This document shows, one piece after another, positions 1 through 59,612 of a stretch of 59,612 bases of DNA. Where the stretch lies: positions 1-59,612 of the IMG/VR virus record IMGVR_UViG_3300030329_003631, one strand, 5' to 3'. Within the stretch, counting starts at the first letter, position 1. Every line of letters begins with the position of its first letter. The notes under the pieces are model-generated. The model saw nothing but the letters and a program-made list of their open reading frames with translations. It had not been told where the DNA came from and did not search any database. Source of the DNA: a virus. A program made the position numbers and the translations under genes.

Positions 1-42
1 TTGTGCAACGCAACGCATACCATTATTTCAATGAACTATGTT

Positions 43-50
43 CAAATATA
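43..50 (-). promoter_or_regulatory. Candidate leftward promoter -7 box (TATATTTG)
   Basis: The minus strand reads TATATTTG, an exact fit to the Bacteroidota -7 consensus TAnnTTTG. It would drive transcription out of the left edge, towards genes not in the window. No clear -33 TTTG was found at the usual distance, so this is a weak call resting on the box and its intergenic location. Confidence 0.3.
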
Positions 51-75
51 GGTATTTATAGCCGATTATACGCAT

Positions 76-83
76 TATCTTTG
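76..83 (+). promoter_or_regulatory. Candidate rightward promoter -7 box (TATCTTTG)
   Basis: TATCTTTG followed by C matches the extended form TATnTTTGC also seen before the genes at 813, 5891, 37947 and 51545. It lies back to back with the leftward box at 43-50. A transcript from here would cross the repeat array before reaching the first gene at 546. No convincing -33 element is visible. Confidence 0.4.
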
Positions 84-221
84 CTTAATATACCCCTACT
101 TATTAACACTTTTTTGTTGATTGCATATTGTCGCCCAGAGTAAAAAAGTCGTTTTCCCAATACCGAGTGCGAGGGGGTGGGTTGGTGAGGCACATACCCA
201 CGCTAAGCAAATTTTGATCAC

Positions 222-239
222 TAAGCCCCTGGGGGCTTA
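222..239. repeat. Perfect GC-rich palindrome
   Basis: The 8-base arms TAAGCCCC and GGGGCTTA are separated by TG. Neither strand has a U-rich tract after the stem, so it does not look like an intrinsic terminator. It abuts the ACTTAGT array, which suggests a protein-binding or replication structure. Confidence 0.6.
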
Positions 240-331
240 TATACTTAGTACTTAGTATATGCTATATACTTAGTACTTAGTACCTGTTACTTAGTACTAA
301 GTACTGGGCTCTTGGTTTTCTTAGTACTTAG
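240..331. repeat. ACTTAGT iteron-like repeat array
   Basis: The 18-mer TATACTTAGTACTTAGTA occurs at 240-257 and again at 265-282. A further unit at 289-302 forms the 14-base palindrome ACTTAGTACTAAGT. CTAAGTACT (297-305) and AGTACTTAG (323-331) make a 9-base inverted repeat. The basic unit is ACTTAGT with a 7-base step. Tandem short units beside a GC-rich palindrome resemble binding sites for an initiator or regulator. A related cluster lies at 51394-51454. Function is inferred. Confidence 0.6.
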
Positions 332-387
332 GACTATCCTCATTTTTTATCATTTATATAAGTTTTTAGGTTAATGTAAGATCTTAG

Positions 388-420
388 AAAAGAAAAACTC
401 CCCGCTTAAGATACGGGGAG
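388..420 (-). terminator. Intrinsic terminator on the minus strand
   Basis: Read leftward, the arms CTCCCCG and CGGGGAG (398-404 and 414-420, loop of 9) are followed at once by TTTTTCTTTT (397-388). This is a textbook stem plus U-tract. On the plus strand no U-tract follows, so the orientation is leftward. Confidence 0.65.
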
Positions 421-464
421 TCAGCTAGTTTGATACTAGCTAGGGAGAGATAAAGGTAGGAAAC
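388..464 (-). ncRNA. Candidate small RNA, about 77 nt, leftward
   Basis: A minus-strand -7-like box TACTTTTG (470-477) is followed by GC, like other boxes in this genome. About six bases further a transcript could begin. It would have a pyrimidine-rich, unpaired 5' part, a hairpin with 7-base arms AGCTAGT/ACTAGCT and a 5-base loop (423-441), and then the terminator hairpin and U-tract ending near 388. No open reading frame of note lies inside. The size and order fit a stand-alone regulatory RNA. No -33 element is seen, so transcription is unproven. Confidence 0.35.
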
Positions 465-469
465 AGCTG

Positions 470-477
470 CAAAAGTA
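470..477 (-). promoter_or_regulatory. Candidate promoter box for the leftward small RNA
   Basis: The minus strand reads TACTTTTG followed by CAG, matching TAnnTTTG. It sits just upstream of the two-hairpin element ending in a U-tract at 388. The -33 region has no clear TTTG. Confidence 0.35.
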
Positions 478-519
478 ATGTTTTTTTATGAAAAACCTAC
501 ATTTTATTTAAATTATTTG

Positions 520-527
520 TATTTTTG
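520..527 (+). promoter_or_regulatory. Candidate promoter box before the first late gene
   Basis: TATTTTTG followed by C lies 19 bases before the start codon at 546, giving a very short leader. It matches TAnnTTTG. No -33 TTTG stands at the right distance. Confidence 0.4.
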
Positions 528-545
528 CCTAAAAATATATGAAAT

Positions 546-764
546 ATGGGGTGTAATTGTAATGAAAAACAAAAGAATATGGAAAAACCTAAAGATAAAA
601 CTCTTTTAGCCCCTAAGGTTATAGCAGAATCAAGGTTAACTATATGTAAACTGAATAGATGTGGAAAATATAGAAAATCTTTAGCTATGTGTAAGGAATG
701 TGGGTGCTTTTTAAAATTGAAGACTTATATCACTTCACAAAAATGTCCCTTAGGACATTGGTAG
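546..764 (+). CDS. Small cysteine-rich zinc-ribbon-like protein
   Basis: This 72-residue protein has two cysteine clusters. The N terminus is MGCNCN. The C-terminal half has spaced cysteines around residues 34-50 (RCG, MCKECGC) and ends in CPLGHW. Small proteins with a CxxCG knuckle and a CPxGxW tail occur in many marine phages, usually as unannotated late proteins, and a structural zinc site is likely. The N-terminal GCNCN matches the last residues of the protein at 50036-50455. It is the first rightward gene after the control region and has a candidate promoter just upstream. Exact function is unknown. Confidence 0.7.
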   Translation: MGCNCNEKQKNMEKPKDKTLLAPKVIAESRLTICKLNRCGKYRKSLAMCKECGCFLKLKTYITSQKCPLGHW

Positions 765-787
765 TTTAATTATTTTTACTATATTTG
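758..787 (+). promoter_or_regulatory. Promoter with -33 TTG and -7 TATATTTG
   Basis: TTG at 758-760 and TATATTTG at 780-787 (followed by C) are 19 bases apart, the expected Bacteroidota layout. It lies 25 bases before the start codon at 813 and would drive the YAHN-motif gene cluster and probably the terminase. Confidence 0.6.
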
Positions 788-812
788 CAACAAGCTGATA
801 AATATAATTATA

Positions 813-1286
813 ATGTATAGAGCACATAAAGAGAAATTTACTTGGAATAAAAGAACAACAAAGAGATCTTTGTATGCTCATAACCCACAAACTGATGTGA
901 TATTACCTAATGACCCTCCTGGACCTGGAAAAGGAAAAACTGGACATGACATAGTAACTAAATATGGTCTTCAACCAGAAGGTGATAAGGGAGGGGCTAA
1001 GGGCGCATCTTTTATAATGAAAGCTTTAAAGTATTCAAGAATGATACCTGGTTTTTTAAAGAAAGGGTTAAGCCTACCATCAATGATGCTTGGATCACAT
1101 AAAGCATATGGGGCTACAATATATGATGAAGAAGGGTTCAGTAAGATTACAGGATTAAACTATGCTGGACAGAGTCGTGAAGATATAGCATCACAAAGTA
1201 TGAGTCAAGAAGAGGCGGCAAAAATAACAGAAGGTTTAACATCACATATGTATCAGTCAAAATTAGCAGAAATACAAAATAGATAA
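813..1286 (+). CDS. YAHNP-leader small protein A
   Basis: This 157-residue protein belongs to no family I recognise. Its basic N terminus carries two motifs shared with the following genes: EKFTW at residues 7-11, and R-S-L-Y-A-H-N-P at 18-25. After the motif come a glycine/proline-rich stretch and a partly hydrophobic segment around residues 65-95 (FIMKALKYSRMIPGF). The C-terminal part is hydrophilic. It is the largest and first of five such genes at 813-2321, all packed closely before the terminase. The late position and shared leader suggest a virion or internal protein whose leader is a targeting or cleavage signal. That is inference. Confidence 0.75.
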   Translation: MYRAHKEKFTWNKRTTKRSLYAHNPQTDVILPNDPPGPGKGKTGHDIVTKYGLQPEGDKGGAKGASFIMKALKYSRMIPGFLKKGLSLPSMMLGSHKAYGATIYDEEGFSKITGLNYAGQSREDIASQSMSQEEAAKITEGLTSHMYQSKLAEIQNR

Positions 1287-1287
1287 T

Positions 1288-1473
1288 ATGAAAAAAATAT
1301 ATAGAAGAAAAACATATGCTCATAATCCAGAAACATATAAACTAACTGGGTTTGAAGCGCCAAAGAAGAGTTCTAAAAAATTTAGTGGCTTTTCAGGAGA
1401 AACAAGTGTTCCTTTAGGATCTCAGTCAAAAGTAGATCCTTCTGTAGATCCTTCTAAATTTTTAAATAAATAA
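1288..1473 (+). CDS. YAHNP-leader small protein B
   Basis: A 61-residue protein starting one base after the previous stop. The motif R-K-T-Y-A-H-N-P lies at residues 7-14, almost at the N terminus; unlike its neighbours it lacks the F-x-W element. The rest is Ser/Lys/Pro-rich and looks disordered, with the short repeat DPS near the C terminus. It has no membrane segment. Unknown function; it is grouped with its neighbours by the motif, which uses different synonymous codons in each gene. Confidence 0.7.
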   Translation: MKKIYRRKTYAHNPETYKLTGFEAPKKSSKKFSGFSGETSVPLGSQSKVDPSVDPSKFLNK

Positions 1474-1479
1474 ATAAAA

Positions 1480-1677
1480 ATGGAAAAATTTAACTGGAGT
1501 AAATCATCAAAAGAATCGCCTAATACGTCTAAGACAGGTAGAATTACTTACGCTCACAATCCAGCTGTAGCGGCTGCTATATTGCCATGGCTAGGTAAAG
1601 TGGCAGGAAAAGCATTAATTGGTGCAGGGATAAGTAAAGCAATGTCAGCTATATCGGGTGATGAGAAGTCAAAATAA
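1480..1677 (+). CDS. YAHNP-leader small hydrophobic protein C
   Basis: A 65-residue protein with KFNW at residues 3-6 and R-I-T-Y-A-H-N-P at 21-28. Directly after the motif comes a hydrophobic, Ala/Gly-rich segment (about 29-58) that could insert in or perturb a membrane, then a short charged tail. If the leader were removed at the motif, a free amphipathic or hydrophobic peptide of about 37 residues would remain. That is a hypothesis; only the motif and composition are seen. Confidence 0.72.
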   Translation: MEKFNWSKSSKESPNTSKTGRITYAHNPAVAAAILPWLGKVAGKALIGAGISKAMSAISGDEKSK

Positions 1678-1935
1678 ATGAAAGAAAAATTTACATGGGG
1701 TAAAAAATTAGCTAAATCAAGAATGGTTTATGCGCATAATCCTGCTACAACAGCAGCAGCATCAACTGGACAATTTACAGCAGCTATGAAAGCAGCTATG
1801 TTTAACCCTTGGGTAATAGGAGGTAGTGTATTGTTACATTCAAAAATGAGAGGATGGAAAAACGAAATGCAAGACGATATAGGAACAGTTACATATAGAT
1901 CTCAAAGTGGTTTACCAGGAACAAGTAGAGGATAA
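1678..1935 (+). CDS. YAHNP-leader small hydrophobic protein D
   Basis: An 85-residue protein whose ATG directly follows the previous TAA. KFTW lies at residues 4-7 and R-M-V-Y-A-H-N-P at 15-22, both near the N terminus as in the neighbouring gene. The part after the motif is Ala-rich with a hydrophobic stretch (about 38-56), then a hydrophilic C terminus. Unknown function; a likely small virion or ejected protein by context. Confidence 0.72.
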   Translation: MKEKFTWGKKLAKSRMVYAHNPATTAAASTGQFTAAMKAAMFNPWVIGGSVLLHSKMRGWKNEMQDDIGTVTYRSQSGLPGTSRG

Positions 1936-1985
1936 AAAATAAAGTATAAAGAAAAATAAATTATAAATAATAAAAATAAAAAATT

Positions 1986-2321
1986 ATGCCCTTAACAAAA
2001 TCATATAAAATGCCAAGCGTCAGAGGTGTATCTCCTATGAGTAGAGGAGACGAATTCGTTTGGTTAAATAATGGAGCAGGACCTATAATCAAAGGTTCCG
2101 AACCGTCATTAACTCCTAATTTTCATGATGGAGATAATCCCCCAAGTAATAGTCACCAGAATATAGCAAGCTCTAATAGAGTAAGCGGAGGACAAGATCC
2201 TAGCCAATCATTTAGAAAAGGAAAAGGAGTGTATGCTCATAATAGTCTTTTAACTCTTGGACTTGCTGGTGCTGCATTAGGAGCAGGACTGGGTGCTGGT
2301 AAAAGATTAACAGGAGGTTAG
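1986..2321 (+). CDS. YAHN-motif protein E, with an internal motif
   Basis: In this 111-residue protein the motif is far from the N terminus: K-G-V-Y-A-H-N-S at residues 80-87, followed by a Gly/Ala-rich hydrophobic tail of 24 residues. An F-V-W element resembling the F-x-W of the neighbours lies at residues 24-26 (after DE). The region between is polar and probably disordered. The motif again sits just before a hydrophobic segment, as in proteins C and D, which favours a processing or sorting role over a simple N-terminal signal. Function unknown. Confidence 0.7.
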   Translation: MPLTKSYKMPSVRGVSPMSRGDEFVWLNNGAGPIIKGSEPSLTPNFHDGDNPPSNSHQNIASSNRVSGGQDPSQSFRKGKGVYAHNSLLTLGLAGAALGAGLGAGKRLTGG

Positions 2322-2322
2322 G

Positions 2323-3315
2323 ATGGCTTATAGATACAGACCATATACATCTGGGTATATCAGCGGAGGAGGCTTCGGTGGTAGAAGAGGAGGTATCGGA
2401 AGATATCGAAGAAGTGGACTATCTAGAACTCTTTCTACTGTTGGAGGTATAGCTGCAGCAGGATTAACAGCTTATGCGCTTTTTAAAGGAGCTAAAGCTA
2501 TATCTAAATGGATAAAAACTAAAAAAGCAGATAGATCTAGAGCTGAGGATTATTTATCTAAATTCCCTGGAATAGAGAATAATAGATTAAATAGAAAAAT
2601 AGCAATAGCTAGATTAGATAATGATCAGGAAGCTAATTTAGAATTAAGCGCTAAAGCAGCAAGTAGAAGTCAAAGAAATAAAGAGCGTAAAGCAAAATGG
2701 GACGCTTTTAAAGATGATTTTAAAAACCTTGCTCAAGAAATAGTAAATACACCAGGCAATATACTTAATATACCAGCAGATCTAAGAAAGAAAAAAGCGG
2801 CAAAAGAAGAGGCTAATTATCAAAAATGGATGGATGAAAAAAATGAGCAAGCTAGGATAAATGCTGAATTAGAGAGCGGAGATATAATAGAAGAACCAGA
2901 AGTTGATGATCCAGAACCAGAAGTTGATGCTTGGAGAAAGAAAAAAGGAATTGGACCAGAAGGAGCTTTTTCAAGTACGAAAGAATGGGTTGACGCTTGG
3001 AATGTGGCAAAAGAAGCAAAATGGCAGAAAAAACAATCTGAATTAGAACAGCATTCTGATCCTTCAATTAGATTGAAAAAAATAACTGGAGATCCTTCTA
3101 TGAATATAAGTTTAGATAAATCACAGATTAAGTTAAATAAGAAAATTCAAAGCAGACAAAACTTAAAAGATGTAGAAAAATTTAATTTAGGTATATCGAC
3201 TAAGTTAAGTAGGGGCGAGATAACTAAAACTCAAGCTGATAGTCTATACAAGCCTTACCCATCTTCAGGTATTGATTGGGGCGTAAGTACTGAAGAATTT
3301 TTGAATCCAAAATAA
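2323..3315 (+). CDS. Basic Gly/Arg-rich protein with one hydrophobic segment
   Basis: A 330-residue protein. The N terminus is Gly/Arg/Tyr-rich (residues 1-38), followed by one hydrophobic segment around 42-62 and a long charged, lysine-rich helical region; a cluster of Glu/Asp/Pro lies near 188-204. Its start overlaps no gene, and it is followed within two bases by the HNH-like gene. It lacks the YAHN motif of the five preceding genes but has the same basic plus hydrophobic style. A structural or internal virion role is plausible from its position before the terminase. No family recognised. Confidence 0.65.
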   Translation: MAYRYRPYTSGYISGGGFGGRRGGIGRYRRSGLSRTLSTVGGIAAAGLTAYALFKGAKAISKWIKTKKADRSRAEDYLSKFPGIENNRLNRKIAIARLDNDQEANLELSAKAASRSQRNKERKAKWDAFKDDFKNLAQEIVNTPGNILNIPADLRKKKAAKEEANYQKWMDEKNEQARINAELESGDIIEEPEVDDPEPEVDAWRKKKGIGPEGAFSSTKEWVDAWNVAKEAKWQKKQSELEQHSDPSIRLKKITGDPSMNISLDKSQIKLNKKIQSRQNLKDVEKFNLGISTKLSRGEITKTQADSLYKPYPSSGIDWGVSTEEFLNPK

Positions 3316-3316
3316 A

Positions 3317-3580
3317 ATGGCTAAGAGAGATTATAAAGCGGAGTATAGAGATCATCAATCTTCTCCAGCTCAAATAAAAGCTAGATCTAACAGAAACAAA
3401 GCTGCAAGAAAAAAGAAATGCGGACCTGGATATGAGGTACATCATAAAGATGGTAACCCTAATAATAATGCTTGGTCTAATTTAACTTGTTCTAAAAAAA
3501 GCAAGAATAGAGGAAGGAAAGAGGCTTCTAGAAGAAAAGGGTCTAAAAGAAAAGCCTACTCTTCTTGGTCTAAAATGTAA
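3317..3580 (+). CDS. Small HNH-type protein next to the terminase
   Basis: An 87-residue, very basic protein. The segment VHHKDGNPNNNAWSNL has the H-H...N...N spacing of the HNH/bba-metal nuclease motif. The flanks are Lys/Arg-rich, which fits DNA binding. In many tailed phages an HNH nuclease gene sits beside the terminase and assists packaging cuts; here the large terminase starts one base later. The usual zinc-binding CxxC pairs are absent, so it could be a minimal or inactive version. Confidence 0.65.
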   Translation: MAKRDYKAEYRDHQSSPAQIKARSNRNKAARKKKCGPGYEVHHKDGNPNNNAWSNLTCSKKSKNRGRKEASRRKGSKRKAYSSWSKM

Positions 3581-5818
3581 ATGGCTGTATATAAAAATCA
3601 AATATTAGATAAAAGACTGGAGTTCTTATATAAGCTCCATTCTGATGGTATAGAGCTAGATAAAGATTATCTAGTATTATTAAAAAAACACGATTATATA
3701 AAAGACGATTCTATTCCTGTTCATTCCAAGCAGGATTTTTCAGTTAATAAGTATGAGAGAAATTATGAGGTAAAAATAGATGTAGAGCAAGAAGCAGATA
3801 AGTATGTAGAAGTTGTTGACGAAAAAGAAGATGTTGTATATTATGGAAAGGAAGAAATAAAGGTATCTGATTGGAAACCCTCCACTAAAAAACTATTAGA
3901 TCCTCCAGCTGATTTTGTAAAATGGATTGACTCTATAAATGTTTCTTTTGCTCAAAAAGTAAACTACACTCCTTATAATAAATATGTACAGCAAGCAGAG
4001 AATTGGTTAGCTCAGAATGAGAGTTTATCAGACTATAAGACTTATGATGAACAATTAGAGTTTGCAAGAAGAGAAAAGAAAAGATGTACAGATAACTCTT
4101 TATATTTCTTAAATAAGTATTTAATGCTTAAAGAAGGAGATACAGAATCTGGATATAAAAATTATAAAGCTTGGGAATGTCAAACTATAGTTTGTTTTGT
4201 ATTTGATTGCGGATATAATATTATGATTGGGAAACCTAGACAGGTTGGATTCACATCAACCATTGGAGGTTTAGCCGTAAAAAGAACTGTATTCCATAAA
4301 TCTTATTTCACTAAATTTATAACAGAAACATTAAAAAAAGGAGAAGAGATATTTGAAGATAAGATTAAATTCGCATTTTATACATTACCTGACTGGTTAA
4401 GACCTACAGTAAATAACGATAGAGAAAATCTACTTAGACTATTCTATAAACCTGCTAAAGGAGATATAGGAGGTGTTGATTCTAAATTAATGGTTGACAC
4501 TCCTAGAGTTACAGCAATTAATGGGGGTGCTCCTAACTTAGTTATGATTGATGAGATTGGATTAATATCTATTCTTACGGAGATGATGAATGAAGGTAGA
4601 CCAGCTCTTTTCTGGGTTAATCCAGATACAAATGAAATGGAGATGAAACGTCAACTTATATGTTGGGGAACAGGAGGAGAAATGGAAGGAGGAGGTCTTG
4701 CTTTTGAAAGAGAGTTTAAAACTGCTAGCGCTGAATGGAAACAGCGTAATTTTAAATATGGTATTATTCCTTTATTTTTTGATGCATATGCAAAACCTGG
4801 AGTAACTAAAGATTTTTACGAAACAGAAAAAAAGTATTATTATAAACAACAAGGTATGGATTCTGAAAGATCTAGAATACAATTTCATCAAGCATATCCT
4901 TTAACTATGGATGATATGTTTTTAATATCTTCAGATACCATTATACCTGTAGAAAGAATAAACGAAAGATTAGACGCTATATATGCTATGCCTATAGAGC
5001 AGAAACCTCAACGAGGATATTTTGAACCTATATTTGATGAGTCTAGACCTTTTCACGAAGGAAGCGATGTTGCTTATCATATTAAAGGAGCTAAGTTTAT
5101 ACCTGTAGACGACGTAGATCCTGCAGCCACTGTAACTATATTTGAACATCCAGAAGAAGGTTGGAGGTATAGATACTTTCAGGGAACTGATCCTATATTT
5201 TCAGAGTCAGGACATTCAAAAATGGCTTCTGCTGTATGGGACTCACATCATCAAACTATAAGCGCTCATGTTAATTTTAGAGTGGAAGATTATAGATATT
5301 GCTATTTACAAACCCTATTACTTGGATTATATTATGATAAGAGTTATATATATAATTTATTAGAATATAATGTTGGTAGTGGATATATTGATTATGTAGA
5401 AAATAAAAACTATTTTAAAACATTAGTACCAGGAAGAATGATTGCTCCTCACTTAAGAACACAAGGTGGAAGTAAAATGGGTATAAGTAAAAAGGCTAAT
5501 ACAGCTAAATATATAAATTATAAGTTAAGTGAGTTATTAGAATCTTATGCTGAAAATGTATTTTGTGAAGACTTTTGGATACAATTAAAAACTTATGTAA
5601 GAAAACGTACTAAGTCTGGAATAGAGAGTTTTAAAGTTGAAAATGCTAAATATTATTATGATGATGTTATTGATGCAGTAATATATGCTTATATATGTGC
5701 ACAGTCATATGCACACTTTGAGCCATATAAAATGAATGAAAGTAGAGATAAAAAGGTTAAATATAGATATATTAGAGATAAAAACTATAATTTAAAATTA
5801 AAAAGAATAGTAGAATAG
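3581..5818 (+). CDS. terL: Terminase large subunit
   Basis: This 745-residue protein is the ATP-driven motor that packages DNA into the prohead and cuts it. ATPase signs: a Walker A-like sequence G-K-P-R-Q-V-G-F-T-S at 217-226, Walker B VMIDE at 321-325 and a coupling motif WGTGG at 362-366. The C-terminal nuclease has aspartates in the expected places: GTD ending at D537, and DDVIDA around 694-699. The K-P-R-Q-x-G form is typical of phage terminases. About 170 N-terminal residues before the ATPase make it longer than many relatives. It follows the HNH-like gene directly. No small terminase is certain in the window. Confidence 0.93.
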   Translation: MAVYKNQILDKRLEFLYKLHSDGIELDKDYLVLLKKHDYIKDDSIPVHSKQDFSVNKYERNYEVKIDVEQEADKYVEVVDEKEDVVYYGKEEIKVSDWKPSTKKLLDPPADFVKWIDSINVSFAQKVNYTPYNKYVQQAENWLAQNESLSDYKTYDEQLEFARREKKRCTDNSLYFLNKYLMLKEGDTESGYKNYKAWECQTIVCFVFDCGYNIMIGKPRQVGFTSTIGGLAVKRTVFHKSYFTKFITETLKKGEEIFEDKIKFAFYTLPDWLRPTVNNDRENLLRLFYKPAKGDIGGVDSKLMVDTPRVTAINGGAPNLVMIDEIGLISILTEMMNEGRPALFWVNPDTNEMEMKRQLICWGTGGEMEGGGLAFEREFKTASAEWKQRNFKYGIIPLFFDAYAKPGVTKDFYETEKKYYYKQQGMDSERSRIQFHQAYPLTMDDMFLISSDTIIPVERINERLDAIYAMPIEQKPQRGYFEPIFDESRPFHEGSDVAYHIKGAKFIPVDDVDPAATVTIFEHPEEGWRYRYFQGTDPIFSESGHSKMASAVWDSHHQTISAHVNFRVEDYRYCYLQTLLLGLYYDKSYIYNLLEYNVGSGYIDYVENKNYFKTLVPGRMIAPHLRTQGGSKMGISKKANTAKYINYKLSELLESYAENVFCEDFWIQLKTYVRKRTKSGIESFKVENAKYYYDDVIDAVIYAYICAQSYAHFEPYKMNESRDKKVKYRYIRDKNYNLKLKRIVE

Positions 5819-5829
5819 CAAAAAAATTG

Positions 5830-5837
5830 TATATTTG
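5830..5837 (+). promoter_or_regulatory. Promoter box TATATTTG before the 377-residue structural gene
   Basis: TATATTTG followed by CAA repeats the box seen before the gene at 813. It lies 53 bases before the start codon at 5891 in a 72-base gap after the terminase. A start of transcription at about 5842 would fall inside the palindrome at 5841-5856. Confidence 0.55.
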
Positions 5838-5840
5838 CAA

Positions 5841-5856
5841 ATATTGCGCGCAATAT
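5841..5856. repeat. Perfect 16-base palindrome ATATTGCGCGCAATAT
   Basis: It sits four bases after the -7 box at 5830-5837, at the expected transcription start. It could be an operator or a 5' stabilising hairpin for the following abundant-looking gene. GCGCGC is rare in this AT-rich genome. Confidence 0.6.
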
Positions 5857-5890
5857 ATAAAAACAAATAATAAATTAAAATTTACAAAAA

Positions 5891-7024
5891 ATGGCAAAGA
5901 AAAATCCAATTCAAGTCGTTGTTTTTGAATCAATCAGTGCTACTCCTAGTACTGATGTTTCTTATTCTAATGGCTATGTGTCTATTGTTGGTGCGAACAA
6001 GACACTAAAAATTCGTCCAGATTCAATTCTGAACAAACCAACTCTTACAGCTGATGTTGGTTTTACCGCACAACAAAAAACTATTGAGTACACAGGAGCA
6101 CTTGCTGCTGGAGAGTGGACTAAGTTAAAAACAAAAAGGTTAGACGATAACACTGTTAGAACCTATACTTATGTTGCTCCATCTGCTAAAACTGCTACTG
6201 AGGTTGCAACTGCAGTTCAAGCTTTACTTGAAGCTGACAATACTGCTGGAACTGGCTCTCACTTCGCTGATTCTTCAGGTGATGGTGTATCTAGATCTAC
6301 AGCTACTCTTACTTTAGTTGAATCTGCTGATAAATCTGCTTCAGCTGACGGTTTAGGTAAAGGTGGCTTCACTGTTGAAGTTACTGGATACTCTGCTGCT
6401 ACTATTGCTAACACTGCTGTTCACGTAGAACCAAAAGGTACATTAGCAGAAGTTCAAGGATATTATCCTAGTGCTGCTCAAACTAATTACGATCGTTGGG
6501 ACTTTGATTATCGTGATGATGCAGGTACTATACAGCATGCTAGAGTATATGCTTATAACAATGGTACAAGCAACAACTTTGATATCTTATCACCACAAAT
6601 GAGTGATTTAGCATCAGCAGGAATGGGTGGTGGAGCTATGTTAATAGATGCCGCTACAACATTAGATGCTGGCGACTCTGGAGGTGTATATGCAATTAGA
6701 GAATCATCTGCTGCTCATTATACTATTCAACTTCCAACTGTACAAGCTGGTCTTCGTTACACTTTCTGGTGGGATGCAGTTGATGGAACAGGTGACTATG
6801 ATGTAACTATTGCTCAAAGCACTAGTGACACTAACGATATTGTTAATGTTAACATAGTTGCTGCAGGAGCAACAGAAACTAGAATAGCTGCTGATGGTGT
6901 TAAATTTGATTCAAGTGCTGCGCCAGTTAGAGGCGATAAACTTGAATTATGGTCAGACGGTACTTATTGGTACGGTTGGGCACACACAAATGCTGCTGCT
7001 GTATGTGTTGCATATAGTGCATAA
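5891..7024 (+). CDS. Probable abundant head-associated structural protein
   Basis: A 377-residue, Ala/Thr/Ser/Gly-rich protein predicted to be mostly beta-strand, without charged coiled coils. Residues about 245-377 read like the beta-sandwich domain of capsid decoration or head-fibre proteins (DAGDSGGVYAI, LELWSDGTYWYGWAH). Its codons are less AT-biased than those of its neighbours, as in the capsid gene, and it has its own promoter and palindromic leader; both suggest high expression. It lies between terminase and portal. Decoration protein or head fibre is my inference; no family is certain. Confidence 0.65.
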   Translation: MAKKNPIQVVVFESISATPSTDVSYSNGYVSIVGANKTLKIRPDSILNKPTLTADVGFTAQQKTIEYTGALAAGEWTKLKTKRLDDNTVRTYTYVAPSAKTATEVATAVQALLEADNTAGTGSHFADSSGDGVSRSTATLTLVESADKSASADGLGKGGFTVEVTGYSAATIANTAVHVEPKGTLAEVQGYYPSAAQTNYDRWDFDYRDDAGTIQHARVYAYNNGTSNNFDILSPQMSDLASAGMGGGAMLIDAATTLDAGDSGGVYAIRESSAAHYTIQLPTVQAGLRYTFWWDAVDGTGDYDVTIAQSTSDTNDIVNVNIVAAGATETRIAADGVKFDSSAAPVRGDKLELWSDGTYWYGWAHTNAAAVCVAYSA

Positions 7025-7043
7025 TAATTTTTTAAGTGAGTAG

Positions 7044-7613
7044 ATGAATGATATAAAGCTGTTTGAACCCACTAACAAAGATTTGAGGATAGAGTACCCT
7101 GAGCTCATGGATATTGATGAGTTCAGGGATCTCACCCCTCGTGAGTTAAACTTCGTATGGTATTTTTCTAATAGGACTAGCCCATATTCGAAGGAAAAAA
7201 ATAATAAAAAGAAAGTAGAATTATCTATAAAAAGAGGATTTGGAGAAAATGCTACACATCAATTAAGACTTGATTATGTAGCTGGTAAGTTTCCAGAAAA
7301 GATCCGAAAAGCTGTAGATAGAATGGAAAGGTTTAACCCTTCTGCTAGAATGAAGGCTAAACAAAGTGTTGAAAAGATTTTTGATAGGTTAAGACAATTA
7401 GTGGACGTTAGTCCAGAGCAATTAAATGAAATGGATTTAGGTGAAAAATCAAATTACACAAATCTTGCTATAAAGATTTCTGAAAATTTACCAAAGATTG
7501 TTGGGCAGTTAGAGCAATCATTTGGAATTCAAATTAAAAAAGAAAGTTTCACTGGAAAGTTTGGAAACAACGGACCTAGTTTAATGGATATCCTTCATAT
7601 GGAGGATGAATAA
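7044..7613 (+). CDS. Unknown head-module protein; possible small terminase
   Basis: A 189-residue, charged, mainly helical protein. The N terminus (residues 15-45) is acidic with two short repeats around YPELMDIDEFRDLTPREL, followed by a basic region and a long helix. Its place between terminase and portal is where small terminase or head-assembly proteins are often found, and a helical, DNA-binding-like basic patch (around 58-85) would suit that. No helix-turn-helix is clear, so the role is open. Confidence 0.6.
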   Translation: MNDIKLFEPTNKDLRIEYPELMDIDEFRDLTPRELNFVWYFSNRTSPYSKEKNNKKKVELSIKRGFGENATHQLRLDYVAGKFPEKIRKAVDRMERFNPSARMKAKQSVEKIFDRLRQLVDVSPEQLNEMDLGEKSNYTNLAIKISENLPKIVGQLEQSFGIQIKKESFTGKFGNNGPSLMDILHMEDE

Positions 7614-7629
7614 ATATAATATATAACGA

Positions 7630-9813
7630 GTGGATAGTTTAGTAGTTACCAGCGTCACAAGACCAAATAGGTTATTAGACGAAAAAAATAGAGAGTATCA
7701 TGCGCAATTTGCGAGATGGGCACTAAACGCTTGTCATGATTCTTATCATCAGCAGTTTATAAGAAAGACTGCAATAAACTGGAATTTCTATAAAGGTAAT
7801 CAATGGATATATGATGAAGATCTAGAGTCTTTCTTAATGGATGAATCTGGAGATGTCAGAAATAGAATAAAGGTTACACAAAATCTAGTACGCCCTATTG
7901 TAGAGCAATATGTTGGTAATGCTATTAGAATGAATTTTAACGCTAAAGCTGTTGGGGTTTCTGAATTCGTTACAAATAGGAGAGAAGAATCTTTAGATAA
8001 ATTAAGAATGGTTCATATGGTTATGGATGAATCTCCTAATACAGCAGAATATTTTCAAAGTAAATATCCAGTGGGAGATGATTTCGAAGAAACAAAGACT
8101 TTATTTGCAAATTCTTTTGTAGATGATTATGAGAAAACTCTAAATAACTTAATGAGGTATATATCAGAGAAGAACAACTTTGAAGAAAAAAAGGTTCAAT
8201 GTGCAAAACATTTAGCTGTATCTGGAATGGGTATATTAAAAAGTTACGAGAGAGATATGGAGCAATACTGGGAAGTAGTTGATCCTACTTTCTTCTTTTT
8301 TGATAAAGGAGCTAAAAGACCAGACTTAAAAGATTCTGAATTTATGGGTGAATATTCTTTTATGTTGCCTACAGATATATTTGAGATGTTTCAAGAGCTA
8401 ACACCAGAAGAAGTTGAAGCTATAGAAACTTATTCAAATAGTCAACCATCTACTGCTGGTGTTCCTCATCTTTCAAATATATTAGGTATCGGATCTAATA
8501 GAGTTCCTGTATATGAAGTTTATTGGAAAGATGTAGAGATACAAACTTATGGCTATATAGAAGATGAATTTGGTTATGAATATTTCACAGTAATAGGTGA
8601 TGATGTGTCAGAAGAAGATCTGATTATACCTAAATCAGAGATGGGTGTAAAAATTATGCAAGGAGAAAAAACAAGACAATTATTTGTAGACGTCCTTAGA
8701 TATGCTAAATTTATACCAGGAGAAGTTATTGGAACTTCTAATACAGAGATTGTACTAGAATATGGAACAGTTCCTTATCAGGAGGCAGACGCAGTTAGTC
8801 CTTCTAATGTAGAATTCCCTTATAAGGTATATTGCTGGAATTATAATAATGGTCAAATTATAAGCCCAATAGATGACGTTATAGATCCTCAAAGATTCAC
8901 TAATAGAGTTTTATCAGTTGCTGAGTCTCATATAAACAATTCAAGAGGTTCAGGAACTATTATAGACAGAGACACTGTAGACCCTCAAGGAGGAGAAGAA
9001 GATGTATTAAGAAACATGAATCTTAATAAACCTGTGTTTATTAATGCTAAAGGTAATGTTAATAACTCTGTAGGTCAATATAACTCAACTATGGGAGGAG
9101 ATGTAAATCAACTTTTTGGAGTTACAGAAGCTATGAGAGGAGTGATACAAAACATAACGGGAGTTAATGAGGCTATGACTGGAACAGGTGGAGGATATAG
9201 AGAATTAGTAGGAGTTAGAGAAATGCAGATAAACCAAGGATCTCTTATGCAAGAGCCTTTTTACTTTTGTTTATCTAGAATTTTATTACAAGCATATCAA
9301 AGTATGGTAACTCAAGGTAAGCGTATATATGCAGATAACCCTAGAGCTTTATCTATAGCAACTGGAGATGATGGAGTTAAAAGAATTGAGATAACTTCTG
9401 ATATGAAGAACGAAGACTTTAGAGTATTTATCAAACGTGCATCTAGCGAACAAGAACAAAAACAAGCAGCTAATGACTTAATGCTTACATTGCTTCAAGC
9501 TCAGTTAATAGATCAATCAGTATTTGCAGAACTGTTCGGCAAAGCAGATACAGAAGATGTAGCTAGAGCTCTTCGTCAGCATCAAGCAGAAGTAGCTAAA
9601 GCTCAAAAAGAAGCTGAGAAAGCTCGTCAAGAACAAATGGCTCAAGCACAAGAGCAGCAAGCTATGATGGAACAAAACGCAGCTCAAGAAATGGATAGGC
9701 AACAAGATAGACAAGATTGGATGAGAGTATTTGAAGGAGATAAACAAAGAAAACATGAAATGGACTTAATGTCCAAGAAGGAGATATTGAAGAATAGATT
9801 AGGAAATAAGTGA
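7630..9813 (+). CDS. Portal protein
   Basis: This 727-residue protein starts at GTG; no nearby ATG is in frame. It would form the dodecameric DNA gateway of the head. Evidence is its size, its place between terminase and capsid, the N-terminal region with RIKVTQNLVRPIVEQYVGN typical of podovirus-type portals, the central mixed alpha/beta body, and the C-terminal Gln/Ala/Glu-rich helix (about 640-700) that would form the barrel or crown. Glu/Asp-rich insertions around 270-290 are unremarkable. No nuclease or protease fusion is seen. Confidence 0.85.
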   Translation: MDSLVVTSVTRPNRLLDEKNREYHAQFARWALNACHDSYHQQFIRKTAINWNFYKGNQWIYDEDLESFLMDESGDVRNRIKVTQNLVRPIVEQYVGNAIRMNFNAKAVGVSEFVTNRREESLDKLRMVHMVMDESPNTAEYFQSKYPVGDDFEETKTLFANSFVDDYEKTLNNLMRYISEKNNFEEKKVQCAKHLAVSGMGILKSYERDMEQYWEVVDPTFFFFDKGAKRPDLKDSEFMGEYSFMLPTDIFEMFQELTPEEVEAIETYSNSQPSTAGVPHLSNILGIGSNRVPVYEVYWKDVEIQTYGYIEDEFGYEYFTVIGDDVSEEDLIIPKSEMGVKIMQGEKTRQLFVDVLRYAKFIPGEVIGTSNTEIVLEYGTVPYQEADAVSPSNVEFPYKVYCWNYNNGQIISPIDDVIDPQRFTNRVLSVAESHINNSRGSGTIIDRDTVDPQGGEEDVLRNMNLNKPVFINAKGNVNNSVGQYNSTMGGDVNQLFGVTEAMRGVIQNITGVNEAMTGTGGGYRELVGVREMQINQGSLMQEPFYFCLSRILLQAYQSMVTQGKRIYADNPRALSIATGDDGVKRIEITSDMKNEDFRVFIKRASSEQEQKQAANDLMLTLLQAQLIDQSVFAELFGKADTEDVARALRQHQAEVAKAQKEAEKARQEQMAQAQEQQAMMEQNAAQEMDRQQDRQDWMRVFEGDKQRKHEMDLMSKKEILKNRLGNK

Positions 9814-9822
9814 TAATTTTAA

Positions 9823-9830
9823 TAATTTTG
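9823..9830 (+). promoter_or_regulatory. Weak candidate promoter box TAATTTTG
   Basis: The box matches TAnnTTTG in the gap between portal and scaffold genes, 26 bases before the start codon at 9856. It lacks the following C and a -33 element. Confidence 0.25.
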
Positions 9831-9855
9831 TAAACTAATTAAATAAATTTTTGTT

Positions 9856-11052
9856 ATGTCAAAAGAAAACACCGTACCGCAAGAGGTCACCGAGAATCAA
9901 CGTCCTACAGCAGCGCCTGTAGAACCTGAATTAACTCCTGAAGCTCAACAAATTTCAACAGTGTTGAATGCAGTTAAGGAAAACCCAGCTTTAGCATCTG
10001 ATCCAGAAATCGCTAAAATAATGGAACTTGTAAATGAAAACCCAGGATCAAATGGACAGGCAGCTTCTGTTTCAAATCAGCAAGCACCACCAACTACAAC
10101 TGAAAGTAAATCTCCGTTTGTAGACAGAAATCAAACTCCTACACAACAAGCTGAAAATCAGCAAGTTGAAGAGTCAGTATTTTTTGGTAAGCAGCAACAA
10201 GCTGCTCAAGAACCTGCTCCTTCTGATTTATCAGAAGTGTATGATAGAATTAATAAAAAATATAGTATTAATACAGAAAATGGTATTGATAAGTTTTTTA
10301 ACTCTGTAGATACATGGAGAAAACAAGCTCAACAATCTTCTAAGATTGAAAGAGAGCTTAACGAAGTAAGACAGTCTTTTGAGTCTATGCCTCAACCATT
10401 ATTCAATGCATTTGAATCTTGGACAAGAGGAGAAGATTGGACTTCTCAAATTGTAAAAGAAGATACATATTTGGATTATACCAAACCTTTTGCTAATCAC
10501 GATAGAGAAAAAATGATCTCAAAGTATTTTGGAGATGATTACTCTGCAGAAGATATAGAAGATATGGATGGTAAGATGAAAACTAGACTATCTAAATTAG
10601 CAGAAAAACAATATACGATTGAACAGCAATCCTTTCAAACTGATAGAGCTAAATTACAGAACGCAAGAAAAGCTCAAGAAGAGCAAATAACTAGTTCTGT
10701 AGATTCTAGCTTAAACATTTTGAGAGAAGAGTTCCCTGAGTTTAATAATGATGCCCTATCAGAAATACGGCAAGCATTACTCAGCAACCAAGTAGATGCA
10801 TTGTTCAAAAATCAAGATGGCAACTATAGCGAAAATGCCGCTAAAATGTTAGCTTTCGCTCTCTATGGAGATGCTGAAAACAAACGTTTAATGAAAGTTG
10901 CGAAAAGACGTGGAGAATCAGAAGCGACAGAAAAACTTGTAACCAGAGGTTCAGATACGCCATCTGTAAAAGGTTCGCAAATAAATCAACCTCAAGATGT
11001 TAACCAAGTTGTAAAAATGTTTGATGGTCTGTTTCCGAAAAGCACTTATTAA
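9856..11052 (+). CDS. Scaffold-like head assembly protein
   Basis: A 398-residue hydrophilic protein rich in Gln, Glu, Ala and Pro. The first 125 residues look disordered with PEA- and QQ-rich segments. Residues about 150-300 form charged helices likely to be coiled coil, and the C terminus is basic. Its place between portal and capsid is the classic position of a scaffolding protein, which guides prohead assembly and then leaves. No protease motif is visible, so it is scaffold only, not a protease-scaffold fusion. Confidence 0.7.
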   Translation: MSKENTVPQEVTENQRPTAAPVEPELTPEAQQISTVLNAVKENPALASDPEIAKIMELVNENPGSNGQAASVSNQQAPPTTTESKSPFVDRNQTPTQQAENQQVEESVFFGKQQQAAQEPAPSDLSEVYDRINKKYSINTENGIDKFFNSVDTWRKQAQQSSKIERELNEVRQSFESMPQPLFNAFESWTRGEDWTSQIVKEDTYLDYTKPFANHDREKMISKYFGDDYSAEDIEDMDGKMKTRLSKLAEKQYTIEQQSFQTDRAKLQNARKAQEEQITSSVDSSLNILREEFPEFNNDALSEIRQALLSNQVDALFKNQDGNYSENAAKMLAFALYGDAENKRLMKVAKRRGESEATEKLVTRGSDTPSVKGSQINQPQDVNQVVKMFDGLFPKSTY

Positions 11053-11056
11053 TAAA

Positions 11057-11071
11057 TTTTTAACTTAAAAA
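11057..11071 (+). promoter_or_regulatory. Palindromic leader TTTTTAACTTAAAAA before the capsid gene
   Basis: The 7-base arms TTTTTAA and TTAAAAA flank a single C, 10 bases before the start codon at 11081. The same 15 bases stand before the gene at 51545. This leader is probably a translation or mRNA-stability element for highly expressed genes. Confidence 0.45.
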
Positions 11072-11080
11072 CTTTGAAAG

Positions 11081-12322
11081 ATGTCTACATTGTACACACC
11101 ATCTGTACCTCCTGCAACTTCTTATAGAAATGCAGACCTCAACTCGTTAGCGTCTACATATGCGTCTACGCATGGTCATAATACTACGGCTTTAATTCAA
11201 AGAATCGTAAAAGAGCTTATCTATGATGCTGCTCCTCAGCAATTCTTTGACTTAAAATTATTAGGTATGAAACCTATGGAACAGATCGCATCAGACGAGT
11301 GGTACTACCACGAAATGGGTTTTGGACGTGAGGCGATTGTTGCTACTGCTACAGCTGGAGCTGGAGCTTCGCAAACAATCACAGTGTCTTCTACAGATAA
11401 TATATCTGTTGACACTATTTTAGTATACCCAGACAACACTAAGGGTATCGTTACAGCCATTGATTCGGCTGCTAGTACTATTTCTGTTTCTAATTATTCA
11501 GGAGCGGGTAACTTAACTGCTGTCGCTATTAGCGATAGTTTTGCAGTTCTATCCCCTGTTGAAGCTGACGGAATGGATAGTATTTCTCAATACTTCCGTA
11601 TTGACACTGTTGAAAAACACAATTATGTTCAAATGCTTGTAAAAGCAATTCGTTTTGGTAAAATGGAACTTTACAAATACCAAAATGCTGGAACAACTTC
11701 TAACTACCTTTCTATGCAAAAGCAAAGAATGTTACAACAATTCAGAATTGATATGTCTAACGTTCTATGGAATGGTACTCAAGGAGAGGTTACTCTAGCT
11801 AATGGTATGAGAGCTAAAACTACTGGTGGAATTTTCCCTATCATGGTTGCAGCAGGTTCTCCAAGTGCTTCTACTACTATTGCTTCTTTACCACAAGCTG
11901 TTGAGCAATTAGCTCTTGATACTGAGTTTAAAGCTCTTGGTCATGTAAGATTCTTATATGCTACTCCAAGAATGCTTCATAACTTATCTCAAGAGTACAA
12001 GAGAGACTTAACTAGATATGCGCCAGACGATGAGATGGCAAAACTAGATCTTAAGGCTATCGATATGGGATCTTCTAAAATTGTATTCGTTCCTATGAAA
12101 CGATTTGAAGAGCCATCTTGTTTCCCTTCAGTATGGGCTAATCGTCTAGTCTTACTAGACCAAGAGTCTGTATCTTGTGTTAGAGTATTCCCAGACGAAA
12201 TGGGTGAAACTCTTAATAGAGAGGACGGATCATTAAACAACTACACTGATTATTGGATTTCTACAACAATGGGTGTTCAGTTTAATAATCCATTAGGTTC
12301 AGGTTATATTGATGTAACCTAG
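11081..12322 (+). CDS. Major capsid protein (HK97-like fold)
   Basis: A 413-residue protein, the likely building block of the icosahedral shell. It follows portal and scaffold genes, has relatively GC-rich, optimised-looking codons, and has the order expected of HK97-fold capsid proteins: an N-terminal arm (about 1-40), an E-loop-like region, and C-terminal P- and A-domain segments. A Ser/Thr/Ala/Val-rich beta insertion around 88-160 (AGASQTITVSS) could be an added domain on the shell surface. No cleavage site is obvious. Strong leader and downstream hairpins suggest separate control of its level. Confidence 0.85.
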   Translation: MSTLYTPSVPPATSYRNADLNSLASTYASTHGHNTTALIQRIVKELIYDAAPQQFFDLKLLGMKPMEQIASDEWYYHEMGFGREAIVATATAGAGASQTITVSSTDNISVDTILVYPDNTKGIVTAIDSAASTISVSNYSGAGNLTAVAISDSFAVLSPVEADGMDSISQYFRIDTVEKHNYVQMLVKAIRFGKMELYKYQNAGTTSNYLSMQKQRMLQQFRIDMSNVLWNGTQGEVTLANGMRAKTTGGIFPIMVAAGSPSASTTIASLPQAVEQLALDTEFKALGHVRFLYATPRMLHNLSQEYKRDLTRYAPDDEMAKLDLKAIDMGSSKIVFVPMKRFEEPSCFPSVWANRLVLLDQESVSCVRVFPDEMGETLNREDGSLNNYTDYWISTTMGVQFNNPLGSGYIDVT

Positions 12323-12330
12323 GATTTTAT

Positions 12331-12383
12331 ATAGGAAAGTCAGGGGCTCTGAACGAGGTGTTTAGCCCCTGGCTATATCCTAT
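12331..12383 (+). terminator. Nested hairpin after the capsid gene
   Basis: Perfect 8-base arms CAGGGGCT (12341-12348) and AGCCCCTG (12364-12371) enclose a 15-base loop; outer arms ATAGGA (12331-12336) and TCCTAT (12378-12383) can pair as well. A T-run begins about 12 bases later. It lies in the 98-base gap after the capsid gene. Partial termination or 3'-end protection, keeping the capsid message more abundant than the tail genes, is the likely role. Confidence 0.5.
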
Positions 12384-12420
12384 TAACTAAAGTATTTTTT
12401 TAATTAATAAATTATGTAAT

Positions 12421-13200
12421 ATGACAGCTAAAAAACAAACTACAGACGTTCCTAGCAATGATTTAGATATCAAAGCTGACGATAAAATTAGTTTAACAAA
12501 GGATGAGCTAAAAGGCTTAGTAGACAAATTGTTAGACGACAAGCTAAAAGCAATTCCTAAAAGTGAAGGATTGAATAATGCGCATTTAGAAGGAATTCTA
12601 GATGTATTAAGAGATTCTGTTCCTCAAAAAAATCCAGGAACTAGAATGGTTGCTGAATCAGAAATAGATGTGGATGATTATTTAGACATCCCTGCTACAT
12701 TTTTCTGCTACAGTTTCTCGTATACTTTATTCGGAGATATGAAGTATGGAAGACAAGTTAAATCTCCATATGGTACCCCTATTAAATTTAAACCTTTATA
12801 CAGGTATAAAAGACAAGGGGCTACTAAATTTTCAAGTGCAACAGTAAGTGTTAGTGTTGCAACTGTAAGAAGTAAAAAAGAATTAGAGTGGCTTAGAAAT
12901 CATTCTCTCTTTAATATCAAATTCTTTGAAAAAATTGGTGATGCTCAAAATGCTGATGTAACATTTTCTGAGAAAGTTGTAGAGACTAGTAATAGACTAA
13001 ACAGCATGTCTCAGTTTGAGGTTATTGAAAGAGCAAAATCAGAAGGTATCCCAATTAGTGACGACGTAGATGATATTAAAAGAAGATTGTGTTTTTATTT
13101 AGCAGAGAAGAATATTAAAAAGCCTGCTCCTGGACCAAGACCTGTTGATATGAATTGGAATCCGTCAAGAACAGATGAGGTCGTTAATCAAACATATTAA
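12421..13200 (+). CDS. Post-capsid protein with a SAP/HeH-like C-terminal motif
   Basis: A 259-residue protein. Residues 1-75 are charged and helical, the centre (about 80-180) looks beta-rich, and the C-terminal part from MSQFEVIERAKSEG to the DDIKRRLCFYLAEK helix resembles the small SAP or HeH helix-extension-helix fold used for nucleic-acid or protein binding. It lies between capsid and the ring-like proteins, and its stop overlaps the next start (TAATG). A head-completion or capsid-associated protein is likely; family not recognised. Confidence 0.6.
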   Translation: MTAKKQTTDVPSNDLDIKADDKISLTKDELKGLVDKLLDDKLKAIPKSEGLNNAHLEGILDVLRDSVPQKNPGTRMVAESEIDVDDYLDIPATFFCYSFSYTLFGDMKYGRQVKSPYGTPIKFKPLYRYKRQGATKFSSATVSVSVATVRSKKELEWLRNHSLFNIKFFEKIGDAQNADVTFSEKVVETSNRLNSMSQFEVIERAKSEGIPISDDVDDIKRRLCFYLAEKNIKKPAPGPRPVDMNWNPSRTDEVVNQTY

Positions 13201-14108
13201 TGCCTATAAATTCAAACGTCATAATAAACAGAATGCGTCAAGTAGGACTAGATGCAGAGAATGCTACCTACTACGATGATAATATTGACCTGATACCAGC
13301 TATCAATGCTTCAATTGAATGGTTGGTATCGGTCATTAATTCTGTGTATGGATCTAATAAGTTCTCAGAAGAGTTTTTTAGAGAGCTAACAAATAGTGCT
13401 GTATTTCAGACAAATACATACTCTAGAATAGAGTTTGGGAATCAACCAAACTTTACTGATGAAGTATGGTCTATATTGGCTGTATATCCTAAACCAGATG
13501 TTCATGTAAGTAGTATTCCTACAACAATAGATAACGCTTCAACAGGATATACTAGTGCTTATAATACAGGAATAAGTAATAATACAACTGGACTTATAAC
13601 ATCAGGAACATCACTAGAAGCAGCTAATGATCACGCTGGTAATGCTCTTTCTGATTGGGATTCTGTTTATAGAGGAGAATTAACTCATATAGATTCAGAT
13701 TATGATTGTAAAAGATTAACAATAGAAGAATGGGTAAGTACTAAAAGAAATCCTTTTTCAGCAGGAAATGAAGCAGAGACAAATCATGTTGAATATGCTT
13801 ATATAGCTCATATTGATCATTCTCCTTTTAAAAGCTTATCATTACCTTCTTTAACTACTGGAGTATATGATACAATTAGAGAAATAGAAATTAGACCTGT
13901 TCTAGCTAAAGAGTTAGCTACAATTTTCTATGTAAAAAGACCTAATTTAATTACTGGAGCTGGAGATAATATAGAATTTCCAGAATCTGTAACTAATTTA
14001 ATTTATGAAAAGGCATTACAATTCGTTTCATTTAAGCAGGGTGATAATACAAATATATATTCAGTTACTGGACAAGACATACAAATTTTAACTAGCGCTA
14101 TAACATAA
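13200..14108 (+). CDS. Ring/adaptor-like head-tail connector 1
   Basis: A 302-residue protein with an N-terminal helical segment (residues 1-45, DLIPAINASIEWLVSVIN), a beta-rich centre with Asn/Thr/Ser-rich loops, and a C-terminal helix. This resembles the general build of podovirus adaptor and ring proteins, which stack under the portal. Two further proteins of similar length and build follow, each overlapping or nearly touching the next. Assignment is by order and style; three such rings would resemble the tail barrel of crAss-like phages. Confidence 0.55.
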   Translation: MPINSNVIINRMRQVGLDAENATYYDDNIDLIPAINASIEWLVSVINSVYGSNKFSEEFFRELTNSAVFQTNTYSRIEFGNQPNFTDEVWSILAVYPKPDVHVSSIPTTIDNASTGYTSAYNTGISNNTTGLITSGTSLEAANDHAGNALSDWDSVYRGELTHIDSDYDCKRLTIEEWVSTKRNPFSAGNEAETNHVEYAYIAHIDHSPFKSLSLPSLTTGVYDTIREIEIRPVLAKELATIFYVKRPNLITGAGDNIEFPESVTNLIYEKALQFVSFKQGDNTNIYSVTGQDIQILTSAIT

Positions 14109-14902
14109 TGACATACAGATATTTAGCATATGATATTTTAGAGTCTTTTAAACAGACTTTTGACGATAAAGAAATTGGTCTTAATCATGTATTGTTTTGG
14201 ATAGAGACTATTGCTAATAGAATGGCTTCTAAAACTTTAATAAAAACTCAAGGAAGATGGAATGTAACAGGTAACTATTTAAATGTATTTTCAGCAGTAG
14301 CTGTAAATTTAGATGATACTACAGGAAGAAAGTTTTCTACATTACCTGAATTTATATTTGATTTAGATAATGAAAACGCAATTCAATATATAACTTATGA
14401 ACCACCTATACAGGCAGATTGTGATAAACATAATTATACTAAAGTTAGTTTTCTTCCTACAACTCCTGCAAAATCAAGAAGGTTATATTATAACTGCTAT
14501 GAAAAACCTTCAGCTAAAAATCCTTATTTTTATAGAAGAGGAAATAGATTATATTATTTAGGAATAGATAATGTAGATATAAGTACAGTAGAAATGGGAT
14601 TATATACAGCATTAGACCCTACTAATGTAACTAGTTTAGATGCAGACATTCCTTTACCTCCAGAAAAAATTCAAATACTAAGATACGAAGTATTAAATCT
14701 CGGAAAATTAGTTTTAATGGTTCCTCAAGATAGAGTGAACGAAGGTAATGATGCTACATCTACAGGTCAAAAACCTAAAGCATTACCAGACTCTCAACCT
14801 TATGGAGGAGCTCAAGCAGATGATGATATGGCCTCTGTTGCTACTACGACAGACTTACAGAAAGCTATGAGAAGCGCAGCTGTATCAGGTAAAACAAAAT
14901 AA
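14108..14902 (+). CDS. Ring/adaptor-like head-tail connector 2
   Basis: A 264-residue protein with N-terminal helices (residues 1-45, IGLNHVLFWIETIANRMASK), a beta-rich middle and a flexible C-terminal tail rich in Pro, Gln and Asp. Its start overlaps the previous stop (TAATG), which suggests coupled translation. The build matches its neighbours on both sides, so it is probably another ring of the short tail. No certain family. Confidence 0.55.
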   Translation: MTYRYLAYDILESFKQTFDDKEIGLNHVLFWIETIANRMASKTLIKTQGRWNVTGNYLNVFSAVAVNLDDTTGRKFSTLPEFIFDLDNENAIQYITYEPPIQADCDKHNYTKVSFLPTTPAKSRRLYYNCYEKPSAKNPYFYRRGNRLYYLGIDNVDISTVEMGLYTALDPTNVTSLDADIPLPPEKIQILRYEVLNLGKLVLMVPQDRVNEGNDATSTGQKPKALPDSQPYGGAQADDDMASVATTTDLQKAMRSAAVSGKTK

Positions 14903-14911
14903 ATAAAATAA

Positions 14912-15649
14912 ATGAATAGTAACGACTTTATATCGACAAATCAATTATTGGCAGATATTCTTATCAATGTAAATGATGAGGATTATAAGCAGCATGGGTT
15001 TACAAAAGGATTTTATGTATCTGCAATTCAACAAGCTTTAGAAGAAATGTCTTTTGATACATTCTTTGATGAGCAAACTATGGATGTAGATATACCTTCT
15101 AACTTTAGAATAAGAATGCCTAAGAATATATTTAATATTAGAGAGATGTATGTTCATAAAGGAACTTGTTGCTCTCCAAGATCGAGCGCTATTGTTCATT
15201 GGAAAAGACTTTATAATAATAAAGGAGGAGATGGATCTCAGTATACTGCTAAAAGAAAGAACGAAGGTTCAGATCCTATATATAGACCTAAGCTTACTAT
15301 ATCAGGAATAGACGGAGCTGCTATATATGCTAATATACAAAATGGAACAATTATGTTATCTTCTAATGTTAGTGGTTATTCTAAGTTAAGAATAATAGCT
15401 AATGGTATGGGAGTAGAAATAGGAGACGAACCAGTAGTCCCTAGATTCTTAAGACAGGTTACTATAGACTGGGTTACAGAAAGAACGTTTAGAGCTTTAG
15501 CGGCTAAAGATATGAGATTAAGAAATCTTTGGAGTGATTCATCTATGAAATTACAACAAAGTCAATTAAAAGCAGAAAGACGAATAAAAGGTATGGATAC
15601 GTGGGAAAGAGACAGTATGAGAGAGTATCTTGGAAGATTAAATTACTAA
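14912..15649 (+). CDS. Tail adaptor (T7 gp11-like) connector 3
   Basis: A 245-residue protein. The N-terminal helices (FTKGFYVSAIQQALEEMSFD, about 30-50) and C-terminal helical arm (VTIDWVTERTFRALAAKDMR onward) bracket a beta-sandwich; this is the pattern of tail tubular A/adaptor proteins that join portal and nozzle. It directly precedes the very large nozzle candidate, as in T7-like gene order. Confidence is moderate because it rests on architecture. Confidence 0.6.
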   Translation: MNSNDFISTNQLLADILINVNDEDYKQHGFTKGFYVSAIQQALEEMSFDTFFDEQTMDVDIPSNFRIRMPKNIFNIREMYVHKGTCCSPRSSAIVHWKRLYNNKGGDGSQYTAKRKNEGSDPIYRPKLTISGIDGAAIYANIQNGTIMLSSNVSGYSKLRIIANGMGVEIGDEPVVPRFLRQVTIDWVTERTFRALAAKDMRLRNLWSDSSMKLQQSQLKAERRIKGMDTWERDSMREYLGRLNY

Positions 15650-15652
15650 GCC

Positions 15653-18600
15653 ATGCCTAAACATCAGCATCATAAAACTGACGGCAAGACGTATAACGCA
15701 GGAGCTAATAGAGACTTTGATAGAGAGTTTTTAGGGGGAATGAATGAAGGAGAGTATTTAGACGCTAAAAATATGCGCCCTGTAGACAGTAATGGAAATA
15801 CTCTTGCTTTAACAAAAATAGATGGAGACGCTGCATTATATCCTTTAACTCAAAATGCTTGCGATCCAGTAGCTCAAATTGCTTTTCCAAGTTTGCCTAC
15901 TCAGGATTATGAATGTCAAGGAATAATAGAAGTTAATGAGGATATAATAGATATATGGGTTTCGGATAACGTAGAAGAAACAGCACCTCCTGTTATAAGA
16001 ATTAATGGGACTGTAGTTGCTATGCATGAGGATTTACCTTTTAGAAAAGGAACTCCAATACAATATCATAAAAACGAAAGTTGTGTAGGAGGAGAGATAT
16101 ACTTAACAGATAATAGAACCCCGCCTTTATTATTTAATGTTTTAGACCTTAAACAAAATGGAGGCCTAACTGATCCTGTTGTATGTACAAATAAATACTT
16201 TGGAGCTTTTGATATAAACGCTTACACTACAAATGTAAATGCTCCTTCTAATAAACCTTATTTTGTAGGATTGTTTGTGGGAGGGGGCTTAGGAATGAAA
16301 ACTGGAGAATATCAATATGCCACTAGATATGTAACAGCTGATGGAGATAGAACAGAATGGAGTCCTTATACTCCTCCTATTCCAGTTCCAGCATCATCTG
16401 TATTAATAGATGAATTTAGTAATGTTCCTCTTACACCTGCACCAAATGGAGCTGGAGGTGGAGATGTATATCCTTACTCTAAAACTTTTGGACATGATCC
16501 TAATTTTGATACAGGAAAATGTGTAAAGCTTAGAATTAGAGTAGATAATAAACTAAGTTTTGAATATTTACAAATAAAAAGACAAGACTATACTTTAGGT
16601 CAATCATTTATGCCTCCTAGTAATTCAGTTATAGTTGCTGAGATACCTATAGCTCCTAATCAATGCGATGTTATAGAATGGTCGGACCCTGTAGATGCTT
16701 TAGGTTATAGTATAGAGATTGATGAAGAAGATGACGTTGGATTAAGTACAGTTATAGCTAAAGCAAAAACATGTCGGTATTTTAATAATAGATTATTCTT
16801 AATGAATATAGAAGAGGTTAGTAAAGATCAGAGTGGTAATGTTACATATACAGATAGTACTTTAGGAGCAGAATTAACTCCTGTTGTAAAGAAGTTAGGA
16901 AAGATAGGTCAAGCAGATCCTTATAATCATACTTACTATAAACCATTTATGTCTGGAGATAGATATGGCTTTGCAGTGGTATTCTATGATTCTACAAATT
17001 CTCCTTCTTTTGCAACACCTATAACAGGAAGCAATACTATAGACACATGGGCTTATGATGAAGCAAATCCAGGAACTTATTTAAATGAATATAATAATTA
17101 TTTAATGCCTAACAGAAGAGATATAATGACTTCTGCTGTTCAAAGTATATGCTATAATGGATTTTGCAAAGCAGCTAATAGACATGGAAGTATAGGCGGT
17201 ACATATGAGGTATTTGATCATACAGATGGTGTAGCTAAAACAGAAGCTAGACAGTTTATTAATATAAGCAATCAAAGATGGGTATTACTTTTTGAATCTC
17301 CTTATTATCTTTTTGGAGCTCAAATAACTCCTTGGTATGGATGTTCAGGAATTAGTAGATATAGAGCAAATGGAACAGGATGGTGGGGGCTTACTGCAGC
17401 TGGGAATAATTATGGGACTCATAATTATGATCATATTCCTAATGGTGAAGAGTGGGATAGCCCAGGAGTGACAACATTATGCCTTGCTACTTTATTTAAT
17501 TATGTTCACCCTAGAAGAGTGGGGTACAGACCTCTTCATCCAGTGGATATAAGTGATTATCAAACAGAATCAAGTCGTAGTGGACCAGGAGGTCATATGG
17601 GTCGTGCAGCTAACGATTATGTAATTAACACTAGAGTTAATATAGCTTCCAGTGGTGTTCAAGCAGGACTTAGTTCAGCTAATTGGTATACTTATAAACC
17701 AGAAGGATTTGGTTTTAACTATTATATGTTAGGTGTTGCTTTAGATGGAATTAATACATCTTCACTTCCCTCTTATATAACTGGATTTAGTATAGTTAGA
17801 ACAAAACCAGCAGGAAGAGTTCTTTGTCAAGGATTAGGATACTACTCTTTAATATCTTCTAGTGGTAGCGCTACTAATTTTGGAACACAAAAAAGACATG
17901 ACCAAATATGGTTCTATGGACCAGATTGCGACACTGGATATGGTTTAGGAGTAATGCTAGATCCAAATACTGGAGATCCTTCTGGAGGTATTATGTTAAA
18001 TGTTATAGATAGCGTAAACACTTTAGGAGTCAACTCTCCATATAAAGTTCAAATAATTAGTCCTGTAGGATTTTTTACAGAAGTTTATTCTTTTCTAAGA
18101 GAAGGGTTATCTCATGATTATAAATTAGATATGATAACATATTGCTCTATACTACAAGATAGCGGTCAAATTAATGTTCAAGAAAATAGTTATATGGGGA
18201 TTAGTTCAGGTGGAGATGATAACTATGTTGCTTTTGGAAAATGGAGACAGCAGGCTTCAATGTTATCAGATTTTAAACAGTCATCAACAAAAGGAAATAC
18301 TTATAATTCAACCACTTTTTCTGATTTAACTATATATACTATAGAAGAGATATGGGAAGTTAATACAGGAAGACAAAATTATTATAAAATAAGATTTGAT
18401 AGAGATATATATAAAACAAGATATATGGGAGGAAATGCTATTGATAATGAAAGAGGTTTTAATGATGCTAATTGTGAAAACTGGCATGAACCTATGTATG
18501 TTTGTAATATAATTATTGATGGCGCTTATGTTCCTCAAAATACTGTTCAAGAATATTATCATACATCTGCTCATATAAATTTAAGAAGTGTAGTAGCTAG

Positions 18601-20659
18601 AATAACCGCAGATAGCACTACAACAGAAAAAGAGAATGTAGAAACATCAGATGAAAGAGTTGAAGATTTTTCTCCTTATCCAGGACAATCTGGAGCTGCA
18701 AGTGTAGATAGGTTTGTTTGGGTTAATAATAACGCATGGATAAATGTTACTTATAAAACTAATACTGATATAAGTACAATTATAAGTAATCTTACAGCAC
18801 AAGGTTACCATATGTCTGGTTCTACTGCTGTATATGGATTATTTTATCATTCTTCAGAAAATGGAACTGATGAAGGAAGAAATTATACATTACACTTTAA
18901 GCAACAACCCTCATATTCCTCATTACCTGATGACTTTTGTAAATTAAAAGAAGGAGATGTTGTTGAGATAAAATACGATAATAGCGCTCCTATTAGAGCG
19001 TTTGGAGGAGATTCTAATACTGGAGAATCTATATGGGCTCCTATGGATATGCAGGGAGTTAGTAGAGACGATAGAGACATGGTTAATGGTCGTTGTCATT
19101 GGTGGGATGATGGTAACGATACTAACGGAACTGCTCAATGTGCTGAAAATGAGTTTTCTATGGATTGCGGTTTCCCTTATAAGTTTTGGGATTTAAATCC
19201 TAGAATTATGCAATTTCAGCATTTACCATATGGCCTTAATTACTTTCAAGATGACCAAGATTTTAGTTTTCATAAATCAACTCGTATTAGACAACTGTGT
19301 GCTAAATTTACTGTAGAATCTAGAATCAACACTAATTTTATGTATTCAGAACCATGCGATGTAAATAACACTGATCAAATGTTTCCTCAAGTAAATTATA
19401 TTTATAGACCATTAGCATGGAGAGGAAGTACATGGGGTAGTGGTAATAGATTATGGCAAGGATATAAAGACGATTATCCAGATGAAGAAGCAATCTGGGG
19501 AATGGGAGGATTTAGATTTAGACCTAAAATAAATATGGATTATTCAGCTTACGCTTTAGCAAATGTAGATTTTGGAAAACCTGCAGTAGGCTTTAATGAA
19601 GAGGTTTTGTTCTGTTCTAGGGTTTTATGGTCTGAAAAAAGAGATGTAAATCAACAAGATGCTCCAGGAGTTAGAACATTCCCTGCTGCGAATTATTTTG
19701 ATGTATCTGATGATACTGGTGAAATAAAAGTTGCTTGGGACGCCTTATCTGATAAAGGAAGTAATCTATATGCTTTTACAGATAGCGGAGTATGTTTACT
19801 TGTAACAGATAAAAGAACATTATCTTCTGTTGAAGGTGCTGATTTTACAAGCATGTCAATAGAAGAAGGTAATGTTGTTACAGATCAATTTTGGATTTCT
19901 AAGACTATAGGTATGAATGACCAATGGTGGAGAAGTTATGCAGAATATAATAATGTTATTTATTTTGCAAATAAAAAATCTGTATATCATTTTTCTAATA
20001 ATAAATTAACAGATATAGGCAAAATAAAGTATTATTCAAAAATAGTTCCTTTTGTTGAACAAGCAGGATCTGGATATTCAACAAGAATATCTGCTGTATA
20101 TGATGATGAGAAACAAGAATATATATTAGGTGTTGCTACAGATTCAGATGGGCTTTCTATGTATTCTCTTGTATGGAGTGAGCAAACTGAACATTGGATT
20201 GGAGAATTTTCATATAACTACCATAAATACCTTTCTTATAATAATAACCTTTACGGAGCAGGAAGATGGGATGGAACTAATAATCCTTCATTATGGAAAC
20301 TAAATGATACTACCTCTGTAACTTTAAGAGGGGTAACTCAATTATGTTTTGTTCAACAAGTAAGTGCTCCAGATCAAAATTTCGGAAAAGAATTCTTTAG
20401 ATTTAGAGTTAATTCAAATAGTATCCCTTCTTCTTTTGATGTATTAGATCCTGATCAATATCCAACAGTTGTCCCTATAGCTCAAGTACTTAGTACAGAT
20501 ATGAAAACATATGATGGTTTTGAACAATATATACCAAGAAACACATTTAACACAAATAGGATACAAGGACGTTTGCTTATTTACCAAATAAATTGTACAT
20601 TTGCAGAAGTAAAATTTTCAATAATCAGCTCAACAATAGAGTATAAAACATTAAAATAA
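15653..20659 (+). CDS. Tail nozzle / muzzle-like protein
   Basis: A 1668-residue, almost entirely beta-rich protein with many aromatic and Asn/Asp/Gly residues and no membrane segment. The N terminus (MNEGEYLDAKNMRPVDSNGN at about 30-49) resembles the start of nozzle, stabilisation or muzzle proteins of podoviruses and crAss-like phages, which form the distal tube through which DNA leaves. It follows the adaptor-like gene and overlaps the next start. Its length is about twice that of T7 gp12, nearer the large muzzle proteins of crAss-like phages. No enzymatic motif was seen. Confidence 0.65.
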   Translation: MPKHQHHKTDGKTYNAGANRDFDREFLGGMNEGEYLDAKNMRPVDSNGNTLALTKIDGDAALYPLTQNACDPVAQIAFPSLPTQDYECQGIIEVNEDIIDIWVSDNVEETAPPVIRINGTVVAMHEDLPFRKGTPIQYHKNESCVGGEIYLTDNRTPPLLFNVLDLKQNGGLTDPVVCTNKYFGAFDINAYTTNVNAPSNKPYFVGLFVGGGLGMKTGEYQYATRYVTADGDRTEWSPYTPPIPVPASSVLIDEFSNVPLTPAPNGAGGGDVYPYSKTFGHDPNFDTGKCVKLRIRVDNKLSFEYLQIKRQDYTLGQSFMPPSNSVIVAEIPIAPNQCDVIEWSDPVDALGYSIEIDEEDDVGLSTVIAKAKTCRYFNNRLFLMNIEEVSKDQSGNVTYTDSTLGAELTPVVKKLGKIGQADPYNHTYYKPFMSGDRYGFAVVFYDSTNSPSFATPITGSNTIDTWAYDEANPGTYLNEYNNYLMPNRRDIMTSAVQSICYNGFCKAANRHGSIGGTYEVFDHTDGVAKTEARQFINISNQRWVLLFESPYYLFGAQITPWYGCSGISRYRANGTGWWGLTAAGNNYGTHNYDHIPNGEEWDSPGVTTLCLATLFNYVHPRRVGYRPLHPVDISDYQTESSRSGPGGHMGRAANDYVINTRVNIASSGVQAGLSSANWYTYKPEGFGFNYYMLGVALDGINTSSLPSYITGFSIVRTKPAGRVLCQGLGYYSLISSSGSATNFGTQKRHDQIWFYGPDCDTGYGLGVMLDPNTGDPSGGIMLNVIDSVNTLGVNSPYKVQIISPVGFFTEVYSFLREGLSHDYKLDMITYCSILQDSGQINVQENSYMGISSGGDDNYVAFGKWRQQASMLSDFKQSSTKGNTYNSTTFSDLTIYTIEEIWEVNTGRQNYYKIRFDRDIYKTRYMGGNAIDNERGFNDANCENWHEPMYVCNIIIDGAYVPQNTVQEYYHTSAHINLRSVVARITADSTTTEKENVETSDERVEDFSPYPGQSGAASVDRFVWVNNNAWINVTYKTNTDISTIISNLTAQGYHMSGSTAVYGLFYHSSENGTDEGRNYTLHFKQQPSYSSLPDDFCKLKEGDVVEIKYDNSAPIRAFGGDSNTGESIWAPMDMQGVSRDDRDMVNGRCHWWDDGNDTNGTAQCAENEFSMDCGFPYKFWDLNPRIMQFQHLPYGLNYFQDDQDFSFHKSTRIRQLCAKFTVESRINTNFMYSEPCDVNNTDQMFPQVNYIYRPLAWRGSTWGSGNRLWQGYKDDYPDEEAIWGMGGFRFRPKINMDYSAYALANVDFGKPAVGFNEEVLFCSRVLWSEKRDVNQQDAPGVRTFPAANYFDVSDDTGEIKVAWDALSDKGSNLYAFTDSGVCLLVTDKRTLSSVEGADFTSMSIEEGNVVTDQFWISKTIGMNDQWWRSYAEYNNVIYFANKKSVYHFSNNKLTDIGKIKYYSKIVPFVEQAGSGYSTRISAVYDDEKQEYILGVATDSDGLSMYSLVWSEQTEHWIGEFSYNYHKYLSYNNNLYGAGRWDGTNNPSLWKLNDTTSVTLRGVTQLCFVQQVSAPDQNFGKEFFRFRVNSNSIPSSFDVLDPDQYPTVVPIAQVLSTDMKTYDGFEQYIPRNTFNTNRIQGRLLIYQINCTFAEVKFSIISSTIEYKTLK

Positions 20660-21534
20660 TGGCCATAGAAGATGTCGCATCATCAGGTACTGGAGGTAAT
20701 TGGTTTAGCAAACTAGGATCTGGACTTAAACAAAGCTTTGGAAAGGCGGGTCAAAGTTTAAAAGGTTTGGGTAAAAAGATTGGTCCTGGGTTAGAAAAAG
20801 CTGGAGCATGGATGGAGAAAAATCCTAAGTTAACCCAAATAGGTTTATCTGCTGCTGGTTCCTTATTCGGAAGAAGAGGAGGAGGCGGTGGAGGCGCTAT
20901 GGGAGGAGGAATGATGGGAGGAGGAGGAATGGGTCCTGGTGTTGAAGCAGCGAACGATCCTAATTATTTTAATTATTTAAACGATATAAAAAGAAGAAGA
21001 ATGGCTTATCAGAGTGGATCTGCTTATGCTCCAGAAAGAGAAGCTCTTATGAGAACTTTTGCAACAGGAGCTAAAACAGTTAGACAGATGGGAGGTGGTT
21101 CAGGAGCTCACATAACAGCATTAAGAAGAATGATGTCTGGAGTTAGTGCTGGTTTAGCAGATATTAAATCTAAAACAGCAGCTCCTATGGAAGCTAAATT
21201 ATTTGAAATGGAAGGAAGTGCAGTTGATACTATTTCAGGAAGAGCTTTAGAATTAGGATTATTAGGTCAGGCTAAAGGAGAGGCTCAAGAAGCAGCAGCT
21301 CAAACCAGAGGAGCTATACGTGGTCAGGATATGTTAAATTTAGTGACTCCTCAAAATATAAAAGGATTATCTAAATTTATAAGTGGTATAGGAAAGAAAT
21401 GGAGAGAAAGAAAAGACGGAGATCCAGACAAAGAAGAGATAGTTACAGATGAGAAAGGAGACGTATTAGGAGATGATGTTGGAGATTATGTTATTCCAGA
21501 TGATGATTTAGCGGAAGGTGAAGCTATAGGATAG
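20659..21534 (+). CDS. Small internal/ejection protein candidate
   Basis: A 291-residue protein. The N terminus is Gly/Ser/Lys-rich and amphipathic (residues 15-62), then comes a glycine run (about 73-95), a basic helical centre with Ala-rich helices, and an acidic C terminus. It sits first in a set of three (291, 836 and 4602 residues) right after the nozzle gene, the place of the internal core proteins gp14-gp15-gp16 in T7-like phages that enter the host envelope with the DNA. It starts at the overlap TAATG. Role inferred from order and composition. Confidence 0.55.
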   Translation: MAIEDVASSGTGGNWFSKLGSGLKQSFGKAGQSLKGLGKKIGPGLEKAGAWMEKNPKLTQIGLSAAGSLFGRRGGGGGGAMGGGMMGGGGMGPGVEAANDPNYFNYLNDIKRRRMAYQSGSAYAPEREALMRTFATGAKTVRQMGGGSGAHITALRRMMSGVSAGLADIKSKTAAPMEAKLFEMEGSAVDTISGRALELGLLGQAKGEAQEAAAQTRGAIRGQDMLNLVTPQNIKGLSKFISGIGKKWRERKDGDPDKEEIVTDEKGDVLGDDVGDYVIPDDDLAEGEAIG

Positions 21535-21562
21535 CGTAAAATAAAATAATTAAAAATATAAT

Positions 21563-24073
21563 ATGCCAAAACCAGATATTGATGTAAACAGAGCCATGGA
21601 GGCTGCAGACAATCTGAAAAATCTGCAGAACCAAGCTAATATAACAAGACAGGCCGCTTATCAGCAAATGATGGGTGATCAACCTTATGTGAAGCCTCAA
21701 AAAGAAACAGATCCTGCTTTCGAACTTCAAAAAGCTCGTATGGCTGGAGGAGCTGGTCGTTTATTAGCAGGAACCTTTGGAGGGAAATATATAGGTAATG
21801 TACCTATTTTTGCATCTATAGACACAGTAACACCTTTTGCTTCAATAAATCAAAGAAACGAAGATACAGCGCCTCCTATGAAATGGAAGGAAGTAAAAGT
21901 TAATGAGTTAGGATCTACAAACAAAAGATATGGAGACTATCTAAATCAATGGCATGCTTCATCTATGGATAATTATATTTCAGGGCTTAACACTACATTT
22001 GGACATGGATTAGCTAGCGGAATATATAACAATGATGCTTATCCAGAAGGAAGGCAAGGGAATCGAATAACATCTACATTTAAATCTATTAATCATAAAC
22101 TTGGATTAATAGAAGGAGTTCTTGATACTAAGGGGGATGCGGAATTAAGCCAATCTTCTTTTTTACCTGATACATGGTTTAAGTATAGAGAACATTATAG
22201 AGATATGGCTAGAGATGGAGAGAGCATGAAACAATTTTTAACAGAATTAGAAACAAATCCTGCACTATTAAACGATTTTTTAAATTCTGGAGATGTAGCT
22301 AGTAATGTAGAATCTCTTACTAAGAATCATATGAAAGATTATTTTAGAAATAATCAAACAGCATTAGGATGGAGTAATGAAGATATGGCAAAAATAAATG
22401 CTGGAGACTTCTCTTTACTTTACACAAAATCTGAGGGGATAGATCCTGACGATCTTATTGCTGGACTAGAACATAAATTAAGAGGAACTAATGCAGATGT
22501 ATACACCTTAAGTAAAGAAATAGATCCTACAACTGGAAGATTTAGAAGAACGGTGGGAGGTAAGATTAATCTTGTTTCTGTTATTAGTGGAATGTTCCCT
22601 GGTGAATTTGAACATAAATATGTTCAGAAAGCAAAAGAGGCAAAAACAAATGTAACTATTATTGATAAAGGCGAAGATGTAGTTAACTATACAGCTACAG
22701 GTGCTCAAGACAACTTTACGTCTTATATAGAAGGTGTTTGGAAACAACAAGGGGAAGGGGATAATGCTTCTTTTGGATATTTTGGAGTTAAAGATAGAAA
22801 TATTAACCTTTCTTTCACTCCAACTAATAAATCAGGAGCTTATGGTGTTTCTGGAGGTATTATGACTAGTATAAATCAGAATGGCTCAATAAGCTTTGTT
22901 TCTCCATATAATTATAACGCAATGACTGGTTTATTAAGAGATGTTTATTCAGTTGATTATCCGAATCAAACACCTTCTCAATTAACAAATAATATGTCTA
23001 AAGATGGAGCTGGATATTTATTTGGACAATCTATTGGAGGTCAAGATCCTAATACTGTTAAGGGCAGTGAAAGAGCATTAACTAATTTTAAACATATATT
23101 TGAAAATGTAGCTTACGAAGATGATAAATTAGTAAGAAGAGAGTATACATTCCAAGATAAAGCTGATAACTTCTTTAATTTAACAAGCGTTCCTTTAAGA
23201 AGACACACTGATAACTCTCCAGGATTAATTCTTACAGGAGCTAATTTTGATGAAGACGGAGGTCTTAATTCAATTTCTCTTAATACTCCAGAAGGAGATA
23301 GAACTTCTTATGGTATTATATTAAAGAATCAATATTTAAATACTCCAACTCAAGATATGTTACAAAATGTAATTTCTAATGTATCTACAATAGGAGTTGG
23401 AGGTAAGGATTATACAGTTCTTAAAGGAGCTAAACTTATTAAAGAAAAGGATAAATATCTTGTAGTAACTGTTAATGACGACGGAACAGAAACAGGAAGA
23501 ATACCTTTAGAGGTTAATGGACAAAAAATCTCTCTTAATCCTAATGAGATGCAAACTATTATTAATGGTCATATGGCAGAAGCTCATAGTCAGTTATTTA
23601 ATGCTAATAATTGGGATTCAAAAACTAATAGTTTAAGATATAGACCTATGGAACTTCAACAAACTATAGTTCAAGAACCAAAACTTTTCTTTACATCATC
23701 TAAATGGTCAACAGCAGTTCCTCCGAGTGGTTTAGAATTATCTTATATGAAAGGAAGATCGACTTCAGAGAATTTCAATTTACTTAATGCCCCTATGCAA
23801 GCTCAGACTACTAGAACATTAACATTGTCAGAAATGGGAGGAAGTCAAGGAGATAGAGAATTCATGTCTCTTATAAATGCTTTCGGAAAATATACAGACC
23901 CTACTGATCCTAGCTATAATAAAACAATAAATACTGGAACTGATTTTATCACTTGGTATAAAGGGTTAGATGATAATATAAAACAAAAAATAATAGATGG
24001 AGGATTGGTTGGAACAAATGTACCATTATACGATATATTTAATAAAGCAGGATTTTATAAAAAATATGAATAG
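21563..24073 (+). CDS. Middle internal/ejection protein candidate
   Basis: An 836-residue hydrophilic protein. The N-terminal part (1-60) is helical with Gln/Ala, followed by a Gly/Ala hydrophobic stretch (about 58-82), and a long mixed domain without recognised motifs. Its size and place between the small and giant internal protein genes match T7 gp15-like proteins. No lytic transglycosylase motif was found. Inference only. Confidence 0.5.
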   Translation: MPKPDIDVNRAMEAADNLKNLQNQANITRQAAYQQMMGDQPYVKPQKETDPAFELQKARMAGGAGRLLAGTFGGKYIGNVPIFASIDTVTPFASINQRNEDTAPPMKWKEVKVNELGSTNKRYGDYLNQWHASSMDNYISGLNTTFGHGLASGIYNNDAYPEGRQGNRITSTFKSINHKLGLIEGVLDTKGDAELSQSSFLPDTWFKYREHYRDMARDGESMKQFLTELETNPALLNDFLNSGDVASNVESLTKNHMKDYFRNNQTALGWSNEDMAKINAGDFSLLYTKSEGIDPDDLIAGLEHKLRGTNADVYTLSKEIDPTTGRFRRTVGGKINLVSVISGMFPGEFEHKYVQKAKEAKTNVTIIDKGEDVVNYTATGAQDNFTSYIEGVWKQQGEGDNASFGYFGVKDRNINLSFTPTNKSGAYGVSGGIMTSINQNGSISFVSPYNYNAMTGLLRDVYSVDYPNQTPSQLTNNMSKDGAGYLFGQSIGGQDPNTVKGSERALTNFKHIFENVAYEDDKLVRREYTFQDKADNFFNLTSVPLRRHTDNSPGLILTGANFDEDGGLNSISLNTPEGDRTSYGIILKNQYLNTPTQDMLQNVISNVSTIGVGGKDYTVLKGAKLIKEKDKYLVVTVNDDGTETGRIPLEVNGQKISLNPNEMQTIINGHMAEAHSQLFNANNWDSKTNSLRYRPMELQQTIVQEPKLFFTSSKWSTAVPPSGLELSYMKGRSTSENFNLLNAPMQAQTTRTLTLSEMGGSQGDREFMSLINAFGKYTDPTDPSYNKTINTGTDFITWYKGLDDNIKQKIIDGGLVGTNVPLYDIFNKAGFYKKYE

Positions 24074-24081
24074 CAACACTT

Positions 24082-27000
24082 ATGGCTAAAACTCAAGAAG
24101 AATTAGAAGAAGAGAAAAGAAAGAAGGAAGAGGAGTTAGGTATTTCTCTTCCTGATTTAGATTTTGGGGGCGACTCTAAAGATACTGTAGGTCTTCCTGA
24201 TTTAGATTTTGGAGGGGAGGTTGATGAGCCTATCGATTTATCTTTACCAGATTTAGATTTCGGAGGTCAGGCAGATGATATAGTGGTTGATCAAGATCAA
24301 GGTCCTGAAGTAGACGAATATGTTTCTTCTGAAATAACTGACGAAGAAGTTCTTGAAGAAATTTCAAAATACCAAACAATACAAGATTTTGAATCAGCTA
24401 TACAAAGAGGAGAAGTATCCGATAATGCTTATAAATGGTATGCAGGACAATCAGACGATCCAATTCCTTTTGGAGCAGGAACAGGGAATTTAGATATTGA
24501 AACACAGAATTTAGATTTATCACAAAACAGAAAAAGATTCTATTCTATATATGGCTTTGGGGCTGATTATAATGAGGTATTTTTTGATAATTTTGGGATG
24601 TCTCCAGAAGACGCTGAAATAAACGAGGCAGACGCTGTAAACTTATTAATAGATATGGCTATGAATACAGCGCCAGAACCTAAAGGAATGTATCCTGCTA
24701 GCGAATATGAGATGGGTTTAAATGAGATGAAACTAGCCTGGGAAACTCCTTATGAAACACCCTTAGAAGATAAAGCCTTATTCAAACCTTATATAGATAA
24801 TAAATCTTATGGAGTAAATGACCTTAGTAGATTTAGCGAAGGAAAAGATCAAGATTTTTTAAATATTACAACTTTAAATCCAAAATTTCAAGAGTTTAAA
24901 GATGATGGAAATAATCTTAGTTTTAATCCATTATATACAGGTAGATGGTCTATAGATGGAAGTGATCCTAATAAACTTCCTACTGAAAAGAATTGGCAAG
25001 ATATGTATAAGATATTTAAAGAGGATGATTATGTAGATCAAATGACAACAGCTACACTTAAGCGTTTTCCTAAATTAGATGAAGATGAAGTAAAGGCTTA
25101 TTTTCAAAATGAATCAAAAGTAGCTAGACAACAAGCTACAAATAATCTTATTAATCATAAGATAAGACAAATATTCGATGAAGAGAGAAGTTTAGCTAAA
25201 AAACGTGGAACAGGTCTTCCTACAAATATAGAGGATATTGTTTATAAAAAATTAAAACATAGAACAATGTCAAATCTTTTAGGTCCAGAAGGTATTGTAA
25301 AGGATAAGATAAAAGGCATTTATAACATGCAAGAAGGTATGGGTGGAAAGTTTTATAATAAAATTATAAATCTTATAAATATGGAACTTGATGGAGCTTC
25401 CCCTGCACAGCTTCAGGCAGAAGCAGATCTAATTAAAGAAGCTCATCCAAACTGGAAAACACTTTTTAAATATAGTGATGGAATGTTAGTAAATCCTGGT
25501 AAAGCCCAAGGAGGACCTCCTCCTGAGTTTCAAGGAGAGATTCAAGAATTTCTAGACCGTTATAAAAATTCTTCTAAAGAATTAATATTTGCAGAATTAG
25601 CTTCGTTAACTGCTTATGCAGAAAATCTTAATAATTTATTACAATCAGATGCTTCTTGGGTTAATAAAAGATCTGGGAAAGTAATGGATCGTAAATTCGC
25701 TCAATTAATCGATACTTATATCGAACATCCTGATTCTGAATTTATGGGCAGAGTTAATAGATTAGGTATGTCTGCAAAGAGAGAATATGATTTAACATTA
25801 GCAAAAATAACAGCATTAACTCGTATGTCTTTATTTAATGAAGATATATTAACCTCTCAAAAGAAAGACGGTATGCATTATGTAAGCACAATAGGAGGAT
25901 CGCTTGTTGAAGGATTGGCTTGGGGACCTGGTAAAAGAATGATTAAGGAACAAATGGAATTAGACGCACCTAGATATATGTTAGGTAGACATATAGATAT
26001 ATATAACGATTTAGGAATAACTTTAAATAAAGAACAAAAAAAGAATATAGAAGAAGTATATAGAACAAGTTTTGGAGAAAAACTTGGAATAGGAGGAGCT
26101 CATCTTCTCGGTATGTTACCTAAATTTATGTTTGGTGGAGCAATAATAGAAGGAGTTGCAGGAAGTGTTGGTCTTGCGCAATATATAAACAGTTTATATA
26201 TAAGCGGAAGTAGAGCAAAACAAGCTGGAGCATTTCTTATAGAAGCTGGAATACAGGAAGCAACTTTTGTTGCAATTATGGGTCCTGAAGCAGTTGGTGT
26301 TGGTACTACTTTTGCTGTTGGAAAAATACCGTCAAATATTATGCTTAATAATTGGATGAAAATATTTGCAAAGAATCCTAAGTTAGGAGCTGCATTACAT
26401 CCTTATGCTAAAGCTGTTGGAACTGGAGGTACTTTTGTAACGGCTACCGAACTACATACAGCAATAGTTGCTTATAAAAATTCAGATAGCTGGACAGAGA
26501 TGAAAGAAAAAATGGGATGGAATGATTTAGGAGGAAAATTTGAAGATATGGCTGTTAACTTTATATTAGGTACTACTCTTGGTTTTGCTCATACAAAATC
26601 ACATGAATATTCTATGGATGCCAAAAAATTGCAAGCTCTTTCTGCTGAGTTCATAAGAATAGGTGATGTTAAAATGGCAGAGCAACTTTGGATGAGATCT
26701 CAATGGGTTCAAGGGAAACCAGCTCGTAATCTTGGTGAATTGCTATCTAATTTTGAAATGAGTGCATTTGGAGATATGAGTATAAAACAATTTATGAAAA
26801 TTAATAAACTAACTCTTCACGCAAAAGGAGCTGACGGAAAGGTAAGACAAATAACTCCAGAAGAATTATATTCAACACTTGGCCTTGAGCAGGTATATTT
26901 TAAAACTCTAACAGGACAAAGTAGGTTTCAAGGGGAACTTGTTCGAGATCCATCTGGAAGAGGTTTTACACATGTAGATAACAAAGGGATGACTAATACT

Positions 27001-30000
27001 TTTTCATATGCTCATGAATTAAGAGCATGGCTGCAGGCTAATAAAGGTGTAAAGCTTTATGGAAGAAAAAGAAAAGATGGAGCGATAGAAGAAATAACTC
27101 CAGAAGAAGTATTCTCAAAAAAACCTATTCAAGATATACAAATTCGACTTGATGATAAAGGAGTTCTGATTCAGAAGGGGTCAGCTCACTTTAGGCTTAA
27201 CGGAAAAGAAGTGGATATTTCAAAATTACAAAAATTTCCAGATTTTGGTAAAATGCTTAATAAAAAGGAACGAATCGAAATGGAGCAAAAACTAAGGGAA
27301 ACAATTTTAGGAGAATCATTACGTAAACCTAAAACCAAACCAGGATCTGAAGGAGTTACTCCAGGGCAAAAAGCATTAACAACTTCTGTTTCAGCTGAAC
27401 CCCCTTCAAAAACAATAAAACCCAAATATATAGTTTTACCTCCAACTCCCTCTGTAACACCTGTTAAAACTGGCCCTGTAAGAGCTGGACTACCTGCACC
27501 TAAATCAACAGAACCTATACCAATCTCTCAAACCGCAGAACAAGTCCAGTCTAATGTAAATCAATATACTAGCTTACATCAACCTGTTAGTTCTAAAAAC
27601 ATTAAATCAACACCTACAGATTCTCAAACTATTAAAAATAAACTTTCTTCTATTAGAAAATCATCTGAAAATATTACAAAATGGGAGAAGGAAAGAAGTC
27701 AATTAACAGTTGGCTCTCCAAAAGCTCTTAAGCTTACAGCAAGAATAGATAAGGAAACAAAGTCTATAGAAAAACAACAAAAAGAAATTAGAAAACAAAG
27801 AATTAGAGACGCTAAAAAAACTGAAGTCGGTAAAAAGCTTTCTGAAATACAAGAAACAACTTCTAGTGTAAGAAATTATTTAGATAACAACAGATTGTCT
27901 CCTGTTGATAAAAGAAGATTAAAAAGTATGGGAATTGACTTTACCCAAGTAATGAAGGAAGATTTGAATATTAGAAAGATAACAGATGACTTGAATTATG
28001 ATGTAAGTAGAATTCTTAAAACAGGACAATTAGATATAGGTTCTTATCAAGTTATACTTGAAAATTTTGGAGAACTTATGTCAGGTATGACGTCTAAAGT
28101 AGATATATTTAAAGCAAAACAATTAGATATAAAACCTCCAACTGTAGAGAAAGGAATTTCAGATTATTTAAAGAAAGGTAAGATTCCTTCTTTTAAATTA
28201 GAAGACGCTAGAGTTTCTATACAAGCCTCTAAGTTATCTGATGTAAAAAAAGCTGAAATAATTCAAGAAATAGATAGAGCTATAGATCTAAGAGATAAGA
28301 GCTTAAAAGTTTTTGAAGGAAAGGAACCTAAGAAAACTATATTACTTTCAAAACCAGGAAAGTTAAAAGGAGAAAAGAAAGTAGTTATGGAAGCTACTTA
28401 TAATAAAGATACTGGTTTTTATAGGATACCTAGTCAATATAATACTAAGGACTTAGTTAATAGGTTAAAAGATATGATTACTTTAACTAAGAGTAATAAT
28501 CAACTTAAGAATATAGCAACCTTTGTATCTAGGACTATAGACTTAGATACTAAGTCTTCTGATGCTCTTAAAAAACATATAGCTAGAAAAGCTATTAATA
28601 TGATGAAGGAGAATAAGATGACTAATAGCGTTTCTATAAATCACTTTAGAGATATAACAACAAATATCCTTCCTTTAGTTTTAACTCCAAAACAAAGAGC
28701 TACTATGCCTTCAGAAATAAAAAAATGGATGGCAAATGCAATGACTTTGTATAGCAATAACCCTAGATCAAAAATACATTGGAAAAAAAGATATGATATG
28801 ATAAGTGGAAATTTAGCAAATATTGCAGCTAAGTCTCCTAGTACATTATCTCCTGCACAACTTCCAGCAATTGCTACTTGGTTTGCAAATCATGTTACTA
28901 AAACTGTTCTTAAGGATTTAAACGATAGATATAAAGAGATAACACAACCTGAGTATTTAGAAAAAACTATAAAAAATGAACTGTTAAAAAGTATAGCTAA
29001 TAATCTTCCTAAAAATCAATTTTTAGTTCCTAAATCTAAAATTAGAGAAATAAGCAAGAAATTTTCTGTTGTAAAAGATTTAATAGATAACTTAGATCAT
29101 TTAGTTGATAGAGGAGGTCTTTATTTAGAAGAAGCTACATATATAAAAGAACGTATAGCTTATTATCCAGATTTGAATATATTACAGTCTTCTTTAGATG
29201 GATTTTTTATAGGAGATACTTGGACTGAAGTAGCAAGAGATTATGCTGCTATAGACAATCCTACAACGCCTTGGGAAGCTCTTTCTTCTGCTGGTAAAAA
29301 GAGGTATTTGGATATTATCCGTCCTAAAGATGCAAAAGGAACCTTAGCATATTATAGCCCTGCAAATAAAATAATATCTGTATTGACTTCTGATGTAAAA
29401 ATAGGAACTGGAAAATTAGTTGAAAGTATATTAGAGGAACTTGACCATGCTTATATGCATGGATATATGACTTCTTATAGTAATTTAGGAGAAGGAGTAG
29501 ATGCTTATTTAAAAGATCAGCTTTCTGTAAGTTATACTTCAGGACTTAGGTCAACAGATATACATGTAAAACATGGATTAGTATCTGACGCAATAAAAGA
29601 TATATTTAAGATAGACATTAAAAAACCTCATACATGGGAAAGCGTTAAGCAAGATCCAAAGGCTGAAGAAACGAGAATCATAAACGAATTTAGTATAGAA
29701 GATGTTGAAATAATAGATAACACTCTTGCTGAACTACATTCTAAAGACTATAAAAAAGATATAAGTGTATTTCAGTTAATAGCACCAAAGACTAGCAAGT
29801 CATGGTTTAAACCTATTATTAGAACTATAGATGGCGAAAAGTACTTATCAACATTTAAAGACTTTGATGTTAAAATGTTTAATGCAATTTTAGCTTTATA
29901 TAATAACACTAAATATAAATACTTAGTAGAAACTCCTAGAGTAGAAGGAATGGAAGTTTTATATAAATTATCAGAGGTAAACAGAAGTGTAGCTAATCCT

Positions 30001-33000
30001 TATTCTTCAGCTTTACAGAATTCAGGATTAGGAGTATTTGATATTCATTCGCATATAATAGAATTGTATAACAAAAATTTATGGAACTCTTTCTTGTCTA
30101 ATAGTAAATCTAAAGACCCTGCAAAGGCGGTAAGAGGCTATAAAAGCCTTCCTAAGCCCTTTGAAATGTCAGGATATACTCTAGACATAAGAGGAGTAAA
30201 AAATCCTTATCTAGACGCATCTAATGAAGGTATATATGAGGAACATATTAACAGAATAAATAGATTTGTTAATAAAGTTGTAAACAAAACAGGCAAAACA
30301 AAAGAAAGTGTATTAATTGAAATTAATAATCATATAACGAAAGTAAAGAAAGAACTAGGTTCTTTGAATAATCCTTTTGGAAAATCAAATGTAAAAATAA
30401 GTCATGAGAGATATATTGCTAGCGGAAGAGCATCAAGCCCTTTAAAAGAGGCTTATGAGTCAGAGTCTGTAAGGAAGAAAAGATATTCTTCATGGACAAA
30501 AAATAAAGAAAACGCTATAAGAAATATGTCTTTAGCTACGAGAGCTATTAACTCAAAATTAGGAGCAAGTAATAATTTATCCACAAGAATTCAAACAGAT
30601 GCAGATGGAAGTATTAGTTGGAAAATACAATCTGGATTAAAATCTGGAAAAATAACTGTTGTTGATGGTTATGGAGGAAGAGAATTTGTTGGAGGTAAAT
30701 ATGAATTTAGAGTTGTTACAGAAGATGTAAACGGATTAGGCAAGCTACACACTGTTTCTTTAACAAGGTCTGAATTAAGAGATGCAAAGTTTGGAGGAGG
30801 AAGAGGAGAAAAAAGAGGTTTAATGCAAATAGTTTTTGAAAAAGTTATAAGACAGAATTCTGGAAAAAAACTAATAAAAAAGATACCTGATAGCCCTGAA
30901 ATTATTCAAAGTATAATAAGCAATCTATCTAAAACTTCAAATCAAAACTCATTAGTTTTATTGAAAAAATGGAGAGATGAATTTTCCGTATCTAATAAGT
31001 TATTTGGAAAAAATATAAGCGAATTAACTGAAGCAGAGATGAGCGTGCTAAGACGTAAATTCGAACATCCAGAAACAGCGGAAGAGAAAAGACTAAGTAA
31101 TTTATTAACTGAACTTATCTCAGATCTTACAGAGGCTAAAAGTTTTTCTAACTTAAGAGTTAAGGGATTTACAACTAAAGGAGTAGATTTAAAAAAATCA
31201 GATATATTTTTAAACCCAAATAGAAAAATAGGATTAAAGGGATACACTGATTTTAAAGTAATAGACTTAGTAGATAGGTTAAATGAGTATGAGTTAATAA
31301 AACAATCTAATGAAAGTGCGTTTAAAAGACTCTATAGATTTATGTCTTCATTTTATGAAAACGCATATGCCTTAAGAGAGGAATCTCGTAGAGTTATTAC
31401 AAACTCAACTAGAATACTGGGAGATAAAAAAGTGGAGATAAATGGGAAAGAAACGACTTTTGCAGAAGCCTTTCAAGATCTTAATGGGCAATTAACATCA
31501 GAATATTATGAGCAACTACAAAAATCAATGGTTGACTTTTTAAATCAAGCAAATATATCGGAGAGTTCTCTTAATGCTTTTGGAAAAGAATTCCCTGAGT
31601 TTTATGGAAGTAGAGGTTTTATGAATCTAAAAGAAGCTGTTAATTTAGCAAAAGTATTCGACACTATGTATGGCAAAGAAGGTACTTTTAAAGAGTATCC
31701 GCCTCCAGAAAAAGAAATGGCTATAAAAGCTATAGCTAAAAAGATAAGCGATTTTAATATAAATTCTACTTTTAGAGACATAGAAATAGCGTCTAAAGAA
31801 GAGTTTAAAAACTCTATGGAGCATTTAAATTTTACTGCAAAAGAATATCTAGAGTCTTTAAAAGACTTGCAAGAAATATTAAAAAATAATTTGCCTAAAA
31901 TTAATTTAAAAGATATTGAACAGAAGCTAACGTCTGATCAGTTAAAAGATTTAGTATTAAAAAATATACAATCACTGATTGACCACGCTCAGAAAAATAT
32001 ACCAAACAACATTGTATCTAAAAAAGGAGAATTTGAAAGCTCATGGAAGTTAGAATTAGAAAAGATAAATTCCTTATTTGGAGGAATGGAATTTGAAAAA
32101 GGTACTGAGATTCAAACCACTAAAAAAGAACCTATTATACAAGAAGGAAAAGGATTAGATTTAGGAGACTCTCAAATGAGTATATTAAAACGTTGGGCTA
32201 ATGATGGGAGTTTAGGTGAGGCTTCTCAATGGAAGGAGGTATTTTCTGTAAAAAAAGGAGTTAATAGCTTTGGAGATGTTAACAGAGGTAGTGATTTTAT
32301 CTCTGGTTTAAAACTACAACCTATAAAACCTAGAGAGAATACAGTTATGTTTGTAATGGAGTCTGGCGGTGAAGTAGCAGGTATATTAAGAGTTATTAGA
32401 GGAGAAGATCCTTCTATGCCAGGAAAAGAAAGTATGGTAACTCATTCTAGAGTACATCCTTTACTAAAGAAAAAAGGATTAGGTTCTAGAATGTATACTG
32501 CAGTTAATCAAGTTTTAATTAATCAAGGTTGGGATCCTATTGTTTCTGATCCTAGATTAACTAATGAAGCTGGCTCTTTATGGAGATCATTGGTAAAAAG
32601 AGGATTAGCAGAAGAGATAACTGATACGTATGGATACACTAGATATAAAATGTTAGAGGTTCCAAAATCTACTGTACCAAAAGAAAGAAAACCTGGGAAA
32701 GTAACTGTTGATGAGTTATTGCCAGAAGTAAAAAGCATGAAAACTCCTTTAGCTCTTGATAAGATAGCTGAATCTAAATACTACCTACCTTATACAAGAT
32801 ACGCTTCAGAGTTTCAAGAATCTTCGGTTAGGTTTTCTATTGGAGCAGATCAGGTTACTAGAGTAATATTTGTAAACCAAATTGAGGTAAGTACAGAAAA
32901 TGCTAAATGGGCTATAGAAAAGTTAGCAGAAATGGGGCATGATATATCAAAGCATGATGCTAATAATGTATTTGATATGATTTATTCAATTGCATCTGCT

Positions 33001-36000
33001 TCAAGTAGATTTAGCAAACCAGATCTTAGAATTCCTTTATATAAGATAGTAGAAGACCCAACTGTAACTGGAGGGGCTAGAATTGAATCTATGGAAGCTT
33101 TTACAGATATAGGAAAAGAAAGAAAAGTAGTTACTGGAGTTAACAAGCCTATAGAAAGCGCTGTAGATGCTGTTAAAGATGCTTTTTCTCAAATGCAAAA
33201 TGCTGGAGATATAGAGGCTAGAAAAAGATTAATAGAATCTGTAAAGATTAGTAAAGAAGCATCTGATATTATAGAGAGACTAGAAAAAGGTATCATATCT
33301 GCGACAGGAGATTATAGTAAAGATTCAGGATATGAAACAGATGGTTTTGATACGTTTTTATCAAACATAGATTCTAAAAACTTTAATTATCTAGACAGAG
33401 TAGCTATAACAAATAAGATAATAGAATTATTCTCTAGTACTAGATATGATGGATCTTTCTCTGCATTTGAAGTTATGACAGGAAGACAAGAAGGTATAGT
33501 TCCTGTTCAAGATAGATTGTATATAAATAATATAGAAAATATAGAGCAAGGAAATATTATAAAAGATGTATTTGGAAATGAATATATGTATGTGAATCAT
33601 ATGGCTTTTCCTGTATCTTCTATAAAATATGCTTCTGATAAAGTATTAGATATATTAAACAGAACTGGAAACACTCCAATTCTTAACGTTCATCATCAAG
33701 TTCCAAAAAATTCTATTGACTACACTAAAGATAGAGTTTTTAGAACTACTATGGGATTTATAGTTCTTAATGAAAAAGCTGACTTCAAAAGAATTAGTGA
33801 GCATAAACCTTCTGCTAGTAATGTTCGTGTTAAAGACGTTTTAGAATTCTTTTACGGTAAAGAATTTAAACATAGTACTGCAGGTACTAATCTAACTATA
33901 GAGGCTCAAAGATTTTTCTCTAGTGTTTTAGATCCTCTTATTCCTGTTCACCCAAGAGCTAAAGAGGCTGAAGGATATATTGTTGATATAGAAAAAAGAG
34001 AAATAATGAATTCTTCTCAGGGTTTATCTTCATTGATAAATTCTTTAGAAGAGCATATGATAAAGAATACATCTAGAGATGGTTCTGACGCAAATGTAGA
34101 CAGGAATATAATACAATCTTTAACAGGTCCAGATGGAAAGATAACGAATAATCCTAATCAGGCTATCTGGGATGCGTATAATTTTAATCCACAAAAAAGA
34201 ATATGGGCTAATACTCCTCAAGAAGTTTCAGATTATATAAGAAACTTTATAGAGCAAAAAAGAATGTTTGAATTTTCAAATTTAGAAAAAGCATCTCAAT
34301 ATTTAAAAAACTTTGTTGACATATGGGTTAAGCATGCTGTTTTAGAAGGTAGGCAATTTAAAGGAGTAACAACAAGAAAATTAGATCAAAAGTTATTAAA
34401 AAATATATTTATACCAAAATTAGATAGGTCAGGTTTAGAGAGTTACATCACTCATGTAGAAAAAGTCGCAGAGTTATTGAAAAAAGAAGAGGCTTATAAT
34501 CTTATAGAAAATATAGCAAAATGGAGATCAAAAGTTAAAAAATACGCAGGAAAGAAAGGAGATGTTATCTATGAAGATGCTATGGGTAAACTAGCTAGAA
34601 TTAGTTTAAAAAACATGACTGAAATACAAGAATTTGAAGAGTACTTATCTCTTTTGAAAACAAGAAGATTGGAGAATCTTGACCTTGTTAATGACTACAT
34701 AAATAAAAAGAAGGCAGAAAAAGTTGTAGAAGAAATAGATTCTTGGGATAAAGATAATGGAGACAAAACAGACAGCGCAGACTCCGATGCTCCTTTTGAA
34801 CTAAGTGTAGAAAAAGAAGCTATGAAAGAAACGGTTAAAGTTGTAAAGAATTCTTTAGATTTAAATGACCCTATATACGATAGAAAAATTCCTTTTATAT
34901 CTAAATATTTAAATATTAGCGATTTAATCTTTGATTCAAAGTATGAAGATGTTATCCCTCACTCTTTACAAAAGAAATATATAGAGAGTATGAATCCTCT
35001 TATTGGAGGAAGAACTACTAATGAAATGTATAATATCTATGTAGATGTTATGTCTAAGGTTATTAATAAAGAATTTAATGAAGGGTTATCTAAAGATAAT
35101 ATGGAAATCTTTAGCAAGAAATTAGAAAAAGGTACTGCTTGGATTTTATTTGATCAGTTTAAATTAAATGGTCCTGCTCCAGGAATGATGAGTATTAACC
35201 ATATAGGAGCTTATTTTGGAGATAAAGGAATGACTACAAAAAATACATTCCATAAATGGATATTAAACGAATTAAATGATGCTGACGGAAGAGTTATAAA
35301 AGCAACCTCGCAAATACAAAATAGATTAATCAGCAAAGCTGCTGAATTAAAATTAAAAGGAGGGGATAGACATGTTGCAAATATAGTTGGAATGCTTACA
35401 GAAAAACCTCATCATTCTTTAACTACAGATAATATAAAGAAAATATTAGAATTAGAAGCTGCTGGATATAAGCCAGAATTATTTACTGAATTAAAAAAGC
35501 AAGGAGATTTAAAAACTGTTATTCAAGATGCTATACTAAAAACTGGAGGAGAAGGATTAAACTTAAGCCCTTACGAAACTAATAAATCTCGAGCAGCTCT
35601 ATATAATATAATCAATTCTTTATTATTAGATATAAAGAAAGACACAATACTTGTTTCCTTAGGAAAAGAAACTGGAGATATAAGTAGGGCTGAAATAAAA
35701 GAAAAAATGAGAGATGCTTATTTTTCAGGAGCAAGTAATGCTATAAGAAAATACGAAAAATTAGTTGATAGATGGGTCTCTAAAAGAGGTTACAAAAGTG
35801 TAAATGAATTTTTAGATGATGTTATAAACAGAAAAGAATCTGTTCTTGATAACGACCCTAATGTTATGGAGTTTTTAAATGAGTGTAGAACTACTTGTAG
35901 AGATGTCGCTACAGGAGTTTATACAGAAGGAATGGGTATACGAGAACTTGCAGCTCTTACAGGAGTAGAGTCTCCATTTTACGAAGATTATATGCCTTTA

Positions 36001-37890
36001 AATGTTTTTAAAGTTCAGTTTGAAAATCAAGCAGAAAGAACAATGATGCTAGAAGGGCCTAATCCTGGAGAATGGATATTACCTAAAGAGGTATACGACA
36101 ATGTGTTTAGAGGTATACATAAAAATAAAAGTATAGGTATAGCGAGCGAATGGCTTAAGAATAGATCCAATATAGTTAATGTTGCAGAATTAGATCCTGT
36201 AAAATCTATATCTAATAGAATGCGTTCAGAGGTATTTTATGGACAGACAGAAATACAAAGAGCTATTATACAAAAGATGATAAATACAGCAGATATATTC
36301 AATTCAGATAAAGCTCCATTGAGTAGAGATGCAAAAAGAATGATAACAGAATTATTTGTAAATTATTTTAATAACGGAATGACTAAGGGTAGAGCTGAGA
36401 TTAGAAAAACAATTCAAGCTCAGAAAAAGATGCCTATATTTAAACATATAGGATCTCCTGTTAAGTTATTAATGAATATGATGATGTTTGTTAGAGGTAG
36501 TGAATTAGGAAGAATAGTAAGAGCTCCAGCTCAGATAACAGCAGCGATAGGTAATTTAGGATTTACAGAAGGAGATATGGCTGGCAACCTATTAGATAGC
36601 ATGAAGAGTATAGCAAATATGATGCAAGTTTACAAGGGAGGAGAGGTTGCAGAGTTTTTAGAAACATATGCTCCAGTTATATTTGCAAGAGCTTATAGTG
36701 GGTATGACTTACCTCAAGATAATGTGAATTCTGAGATAAATAGATTTAAAAAGATGGTTAAAGACGGTGACCATAAAGATTACTTAAATCATTTAATGGA
36801 AGACTGGCATTTGAGTGATATCACTGATATACAAAAAATGACTAGATTACAGTTATGGCCATTAATACAAGTGGATAGAATGACTGCATTTATATCTTTC
36901 TTTACTCATATACATGATTTACATAGACAAAAAGGAACTAAATTTGATTTAAAAAATCCAGATTTAGAAATAATAAGAGAGGCAGAACTTAAAACAGCTG
37001 CGTCTCAAGGTAGTGATTCTACTAATTGGAAATCTTCTTCCATACAAAATGTTCATAAAGTAGGGTTTGGGCAAAGTACTTTAGGGGAAATGACAAACAT
37101 GAGTGTATTTATGTTTTTACATTTTGTTCAAACAGCTTTAGCTTCTACGCAAGTAAATATGCATCGTGGTTGGAAATCATTTAAAGATAAGGAGCAAGAT
37201 CGTAAAAAAAGAAAAAAATATATGAATCAAGGTTGGAAATCTCTAATATGGATGTTTGCTGCATTTGCTATATTCAGACCTTTAGTTGATGAGTGGACAA
37301 GAAGAAAGAGAGAAAAGCTTATGAGGGAATATAACTTTTCTGAAAGACATATAGAAGAACAAATGAATAAAAAATATGGACCAGCTTCTATTGGTATAAA
37401 GTCTTTATTCGATTTTATTATGCCTGTACAGCCTGTAGGTTGGTTATTAGCAGAAACAGTTGAATCTTTAATGCATATGCATCCTTCTGTTAGTAAAGAC
37501 TTTGAAATCCCTGGAAAACCTTTTACTCCAGAGATATTCTTCATAGCAGAAGCCGAAGAGATATTAGAGTCTGTAGGATATTTAGTAAAAGATTTACCTA
37601 AGGAAGAAGGATACGATGTTGCTTTTGATGATTTAAAAAGAGAAATTCTTAACGATCATGGAGAAAGTGGATGGGATTTTGTCGATCCTAGACATGAAGC
37701 ATGGATAAGAAGTCAGTTAGCTATGCAAACTCTTTTAGCGTCAAAAGGACTTTATATTCCTTATTATGATTCTGAATACAGAAAGAAGCTAGTATTAAGA
37801 TTAATGGTAATAAAAGAATTTAAAGCAAGACAAGAGGCAGAGAAAATAGGAAAGCCTGGAACAAAGACACTTCCTAAGAAGTGGAATTAA
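24082..37890 (+). CDS. Giant 4602-residue polyvalent internal protein
   Basis: One uninterrupted 13.8-kb gene, almost a quarter of the window. The N terminus is a charged helix followed by three copies of LPDLDFGG (23-30, 38-45, 55-62). Residues about 670-760 are Gly/Ala-rich and hydrophobic, possibly membrane-inserting; a Pro/Thr-rich linker lies around 1110-1160. At 1785-1793, EELDHAYMH looks like a zincin helix whose first His is Glu. Residues about 2754-2848 resemble a GNAT acetyltransferase, with G-L-G at 2799-2801 before S-R-M. The C-terminal third is helical, with a hydrophobic segment near 4386-4404. Multi-domain giants of this kind (polyvalent proteins) are packaged in virions and injected with the DNA. 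No polymerase or helicase motif was seen. Confidence 0.75.
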   Translation: MAKTQEELEEEKRKKEEELGISLPDLDFGGDSKDTVGLPDLDFGGEVDEPIDLSLPDLDFGGQADDIVVDQDQGPEVDEYVSSEITDEEVLEEISKYQTIQDFESAIQRGEVSDNAYKWYAGQSDDPIPFGAGTGNLDIETQNLDLSQNRKRFYSIYGFGADYNEVFFDNFGMSPEDAEINEADAVNLLIDMAMNTAPEPKGMYPASEYEMGLNEMKLAWETPYETPLEDKALFKPYIDNKSYGVNDLSRFSEGKDQDFLNITTLNPKFQEFKDDGNNLSFNPLYTGRWSIDGSDPNKLPTEKNWQDMYKIFKEDDYVDQMTTATLKRFPKLDEDEVKAYFQNESKVARQQATNNLINHKIRQIFDEERSLAKKRGTGLPTNIEDIVYKKLKHRTMSNLLGPEGIVKDKIKGIYNMQEGMGGKFYNKIINLINMELDGASPAQLQAEADLIKEAHPNWKTLFKYSDGMLVNPGKAQGGPPPEFQGEIQEFLDRYKNSSKELIFAELASLTAYAENLNNLLQSDASWVNKRSGKVMDRKFAQLIDTYIEHPDSEFMGRVNRLGMSAKREYDLTLAKITALTRMSLFNEDILTSQKKDGMHYVSTIGGSLVEGLAWGPGKRMIKEQMELDAPRYMLGRHIDIYNDLGITLNKEQKKNIEEVYRTSFGEKLGIGGAHLLGMLPKFMFGGAIIEGVAGSVGLAQYINSLYISGSRAKQAGAFLIEAGIQEATFVAIMGPEAVGVGTTFAVGKIPSNIMLNNWMKIFAKNPKLGAALHPYAKAVGTGGTFVTATELHTAIVAYKNSDSWTEMKEKMGWNDLGGKFEDMAVNFILGTTLGFAHTKSHEYSMDAKKLQALSAEFIRIGDVKMAEQLWMRSQWVQGKPARNLGELLSNFEMSAFGDMSIKQFMKINKLTLHAKGADGKVRQITPEELYSTLGLEQVYFKTLTGQSRFQGELVRDPSGRGFTHVDNKGMTNTFSYAHELRAWLQANKGVKLYGRKRKDGAIEEITPEEVFSKKPIQDIQIRLDDKGVLIQKGSAHFRLNGKEVDISKLQKFPDFGKMLNKKERIEMEQKLRETILGESLRKPKTKPGSEGVTPGQKALTTSVSAEPPSKTIKPKYIVLPPTPSVTPVKTGPVRAGLPAPKSTEPIPISQTAEQVQSNVNQYTSLHQPVSSKNIKSTPTDSQTIKNKLSSIRKSSENITKWEKERSQLTVGSPKALKLTARIDKETKSIEKQQKEIRKQRIRDAKKTEVGKKLSEIQETTSSVRNYLDNNRLSPVDKRRLKSMGIDFTQVMKEDLNIRKITDDLNYDVSRILKTGQLDIGSYQVILENFGELMSGMTSKVDIFKAKQLDIKPPTVEKGISDYLKKGKIPSFKLEDARVSIQASKLSDVKKAEIIQEIDRAIDLRDKSLKVFEGKEPKKTILLSKPGKLKGEKKVVMEATYNKDTGFYRIPSQYNTKDLVNRLKDMITLTKSNNQLKNIATFVSRTIDLDTKSSDALKKHIARKAINMMKENKMTNSVSINHFRDITTNILPLVLTPKQRATMPSEIKKWMANAMTLYSNNPRSKIHWKKRYDMISGNLANIAAKSPSTLSPAQLPAIATWFANHVTKTVLKDLNDRYKEITQPEYLEKTIKNELLKSIANNLPKNQFLVPKSKIREISKKFSVVKDLIDNLDHLVDRGGLYLEEATYIKERIAYYPDLNILQSSLDGFFIGDTWTEVARDYAAIDNPTTPWEALSSAGKKRYLDIIRPKDAKGTLAYYSPANKIISVLTSDVKIGTGKLVESILEELDHAYMHGYMTSYSNLGEGVDAYLKDQLSVSYTSGLRSTDIHVKHGLVSDAIKDIFKIDIKKPHTWESVKQDPKAEETRIINEFSIEDVEIIDNTLAELHSKDYKKDISVFQLIAPKTSKSWFKPIIRTIDGEKYLSTFKDFDVKMFNAILALYNNTKYKYLVETPRVEGMEVLYKLSEVNRSVANPYSSALQNSGLGVFDIHSHIIELYNKNLWNSFLSNSKSKDPAKAVRGYKSLPKPFEMSGYTLDIRGVKNPYLDASNEGIYEEHINRINRFVNKVVNKTGKTKESVLIEINNHITKVKKELGSLNNPFGKSNVKISHERYIASGRASSPLKEAYESESVRKKRYSSWTKNKENAIRNMSLATRAINSKLGASNNLSTRIQTDADGSISWKIQSGLKSGKITVVDGYGGREFVGGKYEFRVVTEDVNGLGKLHTVSLTRSELRDAKFGGGRGEKRGLMQIVFEKVIRQNSGKKLIKKIPDSPEIIQSIISNLSKTSNQNSLVLLKKWRDEFSVSNKLFGKNISELTEAEMSVLRRKFEHPETAEEKRLSNLLTELISDLTEAKSFSNLRVKGFTTKGVDLKKSDIFLNPNRKIGLKGYTDFKVIDLVDRLNEYELIKQSNESAFKRLYRFMSSFYENAYALREESRRVITNSTRILGDKKVEINGKETTFAEAFQDLNGQLTSEYYEQLQKSMVDFLNQANISESSLNAFGKEFPEFYGSRGFMNLKEAVNLAKVFDTMYGKEGTFKEYPPPEKEMAIKAIAKKISDFNINSTFRDIEIASKEEFKNSMEHLNFTAKEYLESLKDLQEILKNNLPKINLKDIEQKLTSDQLKDLVLKNIQSLIDHAQKNIPNNIVSKKGEFESSWKLELEKINSLFGGMEFEKGTEIQTTKKEPIIQEGKGLDLGDSQMSILKRWANDGSLGEASQWKEVFSVKKGVNSFGDVNRGSDFISGLKLQPIKPRENTVMFVMESGGEVAGILRVIRGEDPSMPGKESMVTHSRVHPLLKKKGLGSRMYTAVNQVLINQGWDPIVSDPRLTNEAGSLWRSLVKRGLAEEITDTYGYTRYKMLEVPKSTVPKERKPGKVTVDELLPEVKSMKTPLALDKIAESKYYLPYTRYASEFQESSVRFSIGADQVTRVIFVNQIEVSTENAKWAIEKLAEMGHDISKHDANNVFDMIYSIASASSRFSKPDLRIPLYKIVEDPTVTGGARIESMEAFTDIGKERKVVTGVNKPIESAVDAVKDAFSQMQNAGDIEARKRLIESVKISKEASDIIERLEKGIISATGDYSKDSGYETDGFDTFLSNIDSKNFNYLDRVAITNKIIELFSSTRYDGSFSAFEVMTGRQEGIVPVQDRLYINNIENIEQGNIIKDVFGNEYMYVNHMAFPVSSIKYASDKVLDILNRTGNTPILNVHHQVPKNSIDYTKDRVFRTTMGFIVLNEKADFKRISEHKPSASNVRVKDVLEFFYGKEFKHSTAGTNLTIEAQRFFSSVLDPLIPVHPRAKEAEGYIVDIEKREIMNSSQGLSSLINSLEEHMIKNTSRDGSDANVDRNIIQSLTGPDGKITNNPNQAIWDAYNFNPQKRIWANTPQEVSDYIRNFIEQKRMFEFSNLEKASQYLKNFVDIWVKHAVLEGRQFKGVTTRKLDQKLLKNIFIPKLDRSGLESYITHVEKVAELLKKEEAYNLIENIAKWRSKVKKYAGKKGDVIYEDAMGKLARISLKNMTEIQEFEEYLSLLKTRRLENLDLVNDYINKKKAEKVVEEIDSWDKDNGDKTDSADSDAPFELSVEKEAMKETVKVVKNSLDLNDPIYDRKIPFISKYLNISDLIFDSKYEDVIPHSLQKKYIESMNPLIGGRTTNEMYNIYVDVMSKVINKEFNEGLSKDNMEIFSKKLEKGTAWILFDQFKLNGPAPGMMSINHIGAYFGDKGMTTKNTFHKWILNELNDADGRVIKATSQIQNRLISKAAELKLKGGDRHVANIVGMLTEKPHHSLTTDNIKKILELEAAGYKPELFTELKKQGDLKTVIQDAILKTGGEGLNLSPYETNKSRAALYNIINSLLLDIKKDTILVSLGKETGDISRAEIKEKMRDAYFSGASNAIRKYEKLVDRWVSKRGYKSVNEFLDDVINRKESVLDNDPNVMEFLNECRTTCRDVATGVYTEGMGIRELAALTGVESPFYEDYMPLNVFKVQFENQAERTMMLEGPNPGEWILPKEVYDNVFRGIHKNKSIGIASEWLKNRSNIVNVAELDPVKSISNRMRSEVFYGQTEIQRAIIQKMINTADIFNSDKAPLSRDAKRMITELFVNYFNNGMTKGRAEIRKTIQAQKKMPIFKHIGSPVKLLMNMMMFVRGSELGRIVRAPAQITAAIGNLGFTEGDMAGNLLDSMKSIANMMQVYKGGEVAEFLETYAPVIFARAYSGYDLPQDNVNSEINRFKKMVKDGDHKDYLNHLMEDWHLSDITDIQKMTRLQLWPLIQVDRMTAFISFFTHIHDLHRQKGTKFDLKNPDLEIIREAELKTAASQGSDSTNWKSSSIQNVHKVGFGQSTLGEMTNMSVFMFLHFVQTALASTQVNMHRGWKSFKDKEQDRKKRKKYMNQGWKSLIWMFAAFAIFRPLVDEWTRRKREKLMREYNFSERHIEEQMNKKYGPASIGIKSLFDFIMPVQPVGWLLAETVESLMHMHPSVSKDFEIPGKPFTPEIFFIAEAEEILESVGYLVKDLPKEEGYDVAFDDLKREILNDHGESGWDFVDPRHEAWIRSQLAMQTLLASKGLYIPYYDSEYRKKLVLRLMVIKEFKARQEAEKIGKPGTKTLPKKWN

Positions 37891-37924
37891 TGAAATAAAA
37901 CTTTTCTATTTCGTCTTAAATCCT

Positions 37925-37932
37925 TATATTTG
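37925..37932 (+). promoter_or_regulatory. Promoter box TATATTTG before the fibre module
   Basis: TATATTTG followed by C lies in the 56-base gap after the giant gene, 14 bases before the start codon at 37947. It would restart transcription for the fibre and lysis genes. No -33 TTTG is evident. Confidence 0.5.
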
Positions 37933-37946
37933 CTAAAAATATAATT

Positions 37947-38801
37947 ATGTCAAGAGAAATAACTAGTTTCATAGATCCTGGCACAGGATCTGTTAATAAA
38001 AAATACTTTACATCTATGTTCGATCCAACGGCAGAGATAGTTAGTATTGATATAGACAGTCGTTGTGCTAATCTAGTTATAACAGATAAGTCCAATTTTG
38101 ATAAAGAATATGGGCATTATCAGCCTGCCTTTTCAAATTATAGGACTGTAGAGGTAGTAAAGCCAGACGGAACTACAGATACTTATTCCTCGATATTAGA
38201 GGCTTCTAGTAGCTATTATATACAGCCTGCTAGCTCATCTCTTACTATAAATATACCTCTTGGAGGAGTAGATGGAGCGTATGAGATTAGATTAACAAAC
38301 ATACCTACATGGAATGAGAACGAGCAATATCAAGCTTATGATTCTAATCCTGTTTTATTTGCTCAAGAAGATATAGTTGTAAATGTAGTTGGTACAGATA
38401 TTAAATTTTATAGATGTATAGAAAATCACAGTTCAGGATCTACATTTGAACCTGGAGTTGGTGGTAGCTGGCAAGATAATTGGGTAGAGATTACGGATGG
38501 AAATTATTTATTAACAGACGGCTATAGTAAATATACAGATACAGAAGTTGTATTAGTTCATTGTTCTTTAGATACTTGTATTCAGAATTTAACTAACAAA
38601 TTATTTTGCTCTAGCAATAAAATAGATTTTTGTGACAAGGAATTAATGTGTCACAATAACGAATATTTAAAATTTTTAAAACTATATTCATTAAGAGCCG
38701 CTATGGACACAATATATAGAAACAATGCAGACTCAGGTACTGTGAATGATATTATTGCAATATCTGATAGAATCTGTGAATGCGAAACATTTGATTGCTA
38801 A
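37947..38801 (+). CDS. Fibre-module protein with Cys-rich C-terminal domain (1)
   Basis: A 284-residue protein. Residues 1-200 are beta-rich with a domain around 20-125 and a Trp-rich stretch near 170. The last 75 residues form a cysteine-rich helical domain ending in C-E-C-E-T-F-D-C. The next gene ends in a related domain (C-E-C-K-N-C), so this is a repeated module, perhaps the docking end that fixes the protein to the tail. It is first after a promoter and overlaps the next start (TAATG). Probably a tail or fibre-base protein. Confidence 0.6.
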   Translation: MSREITSFIDPGTGSVNKKYFTSMFDPTAEIVSIDIDSRCANLVITDKSNFDKEYGHYQPAFSNYRTVEVVKPDGTTDTYSSILEASSSYYIQPASSSLTINIPLGGVDGAYEIRLTNIPTWNENEQYQAYDSNPVLFAQEDIVVNVVGTDIKFYRCIENHSSGSTFEPGVGGSWQDNWVEITDGNYLLTDGYSKYTDTEVVLVHCSLDTCIQNLTNKLFCSSNKIDFCDKELMCHNNEYLKFLKLYSLRAAMDTIYRNNADSGTVNDIIAISDRICECETFDC

Positions 38802-40312
38802 TGACACTAGGAGCATATAAAACAAAACTAACTGATGTAAACGGGACTTCTCTCGTAACTTCTACTTATGATAACGCAGAGGGGACTTGTAGTTTTATTA
38901 TAAAAGATAACTCATTTGTGGGTACGGGAGAGCATGGTCATCAGCAGGGTAGTATACTTAGTTATACTGGAGAATCTCCTCCTATGACTGGTCAGCATGA
39001 GTTTTCTTACACTAATCATAATCAGTTTCAAGGGGCTATAAATACGCCAACAGGACAAATTGTCTCTAGTAATAATGGAGGTATTGAAGCGTATACTGGA
39101 ACTTCTTTAAATAAAGTAGAACGTGGATATTGGGCATCATGGCATTTTAGATATCTTAGGATTGCAAGGCCAGATGGAGGTGTTAATGGTAAATGCTCAT
39201 TATTTGAGCAATGGATAGGGAATGGTAGTGTTTCTAACCATCATGGTTTAGGTAATAATGTAGCTTATCCTATAGACGGAATGCTTCATGGGGCTATTGG
39301 ACCTAATTTTCTGAATCCGAATGGATATTTGGATATGGGTTATATTGCTCCTCCAAATGTAACAGGAACTTTTCATTTTGAACTTATACAAATTCCTCTT
39401 CCTAAATATCTAGTTGAATATCAAGCTGGAGAAGATTTAGTATTTTTACTTACTCCTCAGGCAGAAATTGTATTTCCTAGTACGACCCCTACAATAGTTC
39501 CTAGACCTAGAATATTTAAATGTATACAAGATACTGGAGCTATGCAAATGAATCAGTATCCTTGGTATGGGTCTGATTGGGAAAGTTATTGGGATCTCCT
39601 TGAGGATGACCATGGTATGGGAATTGGTGTTGACTGGTTTACATCTGTAAAGGCTTATAATAGTGGTAAGTATTGGGATATAGCTACAAAATCTTGTACA
39701 TCAACACGCCCACCTAGAACAGATTATTATGATTGTATAGCCCTATCTGGAGGTAATTGTCAACAAGTTGGATATACAACAGGTTATACAAGTTTAAGTG
39801 CTTGTCAGGCAGCTTTTCCTAATGGATGTCAAACTCCACCTGTAGAGTACTATGATTGTGACGAAGCTCAAGGATGTATTCAGGTTAACTATGCTACTTC
39901 ATATACGACCTTAGCTGCTTGTCAGCAAGCTTATCCTAGTGGGTGTGGCGATCCTCCTACAACATACTATGACTGCCATCAAGGAAGTTGTCAGCAAGTT
40001 AGTTATGAAACATTATACACTAGTTTAGGAGATTGTGAAGACGCGTTCCCTGAAGGTTGTGATGATCCTCCGCCTCCAGTAGAACCTCCTCATATACCAT
40101 GTCTTGATGAGTATGCGTATAAGTCTTTTTGCGCTATAAAAGACCATGAATGTAATAATGAAATACTATGTAAAAATAAAGATTTTCTAACATTCTTAAA
40201 ACTTATGTCTGTTTCAACGGCTGGTTTACGAGCAGCTGAAATATCGGATGCGAATGCTATAGAAAATATTACAAACTTAATCAACACTCTGTGTGAGTGT
40301 AAAAACTGTTAA
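38801..40312 (+). CDS. Fibre-module protein with Cys repeats and Cys-rich C terminus (2)
   Basis: I place the start at the ATG overlapping the previous stop (TAATG), giving 503 residues; an in-frame TTG two codons earlier is less likely. The first 300 residues are beta-rich with His/Gly-rich loops. Then come three tandem repeats of about 38 residues with the pattern YYDC...CQQV.Y.T.YTSL..C..AFP.GC, joined by Pro-rich linkers, like small disulfide repeats of secreted flavobacterial proteins. The C terminus (last 75 residues) repeats the Cys-rich domain of the preceding protein. A receptor-facing or fibre-anchor role is inferred. Confidence 0.65.
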   Translation: MTLGAYKTKLTDVNGTSLVTSTYDNAEGTCSFIIKDNSFVGTGEHGHQQGSILSYTGESPPMTGQHEFSYTNHNQFQGAINTPTGQIVSSNNGGIEAYTGTSLNKVERGYWASWHFRYLRIARPDGGVNGKCSLFEQWIGNGSVSNHHGLGNNVAYPIDGMLHGAIGPNFLNPNGYLDMGYIAPPNVTGTFHFELIQIPLPKYLVEYQAGEDLVFLLTPQAEIVFPSTTPTIVPRPRIFKCIQDTGAMQMNQYPWYGSDWESYWDLLEDDHGMGIGVDWFTSVKAYNSGKYWDIATKSCTSTRPPRTDYYDCIALSGGNCQQVGYTTGYTSLSACQAAFPNGCQTPPVEYYDCDEAQGCIQVNYATSYTTLAACQQAYPSGCGDPPTTYYDCHQGSCQQVSYETLYTSLGDCEDAFPEGCDDPPPPVEPPHIPCLDEYAYKSFCAIKDHECNNEILCKNKDFLTFLKLMSVSTAGLRAAEISDANAIENITNLINTLCECKNC

Positions 40313-40317
40313 AATAA

Positions 40318-40578
40318 ATGCCTAATAATTCTACAACAACTAGCTTAATAAACGCGACAATAACTAATACTAATAACAATATTCTTGAGAATGTTGAGCA
40401 TTTAGCATTAGAAGAAGTGTTTGGATTAGATTCTTGTTGTTCTACTTGGTGTGAAACATTTAAAGTAAATGCAATATTAGAAGAACTACTATTCTTTAAT
40501 GATTCATATACGGAAAGTGAAAGAAGATGTATGATTAATGATTTAAGTAGATATAACATGTTAGGAGGTTGTAAATAA
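40318..40578 (+). CDS. Small Cys-containing fibre-module protein
   Basis: An 86-residue protein. The first 30 residues are Asn/Thr-rich; the remainder is helical with CCSTWC and two further cysteines near the end. It looks like a short relative or partner of the Cys-rich C-terminal domains of the two preceding proteins, and has no other domain. Probably a small fibre-assembly or linker protein; not recognised. Confidence 0.55.
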   Translation: MPNNSTTTSLINATITNTNNNILENVEHLALEEVFGLDSCCSTWCETFKVNAILEELLFFNDSYTESERRCMINDLSRYNMLGGCK

Positions 40579-40592
40579 ATAAAAAAAATAAA

Positions 40593-42350
40593 ATGTCTAG
40601 ATTACACAAAAGAACAAATACGGGACCAAGAAGAGCCGCATATACTGTAGAGTCAGATACTATTAGGTATAGCGGCGTTACCTTGGAGGGGATATCTACA
40701 AAAACAGGAGACACAATGACAAAAGTCATTCAAAATATAGATTTTTATGTTGGTTCAACTGTAGATGCAAAATTAAATAATATAAGCACTTCTGGCGTAA
40801 CAAAATATAATGGAACAACTAGCTTTACATCGAATGCGTATACTTTTACGATACCATCTGGAACACTTAATAGTGTTTTAAAATCACTGGGAGACCAAAT
40901 AGCCGTAGAAGGAGAAAAGATCTCTGATATCACGCCTTCTTCAATAAACGAGACTAGGACTCCCGTTAATTATAATCCTAGCGGATCTGATACTACTAAA
41001 TTAGATGCTCATATAGCTGGTATAGATACTAAGCTAGGAACTCTTACTACAGATGTTCTCACTAATACTACTTATGGAGTAACAACTACAGCTGATGCTC
41101 AGAAATCAGAAGAGCATAGTGCTTCAAGTGCTGTGTATGGAAATGGGTGGGTTAAAACTATTGGTGCAGATTCTTATTCTGGAAGCTCACTTGACCTTAC
41201 AGTTCCTGTGGTAACTGCTGCTTATGTAAAAGGATATAGAGTTTCTACTTCAGCTACTTCTACAGTTACATTAACAGCAAATAGAGATAATTATGTATAC
41301 TTAAATAAAGATGGTGGTTGGGGAAATATTGCTATGGCTACAGATGCTTCAGAGTCAACTTTAAAAGCAACTTCTTCCTATATGGATGTTTTAGATACAG
41401 CTATTTACATATATAAAGCTGTTACAAACGGAAGTGGAGTAACATCAGTTACAGATTTACATGCAACTGCACCTATAGGAGCTGGAAGTATATCTAATAA
41501 CAGTGTTACAACAGCATCTATAGCAGATGACGCGGTAACTGCAGCTAAATTAGCTAATACCTCTGTAACAGCAGGAACATATAATATTCCTAATATAACT
41601 GTTGATGCTCAAGGAAGGCTGACAGGAGCTGCTAGTAATTTTAATATAACTAGTGTTGCTAATAACGATCAGTTAATATATAATACATCAACTTCTAAAT
41701 GGATTAACCAGCCAGGTATACCGACAAACACTTCAAGCTTAAAGAATGGAGACGTACTAAAATATAACTCTGGAACATCTAAATTTGAAAATGTAACTAT
41801 TGACGGAGGAATACTTCCTGCAGGTACATCTAATCATGTTTTACATCATAACGGAGCGGCTTGGACTAGTAATTTTATAACTACTAGTAGTATAACTGAT
41901 TTTACAATTTCTAGTGCAGCATACGGAGATGTTATGGAGTATGACGCAACTGCAACTGTTTGGAAAAATGTAAATGGACTTTTAAAATTAAGTTACACTC
42001 ATGCAGATTTAACTACTGCTGGAACTAGTCAGGCTTTTACGCAAGAAATGCCAGCTGGTAGTATAGTTGAGTATGTAAAAGTAAAACATAGCACTCCTTT
42101 TACAGGAGGTTCTTTATCTACATTTACTATAACAGTAAATGATGGTTCTGCTATTGTAAATGGAATTAATATATTTCAATCTGCAGGTGCTGCAGTAGGA
42201 GCTATAGCGACAGGAACAAGATCTGCCACTACTATTCCAGATCATGGGTCTACTTGGAATATAACTATAACTTTCACTGGAAGTCATAATGTAAATACAG
42301 CTACTGCAGGAGCTGTGGATGTATGGATAAAATATAGACAACTAATATAA
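40593..42350 (+). CDS. Tail fibre / receptor-binding protein
   Basis: A 585-residue protein, Thr/Ser/Asn-rich with short repeats (SNNSVTTASIADDAVTAAKL), typical of trimeric phage fibres. The N terminus is likely to be the attachment end. The centre contains collagen-like or stalk-like repeats of about 15-20 residues, and the C-terminal 115 residues form a beta-rich head ending in WIKYRQL. It lies at the centre of the fibre module. Recognition target is unknown; a carbohydrate or outer-membrane receptor is likely. Confidence 0.7.
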   Translation: MSRLHKRTNTGPRRAAYTVESDTIRYSGVTLEGISTKTGDTMTKVIQNIDFYVGSTVDAKLNNISTSGVTKYNGTTSFTSNAYTFTIPSGTLNSVLKSLGDQIAVEGEKISDITPSSINETRTPVNYNPSGSDTTKLDAHIAGIDTKLGTLTTDVLTNTTYGVTTTADAQKSEEHSASSAVYGNGWVKTIGADSYSGSSLDLTVPVVTAAYVKGYRVSTSATSTVTLTANRDNYVYLNKDGGWGNIAMATDASESTLKATSSYMDVLDTAIYIYKAVTNGSGVTSVTDLHATAPIGAGSISNNSVTTASIADDAVTAAKLANTSVTAGTYNIPNITVDAQGRLTGAASNFNITSVANNDQLIYNTSTSKWINQPGIPTNTSSLKNGDVLKYNSGTSKFENVTIDGGILPAGTSNHVLHHNGAAWTSNFITTSSITDFTISSAAYGDVMEYDATATVWKNVNGLLKLSYTHADLTTAGTSQAFTQEMPAGSIVEYVKVKHSTPFTGGSLSTFTITVNDGSAIVNGINIFQSAGAAVGAIATGTRSATTIPDHGSTWNITITFTGSHNVNTATAGAVDVWIKYRQLI

Positions 42351-42375
42351 TTATTAACTAAAAAAAAATTAAAAA

Positions 42376-42696
42376 ATGAAATCATTCGAAGCAAGATCTT
42401 TAGGGCAAGATGGTAGCATATTTGTGACAGGTACTACTGCGGTAACATGTGGAGTGGCTGGCAAAGTATTTATTGCAATCACTTTTCTTGAAGACACAGT
42501 ATTCGCATCAGGATCTGGGGGATTAGTTGCTGAAACAGAGCAACTTTATCCAGACGACAATGGAGCATCAACTCTTATTGACGCAGACGGAGGCGATAAT
42601 ACAGATTCAGAAACGTTTCCTAAGGGTGTTACAATTTATGGTCGATGGACTGGATTCACATTAGCATCTGGTTTAGTCATAGCATATATAGGATAA
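42376..42696 (+). CDS. Small beta-rich fibre-associated protein
   Basis: A 106-residue protein ending in GVTIYGRWTGFTLASGLVIA, a form I know from many marine phages where small single-domain proteins of this type lie beside fibre genes. It is Gly/Thr/Ala-rich and probably all beta. Its stop overlaps the next start (TAATG). Structural role likely, exact place unknown. Confidence 0.6.
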   Translation: MKSFEARSLGQDGSIFVTGTTAVTCGVAGKVFIAITFLEDTVFASGSGGLVAETEQLYPDDNGASTLIDADGGDNTDSETFPKGVTIYGRWTGFTLASGLVIAYIG

Positions 42697-43523
42697 TGGG
42701 AATATTAGGATTAGGTAATACATTAATGCATGGCTCAGTTCCTTCGTCGTTTTTACCATCAAATATAAGCAATATGTTGGTTTGGCTTAGATACAATGTG
42801 GGAATAACATCTGATATGGATGATGGTGGTAGTAGTAAAACTGAAGTATCTTCAGATGCTGGTACTATGGTTGATGACGATAGAATAAACCAATGGAACG
42901 ATGCTAGTGGAAACGGAAGACACGCACAAGGGCCTAGAACATCAGGAAGTGGTAATAGCGATGGATCAGATGATCCGAGATGGACAAGTTCAGATAACAG
43001 TTTAGATTTCGCAAGTAATTCAAAGTGGATGGATTTTGTTCAAGTTGCTAGCGCTAATATAGTTATTCCAACAGAAACAGATTTTTCAGTGGTTATGTTT
43101 GTTAAGTTTACTGATTTAGCAACTAATAGATGTTTATTTGGACATAATGCTAATAATCTACTGCAGATAAAAACTAATAAAAAGATTCAAGTAAGAATAG
43201 GGGATAACACTAATAGTATGTTTGAAGAAGCTTCGGACACTCTTTCTACAGGAACTTATTACTGTATAACACTTGTTCGTAGTAACGGTGCTACAGGAAA
43301 TATAAATCTTTATGTTAACGGAGGAGGGTATTCGGATAAAGATTGGGATGCTGCTGAAAATCATACAGATACTGATGTAGCAACTATTAGTAATATTGGA
43401 GCTCATGCTGATGATACAAATAAGCTTAATGGATTTGTTAAGTCTTTTATAGTATATCAAAAAGCATTAGATGCTACCGATAGAGCTAATTTATATAATT
43501 ATTACTCTGATTTATTTGATTAA
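42696..43523 (+). CDS. LamG/concanavalin A-like lectin-domain protein
   Basis: I choose the ATG overlapping the previous stop, giving 275 residues; the frame is open further upstream but only inside the preceding gene. The protein has the marks of a laminin-G/concanavalin-type beta-sandwich: INQWNDASGNGRHA at about 67-80, LDFASNSKW near 110, and GFVKSFIVYQKAL near the C terminus. Such domains bind sugars. With its place next to the fibre it is probably a receptor-binding or virion-surface adhesin. No signal peptide, in contrast to the next gene. Confidence 0.7.
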   Translation: MGILGLGNTLMHGSVPSSFLPSNISNMLVWLRYNVGITSDMDDGGSSKTEVSSDAGTMVDDDRINQWNDASGNGRHAQGPRTSGSGNSDGSDDPRWTSSDNSLDFASNSKWMDFVQVASANIVIPTETDFSVVMFVKFTDLATNRCLFGHNANNLLQIKTNKKIQVRIGDNTNSMFEEASDTLSTGTYYCITLVRSNGATGNINLYVNGGGYSDKDWDAAENHTDTDVATISNIGAHADDTNKLNGFVKSFIVYQKALDATDRANLYNYYSDLFD

Positions 43524-43526
43524 TCG

Positions 43527-44585
43527 ATGAGATATATATTAATTACATTATTATTATTGGTATATTCTATATCTAATGCACAAGTAGCTGCTGTAAAAGA
43601 GGAGGTTAAAAAACTATTTAAGTTTTCTACATTCTATGCTGCAGTAAATGGAGGTACATCTGTATCTGATAGAGGGGTATATTCTATATCTACAGGATCT
43701 CTAGAAGAGTCTTTAGAATCAACTCCTGATGATTACACAATTTCTTTTGGTTTAAGAAAAATAGCTAGATTTGGATATGAGAACAAAGCCAACACTTTTT
43801 ATGACGGAACAGAGAATAGTTGGAGTGATGCAGCTACTATTGGTAAGGTAAAAGGGTTAGAATTTTTGTTCGAATTAGATTACAAAAGACAACTTGGTAA
43901 TGATTATTTAGACCAAACACATTTTCTTAGATACGTTGCGAATAGCTATATTATCAAGGCAGAATACGTAGAAGACGGATTTGCAGACATACAGTACTTT
44001 GAAACATCTCAAAGGTATAGATACAACATAAACAATAAGCTCTCGCTTAATATGGGCGCTTCTCAGCGACTTTCAGAACCTTATGGGTATAACCCCTTAG
44101 ACGAGTGGTTGCTTTCAAATGGAAGCCTGCATTACACTTATCTTGCAATTCAAGAAGGTTATAATGTAGATGTATATAACTCAATATATACAGATCCAGA
44201 CGGAAATATAGTAGCTACAAGTAGTGAGGTATGGGAGGAAGTTGCTATACCTGAAGTGCTTGAAAAATATGTTGAGAAAAAAAGAGACGAAATGGATAAA
44301 AAGATGCAACAATCATTAGTTTTGGGGTTCGATTTTTATCACTATAAAAAAGATTTTTGGTTACACGCTTGGGGTAACCTAATGCCTTGGCATTACAATG
44401 ACGGAGGAACATACTCTTACCACAACTATAATGATAGTGAACAGTGGTACGATTATTCAGGAGGTTTGATATTCGGATACAAATTCAACAAGCATTTAGG
44501 TAGTTTTATAGAAGGGAAATATAACAAATATTGGAATAGAAAGTGGTATGACTTTAAGTTCGGATTGAACTATGTCATATTTTAA
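43527..44585 (+). CDS. Exported outer-membrane beta-barrel-like protein
   Basis: A 352-residue protein with a clear signal peptide (residues 1-18, LITLLLLVYSISNA before Q). The mature part alternates aromatic and polar residues and ends in Phe (FKFGLNYVIF), a common sign of outer-membrane barrels. A charged helical insert of about 30 residues lies near 245-275. A phage gene for an exported barrel-like protein points to action on the host envelope, for example blocking further infection or easing lysis; that is inference. It opens a cassette of membrane and exported proteins. Confidence 0.65.
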   Translation: MRYILITLLLLVYSISNAQVAAVKEEVKKLFKFSTFYAAVNGGTSVSDRGVYSISTGSLEESLESTPDDYTISFGLRKIARFGYENKANTFYDGTENSWSDAATIGKVKGLEFLFELDYKRQLGNDYLDQTHFLRYVANSYIIKAEYVEDGFADIQYFETSQRYRYNINNKLSLNMGASQRLSEPYGYNPLDEWLLSNGSLHYTYLAIQEGYNVDVYNSIYTDPDGNIVATSSEVWEEVAIPEVLEKYVEKKRDEMDKKMQQSLVLGFDFYHYKKDFWLHAWGNLMPWHYNDGGTYSYHNYNDSEQWYDYSGGLIFGYKFNKHLGSFIEGKYNKYWNRKWYDFKFGLNYVIF

Positions 44586-44612
44586 TTTAGTATTAATTTA
44601 ACCAAAAAAAAC

Positions 44613-44837
44613 ATGGACAATATATTTAATTTAGTAAACGGATTTTTTAACAAAATGACAACCTTATTTATGACAATGCTTTCATTCGGAGTGATGGCAG
44701 AAATCTTATTTGGAGGCTCAGTTATGGGCATGTCAGTTATAGATAATGTAATGAGTATTATAAATATGCTTGGAAATAATGGAGTTGTTGGACTCATAGC
44801 ATTAGTAATTTTATATCATTTATTAGATAAGAAGTAG
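44613..44837 (+). CDS. Small two-span membrane protein, holin-like
   Basis: A 74-residue protein with two hydrophobic segments (about 18-40 and 50-70) and a charged C-terminal DKK, the pattern of class II holins. It lies in a cassette with other membrane proteins, another 3TM-type holin candidate (48940) and a lysis candidate (50466). I cannot say which of the two is the true holin. Confidence 0.6.
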   Translation: MDNIFNLVNGFFNKMTTLFMTMLSFGVMAEILFGGSVMGMSVIDNVMSIINMLGNNGVVGLIALVILYHLLDKK

Positions 44838-44841
44838 AGTT

Positions 44842-45210
44842 ATGTATACCTATAATATCAAATTATTAAGAGTTGTAGACGGAGATACTGTTGATGCTAA
44901 TATTGACTTAGGATTTGATGTTTGGGTTAAAAAGAGGATTAGATTTATGGGTATTAATACTCCTGAATCTAGAACTAGAGATTTGGAAGAAAAAGCTAGA
45001 GGGCTAGCTGCTAAAGACAGAGTTAAAAATCTGTTAGAAGGATGTAATAAGATTCAGCTCAATTCTCATGGTGTCGGAAAATACGGCAGATGTTTAGGAG
45101 AGCTACTTATAGACATGGTTGATGGGCACGAAAAGTTAACAATGGAAAGTGTTAACGAATTATTAATCAAAGAAGGTCATGCTGTTGCATACTTCGGAGG
45201 AAAAAGATAA
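44842..45210 (+). CDS. Staphylococcal nuclease-like protein
   Basis: A 122-residue protein with the SNase/thermonuclease fold: VVDGDTVDA near residue 11, RFMGINTPESR around 33-43 and GKYGRCLGELL around 76-86. These hold the family's calcium-binding Asp and catalytic Arg, Glu and Arg. It would cut DNA or RNA. No signal peptide is seen, so it should act in the cytoplasm, perhaps degrading host DNA late or serving packaging. It starts five bases after the holin-like gene. Confidence 0.82.
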   Translation: MYTYNIKLLRVVDGDTVDANIDLGFDVWVKKRIRFMGINTPESRTRDLEEKARGLAAKDRVKNLLEGCNKIQLNSHGVGKYGRCLGELLIDMVDGHEKLTMESVNELLIKEGHAVAYFGGKR

Positions 45211-45213
45211 AAT

Positions 45214-45378
45214 ATGAATTTTATAAATAGTTGGAAACAAGGTAATAAGAAAGAAAAATACAAAATCGAATTAAGATTTGGTACTTTTACCTTGTTAGAA
45301 ATCAAGTTTTGCGCATGTTCTATAAAAAACTGTGCGAGATTTAGATTTATGATGTTTAATTTAGGATTTGAAATATAA
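45214..45378 (+). CDS. Small cysteine-containing protein, 54 residues
   Basis: ATG at 45214, three bases after the nuclease gene's stop, opens a 54-residue frame ending at 45378. It is basic and has three cysteines (about residues 33, 35 and 40) and a hydrophobic C-terminal half, but no clear membrane span. It fills what would otherwise be a gap in an otherwise continuous operon, which is the main reason to call it. Function unknown. Confidence 0.5.
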   Translation: MNFINSWKQGNKKEKYKIELRFGTFTLLEIKFCACSIKNCARFRFMMFNLGFEI

Positions 45379-45388
45379 ACTTTTAGAA

Positions 45389-45598
45389 ATGAAAATAACT
45401 AATGAACAGTTACATAGAGAAATGCTTGTTATGAAGCAAGATTTAAGAGATATTAAAAGAAAACTCTTAGATCCAGATGATGGCGCTGTAGCTAGAGTAA
45501 ATAGAAACACTACTTTTAGAAAGGGCGCTCAAAAAACTTTATGGTCTATATGGATCGCAATTATAGGAATATTAGGTAAATTATTATTTTTTAATTAA
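45389..45598 (+). CDS. Small tail-anchored membrane protein with coiled coil
   Basis: I choose ATG at 45389 (69 residues) over an upstream in-frame TTG inside the preceding gene. Residues 1-40 form a charged helix (EQLHREMLVMKQDLRDIK), likely coiled coil; residues about 47-68 form a single hydrophobic C-terminal span. Such proteins often belong to lysis or envelope cassettes. It directly precedes another membrane coiled-coil protein of opposite topology. Possible partners, unproven. Confidence 0.6.
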   Translation: MKITNEQLHREMLVMKQDLRDIKRKLLDPDDGAVARVNRNTTFRKGAQKTLWSIWIAIIGILGKLLFFN

Positions 45599-45599
45599 A

Positions 45600-45884
45600 A
45601 TGGCAAAAGAATTAAACGAAGATACAGGATTTAAAATAAGTATTAAAACACTGATAGCTATTGGTTTTGGTATGGCTACAATTATTAGTATGTGGTTTAT
45701 GCTACAGGCTGATATAGAAGAGGCTAAAGAATTACCGAAACCTCCTGCTCCAGACGTGACTAGAATGGAATTCGACATGAAAGATCAGAATATACGGCAG
45801 TCGATTGAACATACTGAAGAAGCTGTTGATGAAATAAAAGAAGACTTAAAACGAATGGAAGACAAGATAGATAAACTAAGATAG
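45600..45884 (+). CDS. Membrane-anchored coiled-coil protein, spanin-like
   Basis: A 94-residue protein with one hydrophobic span (about 15-36) and a charged coiled coil (about 56-93, SIEHTEEAVDEIKEDLKRME). The Pro-rich stretch between (LPKPPAPD) resembles the periplasmic linker of inner-membrane spanins. Its place near holin-like and exported proteins suits an envelope-bridging role. No lipobox-bearing partner was found, so the spanin idea stays open. Confidence 0.55.
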   Translation: MAKELNEDTGFKISIKTLIAIGFGMATIISMWFMLQADIEEAKELPKPPAPDVTRMEFDMKDQNIRQSIEHTEEAVDEIKEDLKRMEDKIDKLR

Positions 45885-45885
45885 T

Positions 45886-46245
45886 ATGGATAAAGTAAAC
45901 ATTACATGGAAAATATTTAGCGTTTATATGTTAATTATAATCCTTATGCTATTCGCAGGTTCTGCTTTTAGTCAAGTGAAGGTAATTCAATTTAATGCTG
46001 CATGGAATGATAAAAACACTGTTGAGTGGATCAAAGACTTAAGTGATTGCGATGTGAAATATATAGATATTGCACAAAACACTGATGCTCAGAAAAAGCA
46101 TGAAATAGTAGTTGTTCCAACAATTATTGTTTTTAAAGACGGCGAAGAAGTTAAACGTTTTCAAGCAGACATATCTTTTACTATGAAGGCAACGAGAGAA
46201 GAAGTGCAAGAAATTATTGACGAACAATTAATGAGCGATTTTTAA
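45886..46245 (+). CDS. Exported thioredoxin-fold protein without catalytic cysteines
   Basis: A 119-residue protein. Residues 9-29 form a signal peptide or anchor ending in GSAFSQ. The rest has a thioredoxin core: FNAAWN at 36-41 where WCxxC would stand, and the cis-proline segment VVVPTIIVF with P78. The active-site cysteines are replaced (W40-N-D-K-N44), so it cannot be a normal redox enzyme; C55 is the only cysteine visible in the mature part. I know similar proteins in Bacteroidota phages beside lysis genes. A chaperone or binding role in the periplasm is likely. Confidence 0.75.
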   Translation: MDKVNITWKIFSVYMLIIILMLFAGSAFSQVKVIQFNAAWNDKNTVEWIKDLSDCDVKYIDIAQNTDAQKKHEIVVVPTIIVFKDGEEVKRFQADISFTMKATREEVQEIIDEQLMSDF

Positions 46246-46246
46246 T

Positions 46247-48943
46247 ATGAAGAAAATATTATTTTTATTATTATTTCCTATGTTAGTTTTTTCACAAACT
46301 AAGGAAACTATTATACATATAAACACTGACAACTATCCACAAGAAACTAGATGGGTATTACATGCTGATAGTTTGTATGGCACTATATTAGGGCAAGTTA
46401 ATTATGGTCATTACACTCAGCCAAACACTTCTTATACAGATACATTGTATATACCAGATAGTTTAGCAAGTATAACTTTTGTTATTTACGATAGCTATGG
46501 AGACGGAATATCTGCTCCTGGAAGTTATTTTGTTTCTATCTGCGGAGATACAGTTGTAAACTACCCAAATCCCTCTTTTACTACAGGCTTATACTCTAAT
46601 AGAATGGTACCACAATGTATGCCTAATCCTCCTCCCCCTGTTTCAAGTTGTGTCCCAGCAGTAGTAAATATAAATTTAGATCAATTCCAAAGTGAGACAA
46701 CTTGGGAGATACATGATTCTACAGGCACTTTATTATATGCAGGTGGACCATATTCAATGGCACCTGATTATCAACCTCAATTTGAAAATGTCTGTCTTCC
46801 TGTAGGTGAGATATCATTTACAATATATGATTCTTATGGAGATGGGCTTAATGGTAGCTTGTGGGGAGGTAACGATGGCTCATATTATCTCATACAATGT
46901 GGTGACACCTTAGTTTTTGGAGATGTTCCAAACTTTGGTACAGATACCACACATATATTTCAATCTGACACATGTACACCTCCACCACCAGTACCAGGAT
47001 GCATGGATGAAAATTATGTAGAATATAACCCTTTAGCAACTATAAGCGATAGTAGTTGTTCAACACTTAAAATATACGGATGTACTGACTCAACAATGTT
47101 TAATTATGATTCAACTGCTAACACAATGGATTATATTGATAGTTGTGATTATACGCTTGTCTTACATGATCTAGTAGGTAACGGATGGATAGGAAGTAGG
47201 TTAGAAATATATCAAGGAGGAGATACAGATGTATTTTATATGTCAGCTCCTGGAAGTAATCAAATTTTTACAATACAATTAAACGCTCCTGAAGAAGTGG
47301 ATGTAAAGTTTTTTGTAAGCGCTCAGGCTTCTAACACTGCTTTAGAGTGTGGATTTACATTAATTAATCCAATGGGAGATACAGTTTTAAGTGTAGTTCC
47401 TCCATTTCTTGTACCTTTTTATATGTATACAGGTATAACATATTGTGGTAATGAATGTATAGAGATAGTAGAAGGATGTATGGATTCTATAGCTTTTAAT
47501 TACGATTCAATAGCTAATACTTCAGAAACCTGTTATTATTATCCTGGATGTAGTAGTCCAGCATATTTAGAATATCACACTGATACTACGAATGGATATT
47601 ATACAGATATCAATATACAAGATAGCTGTCAAACTCTAGCTGTATTTGGTTGTACAGACTCAACAGCTTTTAATTATGATCCTAGTTCTAACGTAGATAA
47701 TGGTGGATGCCTCCCTGTAATAATAGGATGCATGCAACCTTTAGCTTTTAATTATAATCCTAATGCTAATACTCCTGATACTTGTATACCAGTTATATAT
47801 GGGTGTACATCTCCTATAGCTTTTAATTACGATAGTCTTGCAAATACAGATGACGGAAGTTGTATAGGAGTAAATTATGGGTGTACTGATAGTACTATGT
47901 GGAATTATTCTCCTAGTGCTAATGTTGACGATAGTAGTTGTGTTCCTTACATATACGGATGTATGGATCCAACAATGTTTAATTATAACTCTAATGCAAA
48001 TACAGATAATGGCTCATGTATTCCATTTATTTATGGTTGTATAGACTCTACGATGTATAATTACGATCCACTTGCCAATACAGACAACGGAACATGTGTT
48101 CCATATATATATGGCTGTACAAATCCAATAGCTCTAAACTATAATCCACAAGCAAACACTGATGATTTTTCTTGTATACTACCAATCTATGGCTGTATGG
48201 ATAGCACAGCATTTAATTATGATCCAAATGCTAATATAGATAATGGAAGTTGTATACCAGTGATTTACGGGTGTATTAATCCAATAGCTCTTAATTACTG
48301 CGACAGCTGTAATACTGACGACTTTAGCTGTATACTTCCTATTTATGGATGTACAGACAGCACAATGTTTAATTATAATCCTTTAGCAAATGTTGACAAC
48401 AATTCTTGTATCCCTTTTATTTACGGTTGTACTGACCCTAGTATGCTTAACTATAATCCTAACGCGAACACAGAAGATTTTAGCTGTATTCCTTACATAT
48501 ATGGTTGTATGGACTCCACTGCGCTTAACTATGATTCAACTGCAAACACAGATAACGGAAGCTGTATCGAAATTATTCAAGGCTGTATGGATCAATCGGC
48601 TTACAATTATGATTTATCTGCTAACGTACATGATAGCACAATTTGTCTTTATGATGCTGGTTGTGTTACTGGTGCGGGTAATCCCTATTGGCTTAATGAT
48701 GAGTGTTATGCTTGGGTCATATCAGTTGACAGCTACTGTTGTGAAAATGAATGGGATAATATATGTCAGTTGACTTACAATTATTGTGATGGTAGTTGGT
48801 CAGGCCCATTGCCTAAAAGAACAGAAAAGAAATTAATAGGAGTAACTGATTTATTAGGCAGGTCAGTTAACAAAATAGATAATCAGCTATTGTTTTTCAT
48901 TTATGATGACGGAACAGTAGACAAAAAAATTATGAAAAAATGA
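46247..48943 (+). CDS. Secreted repeat protein with a putative T9SS C-terminal sorting signal
   Basis: An 898-residue protein. A signal peptide (residues 1-17) ends in VFSQ. Two related beta-domains follow (about 22-120 and 142-236, each with YDSYGDG), and a third beta region near 300-400. Then about 17 repeats of about 26 residues, pattern GCxDSxxFNYxPxANxDNGSC, run from about 250 to 806 (partly interrupted). A Cys-rich domain (CYAWVISVDSYCC) precedes the C-terminal region LLGRSVN...FFIYDDGTVDKKIM, which matches type A T9SS sorting signals. These repeats and tails are typical of flavobacterial surface proteins. It lies between the exported thioredoxin-fold gene and a holin-like gene. Likely acquired from a host; secreted function unknown. 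Confidence 0.82.
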   Translation: MKKILFLLLFPMLVFSQTKETIIHINTDNYPQETRWVLHADSLYGTILGQVNYGHYTQPNTSYTDTLYIPDSLASITFVIYDSYGDGISAPGSYFVSICGDTVVNYPNPSFTTGLYSNRMVPQCMPNPPPPVSSCVPAVVNINLDQFQSETTWEIHDSTGTLLYAGGPYSMAPDYQPQFENVCLPVGEISFTIYDSYGDGLNGSLWGGNDGSYYLIQCGDTLVFGDVPNFGTDTTHIFQSDTCTPPPPVPGCMDENYVEYNPLATISDSSCSTLKIYGCTDSTMFNYDSTANTMDYIDSCDYTLVLHDLVGNGWIGSRLEIYQGGDTDVFYMSAPGSNQIFTIQLNAPEEVDVKFFVSAQASNTALECGFTLINPMGDTVLSVVPPFLVPFYMYTGITYCGNECIEIVEGCMDSIAFNYDSIANTSETCYYYPGCSSPAYLEYHTDTTNGYYTDINIQDSCQTLAVFGCTDSTAFNYDPSSNVDNGGCLPVIIGCMQPLAFNYNPNANTPDTCIPVIYGCTSPIAFNYDSLANTDDGSCIGVNYGCTDSTMWNYSPSANVDDSSCVPYIYGCMDPTMFNYNSNANTDNGSCIPFIYGCIDSTMYNYDPLANTDNGTCVPYIYGCTNPIALNYNPQANTDDFSCILPIYGCMDSTAFNYDPNANIDNGSCIPVIYGCINPIALNYCDSCNTDDFSCILPIYGCTDSTMFNYNPLANVDNNSCIPFIYGCTDPSMLNYNPNANTEDFSCIPYIYGCMDSTALNYDSTANTDNGSCIEIIQGCMDQSAYNYDLSANVHDSTICLYDAGCVTGAGNPYWLNDECYAWVISVDSYCCENEWDNICQLTYNYCDGSWSGPLPKRTEKKLIGVTDLLGRSVNKIDNQLLFFIYDDGTVDKKIMKK

Positions 48944-49332
48944 GTATACTAACAAAAATACTTTCCTCAGGAGCAGGAGAGTTAGTTAAAAATGTAGGTG
49001 GAGTTATAGATAACTTACACACTTCTAAAGAAGAGAAACTTGAAGCAGAAAGAAAAATAAAAGATATGATAATGGGTTATGAGGCAGAAATGCAAAAACA
49101 AGTTACAGAAAGATGGAAACTTGATATGCAGTCTGACTCATGGCTTAGTAAAAACATAAGACCTTTAGTTTTAATCTTTTTAGTGACTTCTACAGTATTG
49201 TTAATTTTTATAGATGCTGGTGTTATCCAATTTGAAGTTAAAGCTTCATGGGTAGACTTACTACAACTAGTTTTAATTACTGTAATTGGAGCATACTTTG
49301 GAGGAAGATCACTCGAAAAAGTTAAAAAGTAA
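48940..49332 (+). CDS. Holin-like 3TM-superfamily protein
   Basis: A 130-residue protein whose start overlaps the previous stop by four bases. The N-terminal amphipathic part and central helix (about 30-65, charged) are followed by two hydrophobic spans (about 74-92 and 103-121) around SKNIRPLVLIFLV. The phrase WLSKNIRPL is typical of the 3TM holin/gene-transfer-agent holin family. It would collect in the inner membrane and open it for lysis. The start overlap with the secreted protein gene suggests coupling. Confidence 0.72.
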   Translation: MSILTKILSSGAGELVKNVGGVIDNLHTSKEEKLEAERKIKDMIMGYEAEMQKQVTERWKLDMQSDSWLSKNIRPLVLIFLVTSTVLLIFIDAGVIQFEVKASWVDLLQLVLITVIGAYFGGRSLEKVKK

Positions 49333-50033
49333 TGAAATGGTTAGGTGAGCATATTTGGGATCTAGTATCTAGATTTCGTAATGATGTTTATCTAGAAGAT
49401 TTATCTACATCTACCTCTGACGATAAAATACTTGTAGTTAATGATTCTACAGGTAAGGTTAGTAAAGGTGCTGGGTTTATTCTTGAAGATGGAGATGGTA
49501 CTGAAGTAACTATAGGTAATGGTAAGGAGGTTAAATTCATAAAGGGAGATAATGGAATTAATATAAACTGGACTGATACAAGTCCTGGATCTGATGCTGA
49601 TCCTTATGATTTAACATTTAATAATACTCTTTGGGCATCATGGCATGGTCACGATACTATAAAGATATTACCGCGTGATTTCATGAGAGATGAGAATGGT
49701 TCTAATTCCACTGATTTACATTTTCAAGACGACACAAGGATAGGTGTAACCTCTGGAGATACTGATAGTCTTTTATATGCTTTTGTACCTATGCCTTTGG
49801 GTGCTACTGCTACTCATGTATATATTTACGGTAGTGATACTTCTGCTATAGCTGTTTTCGAAATGAACGTAGATGATAATTCTATGACTAGTAAAGGAAC
49901 TGGAAACGTAGGTACTAATCTAGATATAACTGATGTCACAGCAGATGAAACAAATTATCTAGGTATTAGAATTACAATGACTGATGCTAATACTAGGATT
50001 TACGGAGGAATAGTAACTTTAGGAACCTCTTAG
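49332..50033 (+). CDS. Beta-rich phage structural/fibre-like protein
   Basis: A 233-residue protein overlapping the previous stop (TAATG). The N-terminal MKWLGEHIWDLVSRFRNDVY and the following Leu/Ser/Thr repeats match a class of proteins common in marine phages, usually called fibre-like. The C-terminal half is beta-rich with PLGATATHVYIYGSD. It is isolated from the main fibre module by the lysis genes. Attachment or virion-surface role inferred. Confidence 0.55.
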   Translation: MKWLGEHIWDLVSRFRNDVYLEDLSTSTSDDKILVVNDSTGKVSKGAGFILEDGDGTEVTIGNGKEVKFIKGDNGININWTDTSPGSDADPYDLTFNNTLWASWHGHDTIKILPRDFMRDENGSNSTDLHFQDDTRIGVTSGDTDSLLYAFVPMPLGATATHVYIYGSDTSAIAVFEMNVDDNSMTSKGTGNVGTNLDITDVTADETNYLGIRITMTDANTRIYGGIVTLGTS

Positions 50034-50035
50034 AT

Positions 50036-50455
50036 ATGTTTTTTCGTAAAAAAAGAAAAGTAAAATTATCCGAATTAATATATAGCACTTCAGCTGATAT
50101 TGAAAGAGAAATGGGATTAAAAGAGTATATAATTGACACTCTCATACTTTTTAAGAATCTTAACAAGAAAAAAACCACTCTTAAAAGTTGGGACAAATTA
50201 AAATCTAGTTTAGAAAAAGGATATAAACCAAAAAAATATGGTTATATCAAGGTATCTCCTGATAATACACTAGTTAATGGAAATCACAGAGTTGTTTTGC
50301 TTAATGAAATATATCATAAAGACCATATTATAGAAGTAGAACAAGTAAATCCTCCTTCTAAATTTTTTATTTTTTTCTTTAAACTTTATATAAAATTTGT
50401 TAACTTTGTAGACCCCTTGCCTACCTTTAAAAGAGGAGGCTGTAATTGTAACTAA
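50036..50455 (+). CDS. ParB/sulfiredoxin-like domain protein
   Basis: A 139-residue protein. The centre GYIKVSPDNTLVNGNHRVVL has the ParB-like signature with G-N-H-R at the expected place. ParB-like domains bind nucleotides or cut DNA and occur in many phage proteins. A hydrophobic, Phe-rich stretch (about 112-128) precedes the C terminus, which ends in GGCNCN, a motif also found at the N terminus of the protein at 546-764. No DNA-binding helix-turn-helix is visible. Role in this phage unknown. Confidence 0.65.
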   Translation: MFFRKKRKVKLSELIYSTSADIEREMGLKEYIIDTLILFKNLNKKKTTLKSWDKLKSSLEKGYKPKKYGYIKVSPDNTLVNGNHRVVLLNEIYHKDHIIEVEQVNPPSKFFIFFFKLYIKFVNFVDPLPTFKRGGCNCN

Positions 50456-50465
50456 AAAAACACAA

Positions 50466-50945
50466 ATGAAATTAAAGGTATTAAGATTTAGTAGTCAAAA
50501 AGATTCAACTTCAGGCTTGTTATTTGAAGAAAATAAGTTAGGTTTGCAATTCCTATGTTATACTTTGGAAGATGAACATAGAGATGATAAAGTAAGAGGA
50601 GAAACTAGAATACCCGAAGGGACTTACAAAATAAAATTAAGAAACGAAGGAGGTTTTAATGAAAAATATAAAAAAAGATATTCTGAAATACATAAAGGAA
50701 TGTTACATGTTACTGGGGTTCCTAATTTTGAGTGGATTCTTATTCATTGTGGTAATACTGACGAACATACTGCTGGGTGTCTGCTTGTGGGTGATTCGCA
50801 AGAAAATAATGTTCTCGTCAAAAATGGCTTCATTGGGAAATCCTCTAATGCGTACAAGAGAATATATCCAGATATCGCTGAAGCGATTGAAAATGGGGAA
50901 GAAGTTCTAATACAATACATAGATTACGATGCCAACAATATATGA
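50466..50945 (+). CDS. DUF5675-family protein, probable lysis enzyme
   Basis: A 159-residue protein with family marks: YTLEDEHRDDKVRGETRIP near 36-54, GTYKIKL, VTGVPNFEWILIHCGNT near 82-98 and the TAGCLLVGDS motif just after. The conserved His and Cys recall the L,D-transpeptidase-type active site, and members are often found in phage lysis cassettes. It lies downstream of holin-like genes, so I suggest a role in cutting or remodelling peptidoglycan. No signal peptide, as for holin-released endolysins. Catalysis is not proven for this family. Confidence 0.72.
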   Translation: MKLKVLRFSSQKDSTSGLLFEENKLGLQFLCYTLEDEHRDDKVRGETRIPEGTYKIKLRNEGGFNEKYKKRYSEIHKGMLHVTGVPNFEWILIHCGNTDEHTAGCLLVGDSQENNVLVKNGFIGKSSNAYKRIYPDIAEAIENGEEVLIQYIDYDANNI

Positions 50946-51399
50946 TATACAAAGAACAATTACCACTGCTGATGGTACTGTACTACTTGGAGACTTTGAA
51001 AAAGGAATAATACTTAAAGAAGTTCAGGTAAAAGCTATTTCTGACTCAGTTTTTTATTTATATATAGAAAAAACAGATGCTGATGGAACTTTAAGAACTC
51101 ACAGAATCATGGATGCTATGAAAGTACCAAATGACGTTGCTTTTTCTATGATGCAAGGCGGTCAATTACTTTTAGGTGGAGGTCAACCTCTTCGTCTATA
51201 CGCTAAGGTTGATTCTGGAGAAACAGATCTCATTATTAATTACTGTGATTTACTTGATTACCCAGAAGGGTACGGAAAAAATATGGATGAAGACACTCCA
51301 GTTGTTGAAAAACGATGTATTTTCAATAGAGGAGGTAAACTAGTTGCAACTAAAGAGGTTCTAGGAACTCAAGCATCTGAAGGATCAGGATCTTACTAA
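50929..51399 (+). CDS. Unknown beta-rich small structural-like protein
   Basis: A 156-residue protein that starts 17 bases before the previous stop. The first 110 residues look beta-rich with Gly loops (MQGGQLLLGGGQPLRLYAKV), and the C terminus is flexible. The style resembles small virion surface proteins of marine phages. No family recognised. Its stop codon lies inside the ACTTAGT-like repeat cluster. Confidence 0.5.
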   Translation: MPTIYDIQRTITTADGTVLLGDFEKGIILKEVQVKAISDSVFYLYIEKTDADGTLRTHRIMDAMKVPNDVAFSMMQGGQLLLGGGQPLRLYAKVDSGETDLIINYCDLLDYPEGYGKNMDEDTPVVEKRCIFNRGGKLVATKEVLGTQASEGSGSY

Positions 51400-51454
51400 G
51401 CTCTTACTTAATACTTATATACTAAGTATATATATATATACTAAGAACTTAGTA
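51394..51454. repeat. Second ACTTAGTA/TACTAAG cluster with a TA run
   Basis: TACTAAG (51394-51400), TACTTA, the palindrome ATACTAAGTAT (51419-51429), a TA repeat, TACTAAG (51439-51445) and ACTTAGTA (51447-51454) stand in the 145-base gap before the gene at 51545. The units match the array at 240-331 but are more diverged. Shared binding sites for one regulator are likely. Confidence 0.5.
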
Positions 51455-51471
51455 AAAATAAATAGATATTC

Positions 51472-51503
51472 TTTGTGTATTTGATAAAAATAATTTATCT
51501 TTG
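51472..51503 (+). promoter_or_regulatory. Strong promoter: TTTG, 20-base spacer, TATCTTTG
   Basis: TTTG at 51472-51475 and TATCTTTG at 51496-51503 (followed by C) have a 20-base spacer, the best fit to the Bacteroidota promoter in this window. It drives the gene at 51545 and the following operon. Confidence 0.7.
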
Positions 51504-51518
51504 CATCCAAAGAATTAA

Positions 51519-51533
51519 TTTTTAACTTAAAAA
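51519..51533 (+). promoter_or_regulatory. Palindromic leader TTTTTAACTTAAAAA, second copy
   Basis: It is identical to the 15 bases before the capsid gene (11057-11071) and lies 12 bases before the start codon at 51545, just after the promoter. It is probably a shared leader for strong expression. Confidence 0.5.
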
Positions 51534-51544
51534 CATTGTAAAAA

Positions 51545-51904
51545 ATGGCTATGCGAATTCAAAACGGACCAGTAGTAAATGGAGCTTGGACTAACTCTAT
51601 AGCTATATCTCCTAATGGTTCTGATTGGGAACATATAAATAAAGACTCTATAGCTAAAGTTCATAAGGTATTTATGTTAACTAATAACGAGAGTAAAAAA
51701 TGGAATAAAAATAGAGACCAAAGAGCTCAGGTTCATATAATGGGCAATGATGGTAGGTTAATATTCTCATTTGATACTCAGGATATTGATAATCAGTTGA
51801 CCTGGTTTCCTAGTAGTGTAGTAACTGCTACAGGGACAGGTACTGCAGCTAATTTTCAAGCAGGACTTGCTACAGCTGTTGAAGACATAATGAGCTGGTT
51901 GTAA
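51545..51904 (+). CDS. Small protein with a capsid-gene-type leader
   Basis: A 119-residue protein without recognised domain; residues 1-80 look beta-rich and the C-terminal half has Thr/Ala/Gly followed by a short helix. The strong promoter and the leader identical to that of the capsid gene suggest a very abundant product, for example a capsid decoration or other virion protein. Its stop overlaps the next start (TAATG). Function inferred from expression signs only. Confidence 0.55.
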   Translation: MAMRIQNGPVVNGAWTNSIAISPNGSDWEHINKDSIAKVHKVFMLTNNESKKWNKNRDQRAQVHIMGNDGRLIFSFDTQDIDNQLTWFPSSVVTATGTGTAANFQAGLATAVEDIMSWL

Positions 51905-52098
51905 TGCCTGAGGTTAACGGACAAAATTTTCCTTATACTAAAGAAGGTATTGAGCAGGCTGAAAGAACTGCAAAAGGAACAGGAACTAAGGTCAAATACA
52001 GATTTAGGAGAGTAATGAGTAGTGCAGTTAAAAGTACACAAGATAAATCGAAATCTCACTATTGTGGTTGTGAAGCGATGGGGGGATGGAGCTTTTAA
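51904..52098 (+). CDS. Small basic protein, unknown
   Basis: A 64-residue protein with PYTKEGIEQAERTAK near residues 10-24 followed by a basic middle and C-terminal CGCEAMGGWSF. I have seen the PYTxEG start in short proteins of marine phages, but no function is known to me. It overlaps the previous stop by one base. Confidence 0.5.
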   Translation: MPEVNGQNFPYTKEGIEQAERTAKGTGTKVKYRFRRVMSSAVKSTQDKSKSHYCGCEAMGGWSF

Positions 52099-52126
52099 AT
52101 AAATAATAAATAAAAAGAATAAAAAA

Positions 52127-52495
52127 ATGGCTACATTAACACCAACTTTAACATTAGTAAGCGACGCTTTGTCAGATGCATTGAGTTTATCAGTAACTGA
52201 TACTTTAACTGTATCAGGTCAAGTTACTCAAAAAACTGTAGTTACTTCGACTACTGCAGCACAATTTTTAGCAGCAGCTACCTATACAGACGCTTATGTA
52301 TTTTTGTATAATAAAAGTACTACAGCAGCTGAAATAATACATATAAGATCTGGAGGAACTGGAGACGCTGACGTAATGTCTATAGGCGCAGGAGAATGGG
52401 CTTTCTTCCCATGGAGTTCAGATGAAGATTTAAACTACGATGCAGCTAGTGGAACACCTGTATTGGAGGTATATGTATTCCAGGCAGCAGCTTAA
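52127..52495 (+). CDS. Small Thr/Ser-rich beta protein, paralogue 1
   Basis: A 122-residue protein starting with LTPTLTL and containing SLSVTDTLTV near residue 24, shared with the next gene. It is nearly free of basic residues and looks like an all-beta virion surface or decoration domain. The C-terminal half (IGAGEWAFFPW) matches MKLHAGEFAYF in the paralogue. The pair arose by duplication. Confidence 0.6.
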   Translation: MATLTPTLTLVSDALSDALSLSVTDTLTVSGQVTQKTVVTSTTAAQFLAAATYTDAYVFLYNKSTTAAEIIHIRSGGTGDADVMSIGAGEWAFFPWSSDEDLNYDAASGTPVLEVYVFQAAA

Positions 52496-52519
52496 TAATA
52501 ATAAAATAAAAATAAGAAC

Positions 52520-52894
52520 ATGAGCAAATCATTAACACCAACATTGACATTAACTAGCTCTACAGCTTCAACAGATCCTGTAAGTATAAGTCTTACAGAT
52601 ACTTTAACGATTACAGATCCTATAGAAACAGGTAAAGTAAATATTACTACTGGGGCAGGAACTGTAGGTAGAAATACGTTAATTCCATCCTCTGATTCAA
52701 ATACGTATTATGTATTCCTACAAAATACAGACAGTACTAACTTTGTATTAGTACGAAGAGATAATGGAAGTAATATGATGAAATTACATGCAGGAGAATT
52801 TGCATACTTTACTTTAGCAGACGGGATAGGGCTTGAAATGCAGGCAGACACTGACACTGTAAAGGTGCAGTACGGATTCTGGAAAAAAGGATAG
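52520..52894 (+). CDS. Small Thr/Ser-rich beta protein, paralogue 2
   Basis: A 124-residue protein beginning SLTPTLTLTSST with SISLTDTLTI near residue 22, paralogous to the preceding protein. Middle and C-terminal segments also align (YVFLQN with YVFLYN, GEFAYF with GEWAFF). Two tandem diverged copies suggest two related surface proteins with different partners. All-beta, no membrane span, no Cys. Confidence 0.6.
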   Translation: MSKSLTPTLTLTSSTASTDPVSISLTDTLTITDPIETGKVNITTGAGTVGRNTLIPSSDSNTYYVFLQNTDSTNFVLVRRDNGSNMMKLHAGEFAYFTLADGIGLEMQADTDTVKVQYGFWKKG

Positions 52895-52969
52895 CAGAAT
52901 GATTACAATTAAATGGATGTTACCCGTTGTAAGACATTGTAGTACAGGCTGTTGACGTAAAACTTATAT

Positions 52970-53224
52970 ATGACAGAATATGATATGCCAATCTATTTAT
53001 CAGATTGGATCTTACAAGTTAGAAGAAGCGTTACAATGCAATCTAGACAGGTTGTTGTAAAAGATATAATAGTAAAAGGTTACTCAAAAGAAGATATAAT
53101 GAGTGACCTTTCTCTATTTAATAAGGCTTTATCTAGAAGCGGTATACCGAAGAGAGATCAAAAGAAAAGCAAAGTTATGAACGTAGTACTAAAACAACAA
53201 TTAGGATATGGAATCAGAGAATAA
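52970..53224 (+). CDS. Small basic helical protein, unknown
   Basis: An 84-residue, mostly helical and basic protein. Residues about 31-55 (IIVKGYSKEDIMSDLSLF) could be a helix-hairpin element, and the C terminus is lysine-rich. Its last 17 bases overlap the start of the phosphoesterase gene, so the two are probably translated together. A DNA-binding helper is possible, unproven. Confidence 0.5.
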   Translation: MTEYDMPIYLSDWILQVRRSVTMQSRQVVVKDIIVKGYSKEDIMSDLSLFNKALSRSGIPKRDQKKSKVMNVVLKQQLGYGIRE

Positions 53225-54515
53225 ACCAAATGTAGAAGGTTTAAAGTCTTACTTATTAGAGAATGGTAGAGATAAGACTTATTCAGAATTAGCCTTGATG
53301 TTTAACATAAGAGGCAAAGATGGCTTACACTCTCCAGAAAAAGCGAGAGGTTACTGGAGAAGATTAAAAACAAAAAGAATTGAAAACCCAATGGACACAG
53401 AGAGTCCTTTGAAAGTTACAAATGATAATGGTAAAAAGACATTAGACTACTCAGGAGAGAATATATCTTCATTAGAAGACTTAATACAAGCTTCGGGAAT
53501 TAACTTAGACTTATGGGATGTATCAACCTATAAAGTTAGTTCTTGGCAAGACTTTAAAGATGACACTAAATACGCTGTCAAAGCAACATTTAATCAGACT
53601 AAAGAGATCAGAGAGGCTGCTCGTCAGGAGTTTATAAAAGCTTGTCAACAACACAGCCCTGTATATACTGCTAAAAAATACCTAAAAGCTCCAAAAGGAA
53701 AAGAAAGTGTAATGTACACTGTAGAAGCTCCAGATTTGCATATGGGTAAGCTTGGTTGGGGCAAGGAAGTCGGTCAAAACTATAATATAGAAATTGCTAG
53801 AGAAATATTCAAAAAGACTGTAAAGCAGCTTTTAAGCTATTCTAAGCTATTTCATGTCGAAAAGATACTATTCCCTATAGGAAACGACTTATTAAACTCA
53901 GAAGGCCTTAAAATGGCTACAACGAGAGGTACCCCTCAACATGATGACGTTAGGTGGCAAAAGTCTTATATGGCTTGTAGAGAAGTTTTAGTGGAAATGA
54001 TAGACACTCTAAGAGAGCTAGCTCCTGTCGAAGTTGTTGTAGTTCCAGGTAATCATGACTACGAAAGAATGTTTTATATAGGAGACGCTATATACGCTTG
54101 GTACAATAATTGCAAAGAAGTGATAGTGAATAATGATCCATCTCCTAGGAAGTATGTTACTTATGGTAAAACAATGATAGGATTTACTCATGGTAGTGCA
54201 GAAAAGGTAGATAACTTACCTCTTATTATGGCTACAGAAAAGAGTAAGGAATGGTCTAACGTGATACACACAGAGTGGCACATAGGACATGTTCATAAAT
54301 CTAAGCATGTAAAGTGGTTAGATGTGGATGAGAGATTTGGAACTGTGATCAGAGTATTACCTTCCTTATCAGGAACTGATGCTTGGCATCATGAACATGG
54401 GTATGTAGGTAACACAAGGTCTGCTCAAAGCTATATATATAGTAAAGAAAGTGGGTACAGAGGACACTTTCAAGTGTCTGTATCTGAATTAGATATAAAT
54501 TACTCTGTTAAGTAG
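53208..54515 (+). CDS. Calcineurin-like metallophosphoesterase with DNA-binding-like N terminus
   Basis: A 435-residue protein. Metal-binding motifs are in family order: D176-L-H178 in EAPDLHMG, GNDLLN (the usual GDxxN changed to GND), V279-P-G-N-H-D284, THGS and GHVHKS. Residues 1-65 contain a basic segment (PEKARGYWRRLKTK) like a small helix-turn-helix. The combination suggests a DNA-processing phosphoesterase, such as an SbcD-like nuclease, but no ATPase partner is near. It is the last rightward gene and its end overlaps the leftward unit by eight bases. Substrate unknown. Confidence 0.78.
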   Translation: MESENKPNVEGLKSYLLENGRDKTYSELALMFNIRGKDGLHSPEKARGYWRRLKTKRIENPMDTESPLKVTNDNGKKTLDYSGENISSLEDLIQASGINLDLWDVSTYKVSSWQDFKDDTKYAVKATFNQTKEIREAARQEFIKACQQHSPVYTAKKYLKAPKGKESVMYTVEAPDLHMGKLGWGKEVGQNYNIEIAREIFKKTVKQLLSYSKLFHVEKILFPIGNDLLNSEGLKMATTRGTPQHDDVRWQKSYMACREVLVEMIDTLRELAPVEVVVVPGNHDYERMFYIGDAIYAWYNNCKEVIVNNDPSPRKYVTYGKTMIGFTHGSAEKVDNLPLIMATEKSKEWSNVIHTEWHIGHVHKSKHVKWLDVDERFGTVIRVLPSLSGTDAWHHEHGYVGNTRSAQSYIYSKESGYRGHFQVSVSELDINYSVK

Positions 54516-54705
54516 ATTTTCTTTTCTCTCTCTCATCTTGTAGAATATCGATGAGCTGGGTTTGATTCAGTAGTCTATCTTTCTCGTATTCATTTGGAAA
54601 GTGAACTAACTTAACCTCTATTATATTATCTGTATTATCTCTGTTAACTACCCATCTGCAAGAAGGACAGTGTTTTGTTCTTTTTAAGTGTGTTAAATAA
54701 CTCAT
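54508..54705 (-). CDS. Small CPSC-containing protein, end of the leftward unit
   Basis: A 65-residue protein with CPSC at residues 13-16 and a charged, helical second half. A single CxxC pair could bind zinc with a partner chain. Its 3' end overlaps the end of the phosphoesterase gene on the other strand by eight bases. Unknown function. Confidence 0.5.
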   Translation of the reverse strand: MSYLTHLKRTKHCPSCRWVVNRDNTDNIIEVKLVHFPNEYEKDRLLNQTQLIDILQDEREKRKST

Positions 54706-54706
54706 T

Positions 54707-54862
54707 TTAAAATCTATGTTTGTCTTGGCAGTTATTAAGTCTTTTTCTTAGTTTCTTATTTTGTTCTTCAAGGTATCTATGATCCTTTGACGAAGCATAT
54801 AAACCTGTAGCTAGCCCTATCGCATACGCAGAAAGGCAAACTATTGCGTAAATTATTTCCAT
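54707..54862 (-). CDS. Single-span membrane microprotein, 51 residues
   Basis: The frame begins with ATG at 54862 and ends one base before the start of the 65-residue gene. The first 24 residues are hydrophobic (IIYAIVCLSAYAIGLATGLY), followed by a charged helix with several Lys/Arg. It is the fourth or fifth step in a ladder of overlapping small genes. Its start overlaps the upstream gene's stop by ten bases. Function unknown; the membrane span is clear. Confidence 0.55.
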   Translation of the reverse strand: MEIIYAIVCLSAYAIGLATGLYASSKDHRYLEEQNKKLRKRLNNCQDKHRF

Positions 54863-55002
54863 ATCTTTTTTCTTTTATATTTATTTCCAGTTATCAAGCA
54901 TATATAAGTGTTATCTTCTGTGAAGAATCTCCTTCTACAAAATTTATTATGAATACCTATATAATGAGGTAACCTTTTAAACCATGATTTTATTTTATTC
55001 AT
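54853..55002 (-). CDS. Basic microprotein, 49 residues
   Basis: ATG at 55002 shares bases with the preceding stop (ATGA overlap), a common sign of coupled translation. The product is rich in Lys, Arg and aromatic residues with two Cys, and has no clear membrane span. Unknown function. Confidence 0.5.
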   Translation of the reverse strand: MNKIKSWFKRLPHYIGIHNKFCRRRFFTEDNTYICLITGNKYKRKKIWK

Positions 55003-55085
55003 CTTGTTTTTTTATTGTGAGCCATCATAAATACAGCGAAAGCGTATAAGCCCGTTATAATTAAAATTAATACCATACAGCCCAT
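54999..55085 (-). CDS. Membrane microprotein, 28 residues
   Basis: A 28-residue frame (ATG at 55085) that is almost entirely one hydrophobic span (MVLILIITGLYAFAVFMM) with a basic C-terminal tail. It begins inside the upstream gene and its stop TGA overlaps the ATG of the downstream gene. Short length makes it uncertain, but the coupling at its end supports it. Confidence 0.45.
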   Translation of the reverse strand: MGCMVLILIITGLYAFAVFMMAHNKKTR

Positions 55086-55198
55086 ATTTTAGCCCCAACA
55101 GGGGTATCGCATATTAATACTCTTTTCTTTACTACAGGCTCTTTATCTTTATCCTTATTGTACTTAGGATTTTTACTGTTTAGTTTTCTTTTCTTCAT
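55067..55198 (-). CDS. Basic microprotein, 43 residues
   Basis: ATG at 55198; the first half is very Lys-rich, the second half has hydrophobic residues around VLICDTPVGAKIWAV. It overlaps both neighbours. No family. The tight overlap with frames on both sides supports it being real. Confidence 0.45.
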   Translation of the reverse strand: MKKRKLNSKNPKYNKDKDKEPVVKKRVLICDTPVGAKIWAVWY

Positions 55199-55289
55199 TA
55201 GTAAAATCGTCTTTAAAATTTGGTGATGTTACAGCCTCTACAACACAAGCTATTATTACCATTAAATATATTATTCCGAGTAATTCCAT
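55173..55289 (-). CDS. Membrane microprotein, 38 residues
   Basis: ATG at 55289 overlaps the stop of the 111-residue gene (TAATG). Residues 3-20 form one hydrophobic span (LLGIIYLMVIIACVV), followed by an acidic then basic tail. Unknown function; likely inner-membrane. Confidence 0.5.
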   Translation of the reverse strand: MELLGIIYLMVIIACVVEAVTSPNFKDDFTNEEKKTKQ

Positions 55290-55624
55290 TATTTTATTTT
55301 TTCTAATTCAAACTCTAAATGTGCTATTGCTTTCTTGATACACTCAACAGGAGTGTTATGCTTTCTATTTGCTCTTAACAAATATGTTACTGCAGTACCT
55401 ATGTTATAAGTTAATTCAAAATCTTCAATAACTTTTCTTGCCTCATATTTATGATACTTTCCAATATAATACTCTGGTATCCTACTGTCTTGTAATACCT
55501 CATCCACAACATCTTTTATATTGTTTGCTATTTCATTCATTTTATCTGAGGTTGTTGTTGCAACCCATCCGTTTCTGCCTACCTTATAGTAGTGCTCGCT
55601 GTGTTTTTCTTTTTTCTTTGTCAT
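55289..55624 (-). CDS. DUF3310-like protein (T7 gp1.7 nucleotide-kinase family)
   Basis: A 111-residue protein. The C-terminal half, from FELTYNIGTAVTYLLRANRK to the ECIKKAIAHLEFE helix, fits the DUF3310 pattern (small helix, N-x-G-x-A-x-x-Y-x-x-R, then a K-A-x-x-x-L-E helix). In T7 the family member gp1.7 is a nucleotide kinase. The N terminus is basic with HYYKVGRNGW, where the family's HY motif would lie. Its start overlaps the upstream stop (TGATG). Enzyme activity is not certain from sequence alone. Confidence 0.68.
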   Translation of the reverse strand: MTKKKEKHSEHYYKVGRNGWVATTTSDKMNEIANNIKDVVDEVLQDSRIPEYYIGKYHKYEARKVIEDFELTYNIGTAVTYLLRANRKHNTPVECIKKAIAHLEFELEKIK

Positions 55625-55815
55625 CAGTTTATATCTTCTTTTTTAATTATTGTTTTATTTTCCTCATCAGCATCAATAACAAATGTTATCTCAGGAGCTA
55701 GGTTTCCATGCACCCAATCAAAACATAAGTTATACAGTTTTTCCGCAAGCAAATCTTTTGCTTTATGTCTATTAAATTTTGTTACATTTATTTTAACTTC
55801 TAGTTTAGCTTTCAT
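55624..55815 (-). CDS. Small protein, 63 residues, unknown
   Basis: I choose ATG at 55815, overlapping the upstream stop (ATGA), rather than a start further upstream inside the preceding gene. The product has a beta-like start (KAKLEVKINVTKF), a helix and an acidic C terminus. Function unknown. Confidence 0.55.
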   Translation of the reverse strand: MKAKLEVKINVTKFNRHKAKDLLAEKLYNLCFDWVHGNLAPEITFVIDADEENKTIIKKEDIN

Positions 55816-56312
55816 GGCATTAATGTTGGTAATCCTTCTATATTTCCTGAGAAATGAGGAAGGTATTCTAGCTGAGCTGGATCCCATTCTTCTCTAACAC
55901 AATAAACTCTTATGTCTTTTCTTTTTCTATTCTTAGTTTCGAAATGCAAAATTAATAATTTTTCTGATCTCTCTTCTTCGTAAGAAACATTATTTCCAAT
56001 TTTTTTCCCTTTAAGCATTCTACCTACTATAACTGAAGTTAAACAAACACATATAGATTCTTGGTTTACCACATGATCCCTGATTGAAGGTATGACTAAT
56101 TCTATTAAAGGGAAGTCATAACTTATCTCATTTTGTAAGTCTTTTTCTTCAGGGACAAAAAATCCTTCTTCGTTCTCACTCAGAGTGTGCAGAGTAGGGA
56201 ATAAAAGCCCTTCTTTTAAAAACCTTTTTAAGGTAGTTTTAACTACATAAGGCTTCCACCTACTTACTGCACCTCTTTCTGAGTCGTTCAAATTAGAACG
56301 GGAGGTTGTCAC
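55812..56312 (-). CDS. Unknown replication-module protein, 166 residues
   Basis: The frame starts with GTG at 56312 inside the preceding gene; a TTG just after that gene's stop is an alternative that would remove about six residues. No family recognised. It is mixed alpha/beta with a basic segment around 120-135 (ETKNRKRKDIRV). Directly downstream of the SSB-like gene, so a role in replication is possible. Confidence 0.55.
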   Translation of the reverse strand: MTTSRSNLNDSERGAVSRWKPYVVKTTLKRFLKEGLLFPTLHTLSENEEGFFVPEEKDLQNEISYDFPLIELVIPSIRDHVVNQESICVCLTSVIVGRMLKGKKIGNNVSYEEERSEKLLILHFETKNRKRKDIRVYCVREEWDPAQLEYLPHFSGNIEGLPTLMP

Positions 56313-56649
56313 CCTCAGAGTCTTTAGAAGAAACTTCAGGAGCCGCGCCTACAAAAACATCAAAGTCTTTATACATGCCTTGACCACTCTTATTTTTCTT
56401 CTTTCCTTTGTAAATTATCTTAACTCCAGATCCTATAGATACTTGAGAAAGATATTTTTTAAGAACAGTTGGACACCATACGTTTAACTCTATGCCATCT
56501 GAGTCTTTTACACAGCATAAAGTCTGATTGTAAGATCCAACATTGTCTTTTCTTTCAATTAGAGTTCCCTCTAATTCTGGTGAAGCTTCGGGGTCCCATT
56601 TTTCTCTCTCTTCGAACCCGCCGTCTTCGATTTTTTTCCATTCTGTCAT
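56293..56649 (-). CDS. ssb: Single-stranded DNA-binding-like protein
   Basis: A 118-residue protein. Residues about 28-100 look like an OB-fold (ELEGTLIER, CVKDSDGIELNVW, GSGVKIIYKGKK), and the C terminus is acidic and ends in DNLPF. Bacterial-type SSB proteins end in an acidic tail with a hydrophobic tip (DxxPF) that recruits partners, so this tail is telling. The length suits a phage SSB. It lies in the leftward replication unit with primase-helicase and resolvase. The OB-fold assignment is moderate, the tail match is clear. Confidence 0.68.
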   Translation of the reverse strand: MTEWKKIEDGGFEEREKWDPEASPELEGTLIERKDNVGSYNQTLCCVKDSDGIELNVWCPTVLKKYLSQVSIGSGVKIIYKGKKKNKSGQGMYKDFDVFVGAAPEVSSKDSEGDNLPF

Positions 56650-56677
56650 AATATGAAAATTTAGTTAATAAATAAAG

Positions 56678-56890
56678 TTAATTGTCTATACTTTTTCTTA
56701 TGTCATCTATAGATTTCTTAAAAGGTTTATGATGCTCTCTTTCAATACTAAGCAAGACTCTTTTAACTCTAGAGACAGAAGATCTGTTGTTCTTCACCTC
56801 TAGTGTAGCTAAGTCTTTCTCCATACTAATAAGAGCTTTTATATAATCCCTCAAAGGTTCTAATAGAATCCTATTTTTGTTACTACTCAT
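56678..56890 (-). CDS. Small basic helical protein, histone-H1-like style
   Basis: A 70-residue protein of Lys/Arg-rich helices without hydrophobic core motifs. The segment with SVSRVKRVLLSIERE recalls small basic proteins of flavobacterial phages sometimes annotated as histone H1-like. DNA binding is likely, function unknown. Its start lies within the end of the upstream gene. Confidence 0.5.
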   Translation of the reverse strand: MSSNKNRILLEPLRDYIKALISMEKDLATLEVKNNRSSVSRVKRVLLSIEREHHKPFKKSIDDIRKSIDN

Positions 56891-57188
56891 TTTTAAATTT
56901 GTTTTTCAGTTCTTCTGTCAATTCATTCATTCTTATAGATATTCTGACATCTATGCCCACTGACTTACAGAGTCTAAGAACCTGCATCTGTTTAACCCTA
57001 ACGTTAGCATTCATAGGATCTTCAGCGTTCATAAAGTTAGAAAATTTCTTGTAGTCAAACTCTCCCAGTCTACACACATGGTAAAGAGTTGTATTAAGTT
57101 CTTTTATTCTTTTTCTAAGTAACTTCTTTAACTCTTTACTGCATATAACTACATCTATCTTATCTCTCTTCTTCTTCAGCACGTTCAC
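56883..57188 (-). CDS. Small possible HTH protein, 101 residues
   Basis: The start is GTG at 57188, overlapping the upstream gene by 29 bases; a GTG two codons later is possible. The middle (TLYHVCRLGEFDYKKFSNFM) and the next helix (KQMQVLRLCKSVGIDV) resemble a Cro/XRE-like helix-turn-helix. It could be a regulator of the leftward unit. Weak call. Confidence 0.5.
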   Translation of the reverse strand: MNVLKKKRDKIDVVICSKELKKLLRKRIKELNTTLYHVCRLGEFDYKKFSNFMNAEDPMNANVRVKQMQVLRLCKSVGIDVRISIRMNELTEELKNKFKNE

Positions 57189-57390
57189 CCAAGTACATAA
57201 ATTGAACTAACTCCTCTATTGGTAAATCCACTATAACATCTTTGCCTCCAATTAAATACACAACAGATTTGTCTTTTCCATCAGGGTTTCTCCAACTCCT
57301 CATGTATAAAACACTACTCTCTCTTATGTATATATCTCCTATGGATTCTCCTTTTTTACTAAGTGACGGTACTCTAATCATTTTCTTCAT
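57160..57390 (-). CDS. Small FlbD-like beta protein, 76 residues
   Basis: A 76-residue protein with alternating strands (DIYIRESSVLYMRSW, SVVYLIGGKDVIVDLPIEEL), reminiscent of the small FlbD-type fold in which a beta sheet precedes a short helix. In phages such proteins have no known role. It is the first gene after a leftward promoter box at 57412-57419. Confidence 0.5.
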   Translation of the reverse strand: MKKMIRVPSLSKKGESIGDIYIRESSVLYMRSWRNPDGKDKSVVYLIGGKDVIVDLPIEELVQFMYLGERAEEEER

Positions 57391-57411
57391 TTTTTTTATT
57401 CATACAATCTG

Positions 57412-57419
57412 CAAATATA
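57412..57419 (-). promoter_or_regulatory. Leftward promoter box TATATTTG
   Basis: The minus strand reads TATATTTG followed by CAG. It lies just beyond the stop of the resolvase gene and 22 bases before the start codon at 57390. A TTTG at 57437-57440 is 17 bases upstream, a little close for the usual spacing. It would drive the SSB-to-CPSC part of the leftward unit. Confidence 0.5.
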
Positions 57420-57423
57420 ATAA

Positions 57424-57792
57424 TTATTTTCCAATCCAAATGTAAACACCACAATTATTTTTGTCGTATTTATATCTATTAAATATAGGTATCATTTCGT
57501 CGCAATTATCATCTTCTATCCACCCATACTTTACCATTAAATCTTGTACTGTTTGACAAGGATTTATATAATCAAATCTATGTCTAGTACCTCTAATAAA
57601 TTGAAAATATACTTTATACGGTTTCTTCTTACCTTTAAGCATTTTTCTAAACTTCATCTTATTTTTCATATACTCTCCTTTAGTCTCAGCTATATATCTT
57701 CTAGTAGCTTTTGAATTAATAAGCATTTTTCCTGTCCACTGCTTAGAATTCTTAGATGAAGGAACATTTCCTGGTATAAATATCTTAACCAT
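57424..57792 (-). CDS. rusA: RusA-like Holliday junction resolvase
   Basis: A 122-residue protein. The start IFIPGNVPSSKNSKQW and the segment with FDYINPCQTVQDLMVKYGW followed by IEDDNCDEM match RusA-family endonucleases, where the aspartates around D-D-x-x-D bind metal. The enzyme cuts branched DNA formed during replication or packaging. Its start overlaps the end of the primase-helicase gene by eight bases, showing a shared operon. Confidence 0.82.
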   Translation of the reverse strand: MVKIFIPGNVPSSKNSKQWTGKMLINSKATRRYIAETKGEYMKNKMKFRKMLKGKKKPYKVYFQFIRGTRHRFDYINPCQTVQDLMVKYGWIEDDNCDEMIPIFNRYKYDKNNCGVYIWIGK

Positions 57793-59612
57793 TTATCTCA
57801 TAACTTTTAGGATCCTCATCTAATGGTGTGAAAGCTAAGTTATCTTCTAGCTCTAGGACTTTGTTAACAATATTACCTGTCATTCTTTTGTTTTTAAGTC
57901 TAAGATACACCTTATTAGCATGATATATAATATCATTCTCTAAGGAATCAAAATTACTACTGTTTTTATCTATCGTTAAAGATACAGAGAAGTACGCATC
58001 TGAATTATCTAATATCTTTTCTCCCCCTCTAACATAGAGAGATGTGTCTCTCAGGTGTAAAGGACAGCCTTTGGTGACATGATTCACAGCCATAATTGCT
58101 ACATTAGCTTCTTTAGCCAACTCCTTCAGTCTCTTGCTATTTTCAAAAGCAGTGAACACTTCATTATTTCCAAGTGTCTTCATCATATTCATACTATCTA
58201 CCACCGCAAGCCTAACCTTTTTACCTGAGCTCTCTTCTAAATCTCTAACAACTGTTATAAAATCTTTTATTTCTAAGTCATAGTTATCTACGATATATAA
58301 ATTGTTATTTAATTTGTCCTGTATTTTCATATTGATATTCTCCACGTCTTTCTCATCTAATGCTCCGAACTTTATCATATCTATAAAATCTCTATTGAAC
58401 AATCTTTTATATAATCTTCTATACATTTCTAGTGTTGACATCTCCATATTGAAATAGATACAAAGATTATCTTTTTCCATAGCGTTATAAACACAAAACT
58501 CTTGAGCCACTAAACTTTTCTTAGTACCTCCCTTTCCTATTATAGGATATACATTACCCTGAACCAATCCACCACCCATATCTCCATCAAATTCAACTAT
58601 ACCTGTAGGAACATGATTTGCTTTCTTGACTAAATCAAAAACTCTCATAGTTAAATCAGACATAGTATTAACATTCATCTTTTTAGATGAGTCACCTCTA
58701 ACTCTACTATGAGCAGAGTTAATTAAAGTCCTAAACTCAAACTCTTTTATATCTGATCCAGTGTCTTGTATAGTTTTGTCTTTTATTATCCTCATTATAT
58801 CAACGACCTCCTTATTCTTCATACCATCTAACGAAAATAATCTACAAGCTTGCTTAAACAGAGTGTTGTTTCTGTCGCCAATATTTGGAACAGAGAAAAC
58901 GGAAGAGCTAGTGTTAGTGCTATTAACATTGACACTGCTCCCACTGTTGATAGAGCTAGCCTCCATGAAATAATCGTGTAGCGTATTAGATTGCTCATAC
59001 TTTTTCTCTTTTCTGTTATACACTTTCAATTCTTTGCTTTCTATTGCAATCTCAGTCATACTTTTTGAACAGATTTCTTCCCAAGGGATAAAAATCTTGT
59101 AAAGCTTTGTTTTCTGGTGTAAAGAATAAGGTAGTCGTATTATTCTAGTTTTGTTATATATTTTTAAATCTATGCATTCAAAATTACTTATCTCCTCACA
59201 ATGTGAGTTCATATCTTTAACTAAGTTGGTTACGAATGCTTTTATCATATCAGGTAGATCTTTATCTATAAGGTCGTTAATTCCTATTACTTTCGTGTCT
59301 AACCCAACATGAAAACCCTTACCTCCTGAAAAATATATCTTCCATGAATCAGGTTCTATACCAAAAAACCTATCCATATAATTCACAAATCCTATAACTT
59401 CCTTTTTTGCTTTTTCTAAATCTTCTGAGTCAAAATCTATCCACAGCATTCTCATAGACACAATTCCGTTATATCCAGAGATACCTTTATTATCTTTAAC
59501 ATAAGAGTTAATATCATCTCCGAATTCATATAGACTTATGTAAGACTCTGAAGTCCTTACTTTTCTTTCTATAGATTCTAATTCAATTATATTACCTCTA
59601 TTAGATATAGAT
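57785..59612 (-). CDS. Primase-helicase (AEP primase plus RecA-like ATPase), 5' end cut by the window
   Basis: The frame stays open to the right edge, so the true start lies outside; a GTG at 59461 is only an internal codon. The N-terminal visible part shows archaeo-eukaryotic primase motifs: LWIDFD (about 59436-59453), SGGKGFHV (about 59305-59330) and an IRLPYSLHQ segment near 59130. The C-terminal part is a RecA-like helicase ATPase: IIGKGGTKKS near 58530-58560 as Walker A, AVVDSMNMM near 58195 as Walker B, and AVNHVTKG near 58080. The Walker A has Lys where Gly is normal. It would unwind DNA and prime synthesis. The last gene before the resolvase; it heads the visible leftward unit. Confidence 0.85.
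   Translation of the reverse strand, partial: SISNRGNIIELESIERKVRTSESYISLYEFGDDINSYVKDNKGISGYNGIVSMRMLWIDFDSEDLEKAKKEVIGFVNYMDRFFGIEPDSWKIYFSGGKGFHVGLDTKVIGINDLIDKDLPDMIKAFVTNLVKDMNSHCEEISNFECIDLKIYNKTRIIRLPYSLHQKTKLYKIFIPWEEICSKSMTEIAIESKELKVYNRKEKKYEQSNTLHDYFMEASSINSGSSVNVNSTNTSSSVFSVPNIGDRNNTLFKQACRLFSLDGMKNKEVVDIMRIIKDKTIQDTGSDIKEFEFRTLINSAHSRVRGDSSKKMNVNTMSDLTMRVFDLVKKANHVPTGIVEFDGDMGGGLVQGNVYPIIGKGGTKKSLVAQEFCVYNAMEKDNLCIYFNMEMSTLEMYRRLYKRLFNRDFIDMIKFGALDEKDVENINMKIQDKLNNNLYIVDNYDLEIKDFITVVRDLEESSGKKVRLAVVDSMNMMKTLGNNEVFTAFENSKRLKELAKEANVAIMAVNHVTKGCPLHLRDTSLYVRGGEKILDNSDAYFSVSLTIDKNSSNFDSLENDIIYHANKVYLRLKNKRMTGNIVNKVLELEDNLAFTPLDEDPKSYEING

Follow-up and report, generated by a model that had tools for sequence, protein, structure and literature searches.

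A two-part peptide leader shared by small basic proteins encoded ahead of a phage terminase: a candidate virion-targeting signal

The window analysed here (bases 1-59612 of the 71,046-base record of an uncultured virus) encodes, in five consecutive genes, small proteins that share the peptide YAHN, and this shared motif is confirmed as real. We see about an even chance that the five genes form a cassette in which a podovirus-like phage encodes small, basic cargo proteins of the virion, with a two-motif targeting leader. Among the matches listed, the motif is known in two genomes, the second being L021, a 6.9-kb fragment (6,954 bases) from a close relative.

A peptide shared by five consecutive genes

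The initial annotation reported five adjacent open reading frames with a common motif at residues 18-25, 7-14, 21-28, 15-22 and 80-87, and both the frames and the positions were recovered as described. YAHN occurs in exactly five proteins of the whole record, once in each. A search of the whole record with the codon pattern TAY GCN CAY AAY returned five matches, all on the forward strand and all in the cluster, while the reversed control pattern returned none. YAHN is the commonest identical 4-mer among the five proteins (5/5); when residues were shuffled 20,000 times, the best-shared 4-mer was found in two proteins or fewer in 19,887 shuffles and in more than three proteins in none. A scan for motif sharing among neighbouring small proteins gave 17.9 for the window cluster against a best of about 10 among 11 relatives. 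Together, the shuffles and this control scan rule out a chance origin of the motif. In codon usage, all five frames match the structural genes better than other frames do.

The consensus of the motif, called box 2 below, is [R/K]-x-x-Y-A-H-N-[P/S]. Its four central residues are identical in all five window proteins, as had been claimed; the basic residue proposed at -3 is K or R in every window copy, but the rule does not extend to a relative's YIHN copy (EKKYIHNP). The codons of YAHN (TAT/TAC, GCT/GCG/GCC, CAT/CAC, AAT/AAC) vary in their third positions and are constant in the first two, and therefore it is the peptide that is kept. A DNA repeat or RNA element is ruled out, since synonymous positions vary while the peptide is retained and no Rfam family matched; the earlier view that selection acts on the peptide rather than on a DNA repeat thus holds. 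The features of the cluster and its surroundings, all on the plus strand, are as follows.

780..788, +: TATATTTGC, promoter-like element of the Bacteroidota -7 type, 24 bases upstream of gene 1
813..1286, +: tagged protein 1, 157 aa, pI 9.6; open reading frame with fitting codon usage, no Pfam or PHROGs family
831..851, +: protein 1 box 1, EKFTWNK, residues 7-13
864..887, +: protein 1 box 2, RSLYAHNP, residues 18-25
1288..1473, +: tagged protein 2, 61 aa, pI 10.0; box 2 only, no hydrophobic segment
1306..1329, +: protein 2 box 2, RKTYAHNP, residues 7-14
1480..1677, +: tagged protein 3, 65 aa, pI 10.0; similar to L021 protein d, C-terminal part hydrophobic and rich in Ala and Gly
1483..1503, +: protein 3 box 1, EKFNWSK, residues 2-8
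1540..1563, +: protein 3 box 2, RITYAHNP, residues 21-28
1678..1935, +: tagged protein 4, 85 aa, pI 10.4; no base separates its start codon from the stop of protein 3
1684..1704, +: protein 4 box 1, EKFTWGK, residues 3-9
1720..1743, +: protein 4 box 2, RMVYAHNP, residues 15-22
1986..2321, +: tagged protein 5, 111 aa, pI 10.0; Gly/Ala-rich hydrophobic stretch after box 2
2049..2069, +: protein 5 box 1, DEFVWLN, residues 22-28, 57 residues from box 2
2223..2246, +: protein 5 box 2, KGVYAHNS, residues 80-87
2323..3315, +: sixth cluster gene, 330 aa, basic, untagged; tblastn to L021, 40% over 57 residues
3317..3580, +: HNH protein (PF13392), 80% identical in L021
3581..5818, +: large terminase; 82% identity to the L021 protein, 38-57% across the wider family
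9856..11052, +: scaffold-like protein between the portal and capsid genes (19-sequence alignment)

The tagged proteins are all strongly basic (pI 9.6-10.4). Motif and repeat scans detected no similarity among them outside the boxes, which agrees with the initial impression of little likeness beyond the motif; a second box, however, had been overlooked. Box 1, [E/D]-x-[F/W]-x-W-x-[K/N], lies 10-57 residues ahead of box 2 in four of the five proteins, with W-to-Y distances of 10, 18, 11 and 57 residues in gene order; in the last of these, protein 5, box 2 is internal (residue 80). The pattern [FW]xWx[NK] reached four of the five proteins in none of 20,000 shuffles, and elsewhere in the genome this pattern occurs once, inside a 1,668-residue protein. 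Because the spacing varies from 10 to 57 residues, a fixed domain is disfavoured, and a pair of short docking motifs joined by a flexible linker would fit better. An AlphaFold model of protein 1, made without an alignment, is uninformative, with a mean pLDDT of 44. Neither Pfam nor PHROGs holds a family for proteins 1-5, and in the literature searched the peptide appears only in an unrelated phage-display epitope study.

With the promoter-like element upstream of them, the cluster genes open an operon that also includes the HNH and terminase genes. Further downstream are a P22-type portal (7630-9813; PF16510, E 8e-32) and an SU10-type major capsid protein (11081-12322; PF17236), and the window also encodes a DnaB-type helicase, a holin, and thioredoxin-like and SNase-like proteins. 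The motif TANNTTTGC, which we take to be the Bacteroidota -7 promoter element, is enriched in the window (26 copies against 15.4 expected, with none of 100 shuffles reaching 26), and in L021 TATCTTTGC stands ahead of the first gene of the cluster. We infer a Bacteroidota host, an assignment that is tentative because it is based on the pattern of this promoter element.

Several other features of the window were recorded. An array of about 10 copies of a palindromic heptamer (TACTTAG/CTAAGTA) lies at 238-336, with the divergent early genes on one side and the cluster on the other, and has the look of an operator, an origin or a packaging site. It is separated from the gene at 546-764 by a strong, terminator-like hairpin at 398-424 (CTCCCCG...CGGGGAG); that gene encodes a 72-aa Cys-rich, DUF6171-like protein (PF19668; phrog_13558) and is kept in L021 directly before the cluster. 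Positions 24082-37890, more than one-fifth of the window, encode a protein of 4,602 residues that matches nothing in Pfam, and a homologue of staphylococcal nuclease is found in the late region (44842-45210; PF00565, E 1e-11).

Recurrence and the slot before the terminase

The IMG/VR collection was scanned with a codon pattern for R-x-x-YAHNP, giving 17 stretches among the matches listed, and L021 is one genome in which the cluster can be recognised. Ahead of its HNH and terminase genes stand small genes whose products begin MKEQWSWNKPIRRREVYAHNPSP..., MAKENFTWLN...GEKKYIHNPAPLIAAALPALIGG... and MEQWNWNSDP..., the first two with both boxes (W-to-Y distances of 39 and 10 residues). The third has box 1 only, lacks YAHN, and is a SET-domain protein, matching PF00856 over the full profile (positions 1-105 of 105; E 9e-7) with 29.7 bits, above the curated cut-off of 22.4; it also weakly matches PDB 4rz0. 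This gene (L041:2302-2643, on the minus strand of L021) thus places a lysine-methyltransferase-type domain on a small phage protein by a terminase operon. With protein 2 lacking box 1 and the SET protein lacking box 2, neither box is obligatory. One L021 protein (d) is like protein 3 in its Ala-rich C-terminal part and the rest have no counterpart in the window. The product of the sixth gene, with a basic start followed by a Gly/Ala-rich helix, is kept in L021. The two genomes thus have the putative leader in common but differ in most of the payload. The initial annotation had made its reading depend on recurrence in related phages; the motif does recur, but among the matches listed this is limited to the one close relative.

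A wider family, recruited by a pattern from a conserved stretch of the terminase, comprises more than 100 contigs with 38-57% terminase identity and the same gene order where they are long enough. In 100 family records, Y-[A/I/V/T]-HNP gave four matches, all in short or antisense open reading frames, and the YIHNP matches in family members were discarded for that reason. L103/L201, the nearest at 57% among the matches listed, shows no comparable cluster ahead of its terminase. Since relatives at 57% identity or less lack it, the motif is not general for this head type. Other searches gave the following: no motif cluster was seen in prokaryotic genomes among the matches listed, and the prokaryotic scan with a terminase pattern of the close clade had no match; scans with single- or two-sequence terminase or portal patterns found at most L021 or distant loci; and INPHARED, searched by DNA, protein and leader, had no match for the cluster, and the motif was not seen in named phages. 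A cultured relative was searched for and none was found. In the viral and prokaryotic collections, isolated codon matches to RxxYAHNP were, L021 excepted, unrelated single hits. A single copy among the tail genes of an unrelated phage (L034; RRNRYAHNPVGAP) is taken as chance. A combined scan for an FxWxK box and YAHN gave seven loci, none of them a relative.

In many relatives, the same-strand slot just before the terminase is occupied by several small proteins rich in lysine, and their sequences vary from phage to phage. Their net charge per residue averages +0.109, compared with +0.027 in other small open reading frames; the P value makes this difference look stronger than it is, because the sequences are related and not independent. 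Two neighbouring slot proteins of L154 have about 60 N-terminal residues in common (LAAALERANAGRQAKL...) and diverge beyond them; this pair (minus strand, about 2057-2960 of the reverse complement) consists of basic proteins with different C-termini, and its sequence is unrelated to the window leader. Two slot proteins in each of L046, L053 and L099 share an LKxxIxxAxxKA-like start, a pattern derived from the same data. From these cases, shared leaders on different payloads may be a habit of the locus, with each lineage having a leader sequence of its own. Behind the terminase of L103 (10906-13732), two proteins encoded close together both begin with MLKPFGFFG and both contain a repeated YS[L/M]EFDG module; these are probably decoration or fibre proteins.

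Packaging and the rival readings

The initial annotation offered three options for the motif, namely a processing site of a phage protease, a virion-packaging tag or a membrane-targeting signal, and its interpretation is partly supported. A packaging tag fits best, given the leader that moves between payloads, the docking-like two-part motif, the basic payloads, the leading place in the terminase operon and the turnover of payloads. In four of the proteins, the leader would consist of two linear docking motifs joined by a linker whose length varies, and in protein 2 of the second motif only. During assembly, these motifs would bind a head component, which may be the scaffold-like protein, the portal or the inner surface of the capsid; the unrelated payloads would be packed into the particle and leave it with the DNA at infection, and some of them may then act on membranes or DNA. 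In L021, one payload would be the SET-domain methyltransferase, if box 1 alone suffices. The scaffold-like protein at 9856 is a plausible docking partner, because in most members of its family the N-terminal half is acidic and the leaders are basic; its 19-sequence alignment holds no conserved catalytic set. More tentatively, the leader may be a portable, previously undescribed virion-targeting signal that loads rapidly changing small effectors, the methyltransferase included, and the slot cassette may correspond, in this phage family, to the internal-protein locus of T4, with its own leader per lineage.

The sharp conservation of four to five residues at a variable distance from the start, with a basic -3 residue in all five window copies, could also mark a processing site: a protease of the phage or the host would cleave at YAHN-P or close to it and free a mature C-terminal part, perhaps after packaging as in T4, where the targeting sequence is cleaved off (PMC3012670, PMC9024508). 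This we regard as quite unlikely. The initial annotation had suggested looking for a co-occurring protease gene, and none was recognised in most of the late proteins (Pfam and PHROGs profiles, which a highly divergent protease could escape); the motif is also missing from the capsid, portal and scaffold proteins, and the reading is weakened by both findings. Moreover, the product encoded between the portal and capsid genes looks like an acidic scaffold and not a protease, and cleavage would leave box 1 unexplained.

Plain paralogy is likewise unlikely as a full account. Here, the genes would have arisen by tandem duplication from a single ancestor, and the boxes would be the parts that have changed least, kept for a shared function other than sorting, for instance that of a small subunit of one complex. 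It explains proteins 1, 3 and 4, whose box-1 coding DNA is still 80-86% alike, and the similar Ala-rich C-terminal part kept by protein 3 and L021 protein d also speaks for it. It does not explain box 1 on the SET-domain protein or the 57-residue box spacing of protein 5, and the motif and repeat scans found nothing in common beyond the boxes. Duplication of the leader alone would be compatible with packaging. Small viral proteins are often recruited to one partner by short linear motifs, and the boxes might draw the proteins, after late expression and with no packaging, to some target inside the infected cell, of host or phage origin, such as a membrane, cell-division or nucleoid protein. Several payloads do have Gly/Ala-rich hydrophobic segments, but the genes stand at the start of the terminase and head operon, and we find this account distinctly improbable. 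As for simple membrane targeting, the suggestion is weakened because protein 2 is tagged and has no hydrophobic stretch (maximum Kyte-Doolittle value of -0.20 over 17 residues).

If the packaging reading is true, a recognisable leader in this uncultured family would allow injected proteins to be listed by sequence alone, and the locus would be an accessory site possibly holding anti-defence proteins. It would also open the variable small basic genes ahead of the terminase to direct tests of their role.

Comparison with known packaged proteins

Packaging leaders are known from few phages, for example T4 and P1. P22 ejection proteins (gp7, gp16, gp20) and the cargo of crassviruses are ejected proteins of the head or tail in phages with the same portal type, and the crassvirus cargo is large (60-277 kDa), with no common peptide tag noted in the available text of that source (PMC10172136), in contrast to the small tagged proteins of the window. 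Over a third (34%) of its length, the window portal shows only about 23% identity to the portals of crassviruses; the capsid protein had no match in the test for Crassvirales affinity, and the terminase gave only a weak match, to another phage group. The motif codons are missing from cr113_1, and a crassvirus link through the portal was rejected.

In P1, the first 30 residues of DarB, part of the Dar antirestriction system, package a reporter (PMC9024508). Like the window leader, this is a short N-terminal signal (30 residues or fewer, head-targeting), but it has been tested and sits on one large protein of 251 kDa, and we claim no sequence likeness between the two.

The T-even internal proteins are diverse except for a conserved capsid targeting sequence (PMC3012670). 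As in the window, IPI, IPII and IPIII are small proteins sharing only a short leader, with the rest diverse between related phages (PMC3012670), and they are encoded in a clustered accessory locus (PMC3012670; PMC9391042). The window leader is, however, unrelated in sequence to the capsid targeting sequence and in two parts, and its phage is podovirus-like with a P22-type portal, packaging being a prediction. Although the window proteins share a leader and little else, we do not file the cassette with the T4 internal proteins, because proteins 1-5 showed no Pfam or PHROGs homology to those families and no prohead protease was recognised by profiles in most of the late proteins. The best reading is that the leader would work like the T4 capsid targeting sequence while standing outside that family.
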